Shown: positions 1 through 64,000, counted from the stretch's first letter. The stretch: DNA of 64,000 nucleotides from Gammaproteobacteria bacterium (GCA_034522055.1 JAXHLS010000002.1:3119549-3183548), one strand, 5' to 3'. The notes: generated from the letters alone by a model not told the origin. Program-made: numbers and translations.

Positions 1-139
1 GGGGGCTGAGCCCGGGCGCCTGGTGGCCCCTGTCGGGTGACTGTTCCAAGCGCAGCAGCGGCGGTGGCGCGATGAAGCGGGCCGGTACGCAGGAAAGGTC
101 CGCACTCACGGCCGCAGAAGTGGCAGCGAATGGGCGCCA

Positions 140-457
140 TCATCGGCGCGCCATCCGCACCGCGGCGGCCAGCCGGCCTCGCCGGAACGGGGGGTAGTGG
201 ATCATGAGGGGCGGGGCCGGGGAACCCTGATGCGTCACTTTCTGCCTTCTCGCCCGGTAGCGGCGTTGCCGCTCGGCATGCTTGTGCCGGCCCTGGCGGC
301 TCTGCTGGTAGCGCCAGCCGGCGGCCCGCAGAGACGCGCTTCGTGCCACCTGCGCACACCCCTCAGGGCAATAGATGTTGCCGCGGTCACAGCCGCTGCA
401 GATCATCACTTGACGGTGACAACGGGCGCAGTTGTACAGGCGTGCAGAGTTCTCCAT
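140..457 (-). CDS. Small cysteine-rich IS-associated protein, probably frameshifted
   Basis: The 105-residue product starts MENSARLYNCARCHRQ and has two CxxC-type pairs near the N-terminus (CARC, CSGC) followed by CPEGC and a very Arg-rich stretch, so a small zinc-binding nucleic-acid protein is plausible. Proteins of this look are commonly found beside transposase genes; that association is from memory and I cannot name the family. Just beyond the stop, another reading frame on the same strand (about 130 to 1) encodes RCHFCGRECGPFLRTGPLHR, which looks like a lost zinc-finger C-terminus. The gene is therefore probably broken by a single indel near position 140. Confidence 0.45.
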   Translation of the reverse strand: MENSARLYNCARCHRQVMICSGCDRGNIYCPEGCAQVARSASLRAAGWRYQQSRQGRHKHAERQRRYRARRQKVTHQGSPAPPLMIHYPPFRRGRLAAAVRMARR

Positions 458-537
458 CGGCGATCCAGGCCGATGAGGACTTGATTGTCAGGGGAAAACG
501 AGAAATAGTGTGCGGGCTCGTGCTCTGCACGGCCCGG

Positions 538-587
538 GGTGCGATACCGGGATCGACGGCCAAGTCAATTAGACCCGGTATCGCACC
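538..587. repeat. Perfect 14-bp inverted repeat
   Basis: GGTGCGATACCGGG at 538-551 is exactly inverted at 574-587 around a 22-nt AT-richer centre. No T-run follows, so it is not a standard terminator. It lies in the gene-free stretch 458-944, which otherwise shows only a 6-bp hairpin at 674-689. It could be an insertion-sequence end pair or an operator. Confidence 0.6.
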
Positions 588-1435
588 TGTCTCAACGGCC
601 CCTCTTCATCTACCCGATTCCGGCACTCTTGTCACCGGTTGCTCGCGGCCGCCCGCCTGCCGGCTCAGCGACTGATTGGCCTACCAATCAATCCTTCGCC
701 AGATATGCGCGGGTTTTTACAGCCAGCTACACCGCATGGTGGATTTTATCCTAGACGGATTAAATCATTTCCCTACGATGCATTGGGTGGACTCATCAAG
801 TACGCAGGGCAGCTCGCGGGCCTTCGGCAGGGAACGCAGAAGGACAGGCCGACGGTGATCATCTGATGGCGGGTGAGCCGGGCTCGGGCGTGGTACGGTG
901 ACGGGCCGGCCGTGGCTGGCTCGAGCCGGCGTGCGGCGGAGCGCTCAGGCCTCGGTGCGGGCGTTCGGCTCGCGGCCGAAGCGCCTGTCCCGGTCGCGGG
1001 GGATGTAAAAGAGCTCCTTGCGGTAGAGGGGGCCAGCCGAGCCCCGGAAGTCGATCTCGCAGTCGAGCCAATCTATGCGTCCCCAGCTGGACTGCAGGAC
1101 CTCGAAGGTGTGCAAATCGCTGCCTTTGGCGAAGCCGTAGCCTGGGCTCATGCTCCGTAGCATGAAATCCTCGTTGGGCTCGAGGCCCGCCACCGGGCAT
1201 TGCCAAGGCCTCGTCGTAGGTAAGGTCGAAATACGCATTGCCGGCAAAGGCCAGGTGGTAGCGCGTATCCTGGACGATGGCGGTCGCGCTGCCGATATTC
1301 CTGATGGTGATATGGAAGACCTTCGGCCCGACTTTGACAGTTTCTAGGCACATTTCGGCTTCAATGGTGTCAACCACGCGGGTTTGCGGGCCGTTGGGCG
1401 GCAAAACCCTAGTCACATGGATCTTTGAGTTTTCT

Positions 1436-2843
1436 GCCTCGTCAGAAAAATTCGTGGGCGGTTTCCGGGACAGGTAATGCTCCAAGCGCATGATATAAAG
1501 CGATTTCTGCCGCATGATAAGTCCTGAAGCCATATGCTTTTCTGGTGGTCAGTTTCGCTTTGTTATTGAAACCTTCGACAATGCCGCTCGAAAACTGCTT
1601 TTTTGCCCGGAACCAGTTCAGCAGCAGGGGCCGATGGTTTCTCAGCATGCGGGCCACCTTCTTCATCGGCTTAATCTTGGAACGCATCGTTTTCGTACAC
1701 CACTTATCCAGGAACTCACCGGCCCAATAGGGCGACTGATACGACCAGAAGAGCTGAAACTCCTCTTTGAGCAGATAGCTTCTGACCGACTTCAAATTGT
1801 ACTGCAGCAGATCCGCCAGTTTGGTCTCCTGTTTCTCCGTCAGATTCTCCGGACGCTTGAGCAGCAGCCAGCGGGTCTTCGTCAGTACCGGATCGTAGCC
1901 TCTTTTCTTCAGCTCCTTGGCCTCCCCGGCCCGCACCTCATCGATCGCTTTACTCAAGTGCGCCATGATGTGGAACCGGTCCAGGATGTGGAGTGCACCT
2001 CCCGCCTTCTTGGCGATCACCCTCAGGTAGGGCTTCCACATATCGCTGCAGATATAGCGCAAATCGGCGGTTCGTTCCTTGCCAAGCCACCGGAAGAATC
2101 CCAACAAAGTTTTGACCTTCCGTTTCTTGCCGATCCACAGCAACCGTTTACAGCCAACGTCGATCTGGTAAACCAGCGTGAGGTACTTGTGGCCCCTCTG
2201 CCATTGGATCTCATCGATACCAATAGCTTTAATGCCCGACAGGTCTCTATGTTCCCGGCCCCAGGTGACAGCCATCTCGACCGAGCAGAACACATGGTCC
2301 CAACTGGTGCGAAAGGCTTCAGCGACTTCCTTCCAGCTCAGGCGTTTGGCCCAGCTCGCCAGAAACCAGGCATAGGCCTCGGTCAGGCGATGTTTGCCTT
2401 CGGCCCAAGGCATCCGCTCCACCACGATGCCACAGCTTGGACAGTCGACGCGGCGTGGCGCATAGAGAAAAAACACCTTAATACCCCACACCGGAATAAA
2501 CTCAAATCTTCGAACCGGCAATGTGTCGTAACCCGGCCTGCGCCGGCCGCACCTCGAGCACTCCGGCCGCCCATTACCGCGAGGGTGGAGTTCGGCCTCG
2601 ATTGTCGGCACCTCCGTGCCATCTACCCAACGGATGGCGCCGTACACAAAAGATTTGAATTTCTGGACTCGATTAAGGATAGTCTTGACTTGCATCCTCG
2701 CTCCTTTTTCTGATTGACGGTTGGTCGTACTTCCATCATCTCAGAGTTAGGGAGCAGGATGCGCTTCCCCTAATAAAATCTAAATTTGCATCCCTGGAGT
2801 GCTAGTTATCTACGTTTTTACCCACAAATTTTCCTGAAGAGCC
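1436..2843 (-). mobile_element. ISL3-family insertion sequence, complete
   Basis: The right end, read inward, starts GGCTCTTCAGGAAAAT; the left end starts GCCTCGTCAGAAAAAT at 1436, giving imperfect inverted repeats of about 23 bp. Both sides carry the 8-bp direct repeat AGTTTTCT (1428-1435 and 2844-2851), the duplication size expected for ISL3. Total length is 1408 bp with one transposase gene on the minus strand. This is the youngest insertion of the nested set. Confidence 0.93.
1442..2695 (-). CDS. ISL3-family transposase
   Basis: The 417-residue DDE transposase moves the surrounding 1.4-kb element. It has an N-terminal zinc-binding region (ECSRCGRR near residue 45 and CPSCG near 85), then helix-turn-helix-like sequence, then the catalytic core with GIDEIQWQRG (about residue 160), a central ICSDMWKPYL-like segment with DRFH, and a C-terminal SSGIVEGFNNKAK motif typical of ISL3 transposases. 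Length is normal for the family. The stop lies inside the left inverted repeat. The frame is intact, so the element may be active. Confidence 0.95.
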   Translation of the reverse strand: MQVKTILNRVQKFKSFVYGAIRWVDGTEVPTIEAELHPRGNGRPECSRCGRRRPGYDTLPVRRFEFIPVWGIKVFFLYAPRRVDCPSCGIVVERMPWAEGKHRLTEAYAWFLASWAKRLSWKEVAEAFRTSWDHVFCSVEMAVTWGREHRDLSGIKAIGIDEIQWQRGHKYLTLVYQIDVGCKRLLWIGKKRKVKTLLGFFRWLGKERTADLRYICSDMWKPYLRVIAKKAGGALHILDRFHIMAHLSKAIDEVRAGEAKELKKRGYDPVLTKTRWLLLKRPENLTEKQETKLADLLQYNLKSVRSYLLKEEFQLFWSYQSPYWAGEFLDKWCTKTMRSKIKPMKKVARMLRNHRPLLLNWFRAKKQFSSGIVEGFNNKAKLTTRKAYGFRTYHAAEIALYHALGALPVPETAHEFF

Positions 2844-2876
2844 AGTTTTCTCACCTTCACGGCTAATCTGCCGTGT

Positions 2877-4559
2877 ATGTACCTTCGAGAGAGCAAACAG
2901 AAGCGGGCAGACGGCAGCGTCGTCTCCTACCTGCAGATCGCCGAGAACGTCTGGAACCCGAAGAAGCAGCGCTCACAGGCACGCATCGTCCACAACTGTG
3001 GACGCGGCGATGATCCTGAGGCGGTGGAGCGGCTCCGGCGGTTGGCCAAGAGCATCCTGCGCCGCTGCTCACCGCAGGAGATCATCGCCGACAGTCCCCA
3101 GTGGTCGCTGGTCTGCGCATGGCCCTACGGGGATGTCTACGTCCTGGAGGCGATCTGGCGACGGCTTGGGCTTGACCAAGTGATCCGCCGCCAGACGGCC
3201 AAGCGGCGCTTCGGCTTCGACATGGAGCGGGCGCTGTTCGCGATGGTCGCCAATCGGGCGTGCGCGCCAGCCTCCAAGCTCTACTGCCACGATCAGTGGC
3301 TCAAGGAGGACACCTACATCGCGGGTACCCGAGGGTTGGAACTCCAGCATCTCTACCGCGCGATGGACTTCCTCGAAGCGAACAAGGAGGCGCTTGAACG
3401 GGCGATCTACTTCCAGGTAGCGGATCTGCTCAACCTCGACGTGGACATCGTCTTCTACGACACGACCTCACTACACTTCGAGATAGACGAAGAGGACGAG
3501 GGCGACGAGCAGGGAAGGGTCCAGGGTAGCATCACCGCAGGCCAGCAGGACTATCCCGCACTGCGCAAGCGCGGTCACAGCAAGAACGGTCGTGGGGATG
3601 CCCCACAGCTCGTTGTCGGGCTGGCGGTGACCCGCGATGGCTTTCCGGTACGCCACTGGGTCTTTCCCGGCAACACGGTGGACGTGACGACGGTGAAGCA
3701 GGTCAAGGCGGATCTCAAGGGGTGGCAGCTGAGCCGCTGTCTGTTCGTCGGCGATGCCGGCATGGTCTCCCAGGACAACCTCGGCACCCTTTCCCGAGGA
3801 GGTGGCAAGTACCTGTTGGCGATGCCGATGAAGCGTGGCGACGAGGTGACCGAAGCGGTGCTCGGTCGACCGGGCCGCTACCGGAAGGTGGCGCAGAACC
3901 TGGAGGTCAAGGAGGTTGTGGTCGGTGACGGCGAACGGCGTCGGCGCTATGCGGTGTGCTTCAACCCGCAGGAGGCGCGGCGCCAGAAGCGCCATCGCGA
4001 ACGGCTGATCCAGGAACTCGAAGCGGAACTGGCCAGCCTGTCGGAGCAACGCGAGAGCTACAGCAAGCGGGCCTGCGCATTACGCACCAGTCGACGCTAC
4101 GGACGGCTGCTGAGGGAGACCCGCAGCGGACTGGCCATCGACCGTAACGCGATCAAGGCACTCGAACGGTGCGACGGCAAGTTCGTCGTGCACAGCAACG
4201 ACGACACCCTGAGCGCCGAGGACATGGCGCTGGGTTACAAGCAACAGCAACGTGTGGAAGAGGCGTGGCGGACACTGAAGAGCGGGTTGAAGATGCGTCC
4301 GGTCTATCACTGGGCACCCCATCGCATTCACGCCCACATCGCCATCACCGTTCTCTCACTGCTCCTCGAGCGGGTGATCGAACACGCCAGCGAGGATACG
4401 TGGCGCAACATCCGCGACGATCTGAAACAGATCCAATTGGCGCAATTGTTCAGCCCCAACGGGACCGTCTGGCAAGTCACCGATCCGCGTCCGGACGCGT
4501 CTAAGCGACTGAAACGATTGAAACTCCCTCCCCCGAAGCCCATGTTGGATCTGGCCTAA
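2877..4559 (+). CDS. IS1634-family (IS4-group) transposase
   Basis: The 560-residue DDE transposase begins MYLRESKQKRADGSVV, a typical IS1634 N-terminus. Catalytic features visible are FYDTTSLHFE (first Asp), VGDAGMVSQDN (second Asp) and a late YKQQQRVEEAWRTLKS segment carrying the Glu of the YREK-like motif. Length is normal for the family and there is no internal stop. The nearby ISL3 insertion upstream probably changes its expression; transcription would have to start from the last 25 bp or from the ISL3 end. Confidence 0.93.
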   Translation: MYLRESKQKRADGSVVSYLQIAENVWNPKKQRSQARIVHNCGRGDDPEAVERLRRLAKSILRRCSPQEIIADSPQWSLVCAWPYGDVYVLEAIWRRLGLDQVIRRQTAKRRFGFDMERALFAMVANRACAPASKLYCHDQWLKEDTYIAGTRGLELQHLYRAMDFLEANKEALERAIYFQVADLLNLDVDIVFYDTTSLHFEIDEEDEGDEQGRVQGSITAGQQDYPALRKRGHSKNGRGDAPQLVVGLAVTRDGFPVRHWVFPGNTVDVTTVKQVKADLKGWQLSRCLFVGDAGMVSQDNLGTLSRGGGKYLLAMPMKRGDEVTEAVLGRPGRYRKVAQNLEVKEVVVGDGERRRRYAVCFNPQEARRQKRHRERLIQELEAELASLSEQRESYSKRACALRTSRRYGRLLRETRSGLAIDRNAIKALERCDGKFVVHSNDDTLSAEDMALGYKQQQRVEEAWRTLKSGLKMRPVYHWAPHRIHAHIAITVLSLLLERVIEHASEDTWRNIRDDLKQIQLAQLFSPNGTVWQVTDPRPDASKRLKRLKLPPPKPMLDLA

Positions 4560-5091
4560 TCGGGCTCCCAATCCTAGTGACACACCGATTTTCGGCATCC
4601 CGCTGAAAGCTTTCTGCTGCGCGGCTTTGCGGCGAGGGTGTTACTAGAAACTGTCAAAGTCGGGTTCGGCCGCGGCTGGGCCTCGAGCACGGACCCTGGC
4701 CTCGCCTCGGCCGATCTCTCGTAGACCACGTGGGGCCGAAACCCCTCTATCACTTGCCGGCGGGTGTAGAATAGGGGCCCGAGCGCCACCAGCAGGGTCA
4801 GCCCGGTGCTGACATCGAACAGATCGAGGTTACAGAACCACGTCCAGGTCTCTCCTTTCGCCGCGTTGGCGGATACCAGTTTGGCGCCGCCGTGTTCAAT
4901 TGGGGAACATCCCAGCCAGTCGCGCAGGTGCTCGCTCAGGAGTTCCCCGAACTCGGAATGGATGTCGAAGGTAGCTTCGGTCATTCTTGCCATCGTATCA
5001 GCCGGCGCGAGGCCTCCGTGATAGGCCCACCCGCCTTCTCCATCGAAGATCTAAACAGATACCAACCGCCGCAGTCATCGCAATGCATCTT

Positions 5092-5724
5092 TCATGGATT
5101 CCGCGCCGCCCCACAATGCCGGCAGGTCGTGCGGCGGCGGCCTCTGCGCAGACCCTCTGTTCGTCCGCCACAGTGTCGACAGCGAAAGCGTTGATGCAGT
5201 TGACAGCTGGGGCATCTCGCATCGGTTTCCTCGACAGGCGTAATGAACTCGGTCGAACAGCGCGGGCATTGCCGCTCGTGCCAGAGTTGCATCTCCAGGA
5301 GTCGCGGGACGAAGGCGACCTGGGAGATCCCGAGGAGATCCTCCTGGATAACCTGCCGGTAGATATCGTAGAGGTCGATCAGGATGCGGGCTGGCCGGTT
5401 GTTGGTATTGCGCAGGTGTTTGTGAATACGCCACACGATAGCCGCGTGGAGCATGCGCCGCTCGCTTTTCAGAAACCAGGCGTCGGTGAACGGGAACTGC
5501 CCGGGCGGCGAGGGTCGACCGTGAATCTGCCGGTACAGTCGATTCGCGGTCTTCTTGTCCAGCTTCGTCAACTGACAGACCAACCCTGTCCGGGCCCCCA
5601 ATTCCATGAGCCGGGTCGCATCGAGGACCGCCACCGTCTTCTTCCAGGCCGGATCGGCGGCGAGTCGGGCGGTGATGATCCGTTCCGGACCGTGGGCAAC
5701 GATGGAATCCATTCCTGTGCGCAT
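5092..5724 (-). CDS. FlhC-like transcriptional activator, first copy
   Basis: This is the partner of the FlhD-like protein encoded just upstream. Together such pairs form a heteromeric DNA-binding activator, as FlhDC does for flagella and BisDC/SetDC do for ICE transfer genes. The C-terminal half carries four cysteine pairs (CPRC, CPSC, CRHC, CRHC), matching the FlhC zinc site. The central FPFTDAWFLKSERRMLHAAIVW segment matches the FlhC fold. I chose ATG 5724 (MRTGMDSIV) because longer N-termini overlap the upstream gene and are low-complexity Arg. There are no flagellar genes in the window, so an ICE regulatory role is inferred. It is clearly homologous to the second copy at 9366. Confidence 0.8.
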   Translation of the reverse strand: MRTGMDSIVAHGPERIITARLAADPAWKKTVAVLDATRLMELGARTGLVCQLTKLDKKTANRLYRQIHGRPSPPGQFPFTDAWFLKSERRMLHAAIVWRIHKHLRNTNNRPARILIDLYDIYRQVIQEDLLGISQVAFVPRLLEMQLWHERQCPRCSTEFITPVEETDARCPSCQLHQRFRCRHCGGRTEGLRRGRRRTTCRHCGAARNP

Positions 5725-5756
5725 GAGGGTCGCTGGCTGCCGGGAATGCGTATGGG

Positions 5757-6053
5757 CTAGTCGGCTGTGAGCAGGCCGGCGTGCTCGAGGACTGCTTGGA
5801 GTTCGTCGCCGTCGTCGTCGGTCAACGCTGTGAGCAGTCGCTCCCACCACCAGTCGTCCAGCCTGGGGGACACCAGGGGCGGTTTAAACGCCGCGACGCG
5901 AGAAAGGCCGGCCGGTGTGACCTCCGCGAGGCGCGCGGCGAGCTCCTCGGGGATACCCAGGAGCAAGGCAGAGCCGTGCAGGTTTTCCCGTGCCAGATCG
6001 CGCGCCTGGATCAAATACTCCAGATTCAGGCGTGAGAAATCGTACTCTGTCAT
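5757..6053 (-). CDS. FlhD-like transcriptional activator subunit, first copy
   Basis: The 98-residue protein (MTEYDFSRLNLEYLIQARDL) aligns end to end with the second FlhD-like protein at 9058: shared LNLxYLIQARDLA, a central helix region, a WWWxRL segment and a C-terminal LxHAGLL. Gene order is FlhD then FlhC, as in bisDC operons, with a 32-bp gap. It is transcribed divergently from the XRE regulator at 6190; the 136-bp spacer holds a palindrome. BisDC of ICEclc is the known master activator of transfer competence; function here is by homology only. Confidence 0.75.
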   Translation of the reverse strand: MTEYDFSRLNLEYLIQARDLARENLHGSALLLGIPEELAARLAEVTPAGLSRVAAFKPPLVSPRLDDWWWERLLTALTDDDGDELQAVLEHAGLLTAD

Positions 6054-6159
6054 CTGCCAATTCCCTGTCGTTTTTCTCGACTAGCGCTGGACCCACTACA
6101 ATCCTAGGCAGGCCCTGTTGGATCGGGGCCGGCCGGGCGTTGCGATAGGATCTCAAAGT

Positions 6160-6174
6160 TTGTAATAATTACAA
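6160..6174. promoter_or_regulatory. Palindrome TTGTAATAATTACAA in a divergent promoter
   Basis: This 15-bp perfect odd palindrome sits between the divergent FlhD-like gene and the XRE regulator gene. Its half-site TGTAATAAT is the same as in the palindromes at 13601-13686, 20251 and 20480. It is a likely operator for the XRE protein or for a shared element regulator. The surrounding 6054-6189 spacer is AT-rich compared with the rest of the region. Confidence 0.6.
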
Positions 6175-6189
6175 GGTAGATAAGATACT

Positions 6190-6564
6190 TTGAGCGGGAG
6201 GAGCAAACAGATACTAGGGGATTCGCCCATCGGGTTGGTTCTAAGGGCGCTACGGGTTACTCGGGGCGTGTCGTTGGAGGAGACGGCACGTTTGGCGGAC
6301 GTATCGGCGGCGAACCTGTCGCGCACCGAGCGGGGCTTGCCGGGAGGTGTTCATCCACGCCATCTCGAGCGCATTTCCGGCGTGTTCGGCACCAGCGTCG
6401 TGGCCCTTTACGCGCTGGCCGAAGCGGTCGCTGAGAAACCCGAGCTATTGGACGATCCGGCAGAGGTCGCCGCACTCACCGACCGACTCGCCGAGTTGCA
6501 GCGGGCTTACCTTCGGGCGTCTCCGGATCGACGCTGCGAAGTGGACCGGATTCTGGGCCTTTGA
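6190..6564 (+). CDS. XRE-family helix-turn-helix regulator
   Basis: The protein of about 124 residues has a Cro/CI-type HTH (GLVLRALRVTRGVSLEETAR, then VSAANLSRTERG) in its first half and a helical C-terminus. It begins a three-gene operon with the HDOD and response-regulator genes. The start is uncertain: the open frame allows TTG at 6190, but a strong ribosome site GGGAGGAG at 6196-6203 lies downstream of it and points to the rare codon ATA at 6211, just before the conserved SPIGLVL region; TTG at 6235 is another option. The divergent palindrome at 6160 is a natural candidate operator. Confidence 0.75.
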   Translation: MSGRSKQILGDSPIGLVLRALRVTRGVSLEETARLADVSAANLSRTERGLPGGVHPRHLERISGVFGTSVVALYALAEAVAEKPELLDDPAEVAALTDRLAELQRAYLRASPDRRCEVDRILGL

Positions 6565-6575
6565 CGGAGCGCGGC

Positions 6576-7361
6576 ATGGACATTGGCCAGCTCGTCTGTA
6601 GTACTCGGCTTCCGTCACCGGCGCCCGTGGTGCTCAAGCTCTTCGACGAGATCGAGAGCGGTGGCGCAGACGATATCGCCCGCATCATCGAATCGGATCC
6701 GGCGATAACGGCACGCCTCTTGCGGCTCGCGAACTCGGCCTTCTACGTCAAGACGCCGGTGGGTTCGGTCCGTGAGGCGGTGGTGAGGGTTGGGACCCTG
6801 GACGTCGCGGGCCTGGTGCTCTCAACCGAGGTGGTGCGGATCTTCAGGGGGATCTCTGAAAGGGCGTTCAGCATGGAGACATTCTGGGACCACAGCTTGT
6901 TGACCGCTTGTTACGCCAATGCCCTGATGCGGCCGGGATTGCAGCAAAAGGCGGCGCCGATCTGGGTGTGCGGCCTGCTACACGATATCGGCAAGTTGTG
7001 CCTGGTACGCCAGGCGCCCAATGCCTACCGGACGGTGCTCGACCGGGTCGAGGCCGGGACCCCACTGCTGGAGGCCGAGAATGAGATCCTGGGTGTCACC
7101 CACGCAAAGATTGGTGGCGTGCTGCTTCAGGAGTGGCGGCTCCCGGCGGTGTTGGCGGCCTGTGCAGAGGGACATCACGCGGGTTATGACGGGCTCGATT
7201 CGCCCAGTAGCGTAGTGGCGGCCGCCAACGAAGTGGCGAATCAGGAAAAGGAGGTGAAAGACCTCCCGGGCAGGACGGAAGCAGAGGCTGAGCAGGTGAC
7301 TGCGGGTGCTCGGCGGCTCTACGACGGATACCGGCAGTTATTTTCGGAGTACTGGATATGA
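6576..7361 (+). CDS. HDOD-domain signalling protein
   Basis: An HDOD domain fills most of the 261 residues: LPSPAPVVLKLFDEI, IIESDPAITARLLRLANSA, and a retained CGLLHDIGKL core. HDOD proteins are HD-superfamily members that usually lack enzyme activity and act as signalling scaffolds. I chose ATG 6576 because GGAGC lies 6-7 nt upstream; TTG 6561 is also open. The gene follows the XRE gene closely and its stop overlaps the response-regulator start (ATGA), so the three are co-transcribed and probably act together. No histidine kinase lies nearby. Confidence 0.85.
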   Translation: MDIGQLVCSTRLPSPAPVVLKLFDEIESGGADDIARIIESDPAITARLLRLANSAFYVKTPVGSVREAVVRVGTLDVAGLVLSTEVVRIFRGISERAFSMETFWDHSLLTACYANALMRPGLQQKAAPIWVCGLLHDIGKLCLVRQAPNAYRTVLDRVEAGTPLLEAENEILGVTHAKIGGVLLQEWRLPAVLAACAEGHHAGYDGLDSPSSVVAAANEVANQEKEVKDLPGRTEAEAEQVTAGARRLYDGYRQLFSEYWI

Positions 7362-8032
7362 TCGAGATCCTAGTGGCAGACGACCAGGGGATGATGCGCA
7401 CCCTGCTCAGCGGGGTGTGCAATAACGCCCAGGACATGACGGTCGTCGGTGCGGCCAAGACGGGGGAGGAGGCCATCAAGATGGCGCATGCGATGAAGCC
7501 GGACATCGCATTGGTCGATATCAAGCTGCCCGGCATTTCGGGTCTCGAGGTCACGCGCCGCCTGTCGCGCCAGCTCCCGGAGATACGGATCATCGTACTC
7601 ACCGGACTGGTAGAACGCGGCTTCGCCATACGCGCCGTCGCGGCAGGCGCGAAAGGGTTTCTGACCAAGCAAGCCGTTGTTCATGAGCTCGTGCGGACCA
7701 TTCGAGCGGTCTACGCCGGCGGCTGTTACGTGGATGCCGGCCTGGCACAACAGATCGCCCTGGACTACGTCCATCGGGAGGATGCCGCCGTCGATTCATT
7801 GTCCGATCGGGAAATGGACGTCCTGTTACTGATGCTCCGCGGTCAGACAGCCGCCGAGATCTCCGACCGACTCGCCCTGGCAGCGAAGACGGTAGAGCAC
7901 CATCGGCGCAGTATCCGGCGTAAGCTCAATGTCGCGACCGATGCACAGCTCGGTATCGTCGCGGCACGTTACGGTTTGGATCCGATGGTCGAGGGGGGCG
8001 GCGGATCGATGGGCTTGGGGGATCGAGGTTGA
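7358..8032 (+). CDS. LuxR/NarL-type response regulator
   Basis: The receiver domain (residues 1-115) has the acidic pair D8/D9, phospho-acceptor D54 in ALVDIKLPG, T82 and K104, all the expected residues. A LuxR-type HTH follows near 145-200 (LSDREMDVLLLMLRG, then KTVEHHRRSIRRKL). The start overlaps the HDOD stop by four bases. No cognate sensor kinase is encoded in the window, so phosphorylation must come from elsewhere or be unnecessary. The position beside the FlhDC-like genes suggests a role in ICE transfer decisions. Confidence 0.9.
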   Translation: MIEILVADDQGMMRTLLSGVCNNAQDMTVVGAAKTGEEAIKMAHAMKPDIALVDIKLPGISGLEVTRRLSRQLPEIRIIVLTGLVERGFAIRAVAAGAKGFLTKQAVVHELVRTIRAVYAGGCYVDAGLAQQIALDYVHREDAAVDSLSDREMDVLLLMLRGQTAAEISDRLALAAKTVEHHRRSIRRKLNVATDAQLGIVAARYGLDPMVEGGGGSMGLGDRG

Positions 8033-8718
8033 GCGCGACTCGGCGATTCCGGCATTCCACGATACGGTTGAAGTATGCTCCCCTATTCGGTGTTGGCGGG
8101 ATCCCTGGCCGACGTCGACTCATCCACCCCCGAAGCGCGCCCTGAGCCTCAAGGAGAGCTGATCCCTGGCCCCCGGTCATGGCGGGCTCCTGGACCGAGG
8201 GGACTCGACGTCCCACACCACGCCGCTGTTTCTCCACGACATTCGCCATCTCCACGACGGAGATGCATACCGTTCATGGTGGTCATCGGCCAGAACGTCC
8301 GCAAACCCGAGTGACAGCCTCGAAACGACCACGCAGGCATCGTCGCCCATCGCAACAGCCATCTCGAACCCCTGGTCCCGTTGACGCCCTTTCCCCAACG
8401 GTCGCCGGGCAAGCGGCGTCCCATCGCGGCTGCGGATAATTTCCGGGCCAACCGCGGGCGCGCGTGATGTCCCTCTAGATCCAGAGGCCAGGCCAGGCTC
8501 ACCCAAGGGCGCGGCCCTGTTCTTCCCTTCCCTTTGCGGCGTGTTCCCGGGCGAACCCCTGGTGTGGTCGGGCGAGCCCAGCACGTAAATGAGGCGCCGG
8601 CTTATCGCTTGGCGCATCGACCCTTGACGGCATGCGGCCGAAAAAGGCTGGAAAGCCCCTCGTTCAAGTGCCGCTTTCGGACAGGTTAAACCCCCAGCCA
8701 CGGACTAGGATCGAGACC
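8033..8718. other. Gene-free stretch between regulatory units
   Basis: About 690 bp with no ORF that looks coding in composition or homology, no tRNA, and no clear repeat. Open frames on the minus strand here are Arg/Gly-rich and unconvincing. It separates the XRE-HDOD-response regulator operon from the second regulatory block. Confidence 0.4.
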
Positions 8719-9003
8719 ATGAAAGGACACACCAGTACCCAGGACGGACCAGGGATCGATATTGGTACCTACCATTACCTGCTGCAGCACTTCGGGCCAC
8801 TCATGAAGGTGGAGCACGTGGCCACGGTCCTGCACACCACGCCCAAGGGACTGCGCATGGCCCTGGATCGCCGCTCGCATCCCTTCACCGAGGCGCTGGC
8901 CAACGCGCGGCGCCGCCACGGGCGCCGGGTCTACTTCGATTCGCGGCTCGTCGCCGAACTCATCAACAACGTCCACGGCCCGATGGCCGAAGGCGATCGG
9001 TGA
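8719..9003 (+). CDS. Small HTH-like ICE/plasmid-related protein
   Basis: The 94-residue product (MKGHTSTQDGPGIDIGTYHY) has a predicted helix-turn-helix-like core (LMKVEHVATVLHTTPKGLRM) followed by RRxHGRRVYFD, similar to small plasmid-related DNA-binding proteins upstream of ParB in ICEs of this class. The longer frame starting at 8632 has no ribosome site and a poorly conserved-looking extension, so I took ATG 8719. It lies 54 bp upstream of the second FlhD-like gene, probably in the same operon. Confidence 0.6.
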   Translation: MKGHTSTQDGPGIDIGTYHYLLQHFGPLMKVEHVATVLHTTPKGLRMALDRRSHPFTEALANARRRHGRRVYFDSRLVAELINNVHGPMAEGDR

Positions 9004-9057
9004 GCCGGTGCGTCGCGCGCACGGGCCAGCCGCCACCACAGCGAAGAATAGCGAGCC

Positions 9058-9351
9058 ATGAATACGGACTTTTCGAAACTCAATCTTCAATACCTCATCC
9101 AGGCCCGCGATCTCGCGCATCAGGCACCCCAGTGCGCCGGTGCGTTGATGGGGGTGCCGATCCAGTGGGTGGAACAGATCGGGGCTCTGAAGCCCGACGA
9201 TCTGGCCCGCTCCATCGACATCCGGATCCCACTCCTCGTACCCCGCCGCGAGTCCTGGTGGTGGACGCGGCTGTTCCAGGCCCTGCAGTCGGGCAGGACC
9301 GCCGAGGTGGACGCGGTGCTGGCTCACGCCGGCCTGTTGTCCGCACCCTGA
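9058..9351 (+). CDS. FlhD-like (BisD/SetD-type) activator subunit, second copy
   Basis: The 97-residue protein aligns with the first copy at 5757 (LNLQYLIQARDLA, WWWTRL, LAHAGLL). It sits immediately upstream of its FlhC-like partner and of parB, the arrangement known for the bisDC region of ICEclc-like elements. It is expected to form the transfer-gene activator with the protein at 9366. No separate promoter is evident; the spacing to its neighbours suggests one operon running into parB. Confidence 0.8.
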   Translation: MNTDFSKLNLQYLIQARDLAHQAPQCAGALMGVPIQWVEQIGALKPDDLARSIDIRIPLLVPRRESWWWTRLFQALQSGRTAEVDAVLAHAGLLSAP

Positions 9352-9365
9352 GGGGTGGGACGGCG

Positions 9366-10025
9366 ATGGCCCTGGAGCCCCTGGCGATGGCAGCCCCGGC
9401 AGGGCCGGCGCTCACGCCCACCGAAAGCCGCTGCCGGATCGAGGCCGAGGCGCTCAAGCTGATCCGCTGCGGCGCCCGCGCCGGCCTGGTGCAGCAACTA
9501 ACCGGCCTGTCCCCGGCCCGGATTGGCCGAATGTATCGTGAGGTACATCATCGCCATTCGCCGCCCGGGCTCGCACCCTACACGGACACCTGGCTGATGA
9601 AGTCCCTGATGCGGCGACTGCACGCCAGCATCGTATGGCGCTATCACCACGCCCTGGCGGACCATGCCCTCGCCCCGGCGGCCCATCTCATCGCCCTCGA
9701 TACCCTCTACCACCAGGCCGTGCGCGAGCCCCTGCTCGACATCGCGCGGATCCACAGCATCCCGGTGCTGGTCCAGAGCGGGATCTGGCAGGTGCAGCAT
9801 TGTGTCGAGTGCGGCGTCCGATCCGTCGGCCCGGCCGGTGAGCCCCAAGGCCTGTGCCCCGCCTGCCTGCTCTATCGGCGCCATCGCTGCCCGACTTGCG
9901 GCAGGCCATTGCCCGGCCATCTCACCGGCCGAATGCCCTCCCGGTGTCATGACTGTGGCAAGGCCACTGTCCAAAACGGGCCGGCGAGACAGCGGCGCGC
10001 TGGACCGGCGAGGAGACGGCCATGA
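9366..10025 (+). CDS. FlhC-like (BisC/SetC-type) activator, second copy
   Basis: The 219-residue protein has a FlhC-like N-terminal helical region, then TDTWLMKSLMRRLHASIVWR, then four cysteine pairs (CVEC, CPAC, CPTC, CHDC) that would bind zinc, and a basic tail. ATG 9366 follows GAGGGGTGGG at a fair spacing; a longer frame from 9000 only overlaps the FlhD-like gene. Its last four bases overlap the parB start (ATGA). By homology with BisDC and SetDC it should help switch on transfer genes. Confidence 0.82.
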   Translation: MALEPLAMAAPAGPALTPTESRCRIEAEALKLIRCGARAGLVQQLTGLSPARIGRMYREVHHRHSPPGLAPYTDTWLMKSLMRRLHASIVWRYHHALADHALAPAAHLIALDTLYHQAVREPLLDIARIHSIPVLVQSGIWQVQHCVECGVRSVGPAGEPQGLCPACLLYRRHRCPTCGRPLPGHLTGRMPSRCHDCGKATVQNGPARQRRAGPARRRP

Positions 10026-11701
10026 CCGACGGAGCCACGGGCGCCGGCCGGGATGGCACGGTAGCGGCGGCGGAGGAGGGGGCCACCCTGCTGGCGCTCG
10101 ATGTCCGTGAGATCCGGCGCTATGACCGGGATCCACGCCAGCAGCCCAACCCGGAGTATCCCCGCATCAAGGCCTCCATACGGGCCGAAGGCCTGGATCA
10201 GCCGCTGGTGGTGACCCGACGCCCCGGTGAATTCGACTACATGATCCATGGTGGCGGTAACACGCGACTGCGGATCCTGCTGGAGCTCTACGAGGAGACC
10301 GGCGAGGCGCGCTTTCGTGACATCACCTGCCTCTACCGGCCATGGACAGGGGAGACCGACGTCCTGCTGGCCCACCTGCGTGAAAACGATCTGCGGGGCC
10401 CGCTCAACTTCCTGGACAAGGCCCTGGCCGTGGACGAGGCGAAGCGCCTGATCGAAGCGGAAGCGGGTACGGGTGTGATTACCCAGGCCCAGTTGTCTGC
10501 GGCACTCAAGGATCGGGGCTACGGGCTGAGCCAGGGGCTGATCTCCCAGATGCAATACGCCGTCGAGCGGCTGCTGCCGCTGTTGCCGGCGGCGCTGCTG
10601 GCGGGCCTGGGCCGGCCCCAGGTCGAACGGATCCGCCAGCTGGAGCGTGCGGTCCGCGCCATCTGGATCGAGCGCGCGGTGGACACCGAGGCGGTGTTCG
10701 ACCAGACCTTCGGTGCCCTCTGCCGGCGCTATGACGGTGCGGACTGGGACATCGGCCACCTGCGCCGCGCCCTGGAGGCCGAGATCGCCGAGCAGGCGGA
10801 TGTGAGCATCCAGGCGGTGAGCATGATGCTGGAGATCCGGCTCGCCGGGCGCCACGGCGAGGCGGGGCCGGCAGCGCAAACCGAAACCGCGGCCGCTCCG
10901 GTTGCCGTTACGTCGGGGCCGGCAGCGCAAACCGAAACCGCGGCCGCTCCGGTTGCCGTTACGTCGGGGCCGGCAGCGCAAACCGAAACCGAAACCGCGG
11001 CCGCTCCGGTTGCCGTTACGTCGGAGCCGGCCCAGACATCGATGACGCGCGAAGCCCCATCGGACACCCCACGCCGGACGCCGGCGCAGAATATGACCGT
11101 GACCCCCGCAACCACCCCCGCTGGCGGGGCGGGGACACCGGCGACCAGCGACGGCGACGGTCCCCCGGAGGAAGAGACTCCGCCGTCCGAGGTCGCCCAG
11201 ATTACCGGGACGGACAATCCGGAAGCCGCCCCCGGCCCCGGAGACATCAAGTCCCTGCGGGCCCGGGCCTGGACCCTGGCCAGCCTGCTGGCCCAACGCA
11301 ATGGTCTCAGCGAACTGATTCAGCCGCTCCCCGGTCGAGGGCTGGGGTTCCTGCTCACGGACGTGCCCGATCCGGCCCTCGTGGATCAGCTGGACGAGGA
11401 TACCCTGGCCCAGATCTCCATGGTCTGGTGGTATCTCGCGGCGGTGGCGGAGATGACGGTGGCCCCCGTGGACGAGATCCTCCCCAACCTGACCGAGAGC
11501 TCCGTCCTGCGCCGTGCCCTCGAAGATCAGGACGCCGGGTTGTTGTTCTCCAGCGTGTGGACGCTGGATCCCGGCCACATGGGGTTCAGGCTGTGGCGCC
11601 GCCTCGACGGGCGGACCTGGCGAGACCTGGTGGCGCTCATGGAGACCTACCGGGATCTGCACCAGGCGGCAGAGGCCGCCGGGGTGTCGCTCTGGCCATG
11701 A
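10022..11701 (+). CDS. parB: ParB-family partition protein, PFGI-1 class ICE (TIGR03764-like)
   Basis: The 559-residue protein has an N-terminal ParB/Srx-like domain (LLALDVREIRRYDRDPRQQ, then IRAEGLDQPLVVTRR and HGGGNTRLRIL) with the LRENDLRGPLNFLDKA segment typical of ICE ParB proteins, an HTH region, a Pro/Ala/Thr-rich linker with a tandem repeat (residues about 281-335), and a conserved C-terminal domain (SLRARAWTLASLLAQ). It is longer than chromosomal ParB, as usual for this ICE class. No ParA gene is in the window; the nearest motor-type partner is the ParM-like protein at 15159. It overlaps its neighbours on both sides, so it is operonic. Confidence 0.9.
   Translation: MTDGATGAGRDGTVAAAEEGATLLALDVREIRRYDRDPRQQPNPEYPRIKASIRAEGLDQPLVVTRRPGEFDYMIHGGGNTRLRILLELYEETGEARFRDITCLYRPWTGETDVLLAHLRENDLRGPLNFLDKALAVDEAKRLIEAEAGTGVITQAQLSAALKDRGYGLSQGLISQMQYAVERLLPLLPAALLAGLGRPQVERIRQLERAVRAIWIERAVDTEAVFDQTFGALCRRYDGADWDIGHLRRALEAEIAEQADVSIQAVSMMLEIRLAGRHGEAGPAAQTETAAAPVAVTSGPAAQTETAAAPVAVTSGPAAQTETETAAAPVAVTSEPAQTSMTREAPSDTPRRTPAQNMTVTPATTPAGGAGTPATSDGDGPPEEETPPSEVAQITGTDNPEAAPGPGDIKSLRARAWTLASLLAQRNGLSELIQPLPGRGLGFLLTDVPDPALVDQLDEDTLAQISMVWWYLAAVAEMTVAPVDEILPNLTESSVLRRALEDQDAGLLFSSVWTLDPGHMGFRLWRRLDGRTWRDLVALMETYRDLHQAAEAAGVSLWP
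10864..11026 (+). repeat. Three in-frame 51/57-bp tandem repeats in the parB linker
   Basis: The unit encodes GPAAQTETAAAPVAVTS. Two 51-bp copies are virtually identical and the third has an extra six bases adding Thr-Glu. The near identity in DNA suggests recent slippage expansion, so the linker length probably varies between strains. Confidence 0.9.
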
Positions 11702-12333
11702 GCACCGCCACCGGGACCAAGGAATCGGAACTGGTGCGGGCGGTCCTGCTGTACGCCATCCGTTGCCTGGCGGAGGGCGATCAGCACGCCCTGCGCGACA
11801 TGAACTTCGGGCCCGACGAGGTGGCCGCCCTGCGCGACGTCAACCTGGCCGATCTCTACCGGATAGGCGCCCTGCAGGCCCACTGTCTCGACATCCGGCT
11901 CAACCGCGAGATCTACTGGCCGCTGCTGGGCCACCTGCGCCGGGAACGGGAACTGGAGGATCTGCAACGGGACTTCATCCAGGCCGACGCCCCGCTGGAG
12001 ATGATGCGCCGACTCTTCGGCGTGGGCTCGCGGGAGTACACGCGGCTGCGCCGCGTCCTCACCGCCGAACCCGCCACCGGCAGGCCGCCCGAGCCCGACG
12101 AGGCCACCTCCCACGCCCTGTGGCACGCCTGGTGCCAGCGCACGGCCCCCGATCCGACGCAGCCCCTGGCCCCGGAAGCCTATCTCGAACTCAGCCGGGA
12201 GACGGGGGCATCGCTTCGCGCCGTGTGGGTGCTCACGCAGCGCTGGGCCGAGTATGGTGACTTGTCGCCGGCCGGTACCGCCCCGGTAACGATGGAAGAC
12301 GCAGACGCCAACCGGTCACCGGCCGGACGCTGA
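11698..12333 (+). CDS. DUF2857 family protein
   Basis: The 211-residue protein starts at ATG 11698, overlapping the parB stop. The sequence (AVLLYAIRCLAEGDQHALRDMNFGP, with a later LFGVGSREYTRLRR) matches the DUF2857 proteins found between ParB and the STY4528 replication protein in ICEs of this class. Biochemical function is unknown; conserved linkage implies a role in maintenance or replication. The longer frame from 11428 overlaps parB and is not credible. Confidence 0.8.
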   Translation: MSTATGTKESELVRAVLLYAIRCLAEGDQHALRDMNFGPDEVAALRDVNLADLYRIGALQAHCLDIRLNREIYWPLLGHLRRERELEDLQRDFIQADAPLEMMRRLFGVGSREYTRLRRVLTAEPATGRPPEPDEATSHALWHAWCQRTAPDPTQPLAPEAYLELSRETGASLRAVWVLTQRWAEYGDLSPAGTAPVTMEDADANRSPAGR

Positions 12334-12342
12334 GCCGCGCCC

Positions 12343-13581
12343 ATGGGCCGGCACGAGGGGGATGTCCGACCGGCCACCCGTGCCCTCGATACCCTGATCC
12401 GCGAGACCGTCTCGCAGATCGGCCGGCAGACCACCGACGGGACCGCGGATGCTCTGCTGTTCCTCGGCAACCGGCACCAGGCCTTTCCGCTGCTGCTGGT
12501 GCAGGATCCCATCCTGGAGCCGGTGGACAAGGTGGTGTGGATGGTGATCTGCCAGCAGGGCCGGGCCATCCCTACCGGCACCGCGTTTCCCCGCTACGAC
12601 GCCATCGCCCGCCACGCCAACATCGCCTCCACCTCCACGGTGTCCCGCGCCATCGCCATCCTGCGGGTGACCCGCTGGCTGTCCCTGTGCGCGCGAGTCA
12701 GGGACGACGGTGGCCGCTACCGGGGCAACGTCTACGCCCTGCACGACGAGCCCCTGCCCCTGGCCGACGCACTGCACCTCGATGCCGAGTACATGGCCTT
12801 CCTGAGGGCGGCGGGCCGGCACCACCACGCCCGGGTCCGCAAGGTGGCAGCGGGCGTGTTGGCCTCCCTCGACGAGGAGATTGCCACCGGCGTCGACGTG
12901 CTGGCACCCACCAACGGGATGGAGCGCCGCCTCGAGGCCGCGCAAGCGGTGCACCAGGCCGGCGCGCGACGTTACTTCAGCTTCAGCGCCGCCGTCCTGG
13001 CCCGGCTCACCAACCAGGACCAAAAATCAAAGGCGGTTGGGGACCGCCTTCGAATTTTGAGCCCTCAAATATCGAAGTCGGTTCGTAGTAGTAGTAGTTA
13101 TATAAATAAAACAACAACAACAACAACAACGGATCCTCCGGCGGCATCGAATGCCGACGCCGGGTGCGCGCCGTTGATCTATCCGCACCGGCTCTCCGCC
13201 AACCAGCGCGACATCGCCGCCCGCTACCTCGAGCGCGTCGATGCGGGCCAGCGCCAGGCCGTGCTCGACGAGCTCGAAGGGCGCTTTCGCGCCGAGCGGC
13301 AGGGCGCCAGGCCGATCTACGACGAACTGCGCTATCTCCATCACCTCTGCAGCCGGGCCCACAGCGGCGGCTTTCAACCCAATCTCGGGATCAAGGTCCA
13401 GGAGGGCCGCGAACGGGACGCCGCGGCGGCGGAGCACCAGCGCCAGGAGGCCGCGGCCCGGGCACGGGATCATCGGCGGCGTCTGGAGCAGGTACGGGCG
13501 GGTGGGGAGAGCCCCCTGGCCGAAGCCCGCAGGCTTCTGGGGATGCCGCCACGGGGTGCCAAGCCGGATCGCCGATCCTGA
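12343..13581 (+). CDS. STY4528-family ICE/pathogenicity-island replication protein
   Basis: This 412-residue protein is the presumed replication factor of the element. The N-terminal part carries a winged-helix-like region (YDAIARHANIASTSTVSRAIAIL). The centre is a striking low-complexity linker encoding runs of Ser and Thr (about residues 247-265), and the C-terminus is helical and charged (AAAAEHQRQEAAARARD). Gene order ParB, DUF2857, STY4528 is the standard one. The linker DNA is far more AT-rich than its surroundings and has a perfect hairpin just upstream (see 13030-13130). Family role in autonomous replication of the excised form is known only by association. Confidence 0.85.
   Translation: MGRHEGDVRPATRALDTLIRETVSQIGRQTTDGTADALLFLGNRHQAFPLLLVQDPILEPVDKVVWMVICQQGRAIPTGTAFPRYDAIARHANIASTSTVSRAIAILRVTRWLSLCARVRDDGGRYRGNVYALHDEPLPLADALHLDAEYMAFLRAAGRHHHARVRKVAAGVLASLDEEIATGVDVLAPTNGMERRLEAAQAVHQAGARRYFSFSAAVLARLTNQDQKSKAVGDRLRILSPQISKSVRSSSSYINKTTTTTTTDPPAASNADAGCAPLIYPHRLSANQRDIAARYLERVDAGQRQAVLDELEGRFRAERQGARPIYDELRYLHHLCSRAHSGGFQPNLGIKVQEGRERDAAAAEHQRQEAAARARDHRRRLEQVRAGGESPLAEARRLLGMPPRGAKPDRRS
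13030..13130. other. Candidate replication origin inside the STY4528 gene
   Basis: A perfect 8-bp stem (AAGGCGGT at 13030-13037, ACCGCCTT at 13043-13050, loop TGGGG) is followed by GTA trinucleotide repeats (about 13086-13098), an AT tract TATATAAATAAAA, and CAA repeats to about 13130. The host sequence is otherwise GC-rich. The encoded protein here is a disordered Ser/Thr linker, so selection appears to act on the DNA. Hairpin plus AT-rich unwinding tract within a replication gene is typical of origins; this assignment is inference. Confidence 0.4.
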
Positions 13582-13600
13582 TCGAAGCGACCGCTGTCGG

Positions 13601-13686
13601 ATTATTACAGTGTAATAATTTGGCCGCCGTCGGATTATTACAGTGTAATAATTTACCCGGTGTCGGATTATTACAGTGTAATAATT
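13601..13686. repeat. Three ATTATTACAGTGTAATAAT palindromes at exact 33-bp spacing
   Basis: Copies start at 13601, 13634 and 13667, each preceded by GTCGG. The 33-bp period is three helical turns, so a protein could bind all copies on one DNA face. The site lies 20 bp after the STY4528 stop and upstream of the PFL_4669 gene. Related copies are at 20251 and 20480, and a half-site relative is at 6160. It is suggestive of iterons, a centromere or a cooperative operator. Confidence 0.85.
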
Positions 13687-13865
13687 TGTCCGGGCCCTAA
13701 GCCCGGCCAGTCACCGTCACCCCACCCGCCCCAGTGAACCGGTGCGTGGCCAGGGAACCACGCGACCACCCGACGCCCTTTCTCCTTCCCGCGATTCCCC
13801 GCTCACCCTCAAGGTGGATGTCCACGGCCAAATCCCGCCGGTGACCACCCACAGGAGCCACGATC

Positions 13866-14633
13866 GTGAATCAGCAGGCCACGGAGATCCCCCGAACAGA
13901 TCCCGACTCGAGTACCGTCCCGTCCCCGGAGGCCGATCGGCCCGGGGTCTTGCGCGGCGTGGTGACCCTCACCCTCGAGACCCGTCAGGCCCAGCGCCTG
14001 GTGAAGGGACGCCCCGGTACCCCGGACAAGCCGGCCATCATCGGACTCATCGGCTTCGCGAACCTGCTCCGCGCCATCTGGCACGGGGTGAGGGCCGACG
14101 ATCCCTATGCCGACTGGTGGCTGCTCAAGGTTCACGATGCCCTCGAAGCGGCCGATCAGGCGCTGGCCGCGGCCATCGAAACGGTGGAGACCGGCCTGAA
14201 TGCCTCGGCGGCCATCCGTGCGACGCCGGCGGCATCGGTACGCCCGACCCACACACCGCTGCGCTTCAGCAATCCCTACGCCTTCCGCGGCGCCCAGCTG
14301 GTGGCGGCCTACGATCGGCTCGTGCGCGCCGTGCTCACCGCCCGGCATATCGGCGTCATCACCGCTGACGACGGCGAGCGCACCGCGTCCCTGGGTGGTC
14401 GCGCGTTGCGCCGTGCCTTCCAGAGCCCCCTGGGATACCGCCCCACGGGGCTGATCCGTGCGGAGGTGCTGCAGGGGACCGCCCGCGCGACCGAGGCGCA
14501 GGCGCAGCTGGGCACGATCCCCGAGGCCGTGATCGCCGGTACCCGGCGGGCGCCCCACGGGCCGCTGCGGCCCATGCCGGAGAGCGCCACGTCTCGGCAC
14601 CTCGACCTCCACGCGCAAGCCCCGCGGTCGTGA
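13866..14633 (+). CDS. PFL_4669-family ICE protein (TIGR03761-like)
   Basis: The 255-residue protein has the conserved features of the family: VTLTLETRQAQRLVKGRPGT, AIIGLIGFANLLRAIW, DDPYADWWLLKVHDAL and LRFSNPYAFRGAQLVAAYDRL. It begins with GTG at 13866 after AGGAG. The family is found only in integrating elements, typically between replication and partition genes; function is unknown. No membrane segment is visible, so it is cytoplasmic. Confidence 0.88.
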   Translation: MNQQATEIPRTDPDSSTVPSPEADRPGVLRGVVTLTLETRQAQRLVKGRPGTPDKPAIIGLIGFANLLRAIWHGVRADDPYADWWLLKVHDALEAADQALAAAIETVETGLNASAAIRATPAASVRPTHTPLRFSNPYAFRGAQLVAAYDRLVRAVLTARHIGVITADDGERTASLGGRALRRAFQSPLGYRPTGLIRAEVLQGTARATEAQAQLGTIPEAVIAGTRRAPHGPLRPMPESATSRHLDLHAQAPRS

Positions 14634-14738
14634 GTGCCGCCGTCATGAAACGATCCCACCCGGGGCCGCGGATTGTGGATCCCTGCCGCCATCGCCGGGT
14701 CCAGCATCCGGCCCCAGGACCAAGCCGACGGAGTCCCT

Positions 14739-15131
14739 GTGTCGACCACCCCCTCACCGCGTGCCGGGAAGCGGATCAGCGTATCGCTGGACTCTGCGAT
14801 CCTGGTGGAGGCCCTGATCATGGCGCACCTGGAAGCGCTTCCCAAGCGCCGCCACCCCGACTGGATCCGCGCGTTGCTGGTCCAGGGTTTCCTGGCGGAA
14901 CGACGCATCGCCCGCCAGCTGGACGGCGCGGCATCGCCCGGTCCGGACCGGGAACGCCAGACGCCGCAACCGCCGTACTTGCCGCAACGGGGCTTCGTGT
15001 TCTCCGCCGGCCTCGGCCAGGCCCCGAAGCCCCGGCCGAGCGGGGACACGCAGGCTCCGATGTCACCCGAAACGCCGCCCCGGCCGGCGACCGGGAAGCC
15101 CTTCGCCCACCTGCGCAAGGTGGTGGGGTGA
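14739..15131 (+). CDS. Small ICE protein upstream of the ParM-like gene, possible partition adaptor
   Basis: The 130-residue product begins at GTG 14739 with GGAG 7 nt upstream; a longer frame from 14673 has no ribosome site. The first half is helical and basic (KRISVSLDSAILVEALIMAHLE, then HPDWIRALLVQGFLAERRIA), and the second half is Pro-rich and disordered. It is 27 bp upstream of the actin-like gene, the position where ParR/StbB-type DNA-binding adaptors lie in type II partition systems. That role is inferred from position only. Confidence 0.55.
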   Translation: MSTTPSPRAGKRISVSLDSAILVEALIMAHLEALPKRRHPDWIRALLVQGFLAERRIARQLDGAASPGPDRERQTPQPPYLPQRGFVFSAGLGQAPKPRPSGDTQAPMSPETPPRPATGKPFAHLRKVVG

Positions 15132-15158
15132 GGCCACGATCGCGCGCGGAGGACACCG

Positions 15159-16178
15159 ATGTCTGAGCACACCATGGATCCCGTCCCGGTGGGCCTCGAC
15201 GACGGCTATGCGTTCACCAAGGTGGCGCTGCCGGACGGCCGCCTGGTGGCGACCCCCTCCCGGGCCCGGCTCGGACGGGCCAACGTGACCTGGATCGACG
15301 ACGCCCGGCCGCGGATCTTCGAGTATGAGACCGCCGATCAGCCCTTCGCCGTGGGCGAGGTAGAGGGCGAGCCCACCTACTTCGATGGCTATCCCTTCTC
15401 CGGCCTCAACCGCGCTATCGTCCAGCACGCGCTGCAACAGGCGGGCCTCGGCGGGCGGTCGGTGCACGCCGTGTCCGGCCTGCCGGTGGGCAGCTTCTAT
15501 CGCAAGGACGGCAGCCGCTGCGAGGACACCCTGGTGCGGAAACGGGACAGCCTCAAGCAGGCCGTATCACCCCTGGACGGCCGGCTGCCGGCGGCCATCG
15601 CCTTCCACGAGATCATCCCCGAGGCCCTGGCCGCCTGGTACGACCACGTCATCACCGAATCCAGGGACGGCGTGCAGCTCGAACCCGAGCGACTGCAGGC
15701 CCCGGTGGCGGTGGTGGACATCGGCGGGCGCACTACCGATTACGTGGTGGTGGCCGATCAGGCGGTCCTGCACGGTGGATCCGGATCGCTGCGCTGCGGG
15801 CTCCTCGACGTGAAACGCGACGTCCGGGACGCCATTCAGGGGCGATTCGATCTGGAGACCGTGAGCGAGCGCCTGGTGGAGGAGGCCCTCCAACGAGGCA
15901 CCGTGCGACTGTTCGGGCAGACCCACGATGTCTCGCCCCTGGTGAAGGTGGCGGAGCGCCAGTTGGTCGAGCGGCTCCACGCCGAGACCCAGCGCCAGCT
16001 CGGGCGTGGCGCGGAGCTCGAGCGGATCCTGATCGTGGGGGGCGGGGCGGTGGCCCTGGCCCCGCACATCCGGGACTGGTTCCCGAACCAGGCGGTGGCC
16101 GAGCATCCGGCGTTCGCCAACGCCCGGGGCATGCTGAAGTACCTGCGCTACGTCTGCGACACCCCCGATGCGGCCTGA
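15159..16178 (+). CDS. parM: ParM/StbA-family actin-like ATPase
   Basis: The 339-residue protein shows actin-fold nucleotide motifs: VGLDDGYAFTKVAL (phosphate 1), VAVVDIGGRTTDYVVV near residue 187 (phosphate 2) and ILIVGGGAVALAPHI near 290 (adenosine site). Length is normal for ParM/StbA. Such proteins polymerise to push plasmid copies apart and need a DNA-binding partner and a centromere. The small gene at 14739 and the palindrome arrays at 13601 or 20251 are candidates. The start follows GGAGGA. Confidence 0.88.
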   Translation: MSEHTMDPVPVGLDDGYAFTKVALPDGRLVATPSRARLGRANVTWIDDARPRIFEYETADQPFAVGEVEGEPTYFDGYPFSGLNRAIVQHALQQAGLGGRSVHAVSGLPVGSFYRKDGSRCEDTLVRKRDSLKQAVSPLDGRLPAAIAFHEIIPEALAAWYDHVITESRDGVQLEPERLQAPVAVVDIGGRTTDYVVVADQAVLHGGSGSLRCGLLDVKRDVRDAIQGRFDLETVSERLVEEALQRGTVRLFGQTHDVSPLVKVAERQLVERLHAETQRQLGRGAELERILIVGGGAVALAPHIRDWFPNQAVAEHPAFANARGMLKYLRYVCDTPDAA

Positions 16179-16203
16179 ACCCGTCAACACCACAACCCGG
16201 TTT

Positions 16204-16353
16204 CATCCGTGGTCACTGCGGCCTCAGTGACACCCGATGCATCGTCGGGCTGTGAAACCGATGCACGCACCCGAGCCGCGAGGCAACGGTGTCAGCCCAC
16301 AAGAGGTCGTTCGCGACCTCGACTCAACCCACCCTGCCGGGAATGTGCTCCCG
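16204..16353 (+). ncRNA. Structured leader upstream of the DUF3577 gene
   Basis: Three stems are visible: GTCACTG/CAGTGAC (16212-16231, 6-nt loop), a perfect 7-bp stem closed by a UUCG tetraloop (GAGGTCGTTCGCGACCTC, 16303-16320), and CGGGA/TCCCG (16338-16353). A conserved cis-regulatory RNA motif named after DUF3577 has been described upstream of such genes, with stable tetraloops; this leader fits that description, but I cannot run a covariance model. The first hairpin recurs at 20886 with a compensatory change. Confidence 0.55.
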
Positions 16354-16403
16354 ACCGGGATGGCGCGTTCTCCGGATCCCGTTCCGTTTGAAGGAGAAAC
16401 GTC

Positions 16404-16799
16404 ATGTCCAACGAAGATACGAAGTATTTCGACCTCTACACCACCGGTATCGGTTATCTCAACCGGGCCCGGGAGGTGACGCCGAATGAAGGCTCGCCCT
16501 TCTGGAGTGTCACCATCGCCGCCCTGCGGGGCAGCGCCGACGACGCCCAGTACAGCTACTTCGAGTGTCGCGTGTCCGGCAAGCAGGCGCAGGAGATCGT
16601 GCGTCAACTCAAGCCGGCCGTCGAGGGCAAGCTCAAGGTGCTCGTGGGGTTCACGCTCAGCGATCTGTTCGCTGAAGCCTACACCTATAAGAACGGCGAC
16701 AAGGCCGGTGAGACCGGGATCAGCTTGAAGGCTCGCCTGTTGCGAGTCAGCTGGGCCAAGGTCGACGGTCAACCGTTCTACACCGAGCAAGCCGCGTAA
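16404..16799 (+). CDS. DUF3577 / STY4534-family ICE replication-associated protein
   Basis: The 131-residue protein matches the DUF3577 pattern: KYFDLYTTGIGYLNRAREV, SPFWSVTIAALRG, YSYFECRVSGKQAQEIVR and LKARLLRVSWAKV, consistent with a small single-strand-binding-like beta fold. It has a good ribosome site (AAGGAG). It follows a structured leader and is followed at once by a terminator-like hairpin, so it may be expressed separately from the downstream RadC-like gene. Members are found almost only in ICEs. Confidence 0.88.
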   Translation: MSNEDTKYFDLYTTGIGYLNRAREVTPNEGSPFWSVTIAALRGSADDAQYSYFECRVSGKQAQEIVRQLKPAVEGKLKVLVGFTLSDLFAEAYTYKNGDKAGETGISLKARLLRVSWAKVDGQPFYTEQAA

Positions 16800-16809
16800 A
16801 GCCACATCA

Positions 16810-16834
16810 GACCGGGTGATCCCATCACCCGGTC
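16810..16834 (+). terminator. Perfect 11-bp hairpin after the DUF3577 gene
   Basis: GACCGGGTGAT at 16810-16820 pairs with ATCACCCGGTC at 16824-16834 around a CCC loop, 10 bp after the DUF3577 stop. Only a short mixed C/T tract follows, so it may be a partial terminator or an RNA-stability element. Confidence 0.6.
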
Positions 16835-16849
16835 CCCTTTCCACCCAAC

Positions 16850-16882
16850 GGGGAGTCACTCCCCGGCGGGGCGAGTCTCCCC
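16850..16882 (+). promoter_or_regulatory. Hairpin leader of the RadC-like gene
   Basis: GGGGAG-TCA-CTCCCC (16850-16864) is followed by a second possible stem GGGG/CCCC (16868-16882), ending 14 bp before GAGGAG and 21 bp before the start codon. It resembles the leader hairpins before the two neighbouring small genes. Confidence 0.45.
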
Positions 16883-16903
16883 ATCTCATCGAGGAGAACC
16901 GTC

Positions 16904-17419
16904 ATGCCCCATCCCCTTCAACCCGACCTCCACGACGGCGGCGACCGTTTCGTGGATCTCAGACCATTGACCTTGAATGCCCGGGAGAAACAAACCGTGA
17001 TCGCGCTGGCCCTGGCCATCCTCAAACAACGCCACTGTGCGGGACGGGCCTTCACCAAACCCGAGGACACTCGGGCCTATCTTCGCATCCGGCTCGCCGA
17101 ACACAAGGCGGAACTGTTCGGGGCCTTCTTCCTGGATAACCGCCACCGGATCATCAAAGCGGTGGATCTGTTCCACGGCACCATCGACGGCGCATCCGTG
17201 TACCCGCGGATCGTCGTCCAGCGGGCACTGGAGGCCAACGCGGCCGCCATCGTCTGCTTTCACAACCACCCTTCGGGTGTCGCCGAGCCGAGTCATGCCG
17301 ACGAGGCCATCACGCGCAGGCTGAAAGAGGCCCTCGCACTGGTGGACATCCGCCTGCTCGATCATTTCGTGGTCGCCGCCGGCGAAAGCGTGTCCTTTGC
17401 CGAGCGTGGCCTTCTCTGA
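16904..17419 (+). CDS. RadC-like JAB-domain protein
   Basis: The 171-residue protein carries the RadC/JAMM-type metal motif: the upstream Glu in LAEHKAELFGAFFLDN, then CFHNHPSGVAEPSHAD near residues 118-133 with both His and the Asp. It lacks the N-terminal HhH region of chromosomal RadC, as usual for plasmid and ICE copies. Function of these mobile RadC proteins is not established; a role in DNA processing after transfer is often suggested. The ribosome site is strong. Confidence 0.9.
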   Translation: MPHPLQPDLHDGGDRFVDLRPLTLNAREKQTVIALALAILKQRHCAGRAFTKPEDTRAYLRIRLAEHKAELFGAFFLDNRHRIIKAVDLFHGTIDGASVYPRIVVQRALEANAAAIVCFHNHPSGVAEPSHADEAITRRLKEALALVDIRLLDHFVVAAGESVSFAERGLL

Positions 17420-17445
17420 GTCCACGCACCTTTTACCCACCCACC

Positions 17446-17480
17446 GGAGAGGCCCCTCCCATTCGGGGGAGTGCCTCTCC
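17446..17480 (+). promoter_or_regulatory. Stable hairpin leader of the DUF6573 gene
   Basis: The outer stem GGAGAGGC (17446-17453) pairs with GCCTCTCC (17473-17480) and the inside pairs CTCCC with GGGGAG around ATTC. It lies 25 bp before the start codon. The adjacent AAGGAG ribosome site is left free. Confidence 0.55.
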
Positions 17481-17505
17481 GACTCTTTCATCCAAGGAGA
17501 ACACC

Positions 17506-17934
17506 ATGTCAGACCCAACCATCAAGCCCATGGCCCACCCCATCTTCGGCGAGGTCATCTCGACCTATACCCGCGCCCAGGCCCTCGAGGACGGTGTCCT
17601 GGTTGCCGCGGGGATCATCAACCTGGAATCAGGCTTTGCCGGTCCGGTGGCCCTGACCGCGGCGGCCTGGGCCGATTGCGTGGCCTGGACCCCGGACGAC
17701 AGCCAGCGCCAGCTTGAACAGCGTGAAGGCGAGCGCCTGTGGAACGTGCTCTACTCCACCGCCTGTGCGATCCGGCTGGCGGACTATGCAGTCCACCAGT
17801 TGAACTACGAAGTCAGCCGTGTCGCGAGGGACGGCGTTTCCACCCGGCGCACGCCGGCAAGTCTGAAGTGCGTGGTGGGACCCGGTGACGACGGTGAACC
17901 CGTCATGACCATCTTGCTACCAAACGAGGACTGA
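17506..17934 (+). CDS. DUF6573-family protein
   Basis: The 142-residue cytoplasmic protein starts MSDPTIKPMAHPIFGEVIST and contains DGVLVAAG and the WNVLYSTACAIRLA helix, matching small ICE/plasmid proteins of DUF6573. Function is unknown. It is the last of three small genes (DUF3577, RadC-like, this one), each preceded by its own hairpin. A short stem GCCACTT/AAGTGGC lies 33 bp downstream at 17967-17986. Confidence 0.75.
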   Translation: MSDPTIKPMAHPIFGEVISTYTRAQALEDGVLVAAGIINLESGFAGPVALTAAAWADCVAWTPDDSQRQLEQREGERLWNVLYSTACAIRLADYAVHQLNYEVSRVARDGVSTRRTPASLKCVVGPGDDGEPVMTILLPNED

Positions 17935-18100
17935 TCCCGCCGGCCGCTGCCGGCATCTTCTCCCTGGCCACTTGGGTAAAAGTGGCGCCTCTCCTTCTCC
18001 GGCCCACGGGCTCTCTAATGGACCACCCCTGATCAGGTTAATGAGGCCACCTGCACAGGACATTTGAGGGGGCTCGAACGGGGTTAAGGATTGCCGGATT

Positions 18101-18248
18101 TCAAGGTTTTCCCACCCGCGATTTCGCGCTCTTTGGTAGTGGCTGGGGTGCGTGGTAACTGTCGCCGTCGAGGACGACGCGATAGGTGTGGTGTCGCAGG
18201 CGGTCGAGCGTCGCGGTGCCAAGCGGCCGGTTGGGGAAGACCTCGCAC
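18101..18248 (-). pseudogene. IS21-family istB 3' remnant
   Basis: The minus strand encodes CEVFPNRPLGTATLDRLRHH and then TYRVVLDGDSYHAPQPL, ending at a stop at 18101. This looks like the C-terminus of the IS21 helper ATPase IstB. The rest of the gene is missing; the AbiE genes begin 55 bp away. Confidence 0.6.
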
Positions 18249-18263
18249 CATAAGATTGAAAAG

Positions 18264-18291
18264 TGTCAGAAAGTCGCATATCGTTCTGACA
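18264..18291. promoter_or_regulatory. Inverted repeat operator candidate of the abiE operon
   Basis: TGTCAGAA (18264-18271) and TTCTGACA (18284-18291) form a perfect 8-bp inverted repeat with a 12-bp spacer just before the AbiEi ribosome site (AGGAG). AbiEi antitoxins are known to repress their own operon by binding inverted repeats. Confidence 0.6.
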
Positions 18292-18302
18292 GGAGAACGA
18301 CC

Positions 18303-18896
18303 ATGCAGCGATTGAGCGAACAGATTCTGGCCTATGCGAGAAGGTTGCCCGAAGGGGAGCCCATCTCCGCCAAAAGCTTGCTCCACCTCGGGAAACGGGC
18401 CGCGGTGGACCAGGCCTTGTCGCGTTTGGCCGAACGGGGACAACTGATCCGGGCCGGTCGCGGCGTCTATCTTCGCCCGGTCGAGAGCCGGTTCGGCACG
18501 CGCGCGCCTTCTGTCGAGCAGGCGGTCGAAGCGTTTGGCAAGCAGCGGGGTGAAGTCATCGTCTCAGCCGGCGCGGCAGCGGCAAACGCGCTCGGCCTGA
18601 CCACGCAGGTGCCGATTCGATCGATCTTCCTGACATCGGGCCGGAGCCGCAGCATGAAACTGGGCAAACAGGTCGTCGAACTCCGGCACGCACCGCGCTG
18701 GCAACTGGCGCTGGCCGACAAGCCTGCGGGTGAAGCCGTTCGCGCTCTAGCGTGGCTCGGCCCGGAGCAGGCCGAACCGGCGCTCAAGAAGCTGAAGCGG
18801 ACCCTGCCGCCGAACGCGTTCGAAGAGTTGGTAGGGGCGGCTGCGCAGTTTCCCACCTGGCTCGCGCAGAGCGTGGGCAAGATCGCTCATGGTTGA
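18303..18896 (+). CDS. AbiEi-type antitoxin (DUF6088-like)
   Basis: The 197-residue protein has an N-terminal winged helix (LSEQILAYARRLPEGEPISAK, then LAERGQLIRAGRGVYLRP) and a C-terminal domain (VSAGAAAANALGLTTQVP) typical of AbiEi-like antitoxins. It should repress its own operon and counter the AbiEii-type nucleotidyltransferase encoded next. ATG 18303 follows AGGAG. The longer frame from 18186 reads through the IS21 remnant and is not credible. It overlaps the toxin gene by 8 bp. Confidence 0.88.
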   Translation: MQRLSEQILAYARRLPEGEPISAKSLLHLGKRAAVDQALSRLAERGQLIRAGRGVYLRPVESRFGTRAPSVEQAVEAFGKQRGEVIVSAGAAAANALGLTTQVPIRSIFLTSGRSRSMKLGKQVVELRHAPRWQLALADKPAGEAVRALAWLGPEQAEPALKKLKRTLPPNAFEELVGAAAQFPTWLAQSVGKIAHG

Positions 18897-19920
18897 TGCC
18901 TTCCTTGATCTATCACTCGCTGACCGCCGTGACGCTCTGGGCGTCGCAGCAGATCGCACGGGGCGCCCCGCACATCTTCTGGAAAAGGATGTCTGGGTCG
19001 TCTGGACGCTCGCCGTACTCTACGGATCACCTTTGGGCGAGCATCTGGTCTTCAAAGGCGGCACATCCTTGTCGAAAGGATATGGCGTTATCCGGAGATT
19101 CTCCGAAGACGTGGATCTCACCTATGACATTCGAGCGCTCGCGCCTGATCTGATTGGTGAGGACGGGGATGTGCTGCCGAAGACGCGCAGCGAGGAGCGG
19201 CGCTGGTCGAAGGCTGTGCGCTATCGTCTTCCGGTATGGGTAGCAGAGGAAGCCCAGCCCATTCTCGCGAAAGCTATTGCCGTTGAAGGCCTCGCGGCAA
19301 AAATACGCGTGGATGGCGACAGGCTCTTCGTCGAGTACGAGGCCGCGGCCACCGGGTCGGGCTATGTATCTCCCAATGTCATGCTCGAATTCGGTGCGCG
19401 CTCGACAGGTGAGCCGGCCAGTTTTCGGGATGTCGTTTGCGACGCGGCGGCTTCTCTTGACGGCGTGGAATTCCCGGTGACGCGACCGCGCGTGATGCAT
19501 GCCGAACGGACATTCTGGGAAAAGGCCACGGCGATCCACGTCTTCTGCTTGCAGGAACGGCTGCGCGGAGAGCGTTTCGCGCGTCACTGGCACGATATCG
19601 TGCGACTGGATGACGCCGGACTTGCGGAAGCGGCGTTCGCGGATCGCAATCTCGCGGGTACGGTCGCCACACACAAATCGATCTTCTTCGCCGAAAAGGC
19701 CGCCGACGACACAACGATCGACTATGGAGCCGCCGTCAACGGCCATCTCCACCTCGTTCCCGGTGGAAAGGCCATGGAGGCTCTCGAAAATGACTACGGG
19801 CGAATGGTGGATGACGGCTTGCTGCTTGAAGATGCCGAGCCGTTCGCAACATTGATGAGGCGGTGTACGGAATTGGCTGCGCGCGCAAATCGTGCGGCGA
19901 AGCTGGTGCAAGGAGAATAA
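18889..19920 (+). CDS. AbiEii/AbiGii-family nucleotidyltransferase toxin
   Basis: The 343-residue protein shows the nucleotidyltransferase core: LVFKGGTSLSKGY near residues 53-65 and EDVDLTYDI near 74-82 with the metal-binding Asp pair, plus the later ERTFWEKATAIHV helix typical of COG2253. AbiEii toxins modify nucleic-acid substrates (tRNA in studied cases) and form a type IV toxin-antitoxin and phage-abortive system with AbiEi. It is intact and translationally coupled to the antitoxin. Confidence 0.9.
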   Translation: MVDAFLDLSLADRRDALGVAADRTGRPAHLLEKDVWVVWTLAVLYGSPLGEHLVFKGGTSLSKGYGVIRRFSEDVDLTYDIRALAPDLIGEDGDVLPKTRSEERRWSKAVRYRLPVWVAEEAQPILAKAIAVEGLAAKIRVDGDRLFVEYEAAATGSGYVSPNVMLEFGARSTGEPASFRDVVCDAAASLDGVEFPVTRPRVMHAERTFWEKATAIHVFCLQERLRGERFARHWHDIVRLDDAGLAEAAFADRNLAGTVATHKSIFFAEKAADDTTIDYGAAVNGHLHLVPGGKAMEALENDYGRMVDDGLLLEDAEPFATLMRRCTELAARANRAAKLVQGE

Positions 19921-19939
19921 AAGAAGGTGGGAAGGGCAG

Positions 19940-20060
19940 TGAAAATCGCCAAGTGCGCATTCCACGCCATCCGGCCACCTGTTCCAGGATTATCCGGCCG
20001 GTGATTTCAGCGCCATTCGGCCACCCCTTCCACGGTGATTCCGCCGGGGCAGTCGGTGAC
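19940..20060. mobile_element. IS21-like terminal repeat remnant
   Basis: Two imperfect direct repeats, CGCCATCCGGCCACCTGTTC and CGCCATTCGGCCACCCCTTC, about 48 bp apart, look like the multiple terminal repeats upstream of istA in IS21 elements. With the istB 3' end at 18101, they would be the two ends of one minus-strand element whose interior is now the abiE pair. Confidence 0.4.
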
Positions 20061-20211
20061 TGACTTCGCGAGGGCCGCAGAGGAACGGGCATTCACGCAA
20101 GCCATCGTCGCCGGTCTCGCCGAACTCGAGGCCGGAAGGGAACTGCCGCTTGCGGAGGCCAAACGCGGTTGGGCTTGAAGTAGGTTCGTGCCGAACCGCG
20201 CCCGCCCACCA

Positions 20212-20710
20212 TACTGGGTGCCGATGCGCCCTGAAGTGCCGCCTCGGCAAATTATTACAGTGTAATAATCGCCCGCCGCCCGGCCGCTCGAAGCCGTCCC
20301 TCACTCCCAAATCAGCTGTCCACAGAGTCCACAGGCCTTGCCCGCCCTTGCGCGGTGCCTGTGGGCCCCTGTGGTCAGGTGAAGTCGCGCCGGAGGCCCA
20401 CGGGAGCCTCTCGATGCAGCCCCTGTGCCAGGCGTATGCCTACTGGGTGCCGATGCGCCCTGACGTGCCGCCTCGGCAGATTATTACACTGTAATAATCG
20501 CCGGCCGGTCGGCCGCTCGAAGCCGTCCCTCACTTCCGAATCAGCTGTCGACAGAGTCCACAGGCCTTGCCCGCCCTTGGCAAAGCGAGCCTTCTCACTC
20601 GCGTCGCCAAGGGCGGGACCGCGCTTGCGCGGTGCCTGTGGGCCCCTGTGGTCAGGTGAAGCCGCGCCGCAGGCCCGCGGGAGTCGCTCGATGCAGCCCC
20701 TGTGCTAGGC
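20212..20710. repeat. Noncoding tandem duplication, 229-bp unit
   Basis: Units start with TACTGGGTGCCGATGCGCC at 20212 and 20441. Each contains one ATTATTACANTGTAATAAT palindrome (20251-20269 and 20480-20498), then a shared CGGCCGCTCGAAGCCGTCCC, CAGAGTCCACAGGCCTTGCC and CCTGTGGGCCCCTGTGGTCA. The second unit carries an extra segment forming a 12-bp inverted repeat (CCCGCCCTTGGC and GCCAAGGGCGGG, about 20570-20617). No coding potential is seen. Confidence 0.8.
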
Positions 20711-20743
20711 GCATGCCTGGCGCCGGGGCTGCTCCGCCGCGAC

Positions 20744-20791
20744 GCCGCCCGTGTCACTAGCGAGCGTAAGCGGGGTAGTGACGCGGGCGGC
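20744..20791. repeat. Long inverted repeat, oriT-like
   Basis: GCCGCCCGTGTCACTA (20744-20759) and TAGTGACGCGGGCGGC (20776-20791) match in 15 of 16 positions around a 16-nt centre. It sits in the 1.4-kb gene-free region before the first transfer block. Such arms occur at transfer origins, but no relaxase gene is in the window to support that. Confidence 0.55.
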
Positions 20792-20874
20792 GCTACCGTA
20801 AACGGCGCGGCGTGAGGGCCGATTTTTCCGATGACACGCGAATGACGCGTTCCTAAACTGCCGCCCACGATCGA

Positions 20875-20940
20875 TTTCATCCGTGGCCACTGCGGCTCAG
20901 TGGCAAAGAGGGCGCCCACCCTCGACCTCTTAGGTCGAAT
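20875..20940 (+). ncRNA. Second copy of the conserved hairpin motif
   Basis: TTTCATCCGTGG is followed by GCCACTG-CGGCT-CAGTGGC (20886-20904), matching 16201-16231 except for a compensatory C-G for T-A change in the stem. A second stem CGACCT/AGGTCG follows near 20919. It is probably a leader element of a transcript running toward 21398. Confidence 0.5.
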
Positions 20941-21219
20941 CGGGCATGCGCGTACAGGGCCGAACCATGCGCGCCGACCTCACGGTCGCCGGTCCATCGT
21001 CAAAATCGTCGGCCCTCCGGTCGACTCATCCGGTGAGCTCCCAGCTCGCCATTCCACGATCTGCCCGATCCGGCCGCCGCAGGGCGCGTCGACGGGTGTT
21101 CTTTCAACATCGCGAAGATCCCATTCGCCCAACTCAACGGAGGTAATGCGTTACAGCAAGACCATTCGTTCAACTCAAGCAGCACGAAGGAGGTGATGCG
21201 TTATCGAAGAGCGGCCCAC

Positions 21220-21365
21220 AACGGGCCCGTTGGTCTGCACCGGACCGATCCCCTACAGGGGAGAACCGGTGTTGCCTGCAACCAGGCATCTTCAGGTTGA
21301 ACGGGAGTGGTGTCCCGTGACCCGTGCCTTGATCTAAGGACCTGGCCGGCTACGGCCTGCCAGGT
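21220..21365 (+). ncRNA. Hairpin-rich leader before the integrase-like gene
   Basis: Visible elements are a perfect palindrome AACGGGCCCGTT (21220-21231), a nested hairpin with outer arms CACCGG/CCGGTG (21238-21271) and inner CCCCT-AC-AGGGG, GCCTG/CAGGC near 21275, and CCTGGC/GCCAGG near 21341-21364. It ends about 30 bp before the TTG start. Function is unknown; post-transcriptional control is plausible. Confidence 0.45.
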
Positions 21366-21397
21366 GGTCAGAAACACTTACCAGAGCATCGAACACT

Positions 21398-22263
21398 TTG
21401 AGAGACCTGAACTACCAACTCAAACAGCTGTGTCGTCACAACCGCGACGGTGGCTATGCGACCCAGCGCAACCGCGAGCGCCTGTTGTCGCTGATCGCGG
21501 ACCAACTCCATGCGCTGGGTTTCCGGGGCATGGGCGCGCAGTCGCTGAAGCCGAAGCATGTGGAGGCGCTGGTGAACCGCTGGCAGACCGAGGCGCTCTC
21601 CATCGGAACCATCAAGAACCGGATGACGGTGTTGCGCTGGTGGGCGCAGAAGGTGAACCGGCAGAACGTCATCGCCCGCCAGAACGACCACTACGGGATC
21701 CCGGAGCGGACGTTCGTCAGCACCGAGTCGAAGGCGCGCCAGGTCGACGGCGCGGCGCTCGATCGCGTCAAGGACGCCCACGTCCGGATGAGCCTCGAGC
21801 TGCAACAGGCCTTCGGTCTACGCCGCGAGGAAGCCATCAAGTTCCAACCCAGCTACGCGGATCGGGGCGATCACCTGGTGCTGAAGGACAGCTGGACCAA
21901 GGGTGGCAAGGCGCGCGAGATCCCCGTGCGTACCCCGGCGCAGCGGGTGATCCTGGATCGCGCCCATCGGCTCGCGGGCCGCGGCTCGCTGATCCCGGCC
22001 GAGCGCAACTACCGGCAGCAGCTGCGCGTGTACGAGCGGCACACGGCAAACGCCGGGCTCTCGAAACTGCACGGCCTCCGGCACGCCTATGCCCAGGGGC
22101 GTTACGAGGAGCTCACCGGCTGGAAGGCCCCCGCCGCCGGGGCCCGACCTCGAGTTCTTTCACGCGAGAGCAGCGCGCCATCGACCGCGCGGCGCGGCTC
22201 GTCATCAGCCGCGAGCTCGGCCACGGACGCGAGCAGATATTGACTGTGTATTTGTCGCGCTGA
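21398..22263 (+). pseudogene. ICE integrase-domain protein with a frameshift
   Basis: From TTG 21398 the frame encodes a tyrosine-recombinase-like protein (MRDLNYQLKQLCRHNRDGG, then FGLRREEAIKF, then SKLHGLRHAYAQ carrying the RHxxAxxxY-like box). After GWKAPAAG near 22135 the original frame becomes meaningless, while the next frame continues GPTSSSFTREQRAIDRAA and ISRELGHGREQI to a stop at 22261. The shift lies in a GGGG run, so either a real indel or a sequencing error could explain it. This family is carried inside ICEs and is distinct from the end-proximal integrase. Confidence 0.7.
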
Positions 22264-22354
22264 AAGGAGCGCGTAACCTGCGAGAGTTTCCCGTTTCGCG
22301 AGGACGGCGCGCTCAGCAAACTCGGACGCAGGTTTTGAACTTGGCCGGGCACTC

Positions 22355-22801
22355 ATGAAACGAACCTACGCGCATCGCTGCCACCTTTTTCCCGTCTCCG
22401 CCTGCATGCTGGGGGCGCTGATGGCGTCCCTCGATGCCAATACGGCCGAGCTCACCGTCGCGCGCTACTCGACGGTGCAGCCGGCGCCGAGTCTGGCGCA
22501 ACGGGATCCCCTCGCAGCGCCGGTGGTCTCGGTACTGCCGGCGTCCGTGACCCGGATCGGAGACGCGGTCGAGACGCTGCTCGAGTCATCCGGCTATCGT
22601 CTGTCGCCACCCCTTGCCGCCGACGCGGAACGAGCCGAACTTTTGGATCTGCCGCTGCCGGAAGCCCACCGCGCGCTCGGTCCGTTGCCGCTGCGCACCG
22701 CCTTGAGGATCCTCGCCGGACCCGCCTTCACACTGGTCGAAGATCCCGTGCATCGGCTGATCTCGTTCGAGCGGTGCGACCAAGGGACGGGTAAGCGCTG
22801 A
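22355..22801 (+). CDS. PilL-like ICE protein (TIGR03748-like)
   Basis: The 148-residue exported protein has a signal peptide (FPVSACMLGALMASLDANTA) followed by a secretin-associated TonB/STN-like domain: VSVLPASVTRIGDAVETLL, SGYRLSPP, and LGPLPLRTALRILAGPAFT. It resembles the PilL N-terminal protein of PFGI-1-class elements, the first gene of the transfer block. It probably acts in the periplasm or outer membrane. The start ATG 22355 is the only sensible one before the signal peptide. Confidence 0.8.
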   Translation: MKRTYAHRCHLFPVSACMLGALMASLDANTAELTVARYSTVQPAPSLAQRDPLAAPVVSVLPASVTRIGDAVETLLESSGYRLSPPLAADAERAELLDLPLPEAHRALGPLPLRTALRILAGPAFTLVEDPVHRLISFERCDQGTGKR

Positions 22802-22803
22802 CC

Positions 22804-23046
22804 ATGGAAACCCTCATCGCCATTCTGATCGCCCTCGGCATTTTGTCCGCAAGCGGCGTGCTGCCCGAGAAATCCCCGCGACCGGCCAACCAGCAGACGC
22901 ACCCGTCTGCCCTGGAGACGTCTGAGCCAGGGGTCCGCCCGGCCTGTAATCAGCACGACCCGGTATATCGCGACCTCACCGTGCCTTACCCGCAACGGAC
23001 GAGTAGCGACCCGGCCGTCAACATGGAGGCCGCGTGCGATGAATAG
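22804..23046 (+). CDS. Small hypothetical single-pass protein in the transfer operon
   Basis: The 80-residue product has an N-terminal hydrophobic helix (METLIAILIALGILSASGVL) and a short polar tail with two Cys. It is 2 bp after the PilL-like stop and overlaps the next gene by 8 bp, which supports translation. I do not recognise a family. Confidence 0.55.
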   Translation: METLIAILIALGILSASGVLPEKSPRPANQQTHPSALETSEPGVRPACNQHDPVYRDLTVPYPQRTSSDPAVNMEAACDE

Positions 23047-23818
23047 GCCCTTCCTCCTGGCAACGGTGGGTACGATGCTGTCGTTGATCGCGAGCCCAAG
23101 CCGGGCCGCCGATCCGGCCAATACCCCATCGGGGAACACGACGACGAGTGCGACCCTCCTGGAGCGCACGCCGCTCACCGAGCACGAACGTGCCCGGGCC
23201 GGGCTCTGGGACTTGTCGGCAGCCGAGTGGCAGCGCTACCGGACGCTCATGGAAGGGATCCGCGGCAGCATCAGCCCCGGGACCATCTCGCCCATAGAGG
23301 TCCTCGGCATCCACGCGCGCGATGAGGCCGAGCGCCGCGAGTACGCCGAGCGGTGGGCCGTGATGATGCGTGAGGACGCCGAGCGTATCCTCGCCTTCCA
23401 GCGGGCCTACGACGAGGCGGGGCGCCTGCTGTTCCCGAACCAGACCCTCATCGACGTCGCGCGCCTGCCGGCTCAGACCGACGGTGGCGAAGGGCTACGG
23501 CGCACCGATCGGGTGTTGCTGTTCGCGCGTCCGGACTGTGCCGCGTGCGATGCGCTGCTCGCGCGGGTGCTGGCGAGACTCGACCGCCTGGACGGCGTCG
23601 ATGTCTTTTTGAGCGAGATCGCAGTGGGCGACGAAGGTGCCATTCGGAACTGGGCAATCGAGCGCGGGATCCGTCCCGAGTGGGTCACCACGCGACGCGT
23701 GACCTTGAACTTCGACGGGGGCGCCCTCAAGCGCGTCGCACCCGGGCGAGGTGATCTCCCCCTCCTGATGCGCCGCCGGGGTGAGTCCGTCACGCCACTG
23801 TCGGGATCGGCGTTGTGA
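23039..23818 (+). CDS. PFL_4693-family ICE protein (TIGR03759-like)
   Basis: The 259-residue protein carries an N-terminal signal peptide, then a helical region (LTEHERARAGLWDLSAAEWQ, typical of the family) and a C-terminal thioredoxin-like part with CAAC in RPDCAACDALL. It is probably periplasmic and may help fold or assemble disulfide-bonded transfer proteins. It overlaps genes on both sides (GTGAG overlap downstream). Confidence 0.88.
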   Translation: MNRPFLLATVGTMLSLIASPSRAADPANTPSGNTTTSATLLERTPLTEHERARAGLWDLSAAEWQRYRTLMEGIRGSISPGTISPIEVLGIHARDEAERREYAERWAVMMREDAERILAFQRAYDEAGRLLFPNQTLIDVARLPAQTDGGEGLRRTDRVLLFARPDCAACDALLARVLARLDRLDGVDVFLSEIAVGDEGAIRNWAIERGIRPEWVTTRRVTLNFDGGALKRVAPGRGDLPLLMRRRGESVTPLSGSAL

Positions 23819-24372
23819 GACCGTACGTCCGCTCGTTTCTTGTGCTGGTGGCGATCGGGGTGGCGTCGCCCCCGATCCTCGCCGCCGCCCCTGTTTCCGA
23901 AAATGGCGTGCCCGAAGGGTACCGGCGCGTCGCGGTGGCCCATGGGATCCCGAGCGCGCTGTTCTACGCCGTCGCGCTCGCCGAGAGTGGCCAACACGTC
24001 GAACACCTGCGCACCACCCGGCCGTGGCCCTGGACCCTCAACATACAGGGCGAGGGGCGCTACTTTCCCACTCGCCAGGCGGCGGTGGTCGCCGCGCGTG
24101 AGGCGCTTGGCGAGGGGCGCCGATCGATCGATATCGGCCTCATGCAGGTCAATTGGGCGTACCACAGGGCGGCGCTGCGCTCGGTCGAGGCGGCCGTCGA
24201 TCCCTACCATAATCTCGACGTAGGGGCGGGGATCCTCGCCGGGTGCTTCCGGAGACGGGGCGACTGGTGGGCGGCGGTCGGCTGCTACCACGCGCCGAAT
24301 GATGCTGATCGGGCGGCCCGTTACCGCGAACGGGTGAAGCGGATCTGGTCCCGCCTCACGGCGATGGGGTAG
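23815..24372 (+). CDS. ICE lytic transglycosylase (SLT-type)
   Basis: The 185-residue protein has a signal peptide and a lysozyme-like SLT fold: IPSALFYAVALAESGQ with the catalytic Glu, DIGLMQVNWAYH and NLDVGAGILAGCFRR. It locally opens peptidoglycan so that the transfer apparatus can span the periplasm (the VirB1 role). It starts with GTG 23815, overlapping the previous stop, and is part of the conserved PFL_4693/transglycosylase/PFL_4695/TraD series. Confidence 0.9.
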   Translation: MRPYVRSFLVLVAIGVASPPILAAAPVSENGVPEGYRRVAVAHGIPSALFYAVALAESGQHVEHLRTTRPWPWTLNIQGEGRYFPTRQAAVVAAREALGEGRRSIDIGLMQVNWAYHRAALRSVEAAVDPYHNLDVGAGILAGCFRRRGDWWAAVGCYHAPNDADRAARYRERVKRIWSRLTAMG

Positions 24373-24379
24373 TCCCCGG

Positions 24380-24913
24380 ATGCGAATGGCGCGAATGGCA
24401 AGGATCCTCCTGGCGACCCTCGGCCTGTGGTCCGCTGTCGCATGCGCAGAACTCACTGTCATCTACGACAGTGGCGCCACCGCGCCCCTCGCGCCGTACC
24501 TGGAGGCATTCAGTGAGCTGCCGGCGGCGGCCGCGGTCGAGGCACAGCCCGGCGACAGTCTGGGTGCGGCCGATCTGAGCCGCCTGCTACCAGTTCGGAC
24601 GCCGGCGCTGACACCGGGGCCAGTGGCACCACGTCCGTTGTCTCTCCCGAACGGGGCGACGCTGCCACGGCCGCTCTTCCTGATTGGCGTGGATCCCCAG
24701 TCGCGACAGTGGCTCGAGATGCATCGTGAGCGGCTCGCCGAGATCCACGCGGTCGGGATGCTGGTCAATGCGGAGTCCGCGGCGGATCTGGAGGCCATCG
24801 CCACCATCGCGCGGGGCCTGCCGATCCTGCCGGCGTCCGCGACGGACATCGCGGAGATCCTGGGCCTGCAGCACATCCCGGTCCTGATCTCCCGGCGCGG
24901 CATCGAGCAATGA
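24380..24913 (+). CDS. PFL_4695-family ICE protein (TIGR03765-like)
   Basis: The 177-residue protein has an N-terminal signal peptide (ILLATLGLWSAVACA), then LTVIYDSGATAPLAPYLEA, and a conserved C-terminal half (LFLIGVDPQSRQWLEMHRERL, LPILPASATDIAEILGL). Family members lie immediately upstream of traD in this ICE class; function is unknown, location periplasmic. Stop and traD start overlap (ATGA). Confidence 0.88.
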   Translation: MRMARMARILLATLGLWSAVACAELTVIYDSGATAPLAPYLEAFSELPAAAAVEAQPGDSLGAADLSRLLPVRTPALTPGPVAPRPLSLPNGATLPRPLFLIGVDPQSRQWLEMHRERLAEIHAVGMLVNAESAADLEAIATIARGLPILPASATDIAEILGLQHIPVLISRRGIEQ

Positions 24914-27036
24914 GTCTGCATCCCGTCGAGGCGTTGTTGCGCCCGCCGGTGGAACTCTGGTCGGCCCTGGTCGCGGCAGCAACGGCAATGATGGCCCTAC
25001 TCGCGCCCTGGGCATTGATGATGCCGCCGGGTGTCGCCATGGCCGCGGCCGCGGCATTGTTCCTCTTGGCGTTTGTGCGTAGCCGCCAGGCGTGGCGGGT
25101 CATCCGCTACCAGCGCAACATGCGCCGCCTGCCGAGCTACAAGCTCCGGGCCGATCGCATTCCCCTCAGCCGCCACAAGCTGTTTCTCGGGCGCGGCTTT
25201 CGCTGGACCCAGCGCCACACGCAGCGCCTGCGCGACACCCTCCGTCCCGAAGTGCAGCACTATGTGCAGCCGGGTCCCCTCTACCAGTGGGCGCGGCGGA
25301 AAGAGGTCGCCTGGGAAGCGGTGCCGGTACTCAGCGTCGGGGCCTGGATGCTGCGCCAACCCAGAGGGTGGAACCCGCTCAAGCCCCTGCCGGCGGTCGG
25401 CGGCACGCCGGCACTGCATGCCGTGGAGCCCGATGAGCAGGATGTCTGGATGGATCTCGGCGAGCGCGTCGGCCACACCCTGGTGCTCGGTACGACCCGG
25501 GTCGGCAAGACCCGGCTCGCCGAGATCCTGATCACCCAGGACATCCGCCGCGGCGACGTCGTCATCGTCTTCGATCCGAAGGGCGATGCCGATCTGCTGC
25601 GCCGTGTCTACGCCGAGGCCAGGCGGGCCGGGCGCGCCAGGGACTTCACCCTGTTTCATCTCGGCTTCCCCGAGGTGTCGGCGCGGTACAACGCCATCGG
25701 CAGCTTCTCGCGGATCACCGAGGTGGCGACCCGGATCGCGAACCAGCTGCCCAGCGAGGGCAACTCGGCCGCCTTCAAGGAGTTCGCCTGGCGCTTCGTC
25801 AATATCATCGCGCGGGCGCTGGTGGCACTCGGGCGTCGGCCGGACTACCAGCAGATCCGGCGTTACATCAATGACATCGAGCCCCTGTTTGTCGAGTACG
25901 CGCGCGAGCACCTGCGCCGCAACGGAGAGGAGAGCTGGTCCGAGGCGGTGGAGGAGATCGCGGGCAAGATCAGTGAGCGTAACCTCTCATCGGCGCTGAA
26001 AGGGCGCGACCGGGACGGAATCGCCCTGATGCGCTACCTGCAGGCGCAGGATTTCTATGATCCGGTCCTCGATGGTCTCGTGTCGGCGTTCAAGTACGAC
26101 AAGACCTACTTCGACAAGATCGTGAGCTCGGTCGGGCCCCTGATGGAGAAGCTGACCACCGGCAAGATCGCCGAGCTCATCTCGCCCGACTACCTGAACG
26201 GCGACGACAGCCGCCCCATCTTCGAGTGGCTGGAGGTGATCAGCCGCAAGGGGATCGTCTACGTCGGCCTCGATGCACTGACTGACACGACCGTCGCGAG
26301 TGCCGTGGGCAACTCCATGTTCGCCGATCTGGTCTCCGTGGCCGGTCACATCTACAAGCACGGCATTCACGACCCGGCCGAGGAAGGCGCCGCGCCGCAA
26401 ACGACCCATTTGCCGACGATCTCGATGCACGCCGACGAGTTCAACGAACTGATCGGGGACGAGTTCGTCCCCTTACTGAACAAGGCGGGTGGCGCCGGCT
26501 TCCAGGTGACCGCCTACACCCAGACCTGGTCCGACGTGGAGGCGAAGATCGGCAGCCGCGCCAAGGCGGGCCAGGTGGCCGGTAATTTCAACACCCTGAT
26601 CATGCTGCGGGTCAAGGAACTCGCGACGGCCGAGATGCTCACGGACCAGCTGCCCCGGGTCGAAGCGTTCACCCTCATGAACGTCTCGGGCGTCAACGAC
26701 TCGTCGGATCCCATGTCCGGCGTCGACTTCCAGTCTCGCAACGAGGATCGCATCAGCGTCTCCGAAGTGCCGATGCTCACGCCTGCCGAACTCGTCCGAC
26801 TCCCGAAGGGCCAAGCCTTCGCGCTGCTCGAAGGCGGAGGACTCTGGAAGATCCGCATGCCGTTACCCGATGACAAAGGCGATCCAGCGATGCCGCCGAA
26901 CCTGACGGCCATCGCCAACGAGATGGAGCGTACCTACATCACCAATGACCACTGGTATCGGGCCAACGAGACCTGGTGGCACGCGGTTTCCGATGCCGAC
27001 GCTCCGGTCACGGGGGAGGGCGCCGGTGGCATCTGA
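24910..27036 (+). CDS. traD: Conjugative coupling protein TraD, PFGI-1 class
   Basis: The 708-residue ATPase links the relaxosome to the secretion channel. It has two N-terminal membrane helices (residues about 15-58), Walker A GTTRVGKTR near 194 and Walker B VIVFDPKGD near 218, followed by the long VirD4-type domain with ISMHADEFNEL and QVTAYTQTWSD. Length is normal. It starts in overlap with the PFL_4695 gene and ends overlapping the TIGR03747 gene. Confidence 0.95.
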   Translation: MSLHPVEALLRPPVELWSALVAAATAMMALLAPWALMMPPGVAMAAAAALFLLAFVRSRQAWRVIRYQRNMRRLPSYKLRADRIPLSRHKLFLGRGFRWTQRHTQRLRDTLRPEVQHYVQPGPLYQWARRKEVAWEAVPVLSVGAWMLRQPRGWNPLKPLPAVGGTPALHAVEPDEQDVWMDLGERVGHTLVLGTTRVGKTRLAEILITQDIRRGDVVIVFDPKGDADLLRRVYAEARRAGRARDFTLFHLGFPEVSARYNAIGSFSRITEVATRIANQLPSEGNSAAFKEFAWRFVNIIARALVALGRRPDYQQIRRYINDIEPLFVEYAREHLRRNGEESWSEAVEEIAGKISERNLSSALKGRDRDGIALMRYLQAQDFYDPVLDGLVSAFKYDKTYFDKIVSSVGPLMEKLTTGKIAELISPDYLNGDDSRPIFEWLEVISRKGIVYVGLDALTDTTVASAVGNSMFADLVSVAGHIYKHGIHDPAEEGAAPQTTHLPTISMHADEFNELIGDEFVPLLNKAGGAGFQVTAYTQTWSDVEAKIGSRAKAGQVAGNFNTLIMLRVKELATAEMLTDQLPRVEAFTLMNVSGVNDSSDPMSGVDFQSRNEDRISVSEVPMLTPAELVRLPKGQAFALLEGGGLWKIRMPLPDDKGDPAMPPNLTAIANEMERTYITNDHWYRANETWWHAVSDADAPVTGEGAGGI

Positions 27037-27763
27037 GTCTGCCGCAGATCCAAGACGCCGGGAGGTCCGTCAAGGGTTGTTATCGACTCTCCTGACTACC
27101 GTCGCTCAGGGCATCCAATGGCTCATTCTGTCGCTGGTGTTCTCGGTGATCATCGAATGGGTGGGCATGGTCTTCTGGTGGCCGGACGAGGGCCTCGAGC
27201 ACAGCCGCGACATGCTGGCTGCCGAGATCGGCTACCTCCAGGCCGACTTCGGCCGCAGCCTGGTCAGTTCGGATCCCGCCCAATTCACCAAGACCGTCGC
27301 GGACCGGACCTACTACGTCCTGTTCGAGTTCACCCGAGTGGCCGACCTCATCGAGTGGGTCGCCAGTGCCCCGGTGCCCGGTGAGTCGGGGCTGCGGTCA
27401 CGGCTGCATGGCGCATTTCAGCCGGTCGCCGAGTACGTGCTCGCCGCGATGCAGGTCACGCAGGTGTTCTCGGTCCGGCTGGCTGTTCTGGCGCTCGCCA
27501 TGCCGGTGTTCGTGATGTTCACCCTGGTCGCCATCGTCGACGGCCTCGTGAAACGGGATCTGCGCCGGTGGGGCGGGGGACGTGAGAGTTCCTTCGTCTA
27601 TCACTGGGCGAAACGCTCGGCGCTGCCGCTGCTGGTTCTCACCTGGGTGATTTACCTCGCGCTGCCGTTCAGTCTGCACCCGAGTTTCGTCGTGCTGCCG
27701 TTCGCGACGCTGTTCGCCCTGAGCGTGGCCGTCACGGCGAGCGCGTTCAAGAAGTATCTATAA
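27026..27763 (+). CDS. TIGR03747-family ICE membrane protein
   Basis: The 245-residue product begins at GTG 27026, preceded by GGGGAGGG at good spacing. It has a helix near residues 25-45, a soluble loop, and three helices in the C-terminal half (LAVLALAMPVFVMFTLVAIV, LPLLVLTWVIYLALPF, VLPFATLFALSVAVTASAF). It is the standard gene after traD. The next core gene (RAQPRD) is displaced to 45541 by the accessory cargo. Confidence 0.88.
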   Translation: MASESAADPRRREVRQGLLSTLLTTVAQGIQWLILSLVFSVIIEWVGMVFWWPDEGLEHSRDMLAAEIGYLQADFGRSLVSSDPAQFTKTVADRTYYVLFEFTRVADLIEWVASAPVPGESGLRSRLHGAFQPVAEYVLAAMQVTQVFSVRLAVLALAMPVFVMFTLVAIVDGLVKRDLRRWGGGRESSFVYHWAKRSALPLLVLTWVIYLALPFSLHPSFVVLPFATLFALSVAVTASAFKKYL

Positions 27764-27872
27764 GGGTTGCACCCATCTTGATAACCAAAGCTGCGGGACG
27801 ACTTCGCAAGGATGCGATTATGTTGCCTTCGTCGGCAGGGAGGGTATCCAGTTCGGGTGGCGGCGCGCCGCG

Positions 27873-28345
27873 ATGACTTGGGCGCAACGCCTCAAGCGTG
27901 TCTTCGGAATCGATATCGAGACGTGCCCGGCCTGCGGCGGAGCGGTGAGGATCATCGCGTGCATTGAGGACCCCGACGTCATCGAGAAGATCCTCACCCA
28001 CCTCGATGCGAGAGCACCAGGGCCTGACGCATTGATGCGGCCGCGATGCTGGGCGCCACCGCAGCACGGGCTGTTTGACGGGACGGGGTGACCCCAGGAT
28101 GCCTTCGTTTGGGCTGTGCCGTCATCAGCGCGGCAACGGGTGTTGCCTGTGCGGAAAACCGGCGGGTGGGGGAGAACTGGGTCGACGAACTCGTCGTTGG
28201 GAAGAATTCGAGGGGGTGACGCCAATCCATGCACTGCTGGGCGAGCGGCAGCGGCCTGCCGACGGCAGATGCCGGGGCTGCCCGGGCCGATCAGGCGAGA
28301 CTGCCCGCTGCGAACCCACGAACAGCTAGTTTATACTGCCTAGAC
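27873..28345 (+). pseudogene. IS91-type transposase 3' end plus element terminus, remnant A
   Basis: 27873-28091 encodes the C-terminus of an IS91-family transposase (MTWAQRLKRVFGIDIETCPA with the CPACGG pair, IEDPDVIEKILTHL, GLFDG). About 250 bp beyond the stop are homologous to the DNA following remnant B at 44285, up to GTTTATA near 28329. Everything upstream of the C-terminal part is missing. It marks the left border of the cargo region. Confidence 0.75.
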
Positions 28346-28503
28346 GCGACACCCTTGCCATGAGCGCCGTGCCGTGCGATCCATGGCTGGGGATGAAACC
28401 GCCAGCACTCGCTTGCCGGGCGCACGAATGCCGTATGTCGAATTGATGCTTCGGCCGGAGCAAGCTGCTGGCTCGACACGAACGCGAAATGAGGAAACGT
28501 GCC

Positions 28504-29472
28504 ATGACTCGTGATCGCAAGCGCCTGGAGCGCTACGATGCCAACACGTCGACCTACACCATCATGCAGATCACCGACGAAGACCATGCATCACAGGTAA
28601 CCTTGGAGGACGGCGAGACCTATTTCATGGCGCGCCTGCGTCACGACCGGATTCACCGCCATGTCGATGCCACCGGAGCGGTCCGTTACACGGTGGAGCA
28701 CATCCCCGATGATGAGGGAGGCGAGGTGCATGTCTATTCCAAGTTCGGCGAGGTCGACACCGACACCTTCCGCGGTGGGGAGTTCTCCGAGCTGCTGAAA
28801 TGGGATCGCCACATGCTGGTGTTCGATGACCGCACGGGGATCGTCGGCGAACTGCGCGGCGCCAAACACATGATCATCCCGCGCCAGATGCTGATGACCG
28901 GCTCGGGCGACGAGGCTCAGAAGGGGTTCAAGTGCGAATGGGCGACGCTGGTGGGGGATGAACTCATCGTCGGCTCGCACGGCAAGGTACGGCACGAGGA
29001 ATGGATCAAGCGCCTCGGGCCGCACGACTATGTCGTCAGAAGCGAGGACTGGAGCCACGCCTACCAGCGCATGGGCGAGGCCTGCGGCATCGGCGAGGCG
29101 GGCTATGTCGTCCACGAGGCGGCGGAATGGCATCCCTATCGCGAGCGCTGGTACTTCTTCCCCCGCAAGGTCTCGACCGAACCCTTCCACGCGCCGACAG
29201 ACGAGCGCGAGAACGGCAACAACCTTCTGATCGAGGCGGATGCGACGTTCTCGGACATTACGGTGCGCGAGGTTGGGGAGCGCACACCCGAGCGTGGACC
29301 GTCCTCGATCAAGCTCGTTCCAGGTCACCCGGACGAGTTCATCTACATGAAGTCCATAGAGATCGGGGGCGTCACCGAAAGCTGGATCGGCGCCGCAAAC
29401 CTCGACGGCACCTTACTGGCCGACGAAGAAAAGCTGGGAGACTTCAAGTGCGAGGGGATCGAATTCGTCTGA
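28504..29472 (+). CDS. Soluble calcium-activated nucleotidase (apyrase, CANT1 family)
   Basis: The protein of about 322 residues resembles the five-bladed propeller of human CANT1 and arthropod apyrases, which hydrolyse nucleoside di- and triphosphates with calcium. Matching segments are FSELLKWDRHMLVFDDRTG, KGFKCEWATLVGDELIVGS, GYVVHEAAEW, ERWYFFPRKVS, DERENGNNLLIEA, SSIKLVPG and the C-terminal KCEGIEFV. Unlike the eukaryotic enzymes it has no visible signal peptide or membrane anchor, so it appears cytoplasmic. The start is ATG 28504 or 28489. It stands alone, just inside the left IS91 remnant. Confidence 0.85.
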   Translation: MTRDRKRLERYDANTSTYTIMQITDEDHASQVTLEDGETYFMARLRHDRIHRHVDATGAVRYTVEHIPDDEGGEVHVYSKFGEVDTDTFRGGEFSELLKWDRHMLVFDDRTGIVGELRGAKHMIIPRQMLMTGSGDEAQKGFKCEWATLVGDELIVGSHGKVRHEEWIKRLGPHDYVVRSEDWSHAYQRMGEACGIGEAGYVVHEAAEWHPYRERWYFFPRKVSTEPFHAPTDERENGNNLLIEADATFSDITVREVGERTPERGPSSIKLVPGHPDEFIYMKSIEIGGVTESWIGAANLDGTLLADEEKLGDFKCEGIEFV

Positions 29473-29700
29473 GGTGTACGAGGTCGTCGTTCCGGCTCTT
29501 GTAGACCATTCGGGGCGCGCTTGCATGATAACGTGGATGTCACGCGATGACGATGTATCCCTCTCCTTCGATTCCTTCGCGGAACCTGGTCCTGTCAACC
29601 AGAACCCACCTGACGGGCGGTCGTGTCGCTTGCTCGCACCCGCGGTGGCACAAATGTCGGCGGACCATCCATCTACTCGCGCTCCACTGCGACGCAGAGC

Positions 29701-30756
29701 TTATTCATCGAAGGCCAGCCGCGCCGAGACCTTCGCCCATTCCCGGGTATTCCTCGGTTGCGCCAGGTAAGCAGCTGCGAGGCGCTCCAGCCGAGGGCGG
29801 TCCGCCGCCAGGCGCTCTACCGCCATCCAGCGGTTCCAGTCCGGCGCGATGCTCCAATCCGGCTGGCTTACCCGCGCGGTCGGCAGGCGGTAGTGTAGCA
29901 CGGCCCGCTTACCGATCTTCTCGTTTGGCAGTCGGGCCCGAACGCGCCGCTCATCGAAAAACAGAAACAGCGGCAGCAGGTCCAGGTCGCGCTTCCGCGT
30001 CGGGTTCGCCGCCAGATAATCGTCCATCAACGGGTCGAGATCTGGCCAGTAATCCGCCGAAACGACGCGCCGCATGTAAGACCGGGGAAAGTCACGCCCG
30101 AACCCGAGGCGGTGACTTGGGTGTCGCGGCCGGCTCTCCCGCCGCAGCCAGTCATTGAGCAGCAGGAATGCCTTCAGGATCGCGGTGATCGTTTCGGCAT
30201 CGAGCCGCGGAGGCTCCGGATTGAAGTGAAGGCCGAACGCCGCTGGCCCCCTCTCACGCGCACCCGCCCGGCGCAGCACTCCCACCGCTTGGTCGAGCAG
30301 GGGCAAACGGTCGAGTGATATCGGCGGGGTTACCAGTTCTCGCGGTACAAAATATCCCGACACCCTGCCCAACATGTCCGCTCCACTCTTGCTGAGCCGG
30401 CCATGGGGCGTTCCGGGATGGCGCTGGGGATGAGCGTAGCGCGTGTCGATCTCGACCATCAGGTCGCCAATCACTGTCCCTTTCACGATCAGGGCATGCG
30501 CATCCTCTTCAAGAAGGCCGCCCCCGAGCCCCTCCGCAAGGGCCGCCGCCGCCTGCCGCGCCGTGAGCGACCCGAACTCGATCTCTACGCCCACGGAGCG
30601 CAGATGCCCGGCCGCATTCCGCCGCTGTGGCGGGGCGGCCAACTCGATGCGCGTTGCAGCCTGTTCCTGTGTCGATAAATGGTTCGCGCTCACCAGAGCT
30701 TCGGCTTGTTTGGACGAGGGTTTGGGTGGCACGCGCTGGCGGTAGAAAGGCATCAT
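29701..30756 (-). CDS. Putative amidoligase (COOH-NH2 ligase family)
   Basis: The 351-residue protein shows the amidoligase_2 signature: SVGVEIEFGSLTARQAAAAL (acidic ATP/Mg site), IVKGTVIGDLMVEIDTRYA, FGLHFNPEPP and a long helical C-terminus. These enzymes are predicted glutamine-synthetase-fold ligases forming amide bonds on peptides or cell-wall compounds. ATG 30756 overlaps the ExoD-like stop (ATGATGA), so the genes are translationally coupled. The glutamine amidotransferase often found beside family members is absent here. Confidence 0.75.
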   Translation of the reverse strand: MMPFYRQRVPPKPSSKQAEALVSANHLSTQEQAATRIELAAPPQRRNAAGHLRSVGVEIEFGSLTARQAAAALAEGLGGGLLEEDAHALIVKGTVIGDLMVEIDTRYAHPQRHPGTPHGRLSKSGADMLGRVSGYFVPRELVTPPISLDRLPLLDQAVGVLRRAGARERGPAAFGLHFNPEPPRLDAETITAILKAFLLLNDWLRRESRPRHPSHRLGFGRDFPRSYMRRVVSADYWPDLDPLMDDYLAANPTRKRDLDLLPLFLFFDERRVRARLPNEKIGKRAVLHYRLPTARVSQPDWSIAPDWNRWMAVERLAADRPRLERLAAAYLAQPRNTREWAKVSARLAFDE

Positions 30757-31376
30757 GCGCCTCCCAGAAAGGAACTGGCGACCCGCCATCCACCATAAAT
30801 CAGACCCAGTGAAACGATGAGGCCCGCAACACCTACCGCGAGGCCATATAGCACGACGAGCCCGTCACGGCTCGCAATGCCGACGCCGATCAGCAGCGCG
30901 CCCAGGCCTGGGAGGGTGTTGCCGAACGGGATCGGTAAGGCAATCAGCAGGCCAAGCAGAAACAGAAATGGCCCGAGCCAACGCATCGAGGCCGGCGAGG
31001 CCACATGCGTCAGCCGTGATCTGGTAAAACGCTCCACGCGCCATACAAGCGATGAGCCGCGGCCGGCCAAGGCATCCAGGACGCGAGGGCTGACTGGTCG
31101 ATATGCCAGCCACCTAGGCAGGATCACGGAAGACGCACCCGTAGTGATCTGTGCCGCAAACACCGCAAGGATCGTCCCGAAGACAAGTCCGGCCGGAATG
31201 CCGGGGGTGGGCACGATCGCGGGAATGGAAACGGCAGCCACCGTGAGCCCGTGGGCGCGCCCGCCCAATGCGGCAATCAGGTCCTCAATCGTCGCTGTCT
31301 CGGTAAGTCGATGCGGCAGGTCGGCGAAGATGTCAGAAACAGAGGGACCATCACGTCCGGCAGGATGTGGTGCCAT
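30753..31376 (-). CDS. ExoD-family membrane protein
   Basis: The 207-residue protein matches the exopolysaccharide-synthesis ExoD family: TIEDLIAALGGRAHGLTVAA, then SIPAIVPTPGIPAGLVFG and ILPRWLAYRPVSP, with helices in WLGPFLFLLGLLIALPIPFG and the C-terminal third. ExoD proteins affect envelope properties, for example alkaline tolerance and invasion in rhizobia. ATG 31376 gives the usual N-terminus. It lies between the amphi-Trp gene and the amidoligase gene in one operon. Confidence 0.85.
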   Translation of the reverse strand: MAPHPAGRDGPSVSDIFADLPHRLTETATIEDLIAALGGRAHGLTVAAVSIPAIVPTPGIPAGLVFGTILAVFAAQITTGASSVILPRWLAYRPVSPRVLDALAGRGSSLVWRVERFTRSRLTHVASPASMRWLGPFLFLLGLLIALPIPFGNTLPGLGALLIGVGIASRDGLVVLYGLAVGVAGLIVSLGLIYGGWRVASSFLGGA

Positions 31377-31435
31377 GCTCCTAATCTTACTCCCGGCCGG
31401 CGCAGACAGGGTGAAACACATGGCGCCGGATCTTT

Positions 31436-31681
31436 TCAATCCGTCGAAGATGCACCGTCTTTCCGAGACCACTTGATCTGGAATTCGATCTCTTCCTCCT
31501 CTTCGCCGCGTTCGTGTTCGATGTTGAAGGTGGCACCCACCGGCACCGAGATGCGCTCACCGGCGATCTGGATCTGAAAGCGCTGCCCGGTCTCCAGTGC
31601 ATCGGCAAGGCGGCGCAGCTTGTCGACGAACTCGCCGATCGGGTAGTCCTTTTCGATGTCGCGTTCGGGTTTCTGGGTCAT
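31436..31681 (-). CDS. Amphi-Trp domain protein
   Basis: The 81-residue protein (MTQKPERDIEKDYPIGEFVD) has the amphi-Trp domain pattern: EFVDKLRRLADALETGQRF, then QIAGERISVPVGA, an acidic turn EEEEEIEFQIKW with the C-terminal Trp. Such proteins are small and uncharacterised, often beside envelope or stress genes. ATG 31681 is chosen; a longer frame to 31891 is GC-rich filler. It is the first gene of the amphi-Trp, ExoD, amidoligase operon. Confidence 0.75.
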   Translation of the reverse strand: MTQKPERDIEKDYPIGEFVDKLRRLADALETGQRFQIQIAGERISVPVGATFNIEHERGEEEEEIEFQIKWSRKDGASSTD

Positions 31682-32025
31682 GGCATGCTCGCAATCTGGT
31701 TGGTGGATGGGGTTGCTCAAGTTTACAGCTTCTACGCGACCTGTGCGTCGAGATGGCTGGGGCCCGGTTGGCGGTCGCGCACCATGGAGAGGGCGAGGGT
31801 AAGCCCGGACAGCGCGGCCGCAACGCGCTCCCCCGGTGGGGGATTTCACCACCCAACCCGTCAAAACCCCCACCCCGAGCCGTTCCACCACTCATTCACC
31901 CACCTTCCCGCCACCCTTTGGAGTGGCATGTCTCTTGCCTTTTCTTTAACGCACGACGCGTGGTCCTTTGCCCTTCCCTGGGCAGGACCGCGCCACCCCC
32001 AAAGTCGAAACCTAAGGAGATCAAC

Positions 32026-32664
32026 ATGCAAACCAAATTCGCCATGAGTATTGTCGCCGCGTGCGTCCTCGGTGCCAGCGTGTCCACACCAGTGCTGGCC
32101 GAGGAACCCTACATGAAGCCGGATGATACCTGGATCAGCATCAGCGGTACTGTCAAGCACGTGGAAACCGACACCTTCACCGTAAATTATGGCGAGGGCA
32201 TCATCTCCGTCGAGATGGACGATGGCGACCGCGACGCCGACGCCTACAAGCTGTTCGAGGGCGACAAAGTCACCGTCAATGGCCGGGTGGACGACGACCT
32301 CTTCGAGACCGCCACCCTCGAGGCCAGCAGCGTCTACGTGGAAGACATCGGCACCACCTTCTACTCGTCGTCCGTCGATGAGGAGGACGCCTATGCCGTC
32401 GTCAACCTCACCACGCCCATCGTGGTGTCTGCGACCTGGGTCGAGGGGAATGTCACCGATGTCAATGGCGAGGAATTCTCCATCGATACGGGGCCGCGCC
32501 AGATCCGCGTCGACGTGAGTGAGATGCCCTACAACCCGTTGGACGACAAGGGCTACCAGAAGGTGGAAAAGGACGACCGCGTGAGAGTGACCGGCAATAT
32601 GGATGACGACCTTCTTGAGGGCCGTGAGCTGATGGCGGACTCCGTCGTGACCCTCGCCGAGTGA
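32026..32664 (+). CDS. Exported OB-fold-like two-domain protein, paralogue A
   Basis: The 212-residue protein has a signal peptide (IVAACVLGASVSTPVLAEEP) and two copies of a beta-rich OB-like unit: ISISGTVKHVETDTFTVNYG with a following DDGDRDADAYKLFEGDKV, and VEGNVTDVNGEEFSIDTGPR with YNPLDDKGYQKVEKDDRV. Each ends with a DDDLxE turn. The Asp-rich loops could bind calcium. It is closely related to the genes at 33065 and 39773. AAGGAG precedes the start and a strong terminator follows. Confidence 0.75.
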   Translation: MQTKFAMSIVAACVLGASVSTPVLAEEPYMKPDDTWISISGTVKHVETDTFTVNYGEGIISVEMDDGDRDADAYKLFEGDKVTVNGRVDDDLFETATLEASSVYVEDIGTTFYSSSVDEEDAYAVVNLTTPIVVSATWVEGNVTDVNGEEFSIDTGPRQIRVDVSEMPYNPLDDKGYQKVEKDDRVRVTGNMDDDLLEGRELMADSVVTLAE

Positions 32665-32747
32665 GGTGCGGCAGCAGGCCGGGGATCCCGGCGGCCAGGA
32701 CCGCCGCGATCCACAGCCACTGAGGGCGGCGCCGCGACCGCCCCAAG

Positions 32748-32774
32748 GGCCCGGCCACGGTGGCCGGGCCTTTT
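32748..32774 (+). terminator. Rho-independent terminator of paralogue A
   Basis: A perfect 10-bp stem (GGCCCGGCCA at 32748-32757, TGGCCGGGCC at 32761-32770, loop CGG) is followed by TTTTCT. It lies 84 bp after the stop of the 32026 gene. Confidence 0.9.
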
Positions 32775-33064
32775 CTATTTCGGACCCACGAACCAATGCT
32801 GCAGACGCGCGCTTTCTCGCCGCGGCAACGGCTCCCTGCTACTCCCCCGGGCAAACGGTCGCGGGAGTCCGAATAATGGTTTACAGGGTTTGCGTTCCGT
32901 CAGGTGCCGGATTGGCGTCGACGGTGCCGCCCGCCTGGCGGGGCGCCTCCACCACTCACGTCGGGCGGGTCCTATCAGGCGATGAAGAAAAAATATGCGG
33001 TAAGTTTGAAGGTAAGGGGACCGGCCCCGCGGGGGCAGGGCCGGCAGGCTAGCCGGCAGGCCGT

Positions 33065-33754
33065 TCAGTAGCCTTTCTCCGTCTTCTTGGCCTCCTTGGC
33101 GGCATCCGCGCTGAGGCTGTAGATGGTGTCGGCGACGATCTCCCGGCGCTCGAAGAGATCGTTGTCCAACCGCCCCCTCACCGCCACCGCCTGGCCACGG
33201 TCGAGGCGCTGGAAGCCTTCGTCGTCCAGGGGATTGTAGGTCATGGTGCGGGTATCCACATCTATCTCACCGAAGCCGGTGGTAAGGGTGAACTCACGGC
33301 CGTCCACCTCCTCGATGATGCCAGAGATGTTCACCCAGCTACCCTCGTCCGGGGCCGCCGTGACGACGTAGCTGATGAGGCGGGCGTCAGCCTCCTCGTC
33401 CGCGGTATTGGCATAGAAGTACGTGTTCAGATCCTCCACGTAGACGCTTCCGGCCTCGATAGTGCCTTTCTCGAACAGGCTGTCATCGACGCGGCCGTGA
33501 ACTGTCACCTGGTCCCCCTCGATCAAAAGGTGATCGTCCTCATACCAGCCCCAGCCGTCCATCTCCACCGTCACCAGACCCTCACCGTAGTCCAGCTTGA
33601 AAGAATCGGGTTTGGCCGAGACCACGGTGCCGTTCACGGTCAGCCAGGACTCATCGGGCTGCTGTACGGGGTCATCGGCATGGGCCGCGAGGCTGGCCGT
33701 AACGAGGCCGGCGGCAACGACCGGCGCGATGAGGCGTTTGCAAGAGCATTTCAT
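33065..33754 (-). CDS. Exported OB-fold-like two-domain protein, paralogue B
   Basis: The 229-residue protein has a signal peptide (APVVAAGLVTASLAAHADDP), then the same two units as paralogue A: LTVNGTVVSAKPDSFKLDYG with WGWYEDDHLLIEGDQV in place of the Asp-rich loop, and ISGIIEEVDGREFTLTTGFG with YNPLDDEGFQRLDRGQAV. It ends in a Lys-rich tail. ATG 33754 follows GAGGAGG. It converges with paralogue A. The altered first loop suggests a different ligand or loss of metal binding. Confidence 0.72.
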   Translation of the reverse strand: MKCSCKRLIAPVVAAGLVTASLAAHADDPVQQPDESWLTVNGTVVSAKPDSFKLDYGEGLVTVEMDGWGWYEDDHLLIEGDQVTVHGRVDDSLFEKGTIEAGSVYVEDLNTYFYANTADEEADARLISYVVTAAPDEGSWVNISGIIEEVDGREFTLTTGFGEIDVDTRTMTYNPLDDEGFQRLDRGQAVAVRGRLDNDLFERREIVADTIYSLSADAAKEAKKTEKGY

Positions 33755-34138
33755 AGTCATCCTCCTCATGATTTCGTTTACTGATGGGCCGTCGGTGGCA
33801 GCGGGCAGCCATGGAACTCCTGGGCCGACAGCCCTAGATCGGCGGGAAGCCCTCGATAGATATCGGTAGGCGCCCCGCTTCACGAAGCGGCTTCAGTATT
33901 CACAGCCATCCGGCTCCGGCATTAACATTCTTTAATGAAAGACATCCGTTTGGCGTGTCTACTGAAATTCATGTGGTATGGTGGTCGATGGTGACTACAG
34001 TCACCGCGACTCCACCGTCCGGTTGGCTGGGCGGCCCCGACCGCTACGGCACTTCCTGATGGCGGAGACGAAGCGTGACCGTATTCCTCGGAACGTCGAG
34101 GCCAGCCGCGCCCGTCTGTCGGTTTAGTCATGGCAGTT

Positions 34139-34249
34139 ATGACCCACGGCGTGTCCCTACTGACGGACCATGACATCTACCTGTTCAAACAAGGCACCCA
34201 CGTGCGGCTCGCTGAAGCGCCACGCGCAGCGCGACTGGGAAGGCGATGA
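34139..34249 (+). pseudogene. glgB-like 5' fragment
   Basis: ATG 34139 opens a 36-codon frame encoding VSLLTDHDIYLFKQGTHVRL, which closely resembles the N-terminus of a 1,4-alpha-glucan branching enzyme. It stops at 34249 and nothing further of the gene is present. The rest of the 33755-34305 spacer shows no gene. Confidence 0.45.
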
Positions 34250-34305
34250 TCGCCTCCGTGCGACGGCATTTGCGGGGGTACAAAAGTACTATCACAGGAG
34301 GCACT

Positions 34306-35397
34306 ATGAATTTCCATTTCCCCTCAACCCGCGTCGTCGGCGCGCGGCACACCGTCCACTCCATACCTGCCCCCACGATGCTGCTCCCCCGCCGCGGCCG
34401 CTCCATGGCTTCGCGTCCGCGGTGCCTGTGGCCTCGACCTATGCGAGTCCTGGCAAAGCAGGCCCTGGCCACAGCAGCCTTGGCCACGCTGAGCTTAGGT
34501 GCCACGGCCCAGGACGCTCCCCTGGGTAACACCATCTATGTCACCCTTCAGGGCGATGATGCCGTGGTCGAGCTCCCCGCCGGGGACCGCTGGCCGGGGG
34601 CCTCAGGGATGGGCCACGTTACCGTATCGCCGGACGGCCGTCTGGTGCTCGCCAGCGCCCGGGACGAAGATCGGATCTACGCTTACGACGCCCGGGCCGA
34701 TTCCCTCCTGGGCAGGATCGAGGTGGGCAGCAAGCCCTGGGGGGTCAAGATCGGTCCCGACGGAGACATCGCCATCGCCGCCAACTCGGGTGACGGCACT
34801 GTGAGCTTCATCGACACCGCTACCCTCGAGGTGGTGGAGACGGTGGCGGTTGGTAAGATGCCCCACGCCGTGGTGTTTTCACCGGAGGGCGACCGGGCTT
34901 ACGTGACGTTGCAGGAGACTGGTGGGATCGCGGTCATCGACGTGAAGTCGCGACGCAAGGTCGGCGAACTCCCCGCCGGGGCGGGCGCCCGCAATGCCGA
35001 TATCTCGCCGGATGGCCGCATTCTGTACGTGGCCAACAACGACAGTGGCGACCTCACCGTGATCGATGTGGCCGGGGCGCGTATCACCCACCGCATCGAG
35101 CTGGCGCCGCCCCACGGCGGCGTGGACGTGTCGCCGGACGGGCGCTGGGTCTTCGTGACGGGGATCAGCGGCGACACCCTCAACGTCATCGACACTGGGA
35201 TCGTGAGGCTCGTGGACCAGGTGCCGGTAGGCATGGGCCCCCAGGGGGTGCGGGCGAGCGCCGACGGACGCCGGATCTACGTGGCGACCGGCGGTAACGA
35301 CAAAGTGACGGTCCTTGACGTGGGCACCATGACTATCGCCGCGGAAGTGGATGCCGGCAAGACACCATTCTGGATCGCCGTCCCCGGCAACCGCTGA
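34306..35397 (+). CDS. YVTN-type beta-propeller protein, probably exported
   Basis: The 363-residue protein consists mainly of repeated propeller blades with the pattern VSPDGR-VFV-GNDS-TVxVID (for example FSPEGDRAYVTLQETGGIAV, ISPDGRILYVANNDSGDLTV). A signal-like segment (VLAKQALATAALATLSLGA) occurs only after a 45-residue basic, Pro-rich stretch. ATG 34306 has a strong AGGAGG site; ATG 34441 would place the signal peptide at the N-terminus but has no site. Such propellers often bind redox cofactors or surface ligands; the role here is unknown. Confidence 0.75.
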   Translation: MNFHFPSTRVVGARHTVHSIPAPTMLLPRRGRSMASRPRCLWPRPMRVLAKQALATAALATLSLGATAQDAPLGNTIYVTLQGDDAVVELPAGDRWPGASGMGHVTVSPDGRLVLASARDEDRIYAYDARADSLLGRIEVGSKPWGVKIGPDGDIAIAANSGDGTVSFIDTATLEVVETVAVGKMPHAVVFSPEGDRAYVTLQETGGIAVIDVKSRRKVGELPAGAGARNADISPDGRILYVANNDSGDLTVIDVAGARITHRIELAPPHGGVDVSPDGRWVFVTGISGDTLNVIDTGIVRLVDQVPVGMGPQGVRASADGRRIYVATGGNDKVTVLDVGTMTIAAEVDAGKTPFWIAVPGNR

Positions 35398-35768
35398 TTT
35401 CTCCATCCGCGACCCTTGCGGGAGATACAATGCGAGCTTGGCGCCAATGGCTGCAAGTCGTTCGAGCGCGAGATGCATGGGCTGGTCACGCAGACCGAAC
35501 GCAAGGTGCTTGCCGAGGGGGCGAGCGGCTTAATGAGCGTGTCCCCTGCGTCGTCATCCTCGGGCGCAGGCGCTCGCGGGTGGTGCGGCCGAGCGAGACG
35601 CCACTTACCCATTTGATGCACAACGCCAAGCATGAGCGAGTAGATAGCACACGCAGCGATTGAGCCAGTCCGGCTCGATGCCTTTGTTGGACGAAGCCGC
35701 TTCGCGGCAGAAATGATCAGCGAAGAGTCCTAAGCTCCCTCTTCGAGGGCCTGGGCCTGAAGAGGGCG
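35398..35768. other. Gene-free stretch with decayed sequence
   Basis: No complete gene is seen. A short frame (35416-35616) reads like a protein fragment in its first 40 codons but matches nothing I recognise. The last 50 bp are in-frame remains of the hydrolase that follows. Confidence 0.35.
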
Positions 35769-36332
35769 GTGATACTCGTTGCCCACGACCATGGCGGCGG
35801 CGTGGCCCAGGTCTTCGCTTGCAAGTATTGCGATTACATCAAGCGCCTCGTACTCATCGATGCCGTCTGCTTCGACCAGTGGCCAGTCTGCGAGGTGGAG
35901 GCCCTGGCGGCCCTGGATGGTGCCTCAGATGAGGTGTTGCAGCAGGCCATGGACCAGGCGGTGGCCAACTTCCCCGCCCTCATGCGCGTGGGCAGCTATG
36001 ACGGGACCCCCTTCACGGACAAGAACTGCAAACAGAATTACCTGCAGTTCTGGGGCCGCGGGCCGGGCATAACGGGATTCAAATCCCTCATCCGCGTATC
36101 CGCCGATCCCAAGCAATCGGATACCGACGTCGACCACGGCAGGCTTACCTGCCCCACCCTGGCGATGTGGGCGGAGAACGACAACTTCATGTCCAAGGAG
36201 GGCGGCGTGCGCCTCAAGCAGGCCATCAAGGGACCGGTGCGCCTCCAGTTCATCGAGCGCGAGGGCCACTGGGTGCAGGAAAACCGCCCCGACGTGGTTG
36301 CCCACTACATCGATGACTTCATCACCGAGTGA
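35769..36332 (+). pseudogene. Alpha/beta hydrolase, N-terminally truncated
   Basis: The 187-residue frame begins within the nucleophile elbow (ILVAHDHGGGVAQVF, Asp nucleophile as in haloalkane-dehalogenase or epoxide-hydrolase types) and runs to a normal C-terminus with the acid (AMWAENDNFM) and His (EREGHWVQE) regions. Family members are usually near 290 residues, so about 100 N-terminal residues are gone. In-frame sequence upstream to about 35720 (SSLFEGLGLKRAV) fits the family but has no start codon. It is probably a dead fragment. Confidence 0.65.
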
Positions 36333-36449
36333 AATTGTGTCGAGATCTGAATACCCCATAGGAAAGCGCTGATTCATTCGGCACTTCCTTAACCCGTGGC
36401 CGCGCCGGTCGTTGCGTAACCTGTCAACTGTCCCCAGAACCGTTCCCGC

Positions 36450-37394
36450 CTACCGGTCCCCGGCCGCACCGAGGCCCGGTCCGTCGGGCGTCTCCGGCAC
36501 CACCACCACCAGCGCCCCCTCCAACACCTCGAAGCGGGCCGGGGTCTCGGCCACCAGCTCGCCGTCAGCGGAGATGGGCAGGGGGCGCGAGATCCGCAGT
36601 TCCAGGGTTCGCCCATGGAGGGTCCGGATGTTGGACAGCTGGCGATGGTACCCGAGGGCGAGCCACGGCAGCTTGAGAACCAGCCGCCAGAAGGGCTCGG
36701 GTGACAGGCCGAAGAAGTGGAGGGTCTGGTCGTCGATGCGGGCGTCGCTGAACACCGTGGCCCCGCCGCCGTAGTAGCGGCCGTTGCCCACCGCCAGGTG
36801 GATGGCCCGGAAACGCGGCACCCGCTCGCCGTCCACCGTCACCCGGCAGCGGAAGGGCCGGACTTCGCGGTAGGCCCGCAGCAGCGCCAGGGGATAACCC
36901 GCGATGCCCAGGTCTCGCTTCATGCTCGCCGACAGGCGCTCCGTGACCTCGGGTCCCAGGCCGATGCTGGCGACATTGGCGAACGGGGTATCGTTGACCC
37001 GGCCCAGGTCGATACGGGCCAGCCGGCCAGCCAGGGCCGTCTCCAGAGCCTCATGGGGGTCGAGGGAGAGGCCCAGGGTGCGGGCCAGGTCGTTGGCGGT
37101 GCCCAGGGGCAGCACCGCCACCGGCAGTCCGGCCGCCATCAGCTCCGGCAGCAGATGATGGACCGTGCCGTCGCCGCCACCGACCAGGATGCGCCCGGAG
37201 GCCCGGGCCAGGCGCCCCCGGTGCGCCTCCAGGGCCGCCGGGAAATCCTCGGGGGCTACGGGGCCGTCGCCCGCCAGGGTCCAGCCGGCGCGGCCGATGG
37301 CCTCGACGATGGCATCGGCGTGCTCTTCACCACCGCGGCTGCGGGTATTGAGGACCAGCAGGCAGGTGCGTCCCGTATCCGTATCAGCGCTCAT
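36450..37394 (-). CDS. Diacylglycerol/lipid kinase (DAGK catalytic domain, YegS-like)
   Basis: The 314-residue protein shows the lipid-kinase core: CLLVLNTRSRGGEE, RILVGGGDGTVHHLLPEL (nucleotide-binding GGGDGT) and VLPLGTANDLARTL, then the C-terminal beta domain with FANVASIGLG and ISADGELV. It should phosphorylate diacylglycerol or a similar lipid at the inner membrane face. ATG 37394 is chosen. It lies in one minus-strand operon after DUF1328 and App1-type phosphatase genes, which suggests a phosphatidate/diacylglycerol cycle. Confidence 0.88.
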   Translation of the reverse strand: MSADTDTGRTCLLVLNTRSRGGEEHADAIVEAIGRAGWTLAGDGPVAPEDFPAALEAHRGRLARASGRILVGGGDGTVHHLLPELMAAGLPVAVLPLGTANDLARTLGLSLDPHEALETALAGRLARIDLGRVNDTPFANVASIGLGPEVTERLSASMKRDLGIAGYPLALLRAYREVRPFRCRVTVDGERVPRFRAIHLAVGNGRYYGGGATVFSDARIDDQTLHFFGLSPEPFWRLVLKLPWLALGYHRQLSNIRTLHGRTLELRISRPLPISADGELVAETPARFEVLEGALVVVVPETPDGPGLGAAGDR

Positions 37395-37551
37395 GGCGCA
37401 CCCCGGCAACCGCGGCACCGGGCCACCACCGGCAGCCCCTCGAAGGGGCCACGGAGGGCGCCATGGCAGGCCCTCTGGCACCCCTGGATGGGACCCCGGG
37501 CCGGCACCTCCCCGGCGACCGGCCGGACCCCCTGCGTCCCGGGGGATGCAT

Positions 37552-38607
37552 TCAGGGTACCTCCCGGGCCACGTGTTCCCGCACCTCGGTGACGGTGCTG
37601 TCGGGGATCCAGCCCCGCCGGCGGGCGTGGACCGCCATCTCCGCGGTGGAGGCGGCCAACACCAGGTCGACGTCCAACTCGCCCAGGGACTCCTGCATGC
37701 GCCTCAGGGCCGCGCTGCGGTCCGCGCTGTGGAGCAGGTCGCGGATATAGATGGCGGCCACCCGCTCGGGGTAGCGCCGCGCGATGGCCGCATAGACCTC
37801 CGGGTCGCGCTGGCCGCTGTCCCCCACCAGCACTATCGGCAAGTCCTTAAAGACCTCGAACACGCGCTCCAACACCTCGCGCTTGTGCTGCCGGGCGCGC
37901 CGCGGAAAAGGGTGGCGCAGGGAGATACCCCAGTCCCGCAGCTCCAGCACCGGCCCGGCGGGGATTTCGTGGTCGTGGAAGAAGGCCTCCAGCACCGGAT
38001 AGATGGCCCAGGGGCTGCGAGAGACATAGACGGGGGGATTCTCCTCGTCGCCCTCCCGGCCCCCGTGGAGCCCGCGGTAAAAGGCCGCAACTCCCGGCAG
38101 GGGGGCCCGGTCTTCGGCGCCGTGGGTGAACAGCCGCCACAGCATCATCAGCTTGTTGGCGACGCCCGTATGCATCACCGTATCGTCGATATCGCTGACC
38201 ACCACCCGCCGGGAGGCGGCGGTAGCCATCAGCACCTCCCCTTCACCCCGGGCCGGTGCCGCGGCGGCCGGGGCGACGAGTTCGGCCCGGTAACCCCGCC
38301 AGGGGCCATCTTCCCGGGCCGGCGCAACCTCCAGGCAGGCCGCGAAGAAACCATGGGAATCCGCTTCCACCACCTCGCTCGCATCACCGCATTCGACGCG
38401 CACCCGGGCGCCCACCACGCGCCGGCTGACCGCCAGCCGCAGGGCGTCCAGCAACCGCTTCCCGAGGTCACGCCGACGGTGCCGACTGGCGGGGGCCGCG
38501 ACCTCTGCCCCGCGGCCCGTGATCACCTGGCCGCTGACGTATACCCGGCGGCCCGAGCCGAAGCCGCGAAAGGCCCGGACCGCGGTGTTCCCGGGGCGCC
38601 CGCTCAT
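37552..38607 (-). CDS. App1-family phosphatidate phosphatase-like protein (DUF2183)
   Basis: The 351-residue protein has an N-terminal beta domain (RRVYVSGQVITG) and a C-terminal HAD-like App1 domain: VVVSDIDDTVMHTGVAN (catalytic DxDDT), PVYVSRSPWAIYP, and LPIVLVGDSGQRDPEVY. Yeast App1 is a Mg-dependent phosphatidate phosphatase; bacterial members are little studied. The start ATG 38607 follows the DUF1328 gene by 25 bp. Together with the lipid kinase it could set the phosphatidate to diacylglycerol balance. Confidence 0.85.
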   Translation of the reverse strand: MSGRPGNTAVRAFRGFGSGRRVYVSGQVITGRGAEVAAPASRHRRRDLGKRLLDALRLAVSRRVVGARVRVECGDASEVVEADSHGFFAACLEVAPAREDGPWRGYRAELVAPAAAAPARGEGEVLMATAASRRVVVSDIDDTVMHTGVANKLMMLWRLFTHGAEDRAPLPGVAAFYRGLHGGREGDEENPPVYVSRSPWAIYPVLEAFFHDHEIPAGPVLELRDWGISLRHPFPRRARQHKREVLERVFEVFKDLPIVLVGDSGQRDPEVYAAIARRYPERVAAIYIRDLLHSADRSAALRRMQESLGELDVDLVLAASTAEMAVHARRRGWIPDSTVTEVREHVAREVP

Positions 38608-38632
38608 GGCGCCGCCGCGACCCCTACCCAGG

Positions 38633-38797
38633 TCAAAGCCTGCCCCGGCGTCCGAAGAGGGCGAAGACCACCGCCAGCACCAGCCCGACGACGAACAGGA
38701 TCCAGGCGATGTCGACGGCGGTGCCAGCGATGCCGGAGAAGCCCAGCAGCCCGGCAATGATGGCGATGATGAGAAAAGTCAAGGCCCATCCCAGCAT
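38633..38797 (-). CDS. DUF1328 small membrane protein
   Basis: The 54-residue protein begins [20 protein letters not shown] and consists of two membrane helices with a [11 protein letters not shown] turn, the typical DUF1328 (YtjA-like) form. It is commonly stress-induced, with unknown function. ATG 38797 is the usual family start; the longer frame to 38875 is not needed. It is the first gene of a likely operon with the App1-type phosphatase and the lipid kinase. Confidence 0.9.
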
Positions 38798-38961
38798 GAT
38801 AACCTCGTGTGGCTTTGGTTTGAGCGCACCGGTTTGGCGCGCCTGGTGTTCCAAGCCTTGCAGGAACCGCACCAATCGTCCCCGGCGCGCGGTTCCCCCG
38901 GCCGTCGCACTTGAGGCAGACTGTAAATTACGGGGCTCGCCCCCCGCCAGGAGACTGTATC

Positions 38962-39399
38962 ATGTCCATCCTCATCGATGCCCGGACCGCCGCCCTCAAC
39001 ACCCTGAGCGAGCAATGCATCAAGGCTGCCCGCTGCTACCGCGAGGCCGCCGGCGCCGCGGAGTCCGAAGGCCTGAGGTCGCGCCTCGAGGCGCTTCATG
39101 CCGAGCGCGAGGACTTCGCCGAAACCGTTGACCGGCTCATCGCCCATGAGATGGACACCCTTCCCAAGGCCGTGGACCCCGAGCAGTTGGGTCTCGGGGA
39201 GTTGGTGCTCAAGACCGCGGCGATGCTCGCCGACGACACCGCGAGTCGGCTGGTGGCGGGCTGCGTGGACGCCGACCGGGCCATCCTCGACACCCTGGAC
39301 GACGAGGCGCTGACGGAGGACACCCTGCCGCCCCGCCTCGGCACCTGCCTGGAGGTCATCCGCGGTGCCGTCCGGCGGGCCGTCGAGGACCTCGCCTGA
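38962..39399 (+). CDS. DUF2383-like four-helix-bundle protein
   Basis: The 145-residue helical protein (MSILIDARTAALNTLSEQCI) has a ferritin-like pattern: AARCYREAAGAAESEGLRSR, LHAEREDFAETVDRLI, and a second helical pair. It resembles PA2169/DUF2383 proteins involved in stress responses. It starts at ATG 38962 with CCAGGAG upstream and is divergent from the DUF1328 operon. No metal-ligand set typical of true ferritins is complete. Confidence 0.65.
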   Translation: MSILIDARTAALNTLSEQCIKAARCYREAAGAAESEGLRSRLEALHAEREDFAETVDRLIAHEMDTLPKAVDPEQLGLGELVLKTAAMLADDTASRLVAGCVDADRAILDTLDDEALTEDTLPPRLGTCLEVIRGAVRRAVEDLA

Positions 39400-39772
39400 G
39401 ACCGGCCGCCATCCCACCGCCGGCCTTCGCCGCGGATGACGGTATCAGCAACCCGAACCCGCACGGTTCCGCATCGCCGCAGGGAAGCGCCGAATACTTT
39501 AGCGCTTCCTCAACCCAGGCCGCACCGGCAGTGAAATAACCGTCTCCACAACCGACCGGTTTGTGGAAATCAACTATCGCCCGGGTGAAATCCCCCGCCC
39601 CCCGCCGCCGGACTCCGACTACACGGCGTCCGCTCGCCACCAGGGCCCGGGCGCGGCGGCTGTCGTGCCATTGGCACCGATCCTGCAGCACCGGAAACCG
39701 AAGGAAGCCGCCGGAGCGCGGCGGCAGCCCGATCCCAACAAACCCGAAAGCCAAACTGAAGAGGACCAAACT

Positions 39773-40429
39773 ATGAATATGACCACCTACAAGGCGAGCA
39801 TGGCGGGCCTGCTGCTGGCGGCGCTCACAGCAGGACCGGCGGCCGCGGAAAAGGCCAAGCCCTATGAGAAGCCCGAGGACACCTGGATCAGCATCAGCGG
39901 CACCGTGGACGCGGTCAGCTCCGACACCTTCACCCTCGACTACGGCCAGGGCAATATCACCGTGGAAATGGACGACGGCGACCGTGATGCCGACGCCTAC
40001 AAGCTGATCAAGGGTGACAAGGTCCGCGTCAGCGGGATGATCGACGACGACCTGTTCGAGACCCGCACCCTTGAGGCCGCCAGCGTCTATGTGGAGAACC
40101 TGGACACCTACTTCTACGCCAGCGCCATGGACGAGGAGGACGCCGTAATCACCGTCACCACGCCCATCACCATCACCACGCCGGTGGTGATCTCCGAGAC
40201 CGTGATCCGGGGCGTGGTCACCGAGACCAGCGACGAGGAATTCGTCATCGATACGGGTCTGCGCGAGGTACGCGTGGAGGTCGAGGAGATGGCCTACAAC
40301 CCCCTCGACGACGAGGGCTATCAGAAGATCGAGGTCGGCGACCGGGTCAGCGTGACTGGGGACATGGACGACGATTTCCTCGAAGGGCGTGAGCTGGTGG
40401 CGGACAGCGTGATCACCCTATCCGACTGA
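39773..40429 (+). CDS. Exported OB-fold-like two-domain protein, paralogue C
   Basis: The 218-residue protein is the closest paralogue of that at 32026. It has a signal peptide (ASMAGLLLAALTAGPAAAEK), first unit ISISGTVDAVSSDTFTLDYG with DDGDRDADAYKLIKGDKV, a Thr/Ile-rich strand region, and second unit IRGVVTETSDEEFVIDTGLR with YNPLDDEGYQKIEVGDRV. Its last 108 bp overlap the C-terminal end of the convergent gene at 40321-41367, so one of the two genes is probably truncated. Confidence 0.72.
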   Translation: MNMTTYKASMAGLLLAALTAGPAAAEKAKPYEKPEDTWISISGTVDAVSSDTFTLDYGQGNITVEMDDGDRDADAYKLIKGDKVRVSGMIDDDLFETRTLEAASVYVENLDTYFYASAMDEEDAVITVTTPITITTPVVISETVIRGVVTETSDEEFVIDTGLREVRVEVEEMAYNPLDDEGYQKIEVGDRVSVTGDMDDDFLEGRELVADSVITLSD

Positions 40430-41367
40430 GGCGCCACGATGGTGGGGTCGGCGTAGCGGTTGCAGTTGTTCCCTTCGTGCCAGGCGCCGTCGACGAACTC
40501 CGACAGGTCGAAGGGCCGGTTCAGATGCCAGGCCCTCACGATCTTGCGGTGCCTCAATGAGGCCATGAGCTGGAACTCGCACTCCACGTAGGGTTTGGCA
40601 AAAAGGTTGCCGATCATGCCCTTCAGGGGGTCATGGCGGGTGCCCAGGATCTGGTTCCAGAACCGCCAGCCATGGAAGTTCGCCGTCAGGTCGGCAAAGG
40701 AATAGACGCCGGTGGTCAGGTAACCGAACCTCCCGGCCTCCTGGCGGCTTCCCCATTCCATGACCTCTTCGAGGGTTTCGCCCTCATCCCGGGTGCGTTC
40801 GAAATACTCCCAGCCTTCCGCAAAGAAATGCCCCACCTTGTCCAGGCCCATCAGGTGGCCATCGATCCTGACGACATCGCTGAGTTCCTTGACCCTGAGG
40901 GAGAAGCCCTCCAGATAGTCCATATCGCCATAGATGGAATCCTGCAGGGACAGGGAAAGACTCTTCCCGGCAAGCAGCTCGCGCAGCTGCAGGTCCAGGT
41001 CATAGCCCCGCAGACCCCACCGGGGAATGAAGGAATGAAAGATGGCCTTCCTGAGCTCCGCGTACAGGCGCTCCTGGTCGCAGAACTCACCGGACTCCAT
41101 GGCGGCGAAATCGTCTTCGCTGACATTGGCATTCGCCACGCCTGCCCGCAGACGTTGGTTGAATATCCCGTTGATGGCCTCCGCGCTGTCATCGAGGGCC
41201 ACCCTTCTGGGCGTTACGCTGTCGATCTCGGCCCCAGGGGTCGGCGCCGGGGCCATGACGCCAAACGCCCACACCAGAACACCAAGGAGCGGGCGTCGGG
41301 GCCGGGCTGATTGCACCGTGTTCCGGCGCGCACCTGTGGATCGCGAATCAAAGAGGGGGCTTGGCAT
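40321..41367 (-). CDS. Hypothetical exported protein, C-terminus probably artefactual
   Basis: The 348-residue frame has a signal peptide (LLGVLVWAFGVMAPAPTPGA) and a coherent domain with FCDQERLYAELRKAIFHSF, MGLDKVGHFFAEGWEYFERT, FGYLTTGVYSFADLTANFHG and CEFQLMASLRHRKIVRAW. The final 35 residues (after ADPTIVAPQ) are the antisense of the paralogue C gene and low in sense, so the true end was probably lost when the two sequences were joined near 40430. I do not recognise the family; the conserved-looking HFFAEGW region may be functional. Confidence 0.6.
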   Translation of the reverse strand: MPSPLFDSRSTGARRNTVQSARPRRPLLGVLVWAFGVMAPAPTPGAEIDSVTPRRVALDDSAEAINGIFNQRLRAGVANANVSEDDFAAMESGEFCDQERLYAELRKAIFHSFIPRWGLRGYDLDLQLRELLAGKSLSLSLQDSIYGDMDYLEGFSLRVKELSDVVRIDGHLMGLDKVGHFFAEGWEYFERTRDEGETLEEVMEWGSRQEAGRFGYLTTGVYSFADLTANFHGWRFWNQILGTRHDPLKGMIGNLFAKPYVECEFQLMASLRHRKIVRAWHLNRPFDLSEFVDGAWHEGNNCNRYADPTIVAPQSDRVITLSATSSRPSRKSSSMSPVTLTRSPTSIF

Positions 41368-41663
41368 GGGCGGCGTCTGGTCCTGCGGCTACGGTCGGAT
41401 GGGCGCGCGGGGCTTACCCGCCGGATGGTGCGGTTTTCCCTCCTTGGGGTTGGGGTGGGCCATGATACGACTGCTCGAAGCCCTGGTCCCGGCTGCCGCA
41501 GCGCACCCACAGGTCGGCATGATCGAGGTTGCCGCCCCTGCCCATCCGCGCTCCGTCCGCCTCTGCGGCAAATCGGCGTGATACCCAACGACGGCGACCC
41601 TTATGGATGCCCCGCCCCGCGGTCAAAGGGGCGCCTGTAACACCCCCGTCTGCGCCGGTCGGA

Positions 41664-42548
41664 TCACCCTTTGCGGCCCGCGTCCCTGAAGGACCTTTGC
41701 AGGAAATCGGCGATTTCGTCACCGTGCCCCTCGATGCGGTCGACCGAGTCGTGGTCCGCCTCGGGCACGAGCATCAGTTCGACTCCCGCGTGGGCGCGCG
41801 CCCCGTAGATCGCCGTGGCGTCCTGGACCGGAACGCTTCGGTCCGCGGCCCCGTGGGCGAGCAGAACCGGGCAGCGGATGTGGCCGATGGTGTTGATCGG
41901 TGCGATGGCCTCGTAGCGAGCCCCGATGGTGCGCTCGACATAGCGCAGCACCAGCCAGGCGATTGGCCGGGGAATGCGATGGAAACGCATCTGACGCCTC
42001 ATCAACTCTTCCGGGTGGGCGAAGGCAGCGATGCTCACCACCGCCGCCACCTGCGGACGCCGGCTGGCAACCAGCAGCACCGCGGCGGCACCGACGGAGT
42101 GTCCGAGCAGAGCGATCCGGCCGGAATCCACCTCAGGCACGCCGGTCAGCCAGTCGAATCCGTGCTCGAGGTCCTCCGCGAAGCGGGGCATGGAGGAGAA
42201 GGCGTCGCCATCGCTGCGACCGTGGTTGCGGGCGTCCACCAGCAATGTGGCGTAGCCGCTGCGGTGCAGCAGCCCGGCAAAAGGCAGCATGAGTTCGGCA
42301 TTGGAGCCCCAACCGTGCATGACCACCACGGCGGGTGCTGGCCGCGACTCACCGGGCGGCGGAATGTACCAGGCGAAGAGTCGGCGGCCGTTGGCGGTCG
42401 GGATGGACTCTTCGTGAAACGGCAGGCCGAAATCGGCCGGCGTACCGGACTCCACGATGCGCGGAGCGCGGTAGCCGCGACGGATGAACAGCGACAGCAG
42501 GCCATACCCGGCAAGCAGGAGGAATACGAGGGTGAGAACTATGGTCAT
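41664..42548 (-). CDS. Membrane-anchored alpha/beta hydrolase
   Basis: The 294-residue protein has one N-terminal helix (MTIVLTLVFLLLAGYGLLSL) and a serine-hydrolase fold: VVVMHGWGSNAELM (oxyanion region), LVDARNHGRSDGD, IALLGHSVGAAAVLL (nucleophile Ser in GHSVG), AHGAADRSVPVQDA (acid) and PEADHDSVDRI (His). Proteins of this BEM46/YfhR-like type are esterases or peptidases facing the periplasm. The catalytic triad is complete. It stands alone between the 41.4-kb gene and the RelB-like antitoxin. Confidence 0.85.
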   Translation of the reverse strand: MTIVLTLVFLLLAGYGLLSLFIRRGYRAPRIVESGTPADFGLPFHEESIPTANGRRLFAWYIPPPGESRPAPAVVVMHGWGSNAELMLPFAGLLHRSGYATLLVDARNHGRSDGDAFSSMPRFAEDLEHGFDWLTGVPEVDSGRIALLGHSVGAAAVLLVASRRPQVAAVVSIAAFAHPEELMRRQMRFHRIPRPIAWLVLRYVERTIGARYEAIAPINTIGHIRCPVLLAHGAADRSVPVQDATAIYGARAHAGVELMLVPEADHDSVDRIEGHGDEIADFLQRSFRDAGRKG

Positions 42549-42597
42549 CGGCAGGCCTATGCCCGAGTTGCGTGCAATTGATTGTTATGGATTTACA

Positions 42598-42615
42598 AGA
42601 CCTTTAAACAGGTCT
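42598..42615. promoter_or_regulatory. Operator candidate of the relBE-like pair
   Basis: AGACCT (42598-42603) and AGGTCT (42610-42615) form a perfect inverted repeat around TTAAAC, within an AT-rich promoter region 38 bp before the antitoxin start. It is the likely autoregulation site for the antitoxin. Confidence 0.5.
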
Positions 42616-42653
42616 ATTATTAAGTCTCATGTCAATTGGCCCAAGGTATCTCC

Positions 42654-42902
42654 ATGACGCATCAAATCCTTACTGACGTGGCTGCCAGCATCTCCGAACT
42701 GAAAGCCAACCCCATGAAGGTCGTAGCCAGCGGAGAAGGCATGCCCATTGCTGTTCTTAACAGGAATGAGCCTGCGTTTTATTGTGTCCCCGCCAAAGCC
42801 TATGAAGCCATGATGGACCTTATAGAGGATAAAGAGCTGCTGGAAATTGCCAGGAGCCGCATGGCCGAAGAAAGCATAAAGGTCAATCTGGATGGCCTAT
42901 GA
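42654..42902 (+). CDS. StbD/RelB-Phd-type antitoxin
   Basis: The 82-residue protein (MTHQILTDVAASISELKANP) matches StbD/YefM-like antitoxins: N-terminal Phd/RelB DNA-binding fold with MPIAVLNRNEPAFYCVPAKA, and a helical C-terminus for toxin binding. I chose ATG 42654; TTG 42636 is open too. It overlaps the toxin gene by 11 bp. Codon use is more AT-rich than in the surroundings, consistent with separate acquisition. Confidence 0.88.
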   Translation: MTHQILTDVAASISELKANPMKVVASGEGMPIAVLNRNEPAFYCVPAKAYEAMMDLIEDKELLEIARSRMAEESIKVNLDGL

Positions 42903-43191
42903 GTTAGCATTTAAGAAAAGTGCCCTGAAAGAATGGAAAAAGCTCGGCCCCCATGTACGGGAACTTTTCGCTAAAAAACTCAAACAGCGGCTTTCCAATC
43001 CACATGTTCCTTCCGCAGCAGTTAGCGGAGGAACAAATCTGTACAAAATAAAACTGCGTCAACTTGGATATCGGTTGGTCTATTCGGTATCCGATCCTAT
43101 CGTCACGGTTACTGTCCTTGCGGTCGGCAAAAGAAATCGAAATGAAGTTTATGATCTGGCTCTTTCACGCGAAAAAGCCGATAAGCCATAG
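42892..43191 (+). CDS. StbE/RelE-family toxin
   Basis: The 99-residue basic protein (MAYELAFKKSALKEWKKLGP) has the RelE fold signature: KLKQRLSNPH, GGTNLYKIKLRQLGYRLVYSV and VTVLAVGKRNRNEVY. RelE-type toxins cut mRNA on the ribosome. It is intact and coupled to the antitoxin, probably stabilising the cargo region or the element. Confidence 0.9.
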   Translation: MAYELAFKKSALKEWKKLGPHVRELFAKKLKQRLSNPHVPSAAVSGGTNLYKIKLRQLGYRLVYSVSDPIVTVTVLAVGKRNRNEVYDLALSREKADKP

Positions 43192-43304
43192 CTAATAAGG
43201 ATTTCTCCGCTGTGCGCAACATCGCGGGGTGTAGATGGCTGTAAAAATAGTTTCTATACCCTACTCAAAGGCTCCTCGGGACTTGAATCGCCGAGACGAT
43301 CAAT

Positions 43305-44030
43305 ATGAAAAAGCCACGCCGACAAGAATTCAGCCTGTTTTCATACATGGTCGTTGTCGTACTCGGCCTGGGCTGCCGGGCGCCCCTGGCCAGTTCCTTC
43401 GCAGGCACGGATTCCGAGGTTGTTCGAGTAATCGACTTCACTGAAAAACCACACGGCAGCGCGGTCGAGTGGCTGCAGGAAAACGGCTACGATTTACGCT
43501 TGGACGCAGAATCCCTGAATCCACGTTTTTCCGAAAAGGGACTTGTACTGAGTACCGACGGGCGCACGGCGGGGCTAATGGAGCGAGAGATCGAGCTCAG
43601 CGATGTCGGGCAGATTCGAGTAACCTGGGGCGTCGAGGAGTATCCGAAAGGTGCGGACTGGGAAGACGGAGTTTATCGCGTCCCGATTGCAATCATGGTT
43701 TCGTTCGGCGACAAGGAGATTGGCAGCGGCAGCATGTTCGTCCCCGACGCGCCATACTTCATCAGCCTGTTCCTGAGTAGAAACGCAGAACCCGACAAGG
43801 CCTATACCGCCAATTATTACGAGAAAGGCGGCCGATACTTCTGTCAACCCTGCACTCCACCCGAAGGCAAGACGGTGACGACGGAGTTCGATCTCTACAG
43901 TGCTTTTCGAAACCAGTTCGACAAATCCGAAGTGCCGCCGATCACGGGCTTCGGGATCCAGATGAACACTAACGACACACGCGGCGGTGCGCGCGCCTAT
44001 CTCGAGCGCGTCGAGTTCATTAAGCGCTGA
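43305..44030 (+). CDS. Hypothetical exported protein
   Basis: The 241-residue protein has an N-terminal export signal (YMVVVVLGLGCRAPLASSFA) and a beta-rich body: VRVIDFTEKPHGSAVEWLQE, IRVTWGVEEYPKGADWEDGV, a Cys pair in YFCQPC, and GFGIQMNTNDTRGGARAYLE. The pattern is distantly like DUF3047 proteins, but I am not confident. ATG 43305 is the natural start. Confidence 0.6.
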   Translation: MKKPRRQEFSLFSYMVVVVLGLGCRAPLASSFAGTDSEVVRVIDFTEKPHGSAVEWLQENGYDLRLDAESLNPRFSEKGLVLSTDGRTAGLMEREIELSDVGQIRVTWGVEEYPKGADWEDGVYRVPIAIMVSFGDKEIGSGSMFVPDAPYFISLFLSRNAEPDKAYTANYYEKGGRYFCQPCTPPEGKTVTTEFDLYSAFRNQFDKSEVPPITGFGIQMNTNDTRGGARAYLERVEFIKR

Positions 44031-44094
44031 GCGCCTTAATAACCACATCACCCGGACGTAATAGAAGCGTAATAAGCGTAATAGGGGACAGCAG

Positions 44095-44275
44095 CGGCTT
44101 GGCAATGCCGCACATTCTAGCGGGTGGGAATCCCGCCCGGGTAACCGCTAGCCACGGGCCCGGTATCGAGCCTTGCAGTCAGTTCGGTGACGGGCTGGTT
44201 GATGCGTAGGTACGACAGCAGGCGAGGTGCAAGGGTAACGGGTGAAGCCGACCTTGAAGGTGTAGTGGGTCAGTT
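44095..44275 (+). other. Structured noncoding segment, possible group II intron fragment
   Basis: CTAGCGG (44117-44123) pairs with CCGCTAG (44145-44151), enclosing GGTGGGA/TCCCGCC. The following text (GGTTGATGCGTAGGTACGAC, GGTAACGGGTGAAGCC) resembles domain I of bacterial group II introns from memory. No reverse transcriptase or domain V is present, so at most it is a fragment. Confidence 0.3.
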
Positions 44276-44284
44276 TAAGTGGCC

Positions 44285-44695
44285 ATGAACATGGCCTGTC
44301 GCGGTGCGGTGCGAACCGTCGCCCGCATCGAGGATCCGGAGGTCATCAAGAAGGTCCTGATTCACCTAAATGCGAAGGGGGTTGAGTCAGAAGCCACTTG
44401 GCGGCCGCCGAGCCGAGCACCGCCGCGGCGTGGGCTGTTCGACGAGATGGGGTGACCCCACTACGACTTCGTTTGGGCTGTGCCGTCAGCGGCACGGCCA
44501 TGGCGGCGGCTGGCCGGGAAACAGGCGCGGAGGGGGAAAGCGCGCCGGGGAGGCCGTCGTTGGGGCGAATTCGGGGCCGTGATGCTGATCTGCACGCTCA
44601 TGGGCGAACCGGCGTTGCCGGCCGACGGCAGATCCCCGGGTCGGTCGGCGAGACTGCGTGCTGCGAGCTACCGAAAATGTGGTTTATAGTGGCAA
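44285..44695 (+). pseudogene. IS91-type transposase 3' end plus element terminus, remnant B
   Basis: 44285-44455 encodes a decayed copy of the same transposase C-terminus as remnant A (VRTVARIEDPEVIKKVLIHL, then RAPPRRGLFDEMG). Homology to remnant A continues past the stop (GACTTCGTTTGGGCTGTGCC, later GTTTATA near 44684). Orientation is the same as remnant A. It marks the right border of the cargo, just before the RHH/PIN pair. Confidence 0.72.
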
Positions 44696-44759
44696 TACGT
44701 TTGCGCGTTTATACGCATAAGCGTAAATCGTGAACCGAAAATCATCTCGGAGAACACAG

Positions 44760-44987
44760 ATGAGCAACGTTCGATGGTCCATCGTCGTGCGCGAAGACGT
44801 GGACAAGGCCCTGCGGGTTTACCTGGGCCGGCGTGGTACGAAAAAGGGTGATCTGTCCCAGTTTGTCGAAGAGGCGGTCCAGGCACGCCTGTTCGAACTG
44901 ACGGTGCAGGACGTCAAGCAGCGCAACCGCTACTACTCGCAAGATGAGATCATGGAGGCGATCGACGAAGCGCTGGCCAACGGCTAA
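44760..44987 (+). CDS. Ribbon-helix-helix-type antitoxin
   Basis: The 75-residue protein (MSNVRWSIVVREDVDKALRV) has an N-terminal beta strand and two helices of the RHH/CopG type (KGDLSQFVEEAVQARLFELT), then a helical tail ending EIMEAIDEALANG. It precedes a PIN-domain gene by 5 bp, so it is the expected antitoxin and repressor. Confidence 0.8.
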   Translation: MSNVRWSIVVREDVDKALRVYLGRRGTKKGDLSQFVEEAVQARLFELTVQDVKQRNRYYSQDEIMEAIDEALANG

Positions 44988-44992
44988 CAGCC

Positions 44993-45418
44993 TTGCGGGT
45001 CGTTCTTGACACCGGAATCCTGCTCGCCGCGTTGATCAAATCTGGCACGCCGCCCGACTTGATCTATCGGGCTTGGCGCAAGAAGGCCTTCGAACTGATC
45101 ACCTCCGAGTGGCAGCTTGAAGAGCTCCGCCGGGTTTCCCGCTATCCGCAACTGCGCAAGTACCTCAAACCCGCCGAGGCGGGCACGCTGGTGAACGGAC
45201 TGCGCCGCCAGACAACCGTACTGCAAGAGCTACCGATGGTGGAGTTGTCGCCAGATCCTGACGACAACCCGATACTGGCCACCGCAATTGCAGGTCAGGC
45301 CGACTACCTGGTGACCGGCGATAAACGCGATCTGCTGTCCCTCGGAAAGGTGGAGACGGTTCAGATCATCGCGGCTCGGGCCCTCACGGAGCTGCTCGGC
45401 CTTTCCACCACCGATTGA
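44993..45418 (+). CDS. PIN-domain toxin
   Basis: The 141-residue protein has the PIN nuclease acidic residues: VVLDTGILLAALI (first Asp), SEWQLEELRRV (Glu), and SPDPDDNPILATAIAGQADYL plus VTGDKRDLL (later Asp). PIN toxins of this family cut RNA. It begins with TTG 44993, 5 bp after the antitoxin stop. The pair lies between IS91 remnant B and the second transfer block. Confidence 0.88.
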   Translation: MRVVLDTGILLAALIKSGTPPDLIYRAWRKKAFELITSEWQLEELRRVSRYPQLRKYLKPAEAGTLVNGLRRQTTVLQELPMVELSPDPDDNPILATAIAGQADYLVTGDKRDLLSLGKVETVQIIAARALTELLGLSTTD

Positions 45419-45540
45419 TTATTCCCCGACCGGTTTCCGGCTGAACCGCGCCTCGGCGTCGATCGCCGGCCGCAAACCGCGACATGCCTTGATGCCGTTT
45501 TCGCTACTACGGACCCTGCGGCCTGCGCACGATACGCCGC

Positions 45541-45867
45541 ATGGACCGCGCACAATCCAAATCCGACCTCCGCCACGCCAAAGTGCTCGCAGCGTTTGTC
45601 GGCCTCTTGCTCCTCGGCAACACAGCCCTCGCTGATCCCGACGCCGAGCGCGAAGCCCTCGCGCGTCTGATCCACGAGTTCGAAGCCCTCAAGCCCCTCA
45701 TCGCGACGGCTGACTCCCAGTCCAGCCCCGACGCCCGCATCCGCTTTCGCTACGACTGGCTCCGCCAGGACCTCGAGCGGATCCGCACTGGCATCCGGGA
45801 ACACATCAACGTACCCCGCAACGAGCCGCGGACGTTTCCGCCGCTGCGCGGCGATTACCGCCAGTGA
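45541..45867 (+). CDS. RAQPRD-family ICE protein
   Basis: The 108-residue exported protein (signal region LAAFVGLLLLGNTALADPDA) has the family pattern EREALARLIHEFEALKPLI and RIRFRYDWLRQDLERIR. It is the first gene of the second transfer block in elements of this class and overlaps the next gene by 4 bp. Function unknown; periplasmic. Confidence 0.88.
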   Translation: MDRAQSKSDLRHAKVLAAFVGLLLLGNTALADPDAEREALARLIHEFEALKPLIATADSQSSPDARIRFRYDWLRQDLERIRTGIREHINVPRNEPRTFPPLRGDYRQ

Positions 45868-46094
45868 CGCCCGCACAGAACGCCGCGTTCCAGGCCGGGT
45901 CGGGTGTCACTCCGGGAACGTTGCTGACGACCATCGCGAGCGTGGTGCTGGTCCTGGTCTTCGTCTGGGTGATGTGGGTGACCGTGGGGACCTTTCGGGC
46001 CTGGCAGGACGGTCAGGTCGCGCTGTTCGATCTGGTGTGGGCGACGCTGCGGGCCAGCATCGTGCTGCTCGTGCTTGGTTTCTATCTGCGGTGA
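45864..46094 (+). CDS. TIGR03758-family ICE membrane protein (PFL_4701-like)
   Basis: The 76-residue protein begins at GTG 45864 and has two membrane helices (TIASVVLVLVFVWVMWVTVG and ATLRASIVLLVLGFYL) around GTFRAWQDGQVALFD. This small inner-membrane protein resembles a TraA/VirB-type channel component. Its position between RAQPRD and TIGR03745 is conserved. Confidence 0.88.
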   Translation: MTPAQNAAFQAGSGVTPGTLLTTIASVVLVLVFVWVMWVTVGTFRAWQDGQVALFDLVWATLRASIVLLVLGFYLR

Positions 46095-46174
46095 CGGGGT
46101 GACCGGAACCGATTCGGTCCGGGTGCGACGCCCGGGATGTGGTGATCAGGGATCTGCCCTGCAAATTCGGAGAA

Positions 46175-46531
46175 ATGATGATGTTCGCACAAGGGAAGAA
46201 GAGGACGGTGGCCCTGTTGGGCCTCCTGGGTCTCGCCGCCAATGCTCCGGTGTGGGCGGCGCTGCCGACCCCGGTCGCGCCGAGCACCGCGCCGGCGGCC
46301 GGCGACTGGATCGGGCTGATCCAGGGCTACATCAAGGACGGCGGCCTGGTGCTGGGTCTCGCGATCGCGGTACTGGGCTTCCTCTGGGTGGCGTACCTGG
46401 CGTTCGCGAAGTTCAACGAGGCGCGCCAGGGCAAGGCGGAGTGGGCCGAGGTCGGCGTGCTCGGCATCGTCGGGGCGGTGGTGCTGATCTTCGCGAGCTT
46501 CCTGCTCACCGAAGCGGCCGGCGTCATCTGA
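46175..46531 (+). CDS. TIGR03745-family ICE membrane protein (PFL_4702-like)
   Basis: The product of about 118 residues has a signal-like N-terminus (TVALLGLLGLAANAPVWAAL) and two further helices (GGLVLGLAIAVLGFLWVAYL, VLGIVGAVVLIFASFLL), like a VirB2-type pilin. Three ATG codons in a row (46175, 46178, 46181) follow GGAG; the second or third has the best spacing. It is followed by a 194-bp gap holding a repeat element instead of the usual tight junction. Confidence 0.85.
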   Translation: MMMFAQGKKRTVALLGLLGLAANAPVWAALPTPVAPSTAPAAGDWIGLIQGYIKDGGLVLGLAIAVLGFLWVAYLAFAKFNEARQGKAEWAEVGVLGIVGAVVLIFASFLLTEAAGVI

Positions 46532-46560
46532 TCCGGCATGGCGGATCGTCACGACATGAC

Positions 46561-46742
46561 AAGCACTCCCTGTTCACCAGCTGGCTGCTGCGGCACCGTG
46601 ATAGCGCGCATCTGCTGCGTTGCGCTCGGTTTTTCTCCTCGACGTAGTGCCAACTATGCCTTCGTCGAAAATCCTTCGCGCGCCTTGCAGCTGCACACGC
46701 TCACGTCGCCTCGCGACGCAAGCCAATGAACAAGGAGTGCTT
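46561..46742. repeat. MITE-like palindromic element inside the transfer operon
   Basis: AAGCACTCCCTGTTCA (46561-46576) is inverted at 46727-46742 with one mismatch. Inside are imperfect direct repeats (GCGCGC to CGCTC, 46604-46702) around a TCGACG/CGTCGA stem. There is no coding content. The right arm contains the first codons of the TIGR03750-like gene. Confidence 0.7.
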
Positions 46743-47100
46743 AGCCGATCGGCTGAATGCCGAGCCCGCGATCTTAAAGGGCTGCTCGTCGAGCGAACTG
46801 GGCGTCATCGTGGGCGTTTCGCTACTGCTGTGGCTGCCCGCCAGTCTGATCATGGCGGGGCTCGCGGGTGCGGTCACGATGGGTTTCGGCATCGCGGGCG
46901 TCGGTATCGTCGCCACCGTGCTGCTGATGGCGAGTCTGTTCCAGCGCCTGAAGAGGAACCGCCCGGACGGCTACTACCAGCAGCGCGTCGTGCTCTGGCT
47001 CGACGATAGAGGCTTGCGGCGCATGCCCTTCGTCCGTCGAAGCGGCGCGTGGGACATCGGCAGGAAGGCACATGCGACGTTACCGGTACGAGATCGATAA
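46726..47100 (+). CDS. TIGR03750-family conjugal transfer protein
   Basis: The 124-residue protein has two adjacent membrane helices (LGVIVGVSLLLWLPASLIM, VTMGFGIAGVGIVATVLLMA) and the conserved cytoplasmic tail GYYQQRVVLWLDDRG and SGAWDIGR. ADRLNAEPAILKGCSSSELG is family-like, but the first five residues (MNKEC) come from the right arm of the repeat element, and no good ribosome site precedes ATG 46726. Expression may be altered by the element. Confidence 0.85.
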   Translation: MNKECLADRLNAEPAILKGCSSSELGVIVGVSLLLWLPASLIMAGLAGAVTMGFGIAGVGIVATVLLMASLFQRLKRNRPDGYYQQRVVLWLDDRGLRRMPFVRRSGAWDIGRKAHATLPVRDR

Positions 47101-47731
47101 CGTCCGCGCTCACCTGCGCTCGCTGTGGGCCGTGATCGCCATCCAGGTGATCATTATCGCCGCGCTCTGGTTCGGCTGGAGCCGGGCGCCCGAGCAGATG
47201 ACCGTGCACATCCCGCCCGATCTGCGCTCGGGGGCGGTGCTGGCCGTGGAAGAGGTATCGCCACCCAACGTGTATGCGTTCGCCTTCTACATCTTTCAGC
47301 AGCTCAACCGCTGGCCGGAAGACGGTGCCACGGACTATGGCCGCGCCATCTTCCGTGTCTCGCCTTACCTCACGCCCCGTTATCGCGCGATGCTCACCGT
47401 CGAGCTCGAGCAGAAGGGCCGCCAGGGTGAACTCGCCTACCGGGTGCGGGGTGTCCAGGAGATCCCCGGCCACGGTTACGAGGAACGACGCGTCGACCTG
47501 CTTAACGAGGAGGCCTGGATCGTCTGGCTGGACCTCGATCTCCTGGAGTCGGTGAAGGGCATGACCGTCAAGCGCACCGCGATCCGTTACCCGCTGCGCG
47601 TGGTGCGTTACGCGGTCGATCCCGAGGCCAACCCCTGGGGATTGGCACTGGACGGATTCGGCGCCGAGGGGCCGCGGCGGCTCACCGATGCCGAGTTCGA
47701 GGACCACGGAGGTAGCGATGGTGGCCCATAG
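47072..47731 (+). CDS. TIGR03746-family ICE protein (PFL_4703-like)
   Basis: The 219-residue protein has one N-terminal helix (LWAVIAIQVIIIAALWFGWS) and a periplasmic domain (VHIPPDLRSGAVLAVEEVSP, YAFAFYIFQQLNRWPEDGAT, YLTPRYRAMLTVELEQKGR), in the manner of TraE/VirB8 assembly factors. It overlaps the previous gene by 29 bp and the next by 14 bp. Confidence 0.9.
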   Translation: MRRYRYEIDNVRAHLRSLWAVIAIQVIIIAALWFGWSRAPEQMTVHIPPDLRSGAVLAVEEVSPPNVYAFAFYIFQQLNRWPEDGATDYGRAIFRVSPYLTPRYRAMLTVELEQKGRQGELAYRVRGVQEIPGHGYEERRVDLLNEEAWIVWLDLDLLESVKGMTVKRTAIRYPLRVVRYAVDPEANPWGLALDGFGAEGPRRLTDAEFEDHGGSDGGP

Positions 47732-48533
47732 CGCGTTTGGAGTCGCAACGCCCGAGTGGCAGTGGTGGATGTCCGCCCTGCTCGCTGTAATCCTCCTGCT
47801 GCAGGCAGCGGGCGTCAACGCGGCGCCCGATGCGCCGGAGCGCATCGCCTGGCGCAAAACACCCATTGCCGTGGAGCTCGCCGTCGGTGCCGAACGGCTC
47901 GTCCATTTTCCGCAAGGCGTCAAGGTTGGCGTGCCACCGCAGATCCAGGGGGCGCTGCGCGTGCAGAGCATCGACGGCACGCTCTACCTGCTGGCCAACC
48001 AGCCCTTCGCCGCCACCCGCGTGATCGTGCGGGGGCTGGACAACGGACCGATCTACCTGCTCGACCTGTCCGCGGAGACCGAAGGCGGCGGAAACAGCCC
48101 CATTGAGATCTACCTGCCAGACGAGGAGCCCGCGAACGGCTCGGCCTCGACGAAGGCCTCGGTTCCGCCGCAATACGGCTACGTGACGCTGACCCGCTTC
48201 GCCGCCCAACAGATGTATGCCCCGGCACGACTGCTCCGGGACCTTCCCGGCCTCAATCGGGTGCCCGTCAAGCGGGAGCCGGTGGCGTTGGTGCGCGGCG
48301 GCGCCGTCGAGGCCTTACCCCTCATCGCCTGGCGCGCGGGCGATCTCCATGTCACCGCCGCCACCCTCACGAATAAGACCCACCAGCCACAGATCCTGGA
48401 TCCGCGGGCCCTGCGGGGCCACTGGCTCACCGCGACCTTCCAGCACAACCGGCTGCACGAGGCCGGCAGCGAGGCCGATCGCACGGTGGTGTACCTGATC
48501 TCAGATCGGCCCTTCGCGGCCTCGCTGCGGTAA
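47718..48533 (+). CDS. TIGR03749-family ICE protein (PFL_4704, TraK-like)
   Basis: The 271-residue exported protein starts at ATG 47718 after GGAGG. It has a signal peptide (LLAVILLLQAAGVNAAPDAP), then VHFPQGVKVGVPPQIQGALR, LYLLANQPFAATRVIVRGL and a C-terminal beta domain. It corresponds to the TraK/VirB9-like periplasmic component of the core complex. Confidence 0.9.
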   Translation: MVAHSAFGVATPEWQWWMSALLAVILLLQAAGVNAAPDAPERIAWRKTPIAVELAVGAERLVHFPQGVKVGVPPQIQGALRVQSIDGTLYLLANQPFAATRVIVRGLDNGPIYLLDLSAETEGGGNSPIEIYLPDEEPANGSASTKASVPPQYGYVTLTRFAAQQMYAPARLLRDLPGLNRVPVKREPVALVRGGAVEALPLIAWRAGDLHVTAATLTNKTHQPQILDPRALRGHWLTATFQHNRLHEAGSEADRTVVYLISDRPFAASLR

Positions 48534-48539
48534 TCGACC

Positions 48540-49964
48540 ATGCCTGCCGCCACCGCCAATCGCCTGTTGCCCCTCCTCGGCGGCGCCGTCGTACTGATGC
48601 TGGTCTTCGTGACGCTGAAATCCTGCTCCCAGGACGAGGACGGTGGCGTCGTGCTGGACCGCGTGCCGACGGCGCCAGCCCCGGATGCGGACACGCCGGC
48701 CGACACCATCAAGACCCTCACGGCCAACGTGGCCGCCATGACCACGGAGGTCGAGGCACTGCGCCGCGAGAATGCGACCCTGGCCAGGGAGAATCAGACC
48801 CTCGTCGCCCATCGCACCCAGATCGAGGAGAACGTCGCCACGCGCCTGCGCCGGGAGCTCCTGTCCCGCGAGCGCGACGCGGAGAACCAGGGCCGCATCG
48901 ATTCCGGCGTGCTCGCCTCGCTGACCGATCGGGTCGACCGGCTGGCGGCGTCCGTGGCCCGGGTGGGGCCGGGCAGCGGTGCCGACATCCCGGTGGGACT
49001 CGGTCTCGACGGCCTCGGGGGCGCGCAAGGGCCGGCGCCCGGCCTCATCTGGGTAGAACCGCTCGATGCGCCGGCCGCGACCGCAACAAAGTCCGGGCTG
49101 CTGGATCGGGCCGGGCAGACGGCGGGCGGCTATCTCGACGGTGCCCGGACGCGCACCGCGCAGGCGGTGACCGACGCGCGAGACCGAGTGGACGCGCGGA
49201 AGAGCCGACCTGCCTACACGGTCCCCCGCAACGCCACGCTCATGGGCTCGACGGCCATGACCGCACTGGTGGGCCGGATCCCGATCCAGGGCCAGGTCCG
49301 CGATCCGATGCCGTTCAAGGTGATCACCGGCAGCGACAACCTGGCCGCCAACGGCCTGACGGTGCCTGGCGTGCAAGGCATGGTCTGGAGCGGTACCGCG
49401 GTCGGCGACTGGACGCTGTCCTGCGTCACCGGTCGGCTCGAGTCCGTCACCTTCGTGTTCGACGACGGCACCATCCGCACGATCTCGAGCGACGATCGCA
49501 GCGGCCAGGTGAGCGGGCGGGCGAGTGGCCAGGGCGGACGCAACGAACCCCTCGGCTGGATCTCGGATCCCCAGGGGATCCCGTGCATCAGCGGTGAGCG
49601 CAAGACCAACGCCGCGTCGTTTCTGACCCAGCGGATCGGCGTGCAGGCCATCCAGGCCGCGGCCGACGCGGCAGCCGCCGCCGAGACGACCTCGGTGATC
49701 AGTGACCTCGGCAGCGTGACCGACAGCGTCACCGGCGATGTCGGGACCTACATGCTCGGCAAGACCGTGGCCGGCGGCAGCGAGGAAGTGGCCAAGTGGC
49801 TGCTCGAACGCCAGTCCCAGAGCTTCGATGCCGTGTTCGTGCCGGCTGGCACGGGAGTCGCCATTCACGTCGATCGCGAACTCGCCATCGACTTCCATAC
49901 CGAAGGCAGGAAACTCAATCATGCACGCTCGACTGCGACCGATCGTCACCATCGTCTGGATTAG
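48540..49964 (+). CDS. TIGR03752-family ICE protein (PFL_4705, TraB/VirB10-like)
   Basis: The 474-residue protein has one N-terminal helix (LLPLLGGAVVLMLVFVTLKS), a coiled coil (NVAAMTTEVEALRRENATLA, about residues 60-110), a flexible region and a C-terminal beta-barrel-like domain (YTVPRNATLMGSTAMTALVG, GVQGMVWSGTAVGDWTLSCV). This is the inner-to-outer membrane scaffold of the transfer channel. The end overlaps the lipoprotein gene. Confidence 0.92.
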   Translation: MPAATANRLLPLLGGAVVLMLVFVTLKSCSQDEDGGVVLDRVPTAPAPDADTPADTIKTLTANVAAMTTEVEALRRENATLARENQTLVAHRTQIEENVATRLRRELLSRERDAENQGRIDSGVLASLTDRVDRLAASVARVGPGSGADIPVGLGLDGLGGAQGPAPGLIWVEPLDAPAATATKSGLLDRAGQTAGGYLDGARTRTAQAVTDARDRVDARKSRPAYTVPRNATLMGSTAMTALVGRIPIQGQVRDPMPFKVITGSDNLAANGLTVPGVQGMVWSGTAVGDWTLSCVTGRLESVTFVFDDGTIRTISSDDRSGQVSGRASGQGGRNEPLGWISDPQGIPCISGERKTNAASFLTQRIGVQAIQAAADAAAAAETTSVISDLGSVTDSVTGDVGTYMLGKTVAGGSEEVAKWLLERQSQSFDAVFVPAGTGVAIHVDRELAIDFHTEGRKLNHARSTATDRHHRLD

Positions 49965-50343
49965 CCTCGCGCCTATGCTGCTATTGGGCGGGTGCGCCGG
50001 CACCAAGGAGTCCGTGCTGCCGCAGGACGGTCCGTCGATGAAGGCGATCTACGACGGGCACCTCACGGGCATGGGCGCCGATGGTCCACTGGCCGTCCGT
50101 CGGGAGCTGGGCACGCGGCCCCTGGGTGATGACGATGTCGACCTGGCCGGGTACTCGCGCACCGCCCACACCGAGCTCGAGACCCTCTTCCCGCGGCTGC
50201 CCAACCCGACCCTGGTGATGTACGTATTCCCCCACCTCGCCGGTGCCGAGCGGGTGCCGGTGCCGGGCTATGCCACGACCTTCACCCTCTACGAGCGGGT
50301 CGAGTACGCACTGCCGGGCGAAGTCCCGAGCGGGCAGCGTTGA
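49921..50343 (+). CDS. TIGR03751-family ICE lipoprotein
   Basis: The 140-residue lipoprotein starts at ATG 49921 within the end of the previous gene. The lipobox LLGGC follows a hydrophobic signal (IVWISLAPMLLLGGCAG). The mature part has PSMKAIYDGHLTG and LFPRLPNPTLVMYVFPHLAG, typical of the family, and ends with YATTFTLYERVEYAL. It is probably the VirB7/TraV-like outer-membrane subunit. Confidence 0.9.
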   Translation: MHARLRPIVTIVWISLAPMLLLGGCAGTKESVLPQDGPSMKAIYDGHLTGMGADGPLAVRRELGTRPLGDDDVDLAGYSRTAHTELETLFPRLPNPTLVMYVFPHLAGAERVPVPGYATTFTLYERVEYALPGEVPSGQR

Positions 50344-50345
50344 GG

Positions 50346-53108
50346 ATGCCCAAGTTCTCCCTGACCGCGCCGCGCACGGTTTCGACGGCCGATTCGAGCA
50401 GGGCCGCGACCGCGGCACGTCCCCTGACGACGCGTGAGGTGAAGGCCCTGTACGCCCGCCCGCCGTCCTTCACCGACTTCCTGCCCTGGGTCGAGTACCT
50501 GCCGGAGAGCCGCTGCTTCCTGCTCGAGGATGGCGTGAGCGTCGGCGCGCTCTTCGAGCTGACGCCCGCAGGTACCGAGGCGCGCACGCCGGGCTTCATG
50601 GCGGAGCTGCGCGACGCGATCCAGACCGCGATCACCGACGCGATCCCGGAGCTCATTGACGCGCCCTGGATCCTCCAGCTCTATGTGCAGGACGAGCCGA
50701 GCCTGTCGGAGCTGCTGCACGAGATCGAGGCCTACCTGCCGCCGGGCGCGCGCGAGAGTGCGTACACCCGCCATTACATTGAAGTGCTGAAGGCCCATTG
50801 CGCCCACATCAGCCGCCCGGGTGGCCTGTTCGAGGATTCGGCCCTCACCGGCACCGTCTGGCGTGGCCAGGTGCGGCGCGTGCGGGCGGTGCTCTATCGG
50901 CGACTGAACCCCCGCGGCCGTAGCCTCAGCGCGCTCGAAGTGGAGGCCGAGCTCAACGACGTCGCCACCAAGTGGACGGCGGCCCTCGCCGCGGCCGGGA
51001 TCCGCTGCCGGCGCGGCTCGGGGGCAGATCTCTACCGCTGGCTGCTGCCCTGGTTCAACCCGCGCCCGGAGTGCGCTGAAGGCGCGGTGGAGCAGCTGCT
51101 GGCTGCCGCCCCGTACCCCGGCGATGAAGATCTGCCGTTCGGCGCGGATCTCGGGGAGCTGCTGACCCTCTCTTGTCCTAAGTCCGACAACGACACGGCC
51201 ACCTGGTGGTTCGATGGGTTGCCCCACACCCTCGTCACGGTGCAGGGACTCCGGCGGGCGCCCGACATCGGCCACATGACCGCGGAACGCCCGTCGGGGG
51301 ATCACGTGTTCTCCCTGTTCGATCGCATGCCTGAGCACACCGTGATGGTGCTCACCCTCACCGTGAAGCCCCAGGATGTGGTGCGTAACCACATCGGGTT
51401 GGTCAAGCGCGCCGCGGTGGGCGATTCGGCGGAAGCCGAGTTGACGCGGGAGGACGCCGCCGCGGTGGAGCGTGAAATGGCGACCGGCAACAAGCTCTAT
51501 CCCCTGCAGTTGGCGTTCTACGTCCGCGGCGAGGATCTCCCGGCGCTGCGCACCCACGTCAACCAGATCAATGCCCTGCTGCTGCCCAACGGCCTCCAGC
51601 CCATCGCCCAGGAGGCGGATCTGCTGGCACTCGACAGCTATCTGCGCAATCTGCCCATGGCCTACGATGCCCGACTCGACCGGATCAGTCGCCGCTCACG
51701 CCTGGTCTTCTCCAGGCACATCGCGAACCTGCTGCCCCTCTATGGCCGCTCGCGCGGCACCGGTCATCCGGGGCTCGTGTTCTTCAACCGGGGCGCCGAG
51801 CCCCTGGTGTTCGACCCCTTACACCGCGCGGACCGCAAGAAGAACGCGCACATGCTGATCCTGGGACCCACCGGGGCCGGCAAGTCCGCCTTGCTCGTCT
51901 ACCTGCTGCAGCAGATGGCGGCGGTGCACCGCCCGCGGATCTTCATCATCGAGGCCGGGGGCTCGTTTTCCCTCCTGGGTCAGCACTTTGCGAGCCAGGG
52001 GCTCACGGTCAATCAGGTCACGCTGAACCCGGGCACGGACGTGAGCCTGCCGCCGTTCGCGGACGCGCTGCGTCTTTTCTACACGGATCGGCGTGTGAAA
52101 CGCGTTACCGATCCCGAGGCGCTCGACGTGCCGGACGAAGACGACGACGGTGACGATGCCGAAGGCCCGGGCCGCGACATCCTCGGTGAAATGGAGATCG
52201 CCGCGCGCATCATGATCACCGGCGGCGATGAACGCGAAGACGCCCGCATGACTCGCGCCGATCGTCTGCTGATCCGCAATGCCATCCTGTTATCAGCCAA
52301 GACCGTGGCCGCCGAAGGGCGCGACCAGGTCCTCACGCGGGACGTCGTCGCGGCGCTGACCCGCATCGGGCGCGATCCAGGCCTGCCGGAGCATCGGCGC
52401 AACCGGGCGCTGGAGATGGGCGACGGCATGGCGCTCTTCTGCTCGGGCCTCGCCGGCCACTTCTTCGACCGGCCCGGCAAGCCCTGGCCGGCGGCGGATG
52501 TCACCATACTCGAGATGGGCATGCTCGCCCGCGAAGGTTACGAGGACCAACTCACCGTGGCCTACATCTCCATGATGAGTCATATCAATGATCTGGTCGA
52601 ACGCCACCAGAGCGACGCGCGACCCACCCTCGTCGTCACCGACGAGGGGCACATCATCACCACGAATCCCTTGCTCGCACGCTACGTCGTCAAGATCACC
52701 AAGATGTGGCGCAAGCTCGGCGCCTGGTTCTGGATCGCGACACAGAACCTCGAGGACTTCCCCGACGCCAGTCGCCGGATGCTCAACATGATGGAGTGGT
52801 GGCTGTGCCTCGTCATGCCCAAGGAGGAGGTCGAGCAGATCGCGCGGTTCAAGGATCTGAACGACGAGCAGCGCAGCCTCCTGCTGTCGGCCCGCAAGGA
52901 GCCCGGCAAGTACGTCGAGGGCGTCGTGCTGGCCGACAACCTGGAGGCCCTGTTCCGCAACGTGCCACCACCGCTGTCGCTGGCGCTCGCCATGACCGAG
53001 AAGCACGAGAAGGCCGAGCGGGCCGAGATCATGCGCGAGCGCCGCTGCACCGAACTCGAGGCAGTCCATGTCGTGGCGGAGCGGATCGCGGCGCAACGCG
53101 GTGGCTGA
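50346..53108 (+). CDS. traC: TraC/VirB4-family transfer ATPase (TIGR03744-like)
   Basis: The 920-residue ATPase energises assembly of the transfer apparatus. It has an N-terminal VirB4 domain (FTDFLPWVEYLPESRCFLLE), Walker A GPTGAGKSALL near residue 507, Walker B TLVVTDEGH near 760, and IATQNLEDFPDASRRML late in the protein. Length is normal for the ICE class. ATG 50346 is 2 bp after the lipoprotein stop. Confidence 0.95.
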   Translation: MPKFSLTAPRTVSTADSSRAATAARPLTTREVKALYARPPSFTDFLPWVEYLPESRCFLLEDGVSVGALFELTPAGTEARTPGFMAELRDAIQTAITDAIPELIDAPWILQLYVQDEPSLSELLHEIEAYLPPGARESAYTRHYIEVLKAHCAHISRPGGLFEDSALTGTVWRGQVRRVRAVLYRRLNPRGRSLSALEVEAELNDVATKWTAALAAAGIRCRRGSGADLYRWLLPWFNPRPECAEGAVEQLLAAAPYPGDEDLPFGADLGELLTLSCPKSDNDTATWWFDGLPHTLVTVQGLRRAPDIGHMTAERPSGDHVFSLFDRMPEHTVMVLTLTVKPQDVVRNHIGLVKRAAVGDSAEAELTREDAAAVEREMATGNKLYPLQLAFYVRGEDLPALRTHVNQINALLLPNGLQPIAQEADLLALDSYLRNLPMAYDARLDRISRRSRLVFSRHIANLLPLYGRSRGTGHPGLVFFNRGAEPLVFDPLHRADRKKNAHMLILGPTGAGKSALLVYLLQQMAAVHRPRIFIIEAGGSFSLLGQHFASQGLTVNQVTLNPGTDVSLPPFADALRLFYTDRRVKRVTDPEALDVPDEDDDGDDAEGPGRDILGEMEIAARIMITGGDEREDARMTRADRLLIRNAILLSAKTVAAEGRDQVLTRDVVAALTRIGRDPGLPEHRRNRALEMGDGMALFCSGLAGHFFDRPGKPWPAADVTILEMGMLAREGYEDQLTVAYISMMSHINDLVERHQSDARPTLVVTDEGHIITTNPLLARYVVKITKMWRKLGAWFWIATQNLEDFPDASRRMLNMMEWWLCLVMPKEEVEQIARFKDLNDEQRSLLLSARKEPGKYVEGVVLADNLEALFRNVPPPLSLALAMTEKHEKAERAEIMRERRCTELEAVHVVAERIAAQRGG

Positions 53109-53219
53109 GATCCGTGCCGTGGCCCAGAAACCAGACACCGTGCCGCATGGGTTTTCCCTTCCACGGTTCCCCGTCGATGGGGACGATGGCGCCACCGTTC
53201 CACGACCGATGACAATGAC

Positions 53220-53672
53220 ATGTTGATCCCCTCTCGCATTCTGGTTGGACTGACGCTCCTCGGGCTTATGGTCCTCGGCACCCCGGTCGGGGCGGGCGAG
53301 GTGCTGAGCATCGAGGCCTTCACCACGAGCGAGCGGGCGATCAGCGGTGCGGATCAGGGGCGTTTTCGATCAGCGACCGTCACGATCTACACCGTCGATA
53401 GTCTCGGGCGATTCGAATCGGGGCTATCCGAAGGCCTCCCAGTCGACCCGGAAGAGGCGAAAGCGGAGGCGCTCCGCCGCATCCAGCAGCTCGATGACAC
53501 CGGCATGGCGTCGGCCAGAAGCGCTGCCATCGGCCTGGCCAGGGCCGTCCAGTACGGCGTCGATCGTTATCCCGCCGTCGTCCTTGATGGTAGCGCCGTG
53601 ATCTATGGCGTGACGGATCTCGAAGATGCGCTCGAGCGCTATGCATTCTGGCGTGAGGGCCAGGCGCGATGA
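53220..53672 (+). CDS. TIGR03757-family ICE protein (PFL_4709-like)
   Basis: The 150-residue exported protein has a signal peptide (ILVGLTLLGLMVLGTPVGAG), then VLSIEAFTTSERAISG, and a C-terminal thioredoxin-like TrbC segment (QYGVDRYPAVVLDGSAVIYG). It is the usual gene after traC and before the TraU-like gene, overlapping the latter by 4 bp. The 111-bp gap after traC shows nothing notable. Confidence 0.88.
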   Translation: MLIPSRILVGLTLLGLMVLGTPVGAGEVLSIEAFTTSERAISGADQGRFRSATVTIYTVDSLGRFESGLSEGLPVDPEEAKAEALRRIQQLDDTGMASARSAAIGLARAVQYGVDRYPAVVLDGSAVIYGVTDLEDALERYAFWREGQAR

Positions 53673-54781
53673 GGCGTTACCGCATCACACCGCTCCTCCT
53701 GGTCCTGGTGCTGCAAGGGCCGCTGATGACTCATGCGGCGACCATCACCACCCCTGGCATCGTCGCCCAGACCACGGCCGGGGCGCTGGCCTGCATGCGC
53801 TGGATGCCGGTGGGCCTGTGCTTCTGGCTGCGCTGCGGCTGGCGGGGCTGCCGCGTGCGTACTTCGCTCAAGGTCGGACACTACAACCCGGATCTGGTGG
53901 TCAGCGCCTACAACGCGTTGGGTGGCAACCCCTGGGCGGAGATCCGCGCGTCGCTGGGGCTCGCCCAGAAAGCCGCGGCCACCGGACTCCTGGGCTCACT
54001 GCTGCCGGTCCCCGTCGACAGTGGGGGCAATCGCACGGAGGGCCGTTCGGAGCCACGAGACCACAAGAACATGGTGTTTCGGGAGACCGATGCCATCGGC
54101 CATCCCATGGGGTCCCTGGCCGGTGTGGCGGCCGGCGTGGGCCTGCTGTGTCAGTCGCAGACGACACCTTTCTTCCCGTACTTCCAATCGGCCCTCGATA
54201 TCCTGTCCTGGCGGCAGGAGGTGCCGGAGATCTTCTATCCGGCGAGCTGGATCCCCGGCATGCGCGAAATCGGCACCTGGCCCCTGCAGACGTGGGGCAA
54301 CGTTCATCCGCGGACCGGCTGGACGACCCAGGCGGAAGAGCCCAAAGCCGCGGCCATCAATGCCCAAAGGGCCGGCGACATCGTCACCCGGGCCGCCCAG
54401 CCCCATGTCTACGTGCCCCTCTCCGGCAGTTCCTACATGCATAACGATGTCACCCGGATCCTCGACAGCTGGGTCGACGACGGATCCGGGAACCTCTTTA
54501 ACAGGTGGTTCGCATTCTTCTCAGGCCAGAAGGTCTGGCCACCCGGTCCGCTGATGGAGAAGGACCATCGCACCGGCACCTGGCAGATGCTCGTCCCGAG
54601 GCCTGAGTCGAGCTGCAGGGTGTTCGGCACAAATGATCTCGCCAGCATCGGCGGTTGGGGCGGTGGACGGGTGGACGCCGCCGGCGACTACGCCTGGAAC
54701 CTCTGGCGCCCCTATAAATGCTGCCGTCGCCGGGGTCAGTGGTTCCTCTTCGATATCGACTGGTTCGCTTATCCGCCATGA
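53669..54781 (+). CDS. TIGR03756-family ICE protein (PFL_4710, TraU-like)
   Basis: The 370-residue exported protein is rich in Cys and Trp, as TraU proteins are: CMRWMPVGLCFWLRCGWRGC near residue 40, GHYNPDLVVSAYNALGGNPW, YPASWIPGMREIGTWPLQTW and the C-terminal CCRRRGQWFLFDID. It acts in the periplasm in DNA transfer, probably needing disulfide bonds. It overlaps genes on both sides. Confidence 0.92.
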   Translation: MRRYRITPLLLVLVLQGPLMTHAATITTPGIVAQTTAGALACMRWMPVGLCFWLRCGWRGCRVRTSLKVGHYNPDLVVSAYNALGGNPWAEIRASLGLAQKAAATGLLGSLLPVPVDSGGNRTEGRSEPRDHKNMVFRETDAIGHPMGSLAGVAAGVGLLCQSQTTPFFPYFQSALDILSWRQEVPEIFYPASWIPGMREIGTWPLQTWGNVHPRTGWTTQAEEPKAAAINAQRAGDIVTRAAQPHVYVPLSGSSYMHNDVTRILDSWVDDGSGNLFNRWFAFFSGQKVWPPGPLMEKDHRTGTWQMLVPRPESSCRVFGTNDLASIGGWGGGRVDAAGDYAWNLWRPYKCCRRRGQWFLFDIDWFAYPP

Positions 54782-56157
54782 TCGCTCACCAAGCACAGCA
54801 CTGCGAGATCACAACCGGCCGTGGACGACACCGCACCCTGGCCGCCGGGCTGCTCACCTTCTTGCTGGCAAGTCCCTGGGTGGACGCCGCGCAAGGGCCC
54901 ACGGAAGACGGCCTTTGGTACTACGAGATCGGCGGGGCAGAGCCCGTGTCTGCCCCGGCGAATCCCTCGGTGGTTTCGGTCACCCTGGGCGGCTCGGCAC
55001 AACTCGGGCTCGGCTACAGCTGCGGCAAGTTCGATCCGGTACGCGCGGTCACCCATTCCCTGAACAAGATCAAGTCCGGGGCGGACGACATGATGAGCGC
55101 CATGACGGCGGCGGCGTCCTCGGCCATTGCCGCGCTGCCGGCGCTGATCCTGCAGCGCGCCAATCCCGGGCTCTATGACCTGTTCCAGAACGCGCTGCTG
55201 AAGGCCGAGGAGACCATGAAGCTCGCCACCAAATCTTGCGAGCAGATGGAGGCCGAGATGGCCGAGGGCAAGAACCCCTACGCGGATCTCATCACGCTCT
55301 CCAAGGGCAATGACTGGAAGGTGCAGATGGGGATCGGCGGCAACGACGCCGTCACGGCGAAGGAGTCCGTCGAGTCGGCGAACGGCGATAACGGTGTGCC
55401 GTGGATCGGCGGCCAGGCCGGTGGGGCGGGGCAGCCGACGCTCCGCTTCACCGGAGACATCGTCCAGGCGGGCTACAACATCAACATGAACCGGCCGATC
55501 ACCTCGACGGCCGCGGTGCCGGCCGCTTCCGCCACGCGGCTCTCCGAGGTCTGGCCGACGCCGGCGGCGGCGCGGACTTGGGTGGTCGACGTGGTGGGCG
55601 AGAACATCGTCACCACCTGCGACACCTGCCGCAAGGACAGCATTCCAGGCACCGGCCTGCTGCCCAAGCTCCACAGCGAGTCGGCCGGCGTGACCGTCGA
55701 GTTGCAGAACCTGGTCAGCGGTGCCGCCGCGCCCACCCTCGCCAACCTCGAACGGATCACGGCCCCGGGCGTTGCCGTGACGCGTCAGGTCATCGAGGCC
55801 ATCCGCGACATGCCGGCCACCGAGCAGGGGCTCATCATCGGCCGGCTGGTCGCCGAGGTAAGCCAAGCGCGCACCGTGGAGAAGGCGCTGTATGCCCGGC
55901 GCCTGCTGCTGTCGGGCCGCCAGGTGCCGGAGGTATACGCCACCGAGGTCGCACGCCAGCATGCCGATACGGCGATTACCGAACTCGACAAGGAGATCGA
56001 GAGCCTCCTGTTCGAGACGCGGGTGCGTCGCGAGGTGGTCTCCGACACCCTGATCGTGCTGTTGCAACGGGCGGCCGCGCGTAGCAAGGCCTCGCTCAAT
56101 GTCCCGCAGACGAATCCCACCGATCCGAGGCCGCTGATCCATGGCCGCGTGCAGTAG
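54778..56157 (+). CDS. TIGR03755-family ICE protein (PFL_4711, TraH-like)
   Basis: The 459-residue exported protein starts at ATG 54778. It has a signal segment (TLAAGLLTFLLASPWVDAAQ), then GLWYYEIGGAEPVSAP, LGLGYSCGKFDPVRAVTHSL, and a helical C-terminal half with repeated charged helices. The family acts in mating-pair formation. It overlaps the next gene by 17 bp. Confidence 0.9.
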   Translation: MIAHQAQHCEITTGRGRHRTLAAGLLTFLLASPWVDAAQGPTEDGLWYYEIGGAEPVSAPANPSVVSVTLGGSAQLGLGYSCGKFDPVRAVTHSLNKIKSGADDMMSAMTAAASSAIAALPALILQRANPGLYDLFQNALLKAEETMKLATKSCEQMEAEMAEGKNPYADLITLSKGNDWKVQMGIGGNDAVTAKESVESANGDNGVPWIGGQAGGAGQPTLRFTGDIVQAGYNINMNRPITSTAAVPAASATRLSEVWPTPAAARTWVVDVVGENIVTTCDTCRKDSIPGTGLLPKLHSESAGVTVELQNLVSGAAAPTLANLERITAPGVAVTRQVIEAIRDMPATEQGLIIGRLVAEVSQARTVEKALYARRLLLSGRQVPEVYATEVARQHADTAITELDKEIESLLFETRVRREVVSDTLIVLLQRAAARSKASLNVPQTNPTDPRPLIHGRVQ

Positions 56158-56596
56158 ATCCCTGCCGACACGCCGGCGCTGGTTCTTCACGCTGTCGCTG
56201 GTCGCGACCGTCGGCGTGATCGCCGTCGGCCTACTGTTGTGGCAGGCAGTGGGGCTCGGTTCGCTGGCCGTCGTGTCGGAGCGGGTAGGGCAGGTGAGAC
56301 CTTACCTGAGCGGGCTGCGGTTCGCCCTGATTGGTCTGCTTGCCCTTGCCTGGCCGCGGTTGCCGGCACTGTGGTGGGGCGGCCGGGATTGGGCGGAAAG
56401 CCAACGGTCACGCTGGATGGCACTGCGGTGGCGCGTCGTCGGCTGGCTGCTCGTCATCGAGCTCGTCCTCGGGCAGAACGTGGTGCTGGGAGCACAATGT
56501 GACGCGTGCAGCGCGCCCGTAGGGACTGCGCCAGGGACGGCACAGATCAACCTCATCGGGCGCTTTCTCGGCACGATCTCGGGCCTCGTCCCATGA
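56141..56596 (+). CDS. Hypothetical membrane protein of the transfer operon
   Basis: The 151-residue protein has about four hydrophobic helices (TLSLVATVGVIAVGLLLWQ, LRFALIGLLALAWP, VVGWLLVIELVLGQNVVLGA) and a CDAC pair. Similar small membrane proteins occur between the PFL_4711 and TraG-N genes of this ICE class. It is coupled to both neighbours. Confidence 0.75.
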   Translation: MAACSRSLPTRRRWFFTLSLVATVGVIAVGLLLWQAVGLGSLAVVSERVGQVRPYLSGLRFALIGLLALAWPRLPALWWGGRDWAESQRSRWMALRWRVVGWLLVIELVLGQNVVLGAQCDACSAPVGTAPGTAQINLIGRFLGTISGLVP

Positions 56597-58158
56597 GCGT
56601 CGACAGCTATCTCGAGCTCTTCACGACCCTGTTCGGCTGGGCCTTCTACGGCGTGCTGTGGGACGTCCTGGTCGGCACCGGGATTGTCTACCTGCCATTC
56701 CTCGGGATCCTCATCGACAACTGGCGCGATTCCGCCGAGGGCGGGCAGTTTGGCAGCGCAACCAGTCTGTCCCTGCGGCGCATGGAGATCGAGCTCTTCC
56801 TGGCGCTGCTCGTGGTAGTGCTGGCCGGACAGCCGGCGGCGCTCACGCCGCTGAACGCCGGAACCCTGAGCTACGATCCGCAGCCCACGCTCACCGATCC
56901 GACGCCGGCGACCGCCACGGTGGCGGCGCCGCAAAGCACCTATGGCGCGGCCGGATTCAACGGCTCGCCCGCGACCGTGAACATCCCGGTCTGGTGGTAT
57001 GCCGTGCTGGCCATGAGTTCGGGCTTCAATCACGCCGTCGTCGAAGGCCTGCCCGCGGCGAGCGACCTGCGCACCTACGAGCAACAGGCACGGCTCGCCA
57101 CCATCGCCGATCCGCGGCTGCGCCAGGAGACCAGCGACTTCTTCAGCGAGTGCTACGTGCCGGCCCGCTCCAGGTATCAGGCCCAGCGGCCCGCGACGGC
57201 CGCAGTCGCCCGGATACTGACGACCTACGGCGAGGACGATCCGGACTGGATGGGCTCGCACGTCTACCGGGACACCGCCGGCTACTACGACATCCTGCGC
57301 CCGACGAAACAGATCCCGGGGTGGACCTACAACCCGGCCCGCGACACCGAGTACGACCCGGCCTCGCCGCCCATCTGGGGCAAGCCGACCTGTAAGGAGT
57401 GGTGGGAGAACGGCGCCCAGGGCCTGCGCGAAAAGCTCATCAACGAGGCCAACGCGACCTCGGCGGGCTTCTCCGGCCTGGTCGTCGCCGTCGCGCCCAT
57501 CCTGGCGAGCGAACAGCAGGAAGATGCCGTCGTTCGCACCGTGCTCAACAACGCGCCCCCGTCCTGGTCGAGCAACGAACTCGTTGCCGGCAATACGGCC
57601 AGCACCGGATGGTTTGCCACGGCCGAGAATATCGTCAAAGGTGGACTCACCACGGGCGGCGTGATCACCGCCTCGGCGCTCTTCTCGGTAACCATGACCG
57701 CCGTGCTGCAGGCGCTGCCGATGGTGCAGGCGCTGATGCTGCTCGGCGTCTACGCCTTGCTGCCGATGATCGTCGTCCTCTCCCGCTACTCGCTGTCGAT
57801 GATGGTGGTCGGGGCGATGGCCATCTTCACGATCAAATTCTGGAGCGTGCTCTGGTACCTGGCCATGTGGGTGGACCAGAATCTTATCCAGTCCATGTAC
57901 CCGGACGTCAACGTCTTCCTGCAGATTTTCGCCAACCCCGGCGAGCACGACGCCAAGCGCATGCTGCTCAATATGATCACGACCAGCCTCTACCTAGGGC
58001 TGCCGGTGTTGTGGAGCGGAATGATGGCTTGGGCCGGCTTGCACATTGGGCGTTCCATCTCGGCAGCCATGGCGCCGATTAGCAGGCCTGCGGAAGATGC
58101 GGGCAGGCAGGGAGGGGCATTGGGAAAAGCGGCAGTAAGCCGCGGCGTAAAACGGTAA
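56593..58158 (+). CDS. TraG N-terminal domain protein
   Basis: The 521-residue inner-membrane protein has helices at both ends (LFGWAFYGVLWDVLVGTGIV, GVITASALFSVTMTAVLQAL, MVVGAMAIFTIKFWSVLWYL) and a large periplasmic loop with FFSECYVPARSRYQAQ and CKEWWENGAQGLREKL. It corresponds to the TraG-N/PFL_4712-type component needed for pilus assembly and mating stability. It is the last plus-strand gene of the transfer block. Confidence 0.9.
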   Translation: MSVDSYLELFTTLFGWAFYGVLWDVLVGTGIVYLPFLGILIDNWRDSAEGGQFGSATSLSLRRMEIELFLALLVVVLAGQPAALTPLNAGTLSYDPQPTLTDPTPATATVAAPQSTYGAAGFNGSPATVNIPVWWYAVLAMSSGFNHAVVEGLPAASDLRTYEQQARLATIADPRLRQETSDFFSECYVPARSRYQAQRPATAAVARILTTYGEDDPDWMGSHVYRDTAGYYDILRPTKQIPGWTYNPARDTEYDPASPPIWGKPTCKEWWENGAQGLREKLINEANATSAGFSGLVVAVAPILASEQQEDAVVRTVLNNAPPSWSSNELVAGNTASTGWFATAENIVKGGLTTGGVITASALFSVTMTAVLQALPMVQALMLLGVYALLPMIVVLSRYSLSMMVVGAMAIFTIKFWSVLWYLAMWVDQNLIQSMYPDVNVFLQIFANPGEHDAKRMLLNMITTSLYLGLPVLWSGMMAWAGLHIGRSISAAMAPISRPAEDAGRQGGALGKAAVSRGVKR

Positions 58159-58166
58159 CCTGTACG

Positions 58167-58403
58167 CTAGCGCTCGTCTTCGTACCAACCCGCAGGATCG
58201 GTACCTGAATCGAACCGTTGCGTGCGGAAGTTGTAGTCCCCGACAAGATCTGCGTCCTGAATGGACCGCTGGTTTTCCGGCGAGTCATCGGTAGACGCAA
58301 GCAAATGGCGAAAAGCGCCGAGCAAAGCAGCCGCAAACCCGACAGCAGCGCTACCGATGCCGACCGCCAGTTTTCCCACTGCAGCAATCTTGTACCTGTT
58401 CAT
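58167..58403 (-). CDS. Small ICE protein with C-terminal DGTDPxGWY-like motif
   Basis: The 78-residue protein (MNRYKIAAVGKLAVGIGSAA) has one hydrophobic N-terminal segment with a Gly/Ala zipper and a conserved-looking tail (YNFRTQRFDSGTDPAGWYED). Similar small minus-strand genes follow TraG-N in related ICEs. Function is unknown. Confidence 0.6.
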   Translation of the reverse strand: MNRYKIAAVGKLAVGIGSAAVGFAAALLGAFRHLLASTDDSPENQRSIQDADLVGDYNFRTQRFDSGTDPAGWYEDER

Positions 58404-58618
58404 CCCTCAAAGGATAGGCGATCGTTCCCGACGAGACACCCCCCTTGGGCCTGCTCACGCAAGGATTGTTGTCCGATCTGGTGGCCACTTTCCACCGCTG
58501 AAGGAGGGCAGGATAGGGCAAGCGCAAAGTGGCAGGTTGCACCTACCCGAGCCTAGGTATGGGATTCCACCGCCCTCCGGAGCACTTGGAATCTGGTCGA
58601 TAGTGGTAGGATCCCGTC

Positions 58619-59308
58619 ATGTGCACTCGCTACATCACGCCGGACCAGCGAGCGATAGAGGGCTACGTCTCTCACGTACCCCCCTGGTGGCAACAGGCCT
58701 ACGACGTCCGAATCACCAGTCTGGTACCGGTGGTGTGGGCCGCTGCGGACGGTGAGCGGGCCCTGGAGCAGATGTACTGGACGCTCCTCCCCCCCAAGTC
58801 CGACAAGAAGGCCTGGCGCATGCCGACGTGGAACCTGAGGGGAGAGCGCCTCGAGGAGAGCCGTATGTACGCCTCACCCTTCAAATCGAGGCGCTGCCTG
58901 TTGCCGGCAGCCGGATTCTACGAGTGGCCTGAGGTCAACGGCGAGAAGCAACGTCACTGCATCAGGCCGGCGGACGGCAGCATGTTCCTCTTCGCTGGGC
59001 TCTGGAACTCCTGGTCGTCGAAGGACGGGACTGAGGAAGGGGCCACGGTGGGCATCGTCACCACCGACGCAAACGAGTTCATGAGGCCGCTCCACAATAC
59101 AGGCAAGAACCCTTACCGCATGCCGGTCATCCTCGACTTGAAGCTGGGTGACACCTGGATGTTTGGCGAGGTAGATGAGGTCCGTGAGCTCGTCAGGCCG
59201 TGCCCAAATGAGTGGCTGCAGGCCTACCCCGTCTCCCGTAACTTGGGCAACGTGCCAGCACAGATGGAACCAGTTGGCGAGGTGATTCGCCCTGGGAGAA
59301 GTTCCTAG
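58619..59308 (+). CDS. SRAP-domain protein (HMCES/YedK family)
   Basis: The 229-residue protein forms covalent crosslinks to abasic sites in single-stranded DNA in studied members. Active-site features are all present: Cys2 (MCTRYITP), Asn/Arg in TWNLRGERLEE, Glu in AAGFYEWPE and His in MRPLHNTGKNPYRMPVIL, where a few extra residues separate His from RMPVIL. It could protect single-stranded DNA during transfer. It lies alone just outside the tra block. Confidence 0.93.
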   Translation: MCTRYITPDQRAIEGYVSHVPPWWQQAYDVRITSLVPVVWAAADGERALEQMYWTLLPPKSDKKAWRMPTWNLRGERLEESRMYASPFKSRRCLLPAAGFYEWPEVNGEKQRHCIRPADGSMFLFAGLWNSWSSKDGTEEGATVGIVTTDANEFMRPLHNTGKNPYRMPVILDLKLGDTWMFGEVDEVRELVRPCPNEWLQAYPVSRNLGNVPAQMEPVGEVIRPGRSS

Positions 59309-59315
59309 AAACTAC

Positions 59316-59351
59316 GTTCTTAAACGCGATCGCTTCTTCTACGAGCGAAAC
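59316..59351 (+). repeat. Intergenic hairpin repeat, copy 1
   Basis: GCGATCGCTTCTTCTACGAG followed by CGAAAC. The same 36-bp sequence recurs at 62886-62921 with 4 mismatches. The core TCGCT...AGCGA can form a short hairpin. Related cores occur near 60323 and 60393. The remainder of 59309-59522 has no gene. Confidence 0.7.
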
Positions 59352-59522
59352 CTGCCCCTTCTGGCCTCTTGAACTAAGATCGCTACTCAGGCGGGACCCT
59401 AGTCATGTCAAAATGCAACGTTTCGTAACAATCCTCGCTGCTTATCACAATATTCCTGTCAGCTGTCTAATACACTGTTTGGGCTACTAGGCCGTGATTG
59501 AAACAAAGAAAGGAAGTTTGCT

Positions 59523-60218
59523 ATGAGTAACAGAAAAATTATTCCGCTTATCTTCTGTGCAATGCTCGCTGGTTGTGCGGCCCCAAAGTACAACTATCGC
59601 CCAGTTGCACTTGAAGTGAGCGAACCACCAATTGGCAGCATGAATACAGCGTACGTTGGCGATATTCTGCTTAAACAGGGGAGCTATACCGAACATGACT
59701 CAATCTACCTGCAAGAGGATCAGAAAGTTGGATGGGCTTATACGGTGTTGCGTGGCTTTTATCTAAAACATGGTGATGATGAAGCTACTGCATTCTATAA
59801 GCCGGCGCCGGGCTCAGATGGTGGCGGCGTTGATAAAGCAGCTTTGGCCGATCCTTGGAAAAGTATTCAAGCTTATAAGGAAGAACAAAAACTTTGTGTT
59901 GTTACGGCGTTCAACGCTCAGATCTGCAAAGATAAAGCAGATTTTACTCGACAAAAAAAGCCTGTGCTTCGCGATGATTCGTTTCAGCAAACTCTCATCT
60001 ACAGCGGAAAAGTCGGTAATAAGATCAACATCGGATACCGCGAATTTTCCGGCAATATGGCTCGTCCAGCGTTCAATAATGATGTCGAGTACGACTTAGG
60101 AGCATCCAACACTATTGGCTACAAGGGTGCCAAACTGGAAATTGTGGAGGCTACGAATGAGCTGATAAAATATCGGATCATTCGCAATTTCAATGCCGCA
60201 AAATTTAGCCCTAACTAA
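59523..60218 (+). CDS. Lipoprotein of unknown function, probable integron cassette
   Basis: The 231-residue lipoprotein has signal and lipobox IPLIFCAMLAGCAAP, then a soluble domain with MNTAYVGDILLKQGSYTEHD and a later NKINIGYREFSGNMARPAFN. Base composition is clearly lower in GC than in the transfer genes. The stop codon is embedded in an attC-like palindrome, as in integron gene cassettes. The ribosome site AAAGGAAG precedes ATG 59523. No family recognised. Confidence 0.7.
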   Translation: MSNRKIIPLIFCAMLAGCAAPKYNYRPVALEVSEPPIGSMNTAYVGDILLKQGSYTEHDSIYLQEDQKVGWAYTVLRGFYLKHGDDEATAFYKPAPGSDGGGVDKAALADPWKSIQAYKEEQKLCVVTAFNAQICKDKADFTRQKKPVLRDDSFQQTLIYSGKVGNKINIGYREFSGNMARPAFNNDVEYDLGASNTIGYKGAKLEIVEATNELIKYRIIRNFNAAKFSPN

Positions 60219-60321
60219 GGCGTTCCAGCGGATCCAAAAACTCCGCGGCTTTTTGCGTATGCCTTCGGCATTCTTGCGCAAAGGCCGCTCCTCGTTTGCG
60301 CCGAGTGAACAAAGGCGGTAG
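60210..60321 (+). repeat. attC-like site 1, degenerate right core
   Basis: CCCTAAC at the left is followed by TAAGGCGTTC; the right end reads GAACAAAGGCGGTAGGT, nearly its inverse with one changed base in the expected GTTAGG core. The centre folds into GCGGC/GCCGC enclosing ATGCC-TTC-GGCAT. The layout (outer cores, imperfect palindrome, overlap with the stop codon) fits an integron attC of about 110 bp. Confidence 0.5.
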
Positions 60322-60818
60322 GTTTCGTTCTCCCAGAAGCGAACCAGTAACCAAGTGTCGCGATCAAGAAATGGCTTAACCTGGAGCAAGGGGATCGCTT
60401 TTTCTAATAGCGAAACTTCCCGCGCCTCGCCGTGAGGGAAATGAGCGGCCTTGCCCTGGATGTGGTACCGAGTAGAATCCGTCTCAAGGCCTACCAATGA
60501 TGGTGAACGCCATGGACACCTCCCAGATACATCGCGTGCGATCAAACAGCCCGGGTCGCTGGGATCGCATGGAAACCCACCACCTTTCCCCGCCCTATCT
60601 TTCGGCCTACGGTTGCCTCCATCCGCGTGCCCAAATTGCCGACTACCTGAATCCCCTTGTCTTTCCTACGGTACAGGCGGAAGCGGATGCGCGGTCAAAG
60701 GGCGCATCGTTGCGGGTAGACGTAAACGTTCCGTGGATAAACACGGAACCTTTCCAGTCATTCAACAATGTTAGGCAATGCAAGACCGCGCAATCTAAAC
60801 GCGGAACGAGGCTAATCT
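60322..60818. other. Gene-free stretch with hairpin repeats
   Basis: No convincing gene. It contains two copies of the small hairpin core (TTCGTTCTCCCAGAAGCGAA at 60323-60342 and ATCGCTTTTTCTAATAGCGA near 60394-60413), a perfect GTTCCGTG/CACGGAAC hairpin near 60728-60749, and GTTAGGC at 60770-60776, which could be an attC-type core. Confidence 0.4.
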
Positions 60819-61616
60819 GTGACCATTGACACTCGCACCATTGTGGCCCTGTTCCTAGTGCCGTTCGCGGCAAATTGCTGGTCGTACGTAATTACGCTCG
60901 ATGAGGCCGACTTCCTTGCTAGGTATGAGAACCCCCAGGGCAACCTCAATTTTGACCAGTTGGTTGACGGAACGTCGTTTGACGAGGTGACTGGCTCTCA
61001 TCCTCTGGTGCGGGCAGGTTACGGTAACGGCTTTTCTATTCGGAATAGCGGCTCCGGATCTCCCACAGGGTTTTCGACTGATTGGCTTTTCCGAAGTGGC
61101 AGTGGTCCCGGTTCGTTCTGGGGAGCGGTTCGATGGGTCACACCTGGTTCTGAGCGCTACATCATCGAGGAGGCTGGGCGTCCTCGCTTGACCATAGATG
61201 CTTTATCCGAAGTGTCCCCTCTCGCAGTATACACAGGACCAAACAGAACCGGTTTCTTGGGCATAATTCCGGACGGTCCCACTGATAGCCATTACTTCTT
61301 CACTGCAGCGCACACCGGGAGTACACCTCGAATCTTTGAAATAGACTACGGATTCTTAGAGGTGTCCGAGTCCACACCGATCTCCGTTCCGGCCTCAAGT
61401 ACCCTGCATCTACTCTTTGCGGCGATCGCAGGCATCTACTTAGCCCGACGCCGTATCTTAAAGTCTGAAAGGGCAGGAAGGGGGGCACGCGAGGACTCTG
61501 CTCAGAATCGCCCAACAAATCCATGCAGCCGACAGCTTGACCCAGGGCTCCCATTTGCTGCCGCTAATCGGCCCCTGCCTCAAGCGGCGCCTTATGGCCG
61601 ACGTTATGCAGCTTGA
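60819..61616 (+). CDS. PEP-CTERM-like exported protein, probable integron cassette
   Basis: The frame encodes a signal peptide (IVALFLVPFAANCWS), a beta-rich body (LNFDQLVDGTSFDEVTGSHP, GYGNGFSIRNSGSG), and a C-terminal sorting-like tail VPASSTLHLLFAAIAGIYLA followed by RRR. PEP-CTERM tails normally end just after the Arg cluster; here translation continues 50 more residues through the attC-like site to 61616, so the original stop may have been lost. The start is probably GTG 60819. The EpsH/exosortase partner is not in the window. Confidence 0.6.
   Translation: MTIDTRTIVALFLVPFAANCWSYVITLDEADFLARYENPQGNLNFDQLVDGTSFDEVTGSHPLVRAGYGNGFSIRNSGSGSPTGFSTDWLFRSGSGPGSFWGAVRWVTPGSERYIIEEAGRPRLTIDALSEVSPLAVYTGPNRTGFLGIIPDGPTDSHYFFTAAHTGSTPRIFEIDYGFLEVSESTPISVPASSTLHLLFAAIAGIYLARRRILKSERAGRGAREDSAQNRPTNPCSRQLDPGLPFAAANRPLPQAAPYGRRYAA
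61510..61609 (+). repeat. attC-like site 2
   Basis: Left core GCCCAAC (61510-61516) and right core GTTATGC (61603-61609) bound an imperfect palindrome: CCATGCAGCCGACAGCTTGA near the left and TCAAGCGGCGCCTTATGG near the right pair over ATGG and TCAAGC, with CAGGGC/GCCCCTG inside. This is the R''-L''-L'-R' order of integron recombination sites. The right core contains the ATG of the following gene. Confidence 0.6.
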
Positions 61617-62760
61617 GGACACTGTGAGCGAGATCAACACAAGATCCACATCAAGAAGAACGGCGCAAGCGTCGGACGTTGTCCTTCGACAAACGGATCA
61701 AGTACGGCTCGTCTTCAGGCCAACAATCCTCGACAACTCCAGCAACGAGGACGCATCTGTAAAGGGCGTGTTCTTGTATCAAAAAAAGCAGAAATTCGGG
61801 CGATGGGAGGACTTTGAAACCATCCCGCTAACTTCCGTTAAGAGTGGTGAAGGATTCAAGCTCGAACTTAAATCTAAAGAACTTCTTAAGCTTGTAGGTG
61901 AAGTCGACTCGCTATATCAATTAAAGAGGGATGAGGGCGTCCCGCGAGGTCAGAAACGGTACATCCAAGTCACTCCGCAGCTAGATCAACTAAGAGCAAT
62001 AGAGTCCCTAGATCTTCGTATACTAAACGCAAATATGAAGCTTGGGGGCTCGCTGCTCTCCAAGCTGTTGGCTTGGTGGATATCACTAGATGACCCATCG
62101 ACTCTTATCGAAAAGCTATTGGAGCTTGACCCATCGTCGCTGTCCAAACTCAATGCAGCGCTGGGTCTCGGAAGGCTCAAATCGGCGCTCCAGATTTGGG
62201 ACCAGAACAAGGACAACAGTGACGAAGAGGTCTGGCAAGCAAGCTTGACGGAACACTCTTTTGTGTTGGAGCAGGTTTTCTCGTGGCCCGCTTCAATTGT
62301 TGAGGGGAAAGCCTATGTAGGCGGCAAGAATGTCTTCAATAAGTCCGGGAACATCGTCGACTTTTTAGTGAAAAAGCGCCTCACTCAAAGTGCCGCGCTG
62401 ATTGAGATAAAGACCCCTACCACGAAGCTTCTCGGCTCGAAGTATCGGCAAACATTCAATGTCTCGGCGGAACTCTCCGGGTCTACGATGCAGATTCTCA
62501 ACTACAAGCACTCTCTACAGGAAGCCTATCGAGATTTGCGGGGTGATCAGAAAGATCTATTTGATTCATTTGATCCTCAATGTGCTGTGATTATTGGCAG
62601 CACGGATCAGTTAGACGACCGTGCAAAGGTCAAAGCCTTTGAGCTGTATCGACACCAGTTCCCGGGTCTTGCGATCATCCCTTTTGATGAGCTGTTTGAA
62701 AGGACAAGGAAACTGGTCGGGCTCCTAGAAGCGGAACCGGGATCTGAACCTCCTGGATGA
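61606..62760 (+). CDS. Shedu-type defence nuclease (DUF4263, SduA-like)
   Basis: The 384-residue protein has a divergent N-terminal region and a C-terminal DUF4263 nuclease domain: SFVLEQVFSWPASIVEGKAY, GNIVDFLVKK near 247-256, AALIEIKTPTTKLLGSKYR near 263-281 (PD-(D/E)xK Asp, Glu and Lys visible), and SGSTMQILNYKHSLQEAY. Shedu is a single-gene anti-phage system acting as a DNA nuclease. ATG 61606 lies inside the attC right core GTTATGC, a common start position in gene cassettes; ATG 61594 is also open but lies in the palindrome. GC content is low compared with the ICE core. Confidence 0.82.
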   Translation: MQLEDTVSEINTRSTSRRTAQASDVVLRQTDQVRLVFRPTILDNSSNEDASVKGVFLYQKKQKFGRWEDFETIPLTSVKSGEGFKLELKSKELLKLVGEVDSLYQLKRDEGVPRGQKRYIQVTPQLDQLRAIESLDLRILNANMKLGGSLLSKLLAWWISLDDPSTLIEKLLELDPSSLSKLNAALGLGRLKSALQIWDQNKDNSDEEVWQASLTEHSFVLEQVFSWPASIVEGKAYVGGKNVFNKSGNIVDFLVKKRLTQSAALIEIKTPTTKLLGSKYRQTFNVSAELSGSTMQILNYKHSLQEAYRDLRGDQKDLFDSFDPQCAVIIGSTDQLDDRAKVKAFELYRHQFPGLAIIPFDELFERTRKLVGLLEAEPGSEPPG

Positions 62761-62828
62761 GTGGCCGTCAGCTTGCACGCGGACGCGTAGCCGCAACGCG
62801 GCTCGGCCCGGTGACGCGTCCCGTAATG

Positions 62829-62921
62829 CTCGCTTCTCCCAAGAGCGAAATATTTCAGCAGTTTATGGAATACTAAAAGAAGGGCGTTCCTAAATGCGAT
62901 CGCTTCTTCTAAAAGCGAAAC
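62829..62921 (+). repeat. Intergenic hairpin repeats, further copies
   Basis: CTCGCTTCTCCCAAGAGCGA at 62829-62848 and the 36-bp copy at 62886-62921 (GCGATCGCTTCTTCTAAAAG then CGAAAC) match copy 1 at 59316. The two 36-bp copies bracket the cassette region in direct orientation. The rest of 62761-63336 has no gene; it becomes AT-rich near 63130-63230, which may hold the promoter of the next gene. Confidence 0.7.
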
Positions 62922-63336
62922 TGTCGGAAAACTTTACAGTGGGTCGAGCCATCCAAGACGAAAATTCCTGTATTGGCGCGCTTCTTCTATCTCCGAGTCC
63001 CTCGTCTCAGGATGAGTATGTCCGCTTTCGACCCAGAAGAGAGGTTAGCGCCTCAATAGTTCCAGCCTAAGTTCAGTCGTTGGCGACACTACCATTCACC
63101 GCGCTAATGCGATTTCCGGTGGTGTCAGTATTTTTTACACTTATCGGGTTTTTTACGCCTATTTGCTAAATATGTGCCCGCGAACTTTTCTGCAGCAAGG
63201 CTGCTCAGGTTATTAACATTATGATTTGATAAAGGTTATCGCGAAATCGAAAGATTGCGGCACCATCTTTGCAGGGTGTTCTGTGGCCCTTGCGTCGGAG
63301 CGAGGAAAATTAGTGGAGACTGGGAGGTACATTGTT

Positions 63337-63831
63337 ATGGGAAACGTTATTTCAACGCTGGTACGCAAGACAGGACTGGGAGCGTGTATCGCGCTCGGCG
63401 TCGCTGTAGCGGCTCAGGCCGCACCAATTACTGGGGACCCACAGGGCAACTCATTTGGTTGGGTGCCCCCCAGCACGAACGCGTTAAACTTCACGTCGCA
63501 GGTGCCGGGTCGCGAAGGCCAGACGGCACCGCACGTGTTATTCAATACGAATGGCATTGGTTCGGTGACACTGGATTTCTTTAATTTTGGCCCTGGAGTC
63601 GCCTTCTTTGAGATCAGACTGGACGATCTGGCAACCGGGACGACCGCACACCCTGTTGTGATCGGTGACACGATTCATAGCGGAAATTTCCTTACCACAG
63701 GCACTTCAGATCTTGGCGTCGTCTATAACCCAACAAATTACGTCGATGTTCGCCTTGCGCTGGGTGGCGAGAGAGACTGGGATTTGGGTGCAGATCTTTT
63801 AGGACGCAATGAAATCAATGAGATAGCGTGA
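63337..63831 (+). CDS. Exported hypothetical protein
   Basis: The product of about 164 residues (MGNVISTLVRKTGLGACIAL) has a signal peptide (ACIALGVAVAAQAAPITG) and a short beta-rich domain (GSVTLDFFNFGPGVAFFEIR, VYNPTNYVDVRLALGGERDW). The end is abrupt and lacks a sorting tail, so it may be truncated. ATG 63337 is preferred to the frame start at 63226. Confidence 0.6.
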   Translation: MGNVISTLVRKTGLGACIALGVAVAAQAAPITGDPQGNSFGWVPPSTNALNFTSQVPGREGQTAPHVLFNTNGIGSVTLDFFNFGPGVAFFEIRLDDLATGTTAHPVVIGDTIHSGNFLTTGTSDLGVVYNPTNYVDVRLALGGERDWDLGADLLGRNEINEIA

Positions 63832-63912
63832 TTGGGGGTAGCCGAAAGGGCCAGCCGATGGTATGTAACAAGCTACGAAACCGTTATGTACCACTGGGAG
63901 GCCCTTCCGACG

Positions 63913-64000
63913 ATGACAGCGTATACCAAGGTGGATGGATTTGACGAGTTTGCGGCGGCCCGAGAGGGGTTTGAGCACTTGGTGGGTGCGCTTTGCAGCG
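63913..64000 (+). CDS. Partial gene at the window edge, possibly a transposase
   Basis: The frame opens MTAYTKVDGFDEFAAAREGF and runs off the window after 29 codons. The N-terminus is reminiscent of ISKra4-type transposases, but the fragment is too short to be sure. Confidence 0.3.
   Translation, partial: MTAYTKVDGFDEFAAAREGFEHLVGALCS

Follow-up and report, generated by a model that had tools for sequence, protein, structure and literature searches.

Two complete, homologous FlhDC-like activator pairs lie in one ICE within the window, the whole 64,000-nucleotide stretch from a Gammaproteobacteria bacterium analysed here, and the likely counterparts of a further activator set, BisDC, come right after the second pair. 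Pair 1 (5092-6053) is on the minus strand and pair 2 (9058-10025) on the plus strand with a spacing of ~3 kb, so that the original prediction of two complete pairs 3 kb apart in opposite orientation was borne out. In pair 1, the FlhC-like subunit is encoded by flhC1 (5092 to ~5724, open frame read from 5760) and the FlhD-like subunit by flhD1 (5757-6053, 98 aa). In pair 2, flhD2 (9058-9351, 97 aa) precedes flhC2 (9366-10025). The start of flhC2 was set at 9366 by the ribosome-binding site and by relatives; the longest open frame begins at 9000, upstream of the real gene. FlhC1 and FlhC2 matched Pfam FlhC (PF05280) at 68.2 bits (E=9.7e-19) and 53.8 bits (E=2.7e-14), respectively, both above the curated cut-off of 27, and FlhD1 matched Pfam FlhD (PF05247) at 36 bits (E=8.5e-9; curated cut-off, 27). 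FlhD2 gave no Pfam match of its own; it is FlhD-like by fold at weak E-values, as the best nine matches in a search of the PDB were all FlhD chains (probability 0.82-1.0, E 0.4-1.2). The predicted model of FlhC1 (pLDDT 80.6) best matched the FlhC chains solved from Cupriavidus necator and E. coli (8j56_C and 2avu_E; E 1e-8 to 5e-8). In both FlhC1 and FlhC2, the canonical FlhC zinc site keeps its four cysteines and is joined by a second ribbon, CxxC...CxxC, close to the C-terminus; all eight zinc-ligand cysteines are invariant among the aligned relatives.

The two pairs were then compared with each other. FlhC1 and FlhC2 were 41% identical over 173 aa (E=2e-46), and FlhD1 and FlhD2 were 45% identical over 93 aa (E=2e-28). 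Judged from these alignments, the resemblance is far beyond chance, yet far from identity. At identities of just 41-45%, an assembly artefact and a recent duplicate were both rejected as explanations of the pairs. A decayed first pair, or identical pairs due to assembly error, had been named in advance as grounds for abandoning the original prediction; both were looked at, and the pairs proved neither decayed nor identical.

The genome (7 contigs, 98% complete) contained seven FlhC matches. In a second island elsewhere in the chromosome (L009), the whole module is repeated with both pairs intact, and the dN/dS values between the window and L009 were 0.36 for flhC1, 0.30 for flhD1, 0.25 for flhC2, and 0.04 for flhD2. 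A decayed remnant was thus rejected for the pairs of the window and L009, which are complete with dN/dS well below 1, but this description does hold for the broken pair 1 copies found in other contexts (L010 and L011). A copy with an internal deletion (L008) has lost flhD1, and island copies besides the window and L009 are partial. The parB (BisD) gene of L009 is split by a frameshift (L009:5883-7530). The broken pair 1 copies (L010:721-8301 and L011:8400-10671) adjoin an HTH_36 gene and a segment resembling window positions 20482-20907, and a P4-type integrase is encoded upstream of the copy in L010; these copies could be remnants of small mobilizable elements with their own FlhDC. Capture of a chromosomal flagellar FlhDC was rejected, as FlhC was absent from the four further genomes of the family to which the host belongs, and the flagellar clade does not include the window FlhCs (99/96).

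Pair 2 belongs to an operon headed by a gene for an AlpA-like HTH protein (8632-9003, plus strand; start possibly 8668 or 8719). This protein has no Pfam match of its own, and was assigned by its 54-59% identity over ~68 aa with the AlpA-like genes that L040 and L041 have at this position; its dN/dS against the L009 copy was 0.04. Pair 2 is followed on the plus strand by a gene for a ParB-family protein (10022-11701; TIGR03764 ICE_PFGI_1_parB, 276.8 bits against a cut-off of 143.75), which has tandem repeats in its middle, and by a DUF2857 protein gene (~11656-12333, open frame from 11428; PF11198 E=1e-47, HMM match 11656-12300). Further along the same strand are an HTH_36-like gene (12343-13581), with a weak HTH_36 match and kept at the same place in relatives, and an AcaB-family gene (13866-14633; PF08900 AcaB E=4e-60). 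AcaB works with AcaDC in IncC plasmids. A 19-bp palindrome, ATTATTACA[G/C]TGTAATAAT, occurs in three tandem copies with a 33-bp period ahead of the AcaB gene (13604-13682) and twice more (20254 and 20483) near an inverted repeat (20743-20792) that is conserved in L010 and L011.

The original prediction had put pair 2 in the classical place before parB, in the role of the ICEclc activator. This assignment did not stand, because in ICEclc, where the gene order is alpA-parA-shi-bisD-bisC-96323-95213-inrR, the ParB domain is part of BisD itself, and BisC belongs to DUF2857 (PMC7423338). It is the two genes right after pair 2 that have these features, pair 2 being FlhD/FlhC-like, and the HTH_36-like gene occupies the position of orf96323. 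By domain content and position, then, the predicted counterparts of BisD and BisC in the window are the ParB-family and DUF2857 proteins, not pair 2. Since the equivalents of BisDC are the next two genes, pair 2 is an added tier between alpA and bisD, upstream of BisDC, and the window holds FlhDC1, FlhDC2, and BisDC.

Pair 1 is accompanied by a divergent cassette of three plus-strand genes: xre (6190-6564), encoding a Cro/C1-type HTH regulator (Pfam HTH_31 E=6e-9); a gene for an HDOD-domain signalling protein (6561-7361; Pfam HDOD E=2.3e-48); and a gene for a REC-LuxR response regulator resembling UvrY/SirA/GacA (7358-8032; Response_reg E=1.8e-24, GerE E=4e-16), whose 176 bits against the NCBIfam UvrY/SirA/GacA model are under that model's cut-off. 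In the ICE of L084, a contig assigned to Nitrospira defluvii, pair 1, xre, the HDOD gene, the response regulator gene, alpA, parB, and the DUF2857 gene are in the same order as in the window, without pair 2. The L084 proteins at these places were ~70% (FlhD1), 69% (XRE), 52% (HDOD protein), and 69% (response regulator) identical to those of the window, and the dN/dS of xre against the L009 copy was 0.11. Between flhD1 and xre lies a 17-bp sequence, TTGTAATAATTACAAGG (6160-6176), consisting of a perfect 15-bp palindrome plus GG. It is identical in L084, where the rest of the flhD1-xre spacer aligns poorly, and its palindromic core occurs once in the window, with 0.025 occurrences expected, even allowing one mismatch. 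We therefore regard it as a candidate operator to which XRE would bind. Because of the conserved synteny and this candidate operator, the XRE-HDOD-response-regulator cassette probably represses pair 1 and senses a signal.

The original prediction had also called for a phylogeny of the two pairs, and its FlhC part was run, with the long FlhC of L128 left out of the final tree. FlhC1 joined L084 (99/97), and FlhC2 formed a separate, long branch (100/98). In a tree that leaves out SetC, AcaC grouped with the flagellar outgroup, and its branch was very long. Short FlhC proteins formed a clade of their own (100/99), and both window FlhCs fell in the clade of long, double-ribbon proteins. A recent tandem duplication was discarded on the grouping of pair 1 with the L084 copy, although forced grouping of the two window FlhCs was disfavoured without outright rejection (p-AU 0.09). 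As FlhC1 groups with L084 and FlhC2 stands on its own branch, the pairs most likely represent old, separate lineages rather than a recent duplication. The double-zinc-ribbon FlhC clade, whose members come from gammaproteobacterial ICEs and from ICEs of Nitrospira- and Acidobacteriota-assigned contigs, is apparently undescribed.

Next, the number of pairs in relatives was compared. In elements such as L085, L092, L093, and L132, the sole FlhDC pair is that of an alpA-flhD-flhC-(parA)-parB arrangement, and pair 2 occupies the place of this single pair. Elements of this kind were found in Sedimenticola, in further gammaproteobacterial genomes, and on a Polarisedimenticolaceae-assigned contig. Counts of single-pair elements are approximate, as the contigs of L086, L135, and L136 stop soon after the pair. 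The notion that two pairs are peculiar to the window element did not hold. At least seven further loci (L126-L131 and L133), in six genomes of the order of Sedimenticola, hold two pairs, one a short FlhDC and the other of the long double-ribbon type, and six of the seven contain a CI-like XRE gene and a REC-HD_5 gene. Motif comparison of the short-FlhDC spacers revealed no conserved operator comparable to TTGTAATAATTACAAGG in these elements. In L129 (7004-9278) and L133 (7688-9965), the long FlhDC pair directly adjoins a tyrosine integrase gene. On a core tree built from the ParB, DUF2857, and HTH_36-like proteins, at least three changes are needed to account for two-pair status. These results indicate that two-pair elements recur on at least three branches, and that a similar double switch would have been built independently at least two more times in related elements. 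Searches of genome contigs gave no match with FlhC2 alone and 11 loci with an alignment as query; searches of viral contigs found nothing, and all plasmid tblastn matches were below 60% identity and mostly annotated as ordinary FlhC.

By its family-specific genes, the element itself is of the ICEclc/PFGI-1 type. Genes for TIGR03759, TraD, TIGR03749, TIGR03752, TraC, TIGR03755, and TraG of this family lie to the right of the control region, and TIGR03764, 03754, 03744, 03752, 03755, 03749, and 03759 all exceeded their cut-offs. A MOBH relaxase (TraI) was not found anywhere in the genome with PF07514 or TIGR03760. A tyrosine integrase gene is located ~37 kb past the window (L077:17325-18650), and the left end of the element is disrupted by insertion sequences. 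Because no MOBH relaxase was found, the window copy may not be transferring; selection on the pairs could have acted before the element became immobile. At the left edge, ISL3-family and DDE_Tnp_1 transposases are encoded (859-4559), and homology between the island copies ends at ~4858. The transfer genes are interrupted by a cargo block (27800-44100) encoding an apyrase, a diacylglycerol-kinase-like protein, and an APP1-type phosphatidate phosphatase. An AbiE-type toxin-antitoxin pair is encoded inside the element (18186-19920) and, close to the window's right end, a Shedu (SduA) defence protein (61537-62760).

How might the two pairs work together? Among the options raised in the original prediction, a layered switch is the best supported, and we favour it with middling confidence: signal-gated pair 1 would start the alpA operon, and pair 2 would amplify it ahead of BisDC. 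Pair 1 would be turned on by relief of XRE repression or by a two-component/HDOD signal, and FlhD1C1 would then activate the alpA promoter. FlhD2C2, as a product of the alpA operon, would sustain and amplify expression together with BisDC and the AcaB-family protein, and the outcome would be an all-or-none switching on of the transfer genes. Such roles have precedents: SetR represses setDC in SXT (PMC4542580), BisDC feeds back on the alpA promoter in ICEclc (PMC7423338), AcaDC, AcaB, and BisDC use positive feedback (PMC9927553; PMC7423338), and replication of SGI1 requires both AcaCD and SgaDC (PMC7826253). By analogy, pair 1 would be gated by the cassette and would in turn set off the alpA operon, which pair 2 and BisDC would keep active. 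The layered switch is further supported by the intactness of both pairs, conservation of the module in L009, the occurrence of each pair type as the sole FlhDC pair in some relative, the conservation of the divergent arrangement and palindrome with pair 1, and the recurrence of two-pair elements. The direction of regulation, with pair 1 upstream of pair 2 and both acting as activators rather than repressors, is inferred. Motif comparison upstream of alpA and in short-FlhDC spacers identified no binding site for either FlhDC complex, and the regions upstream of alpA in the window and L084 shared no 10-mer. More tentatively, three activator sets would act in series in one ICE, from signal-gated FlhDC through amplifying FlhDC to BisDC, and two-pair FlhDC control would have come together separately in several ICE lineages, a repeatedly used route from host signal to transfer commitment.

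The main rival to the layered switch is parallel action, in which a left module like that of the Nitrospira ICE (pair 1 and its cassette) joined an alpA-flhDC module without any hierarchy, each pair answering to its own signals at its own or overlapping promoters. The two modules are each found alone in relatives, the FlhC lineages are separate, and SgaDC and AcaDC, which come from different elements, activate the same regulon (PMC9927553). However, control by two pairs that enclose HD and receiver-domain genes recurs, which suggests that the pairing is coordinated and not accidental, although parallel inputs fit this as well, and we consider such a merger possible but rather doubtful. Exchange of FlhD and FlhC subunits, giving hybrids with altered activity, is unlikely: the identities of 45% and 41% would allow it and a chimeric SgaD-AcaC has been proposed for SGI1/IncC (PMC9927553), but the lineages have long been separated. 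The literature found shows no hybrid.

Two readings deny one pair an activating role. Paralogue pairs can antagonise each other, and the opposite orientation and separate control of pair 1 would permit it to restrain pair 2 as a dominant-negative or competing complex, as the original prediction had suggested. But the L084 ICE has no FlhDC pair besides its orthologue of pair 1, and pair 1 retains the FlhC fold and all eight zinc-ligand cysteines; with some relative relying on each pair type as its sole FlhDC pair, an antagonist role is very unlikely. That one pair is a non-functional leftover is barely credible, since both pairs are whole in the window and in L009 and their dN/dS values lie well under 1, even if pair 1 is broken in L010 and L011, flhD1 is gone from L008, and pair 2 is on a long branch.

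Large ICEs are known to control their transfer through a single FlhDC-like complex or through BisDC. With an element that combines two FlhDC pairs with BisDC, and with two-pair elements on at least three branches, it can be tested whether activator tiers stacked on one another underlie ICE bistability, and whether the two FlhDC complexes of such an element work serially, in parallel, or by forming hybrids. The openly licensed literature yielded no description of an element with two FlhDC pairs. The closest system is the BisR/AlpA/BisDC bistable switch of ICEclc (PMC7423338), which is of the same ICE family by TIGR models and shares with the window the order around alpA, the ParB (BisD), DUF2857 (BisC), orf96323-like, and AcaB-like genes. 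Unlike ICEclc, the window has two additional FlhDC pairs, with pair 1 and the XRE-HDOD-response-regulator cassette upstream of alpA, and lacks parA-shi between alpA and parB. The SetR-SetDC system of SXT/R391 and the Acr-AcaDC/AcaB system of IncC (PMC4542580, PMC9927553) have a regulatory module in which an FlhDC-like master activator is joined by a repressor gene, as predicted for the window, and the window too has an AcaB-family gene; however, each has been described with one pair, and the window FlhCs have an extra C-terminal zinc ribbon and form their own clade. SgaDC of SGI1 and AcaDC of IncC are two FlhDC-type complexes that meet in one cell and are both needed for a function (PMC7826253), but they are encoded on two different elements, whereas both window pairs are in one. 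The short-plus-long ICEs do resemble the window in having two FlhDC pairs in one ICEclc-type element; by contrast, one of their pairs belongs to the short FlhC clade, while the window has two pairs of the long double-ribbon clade.
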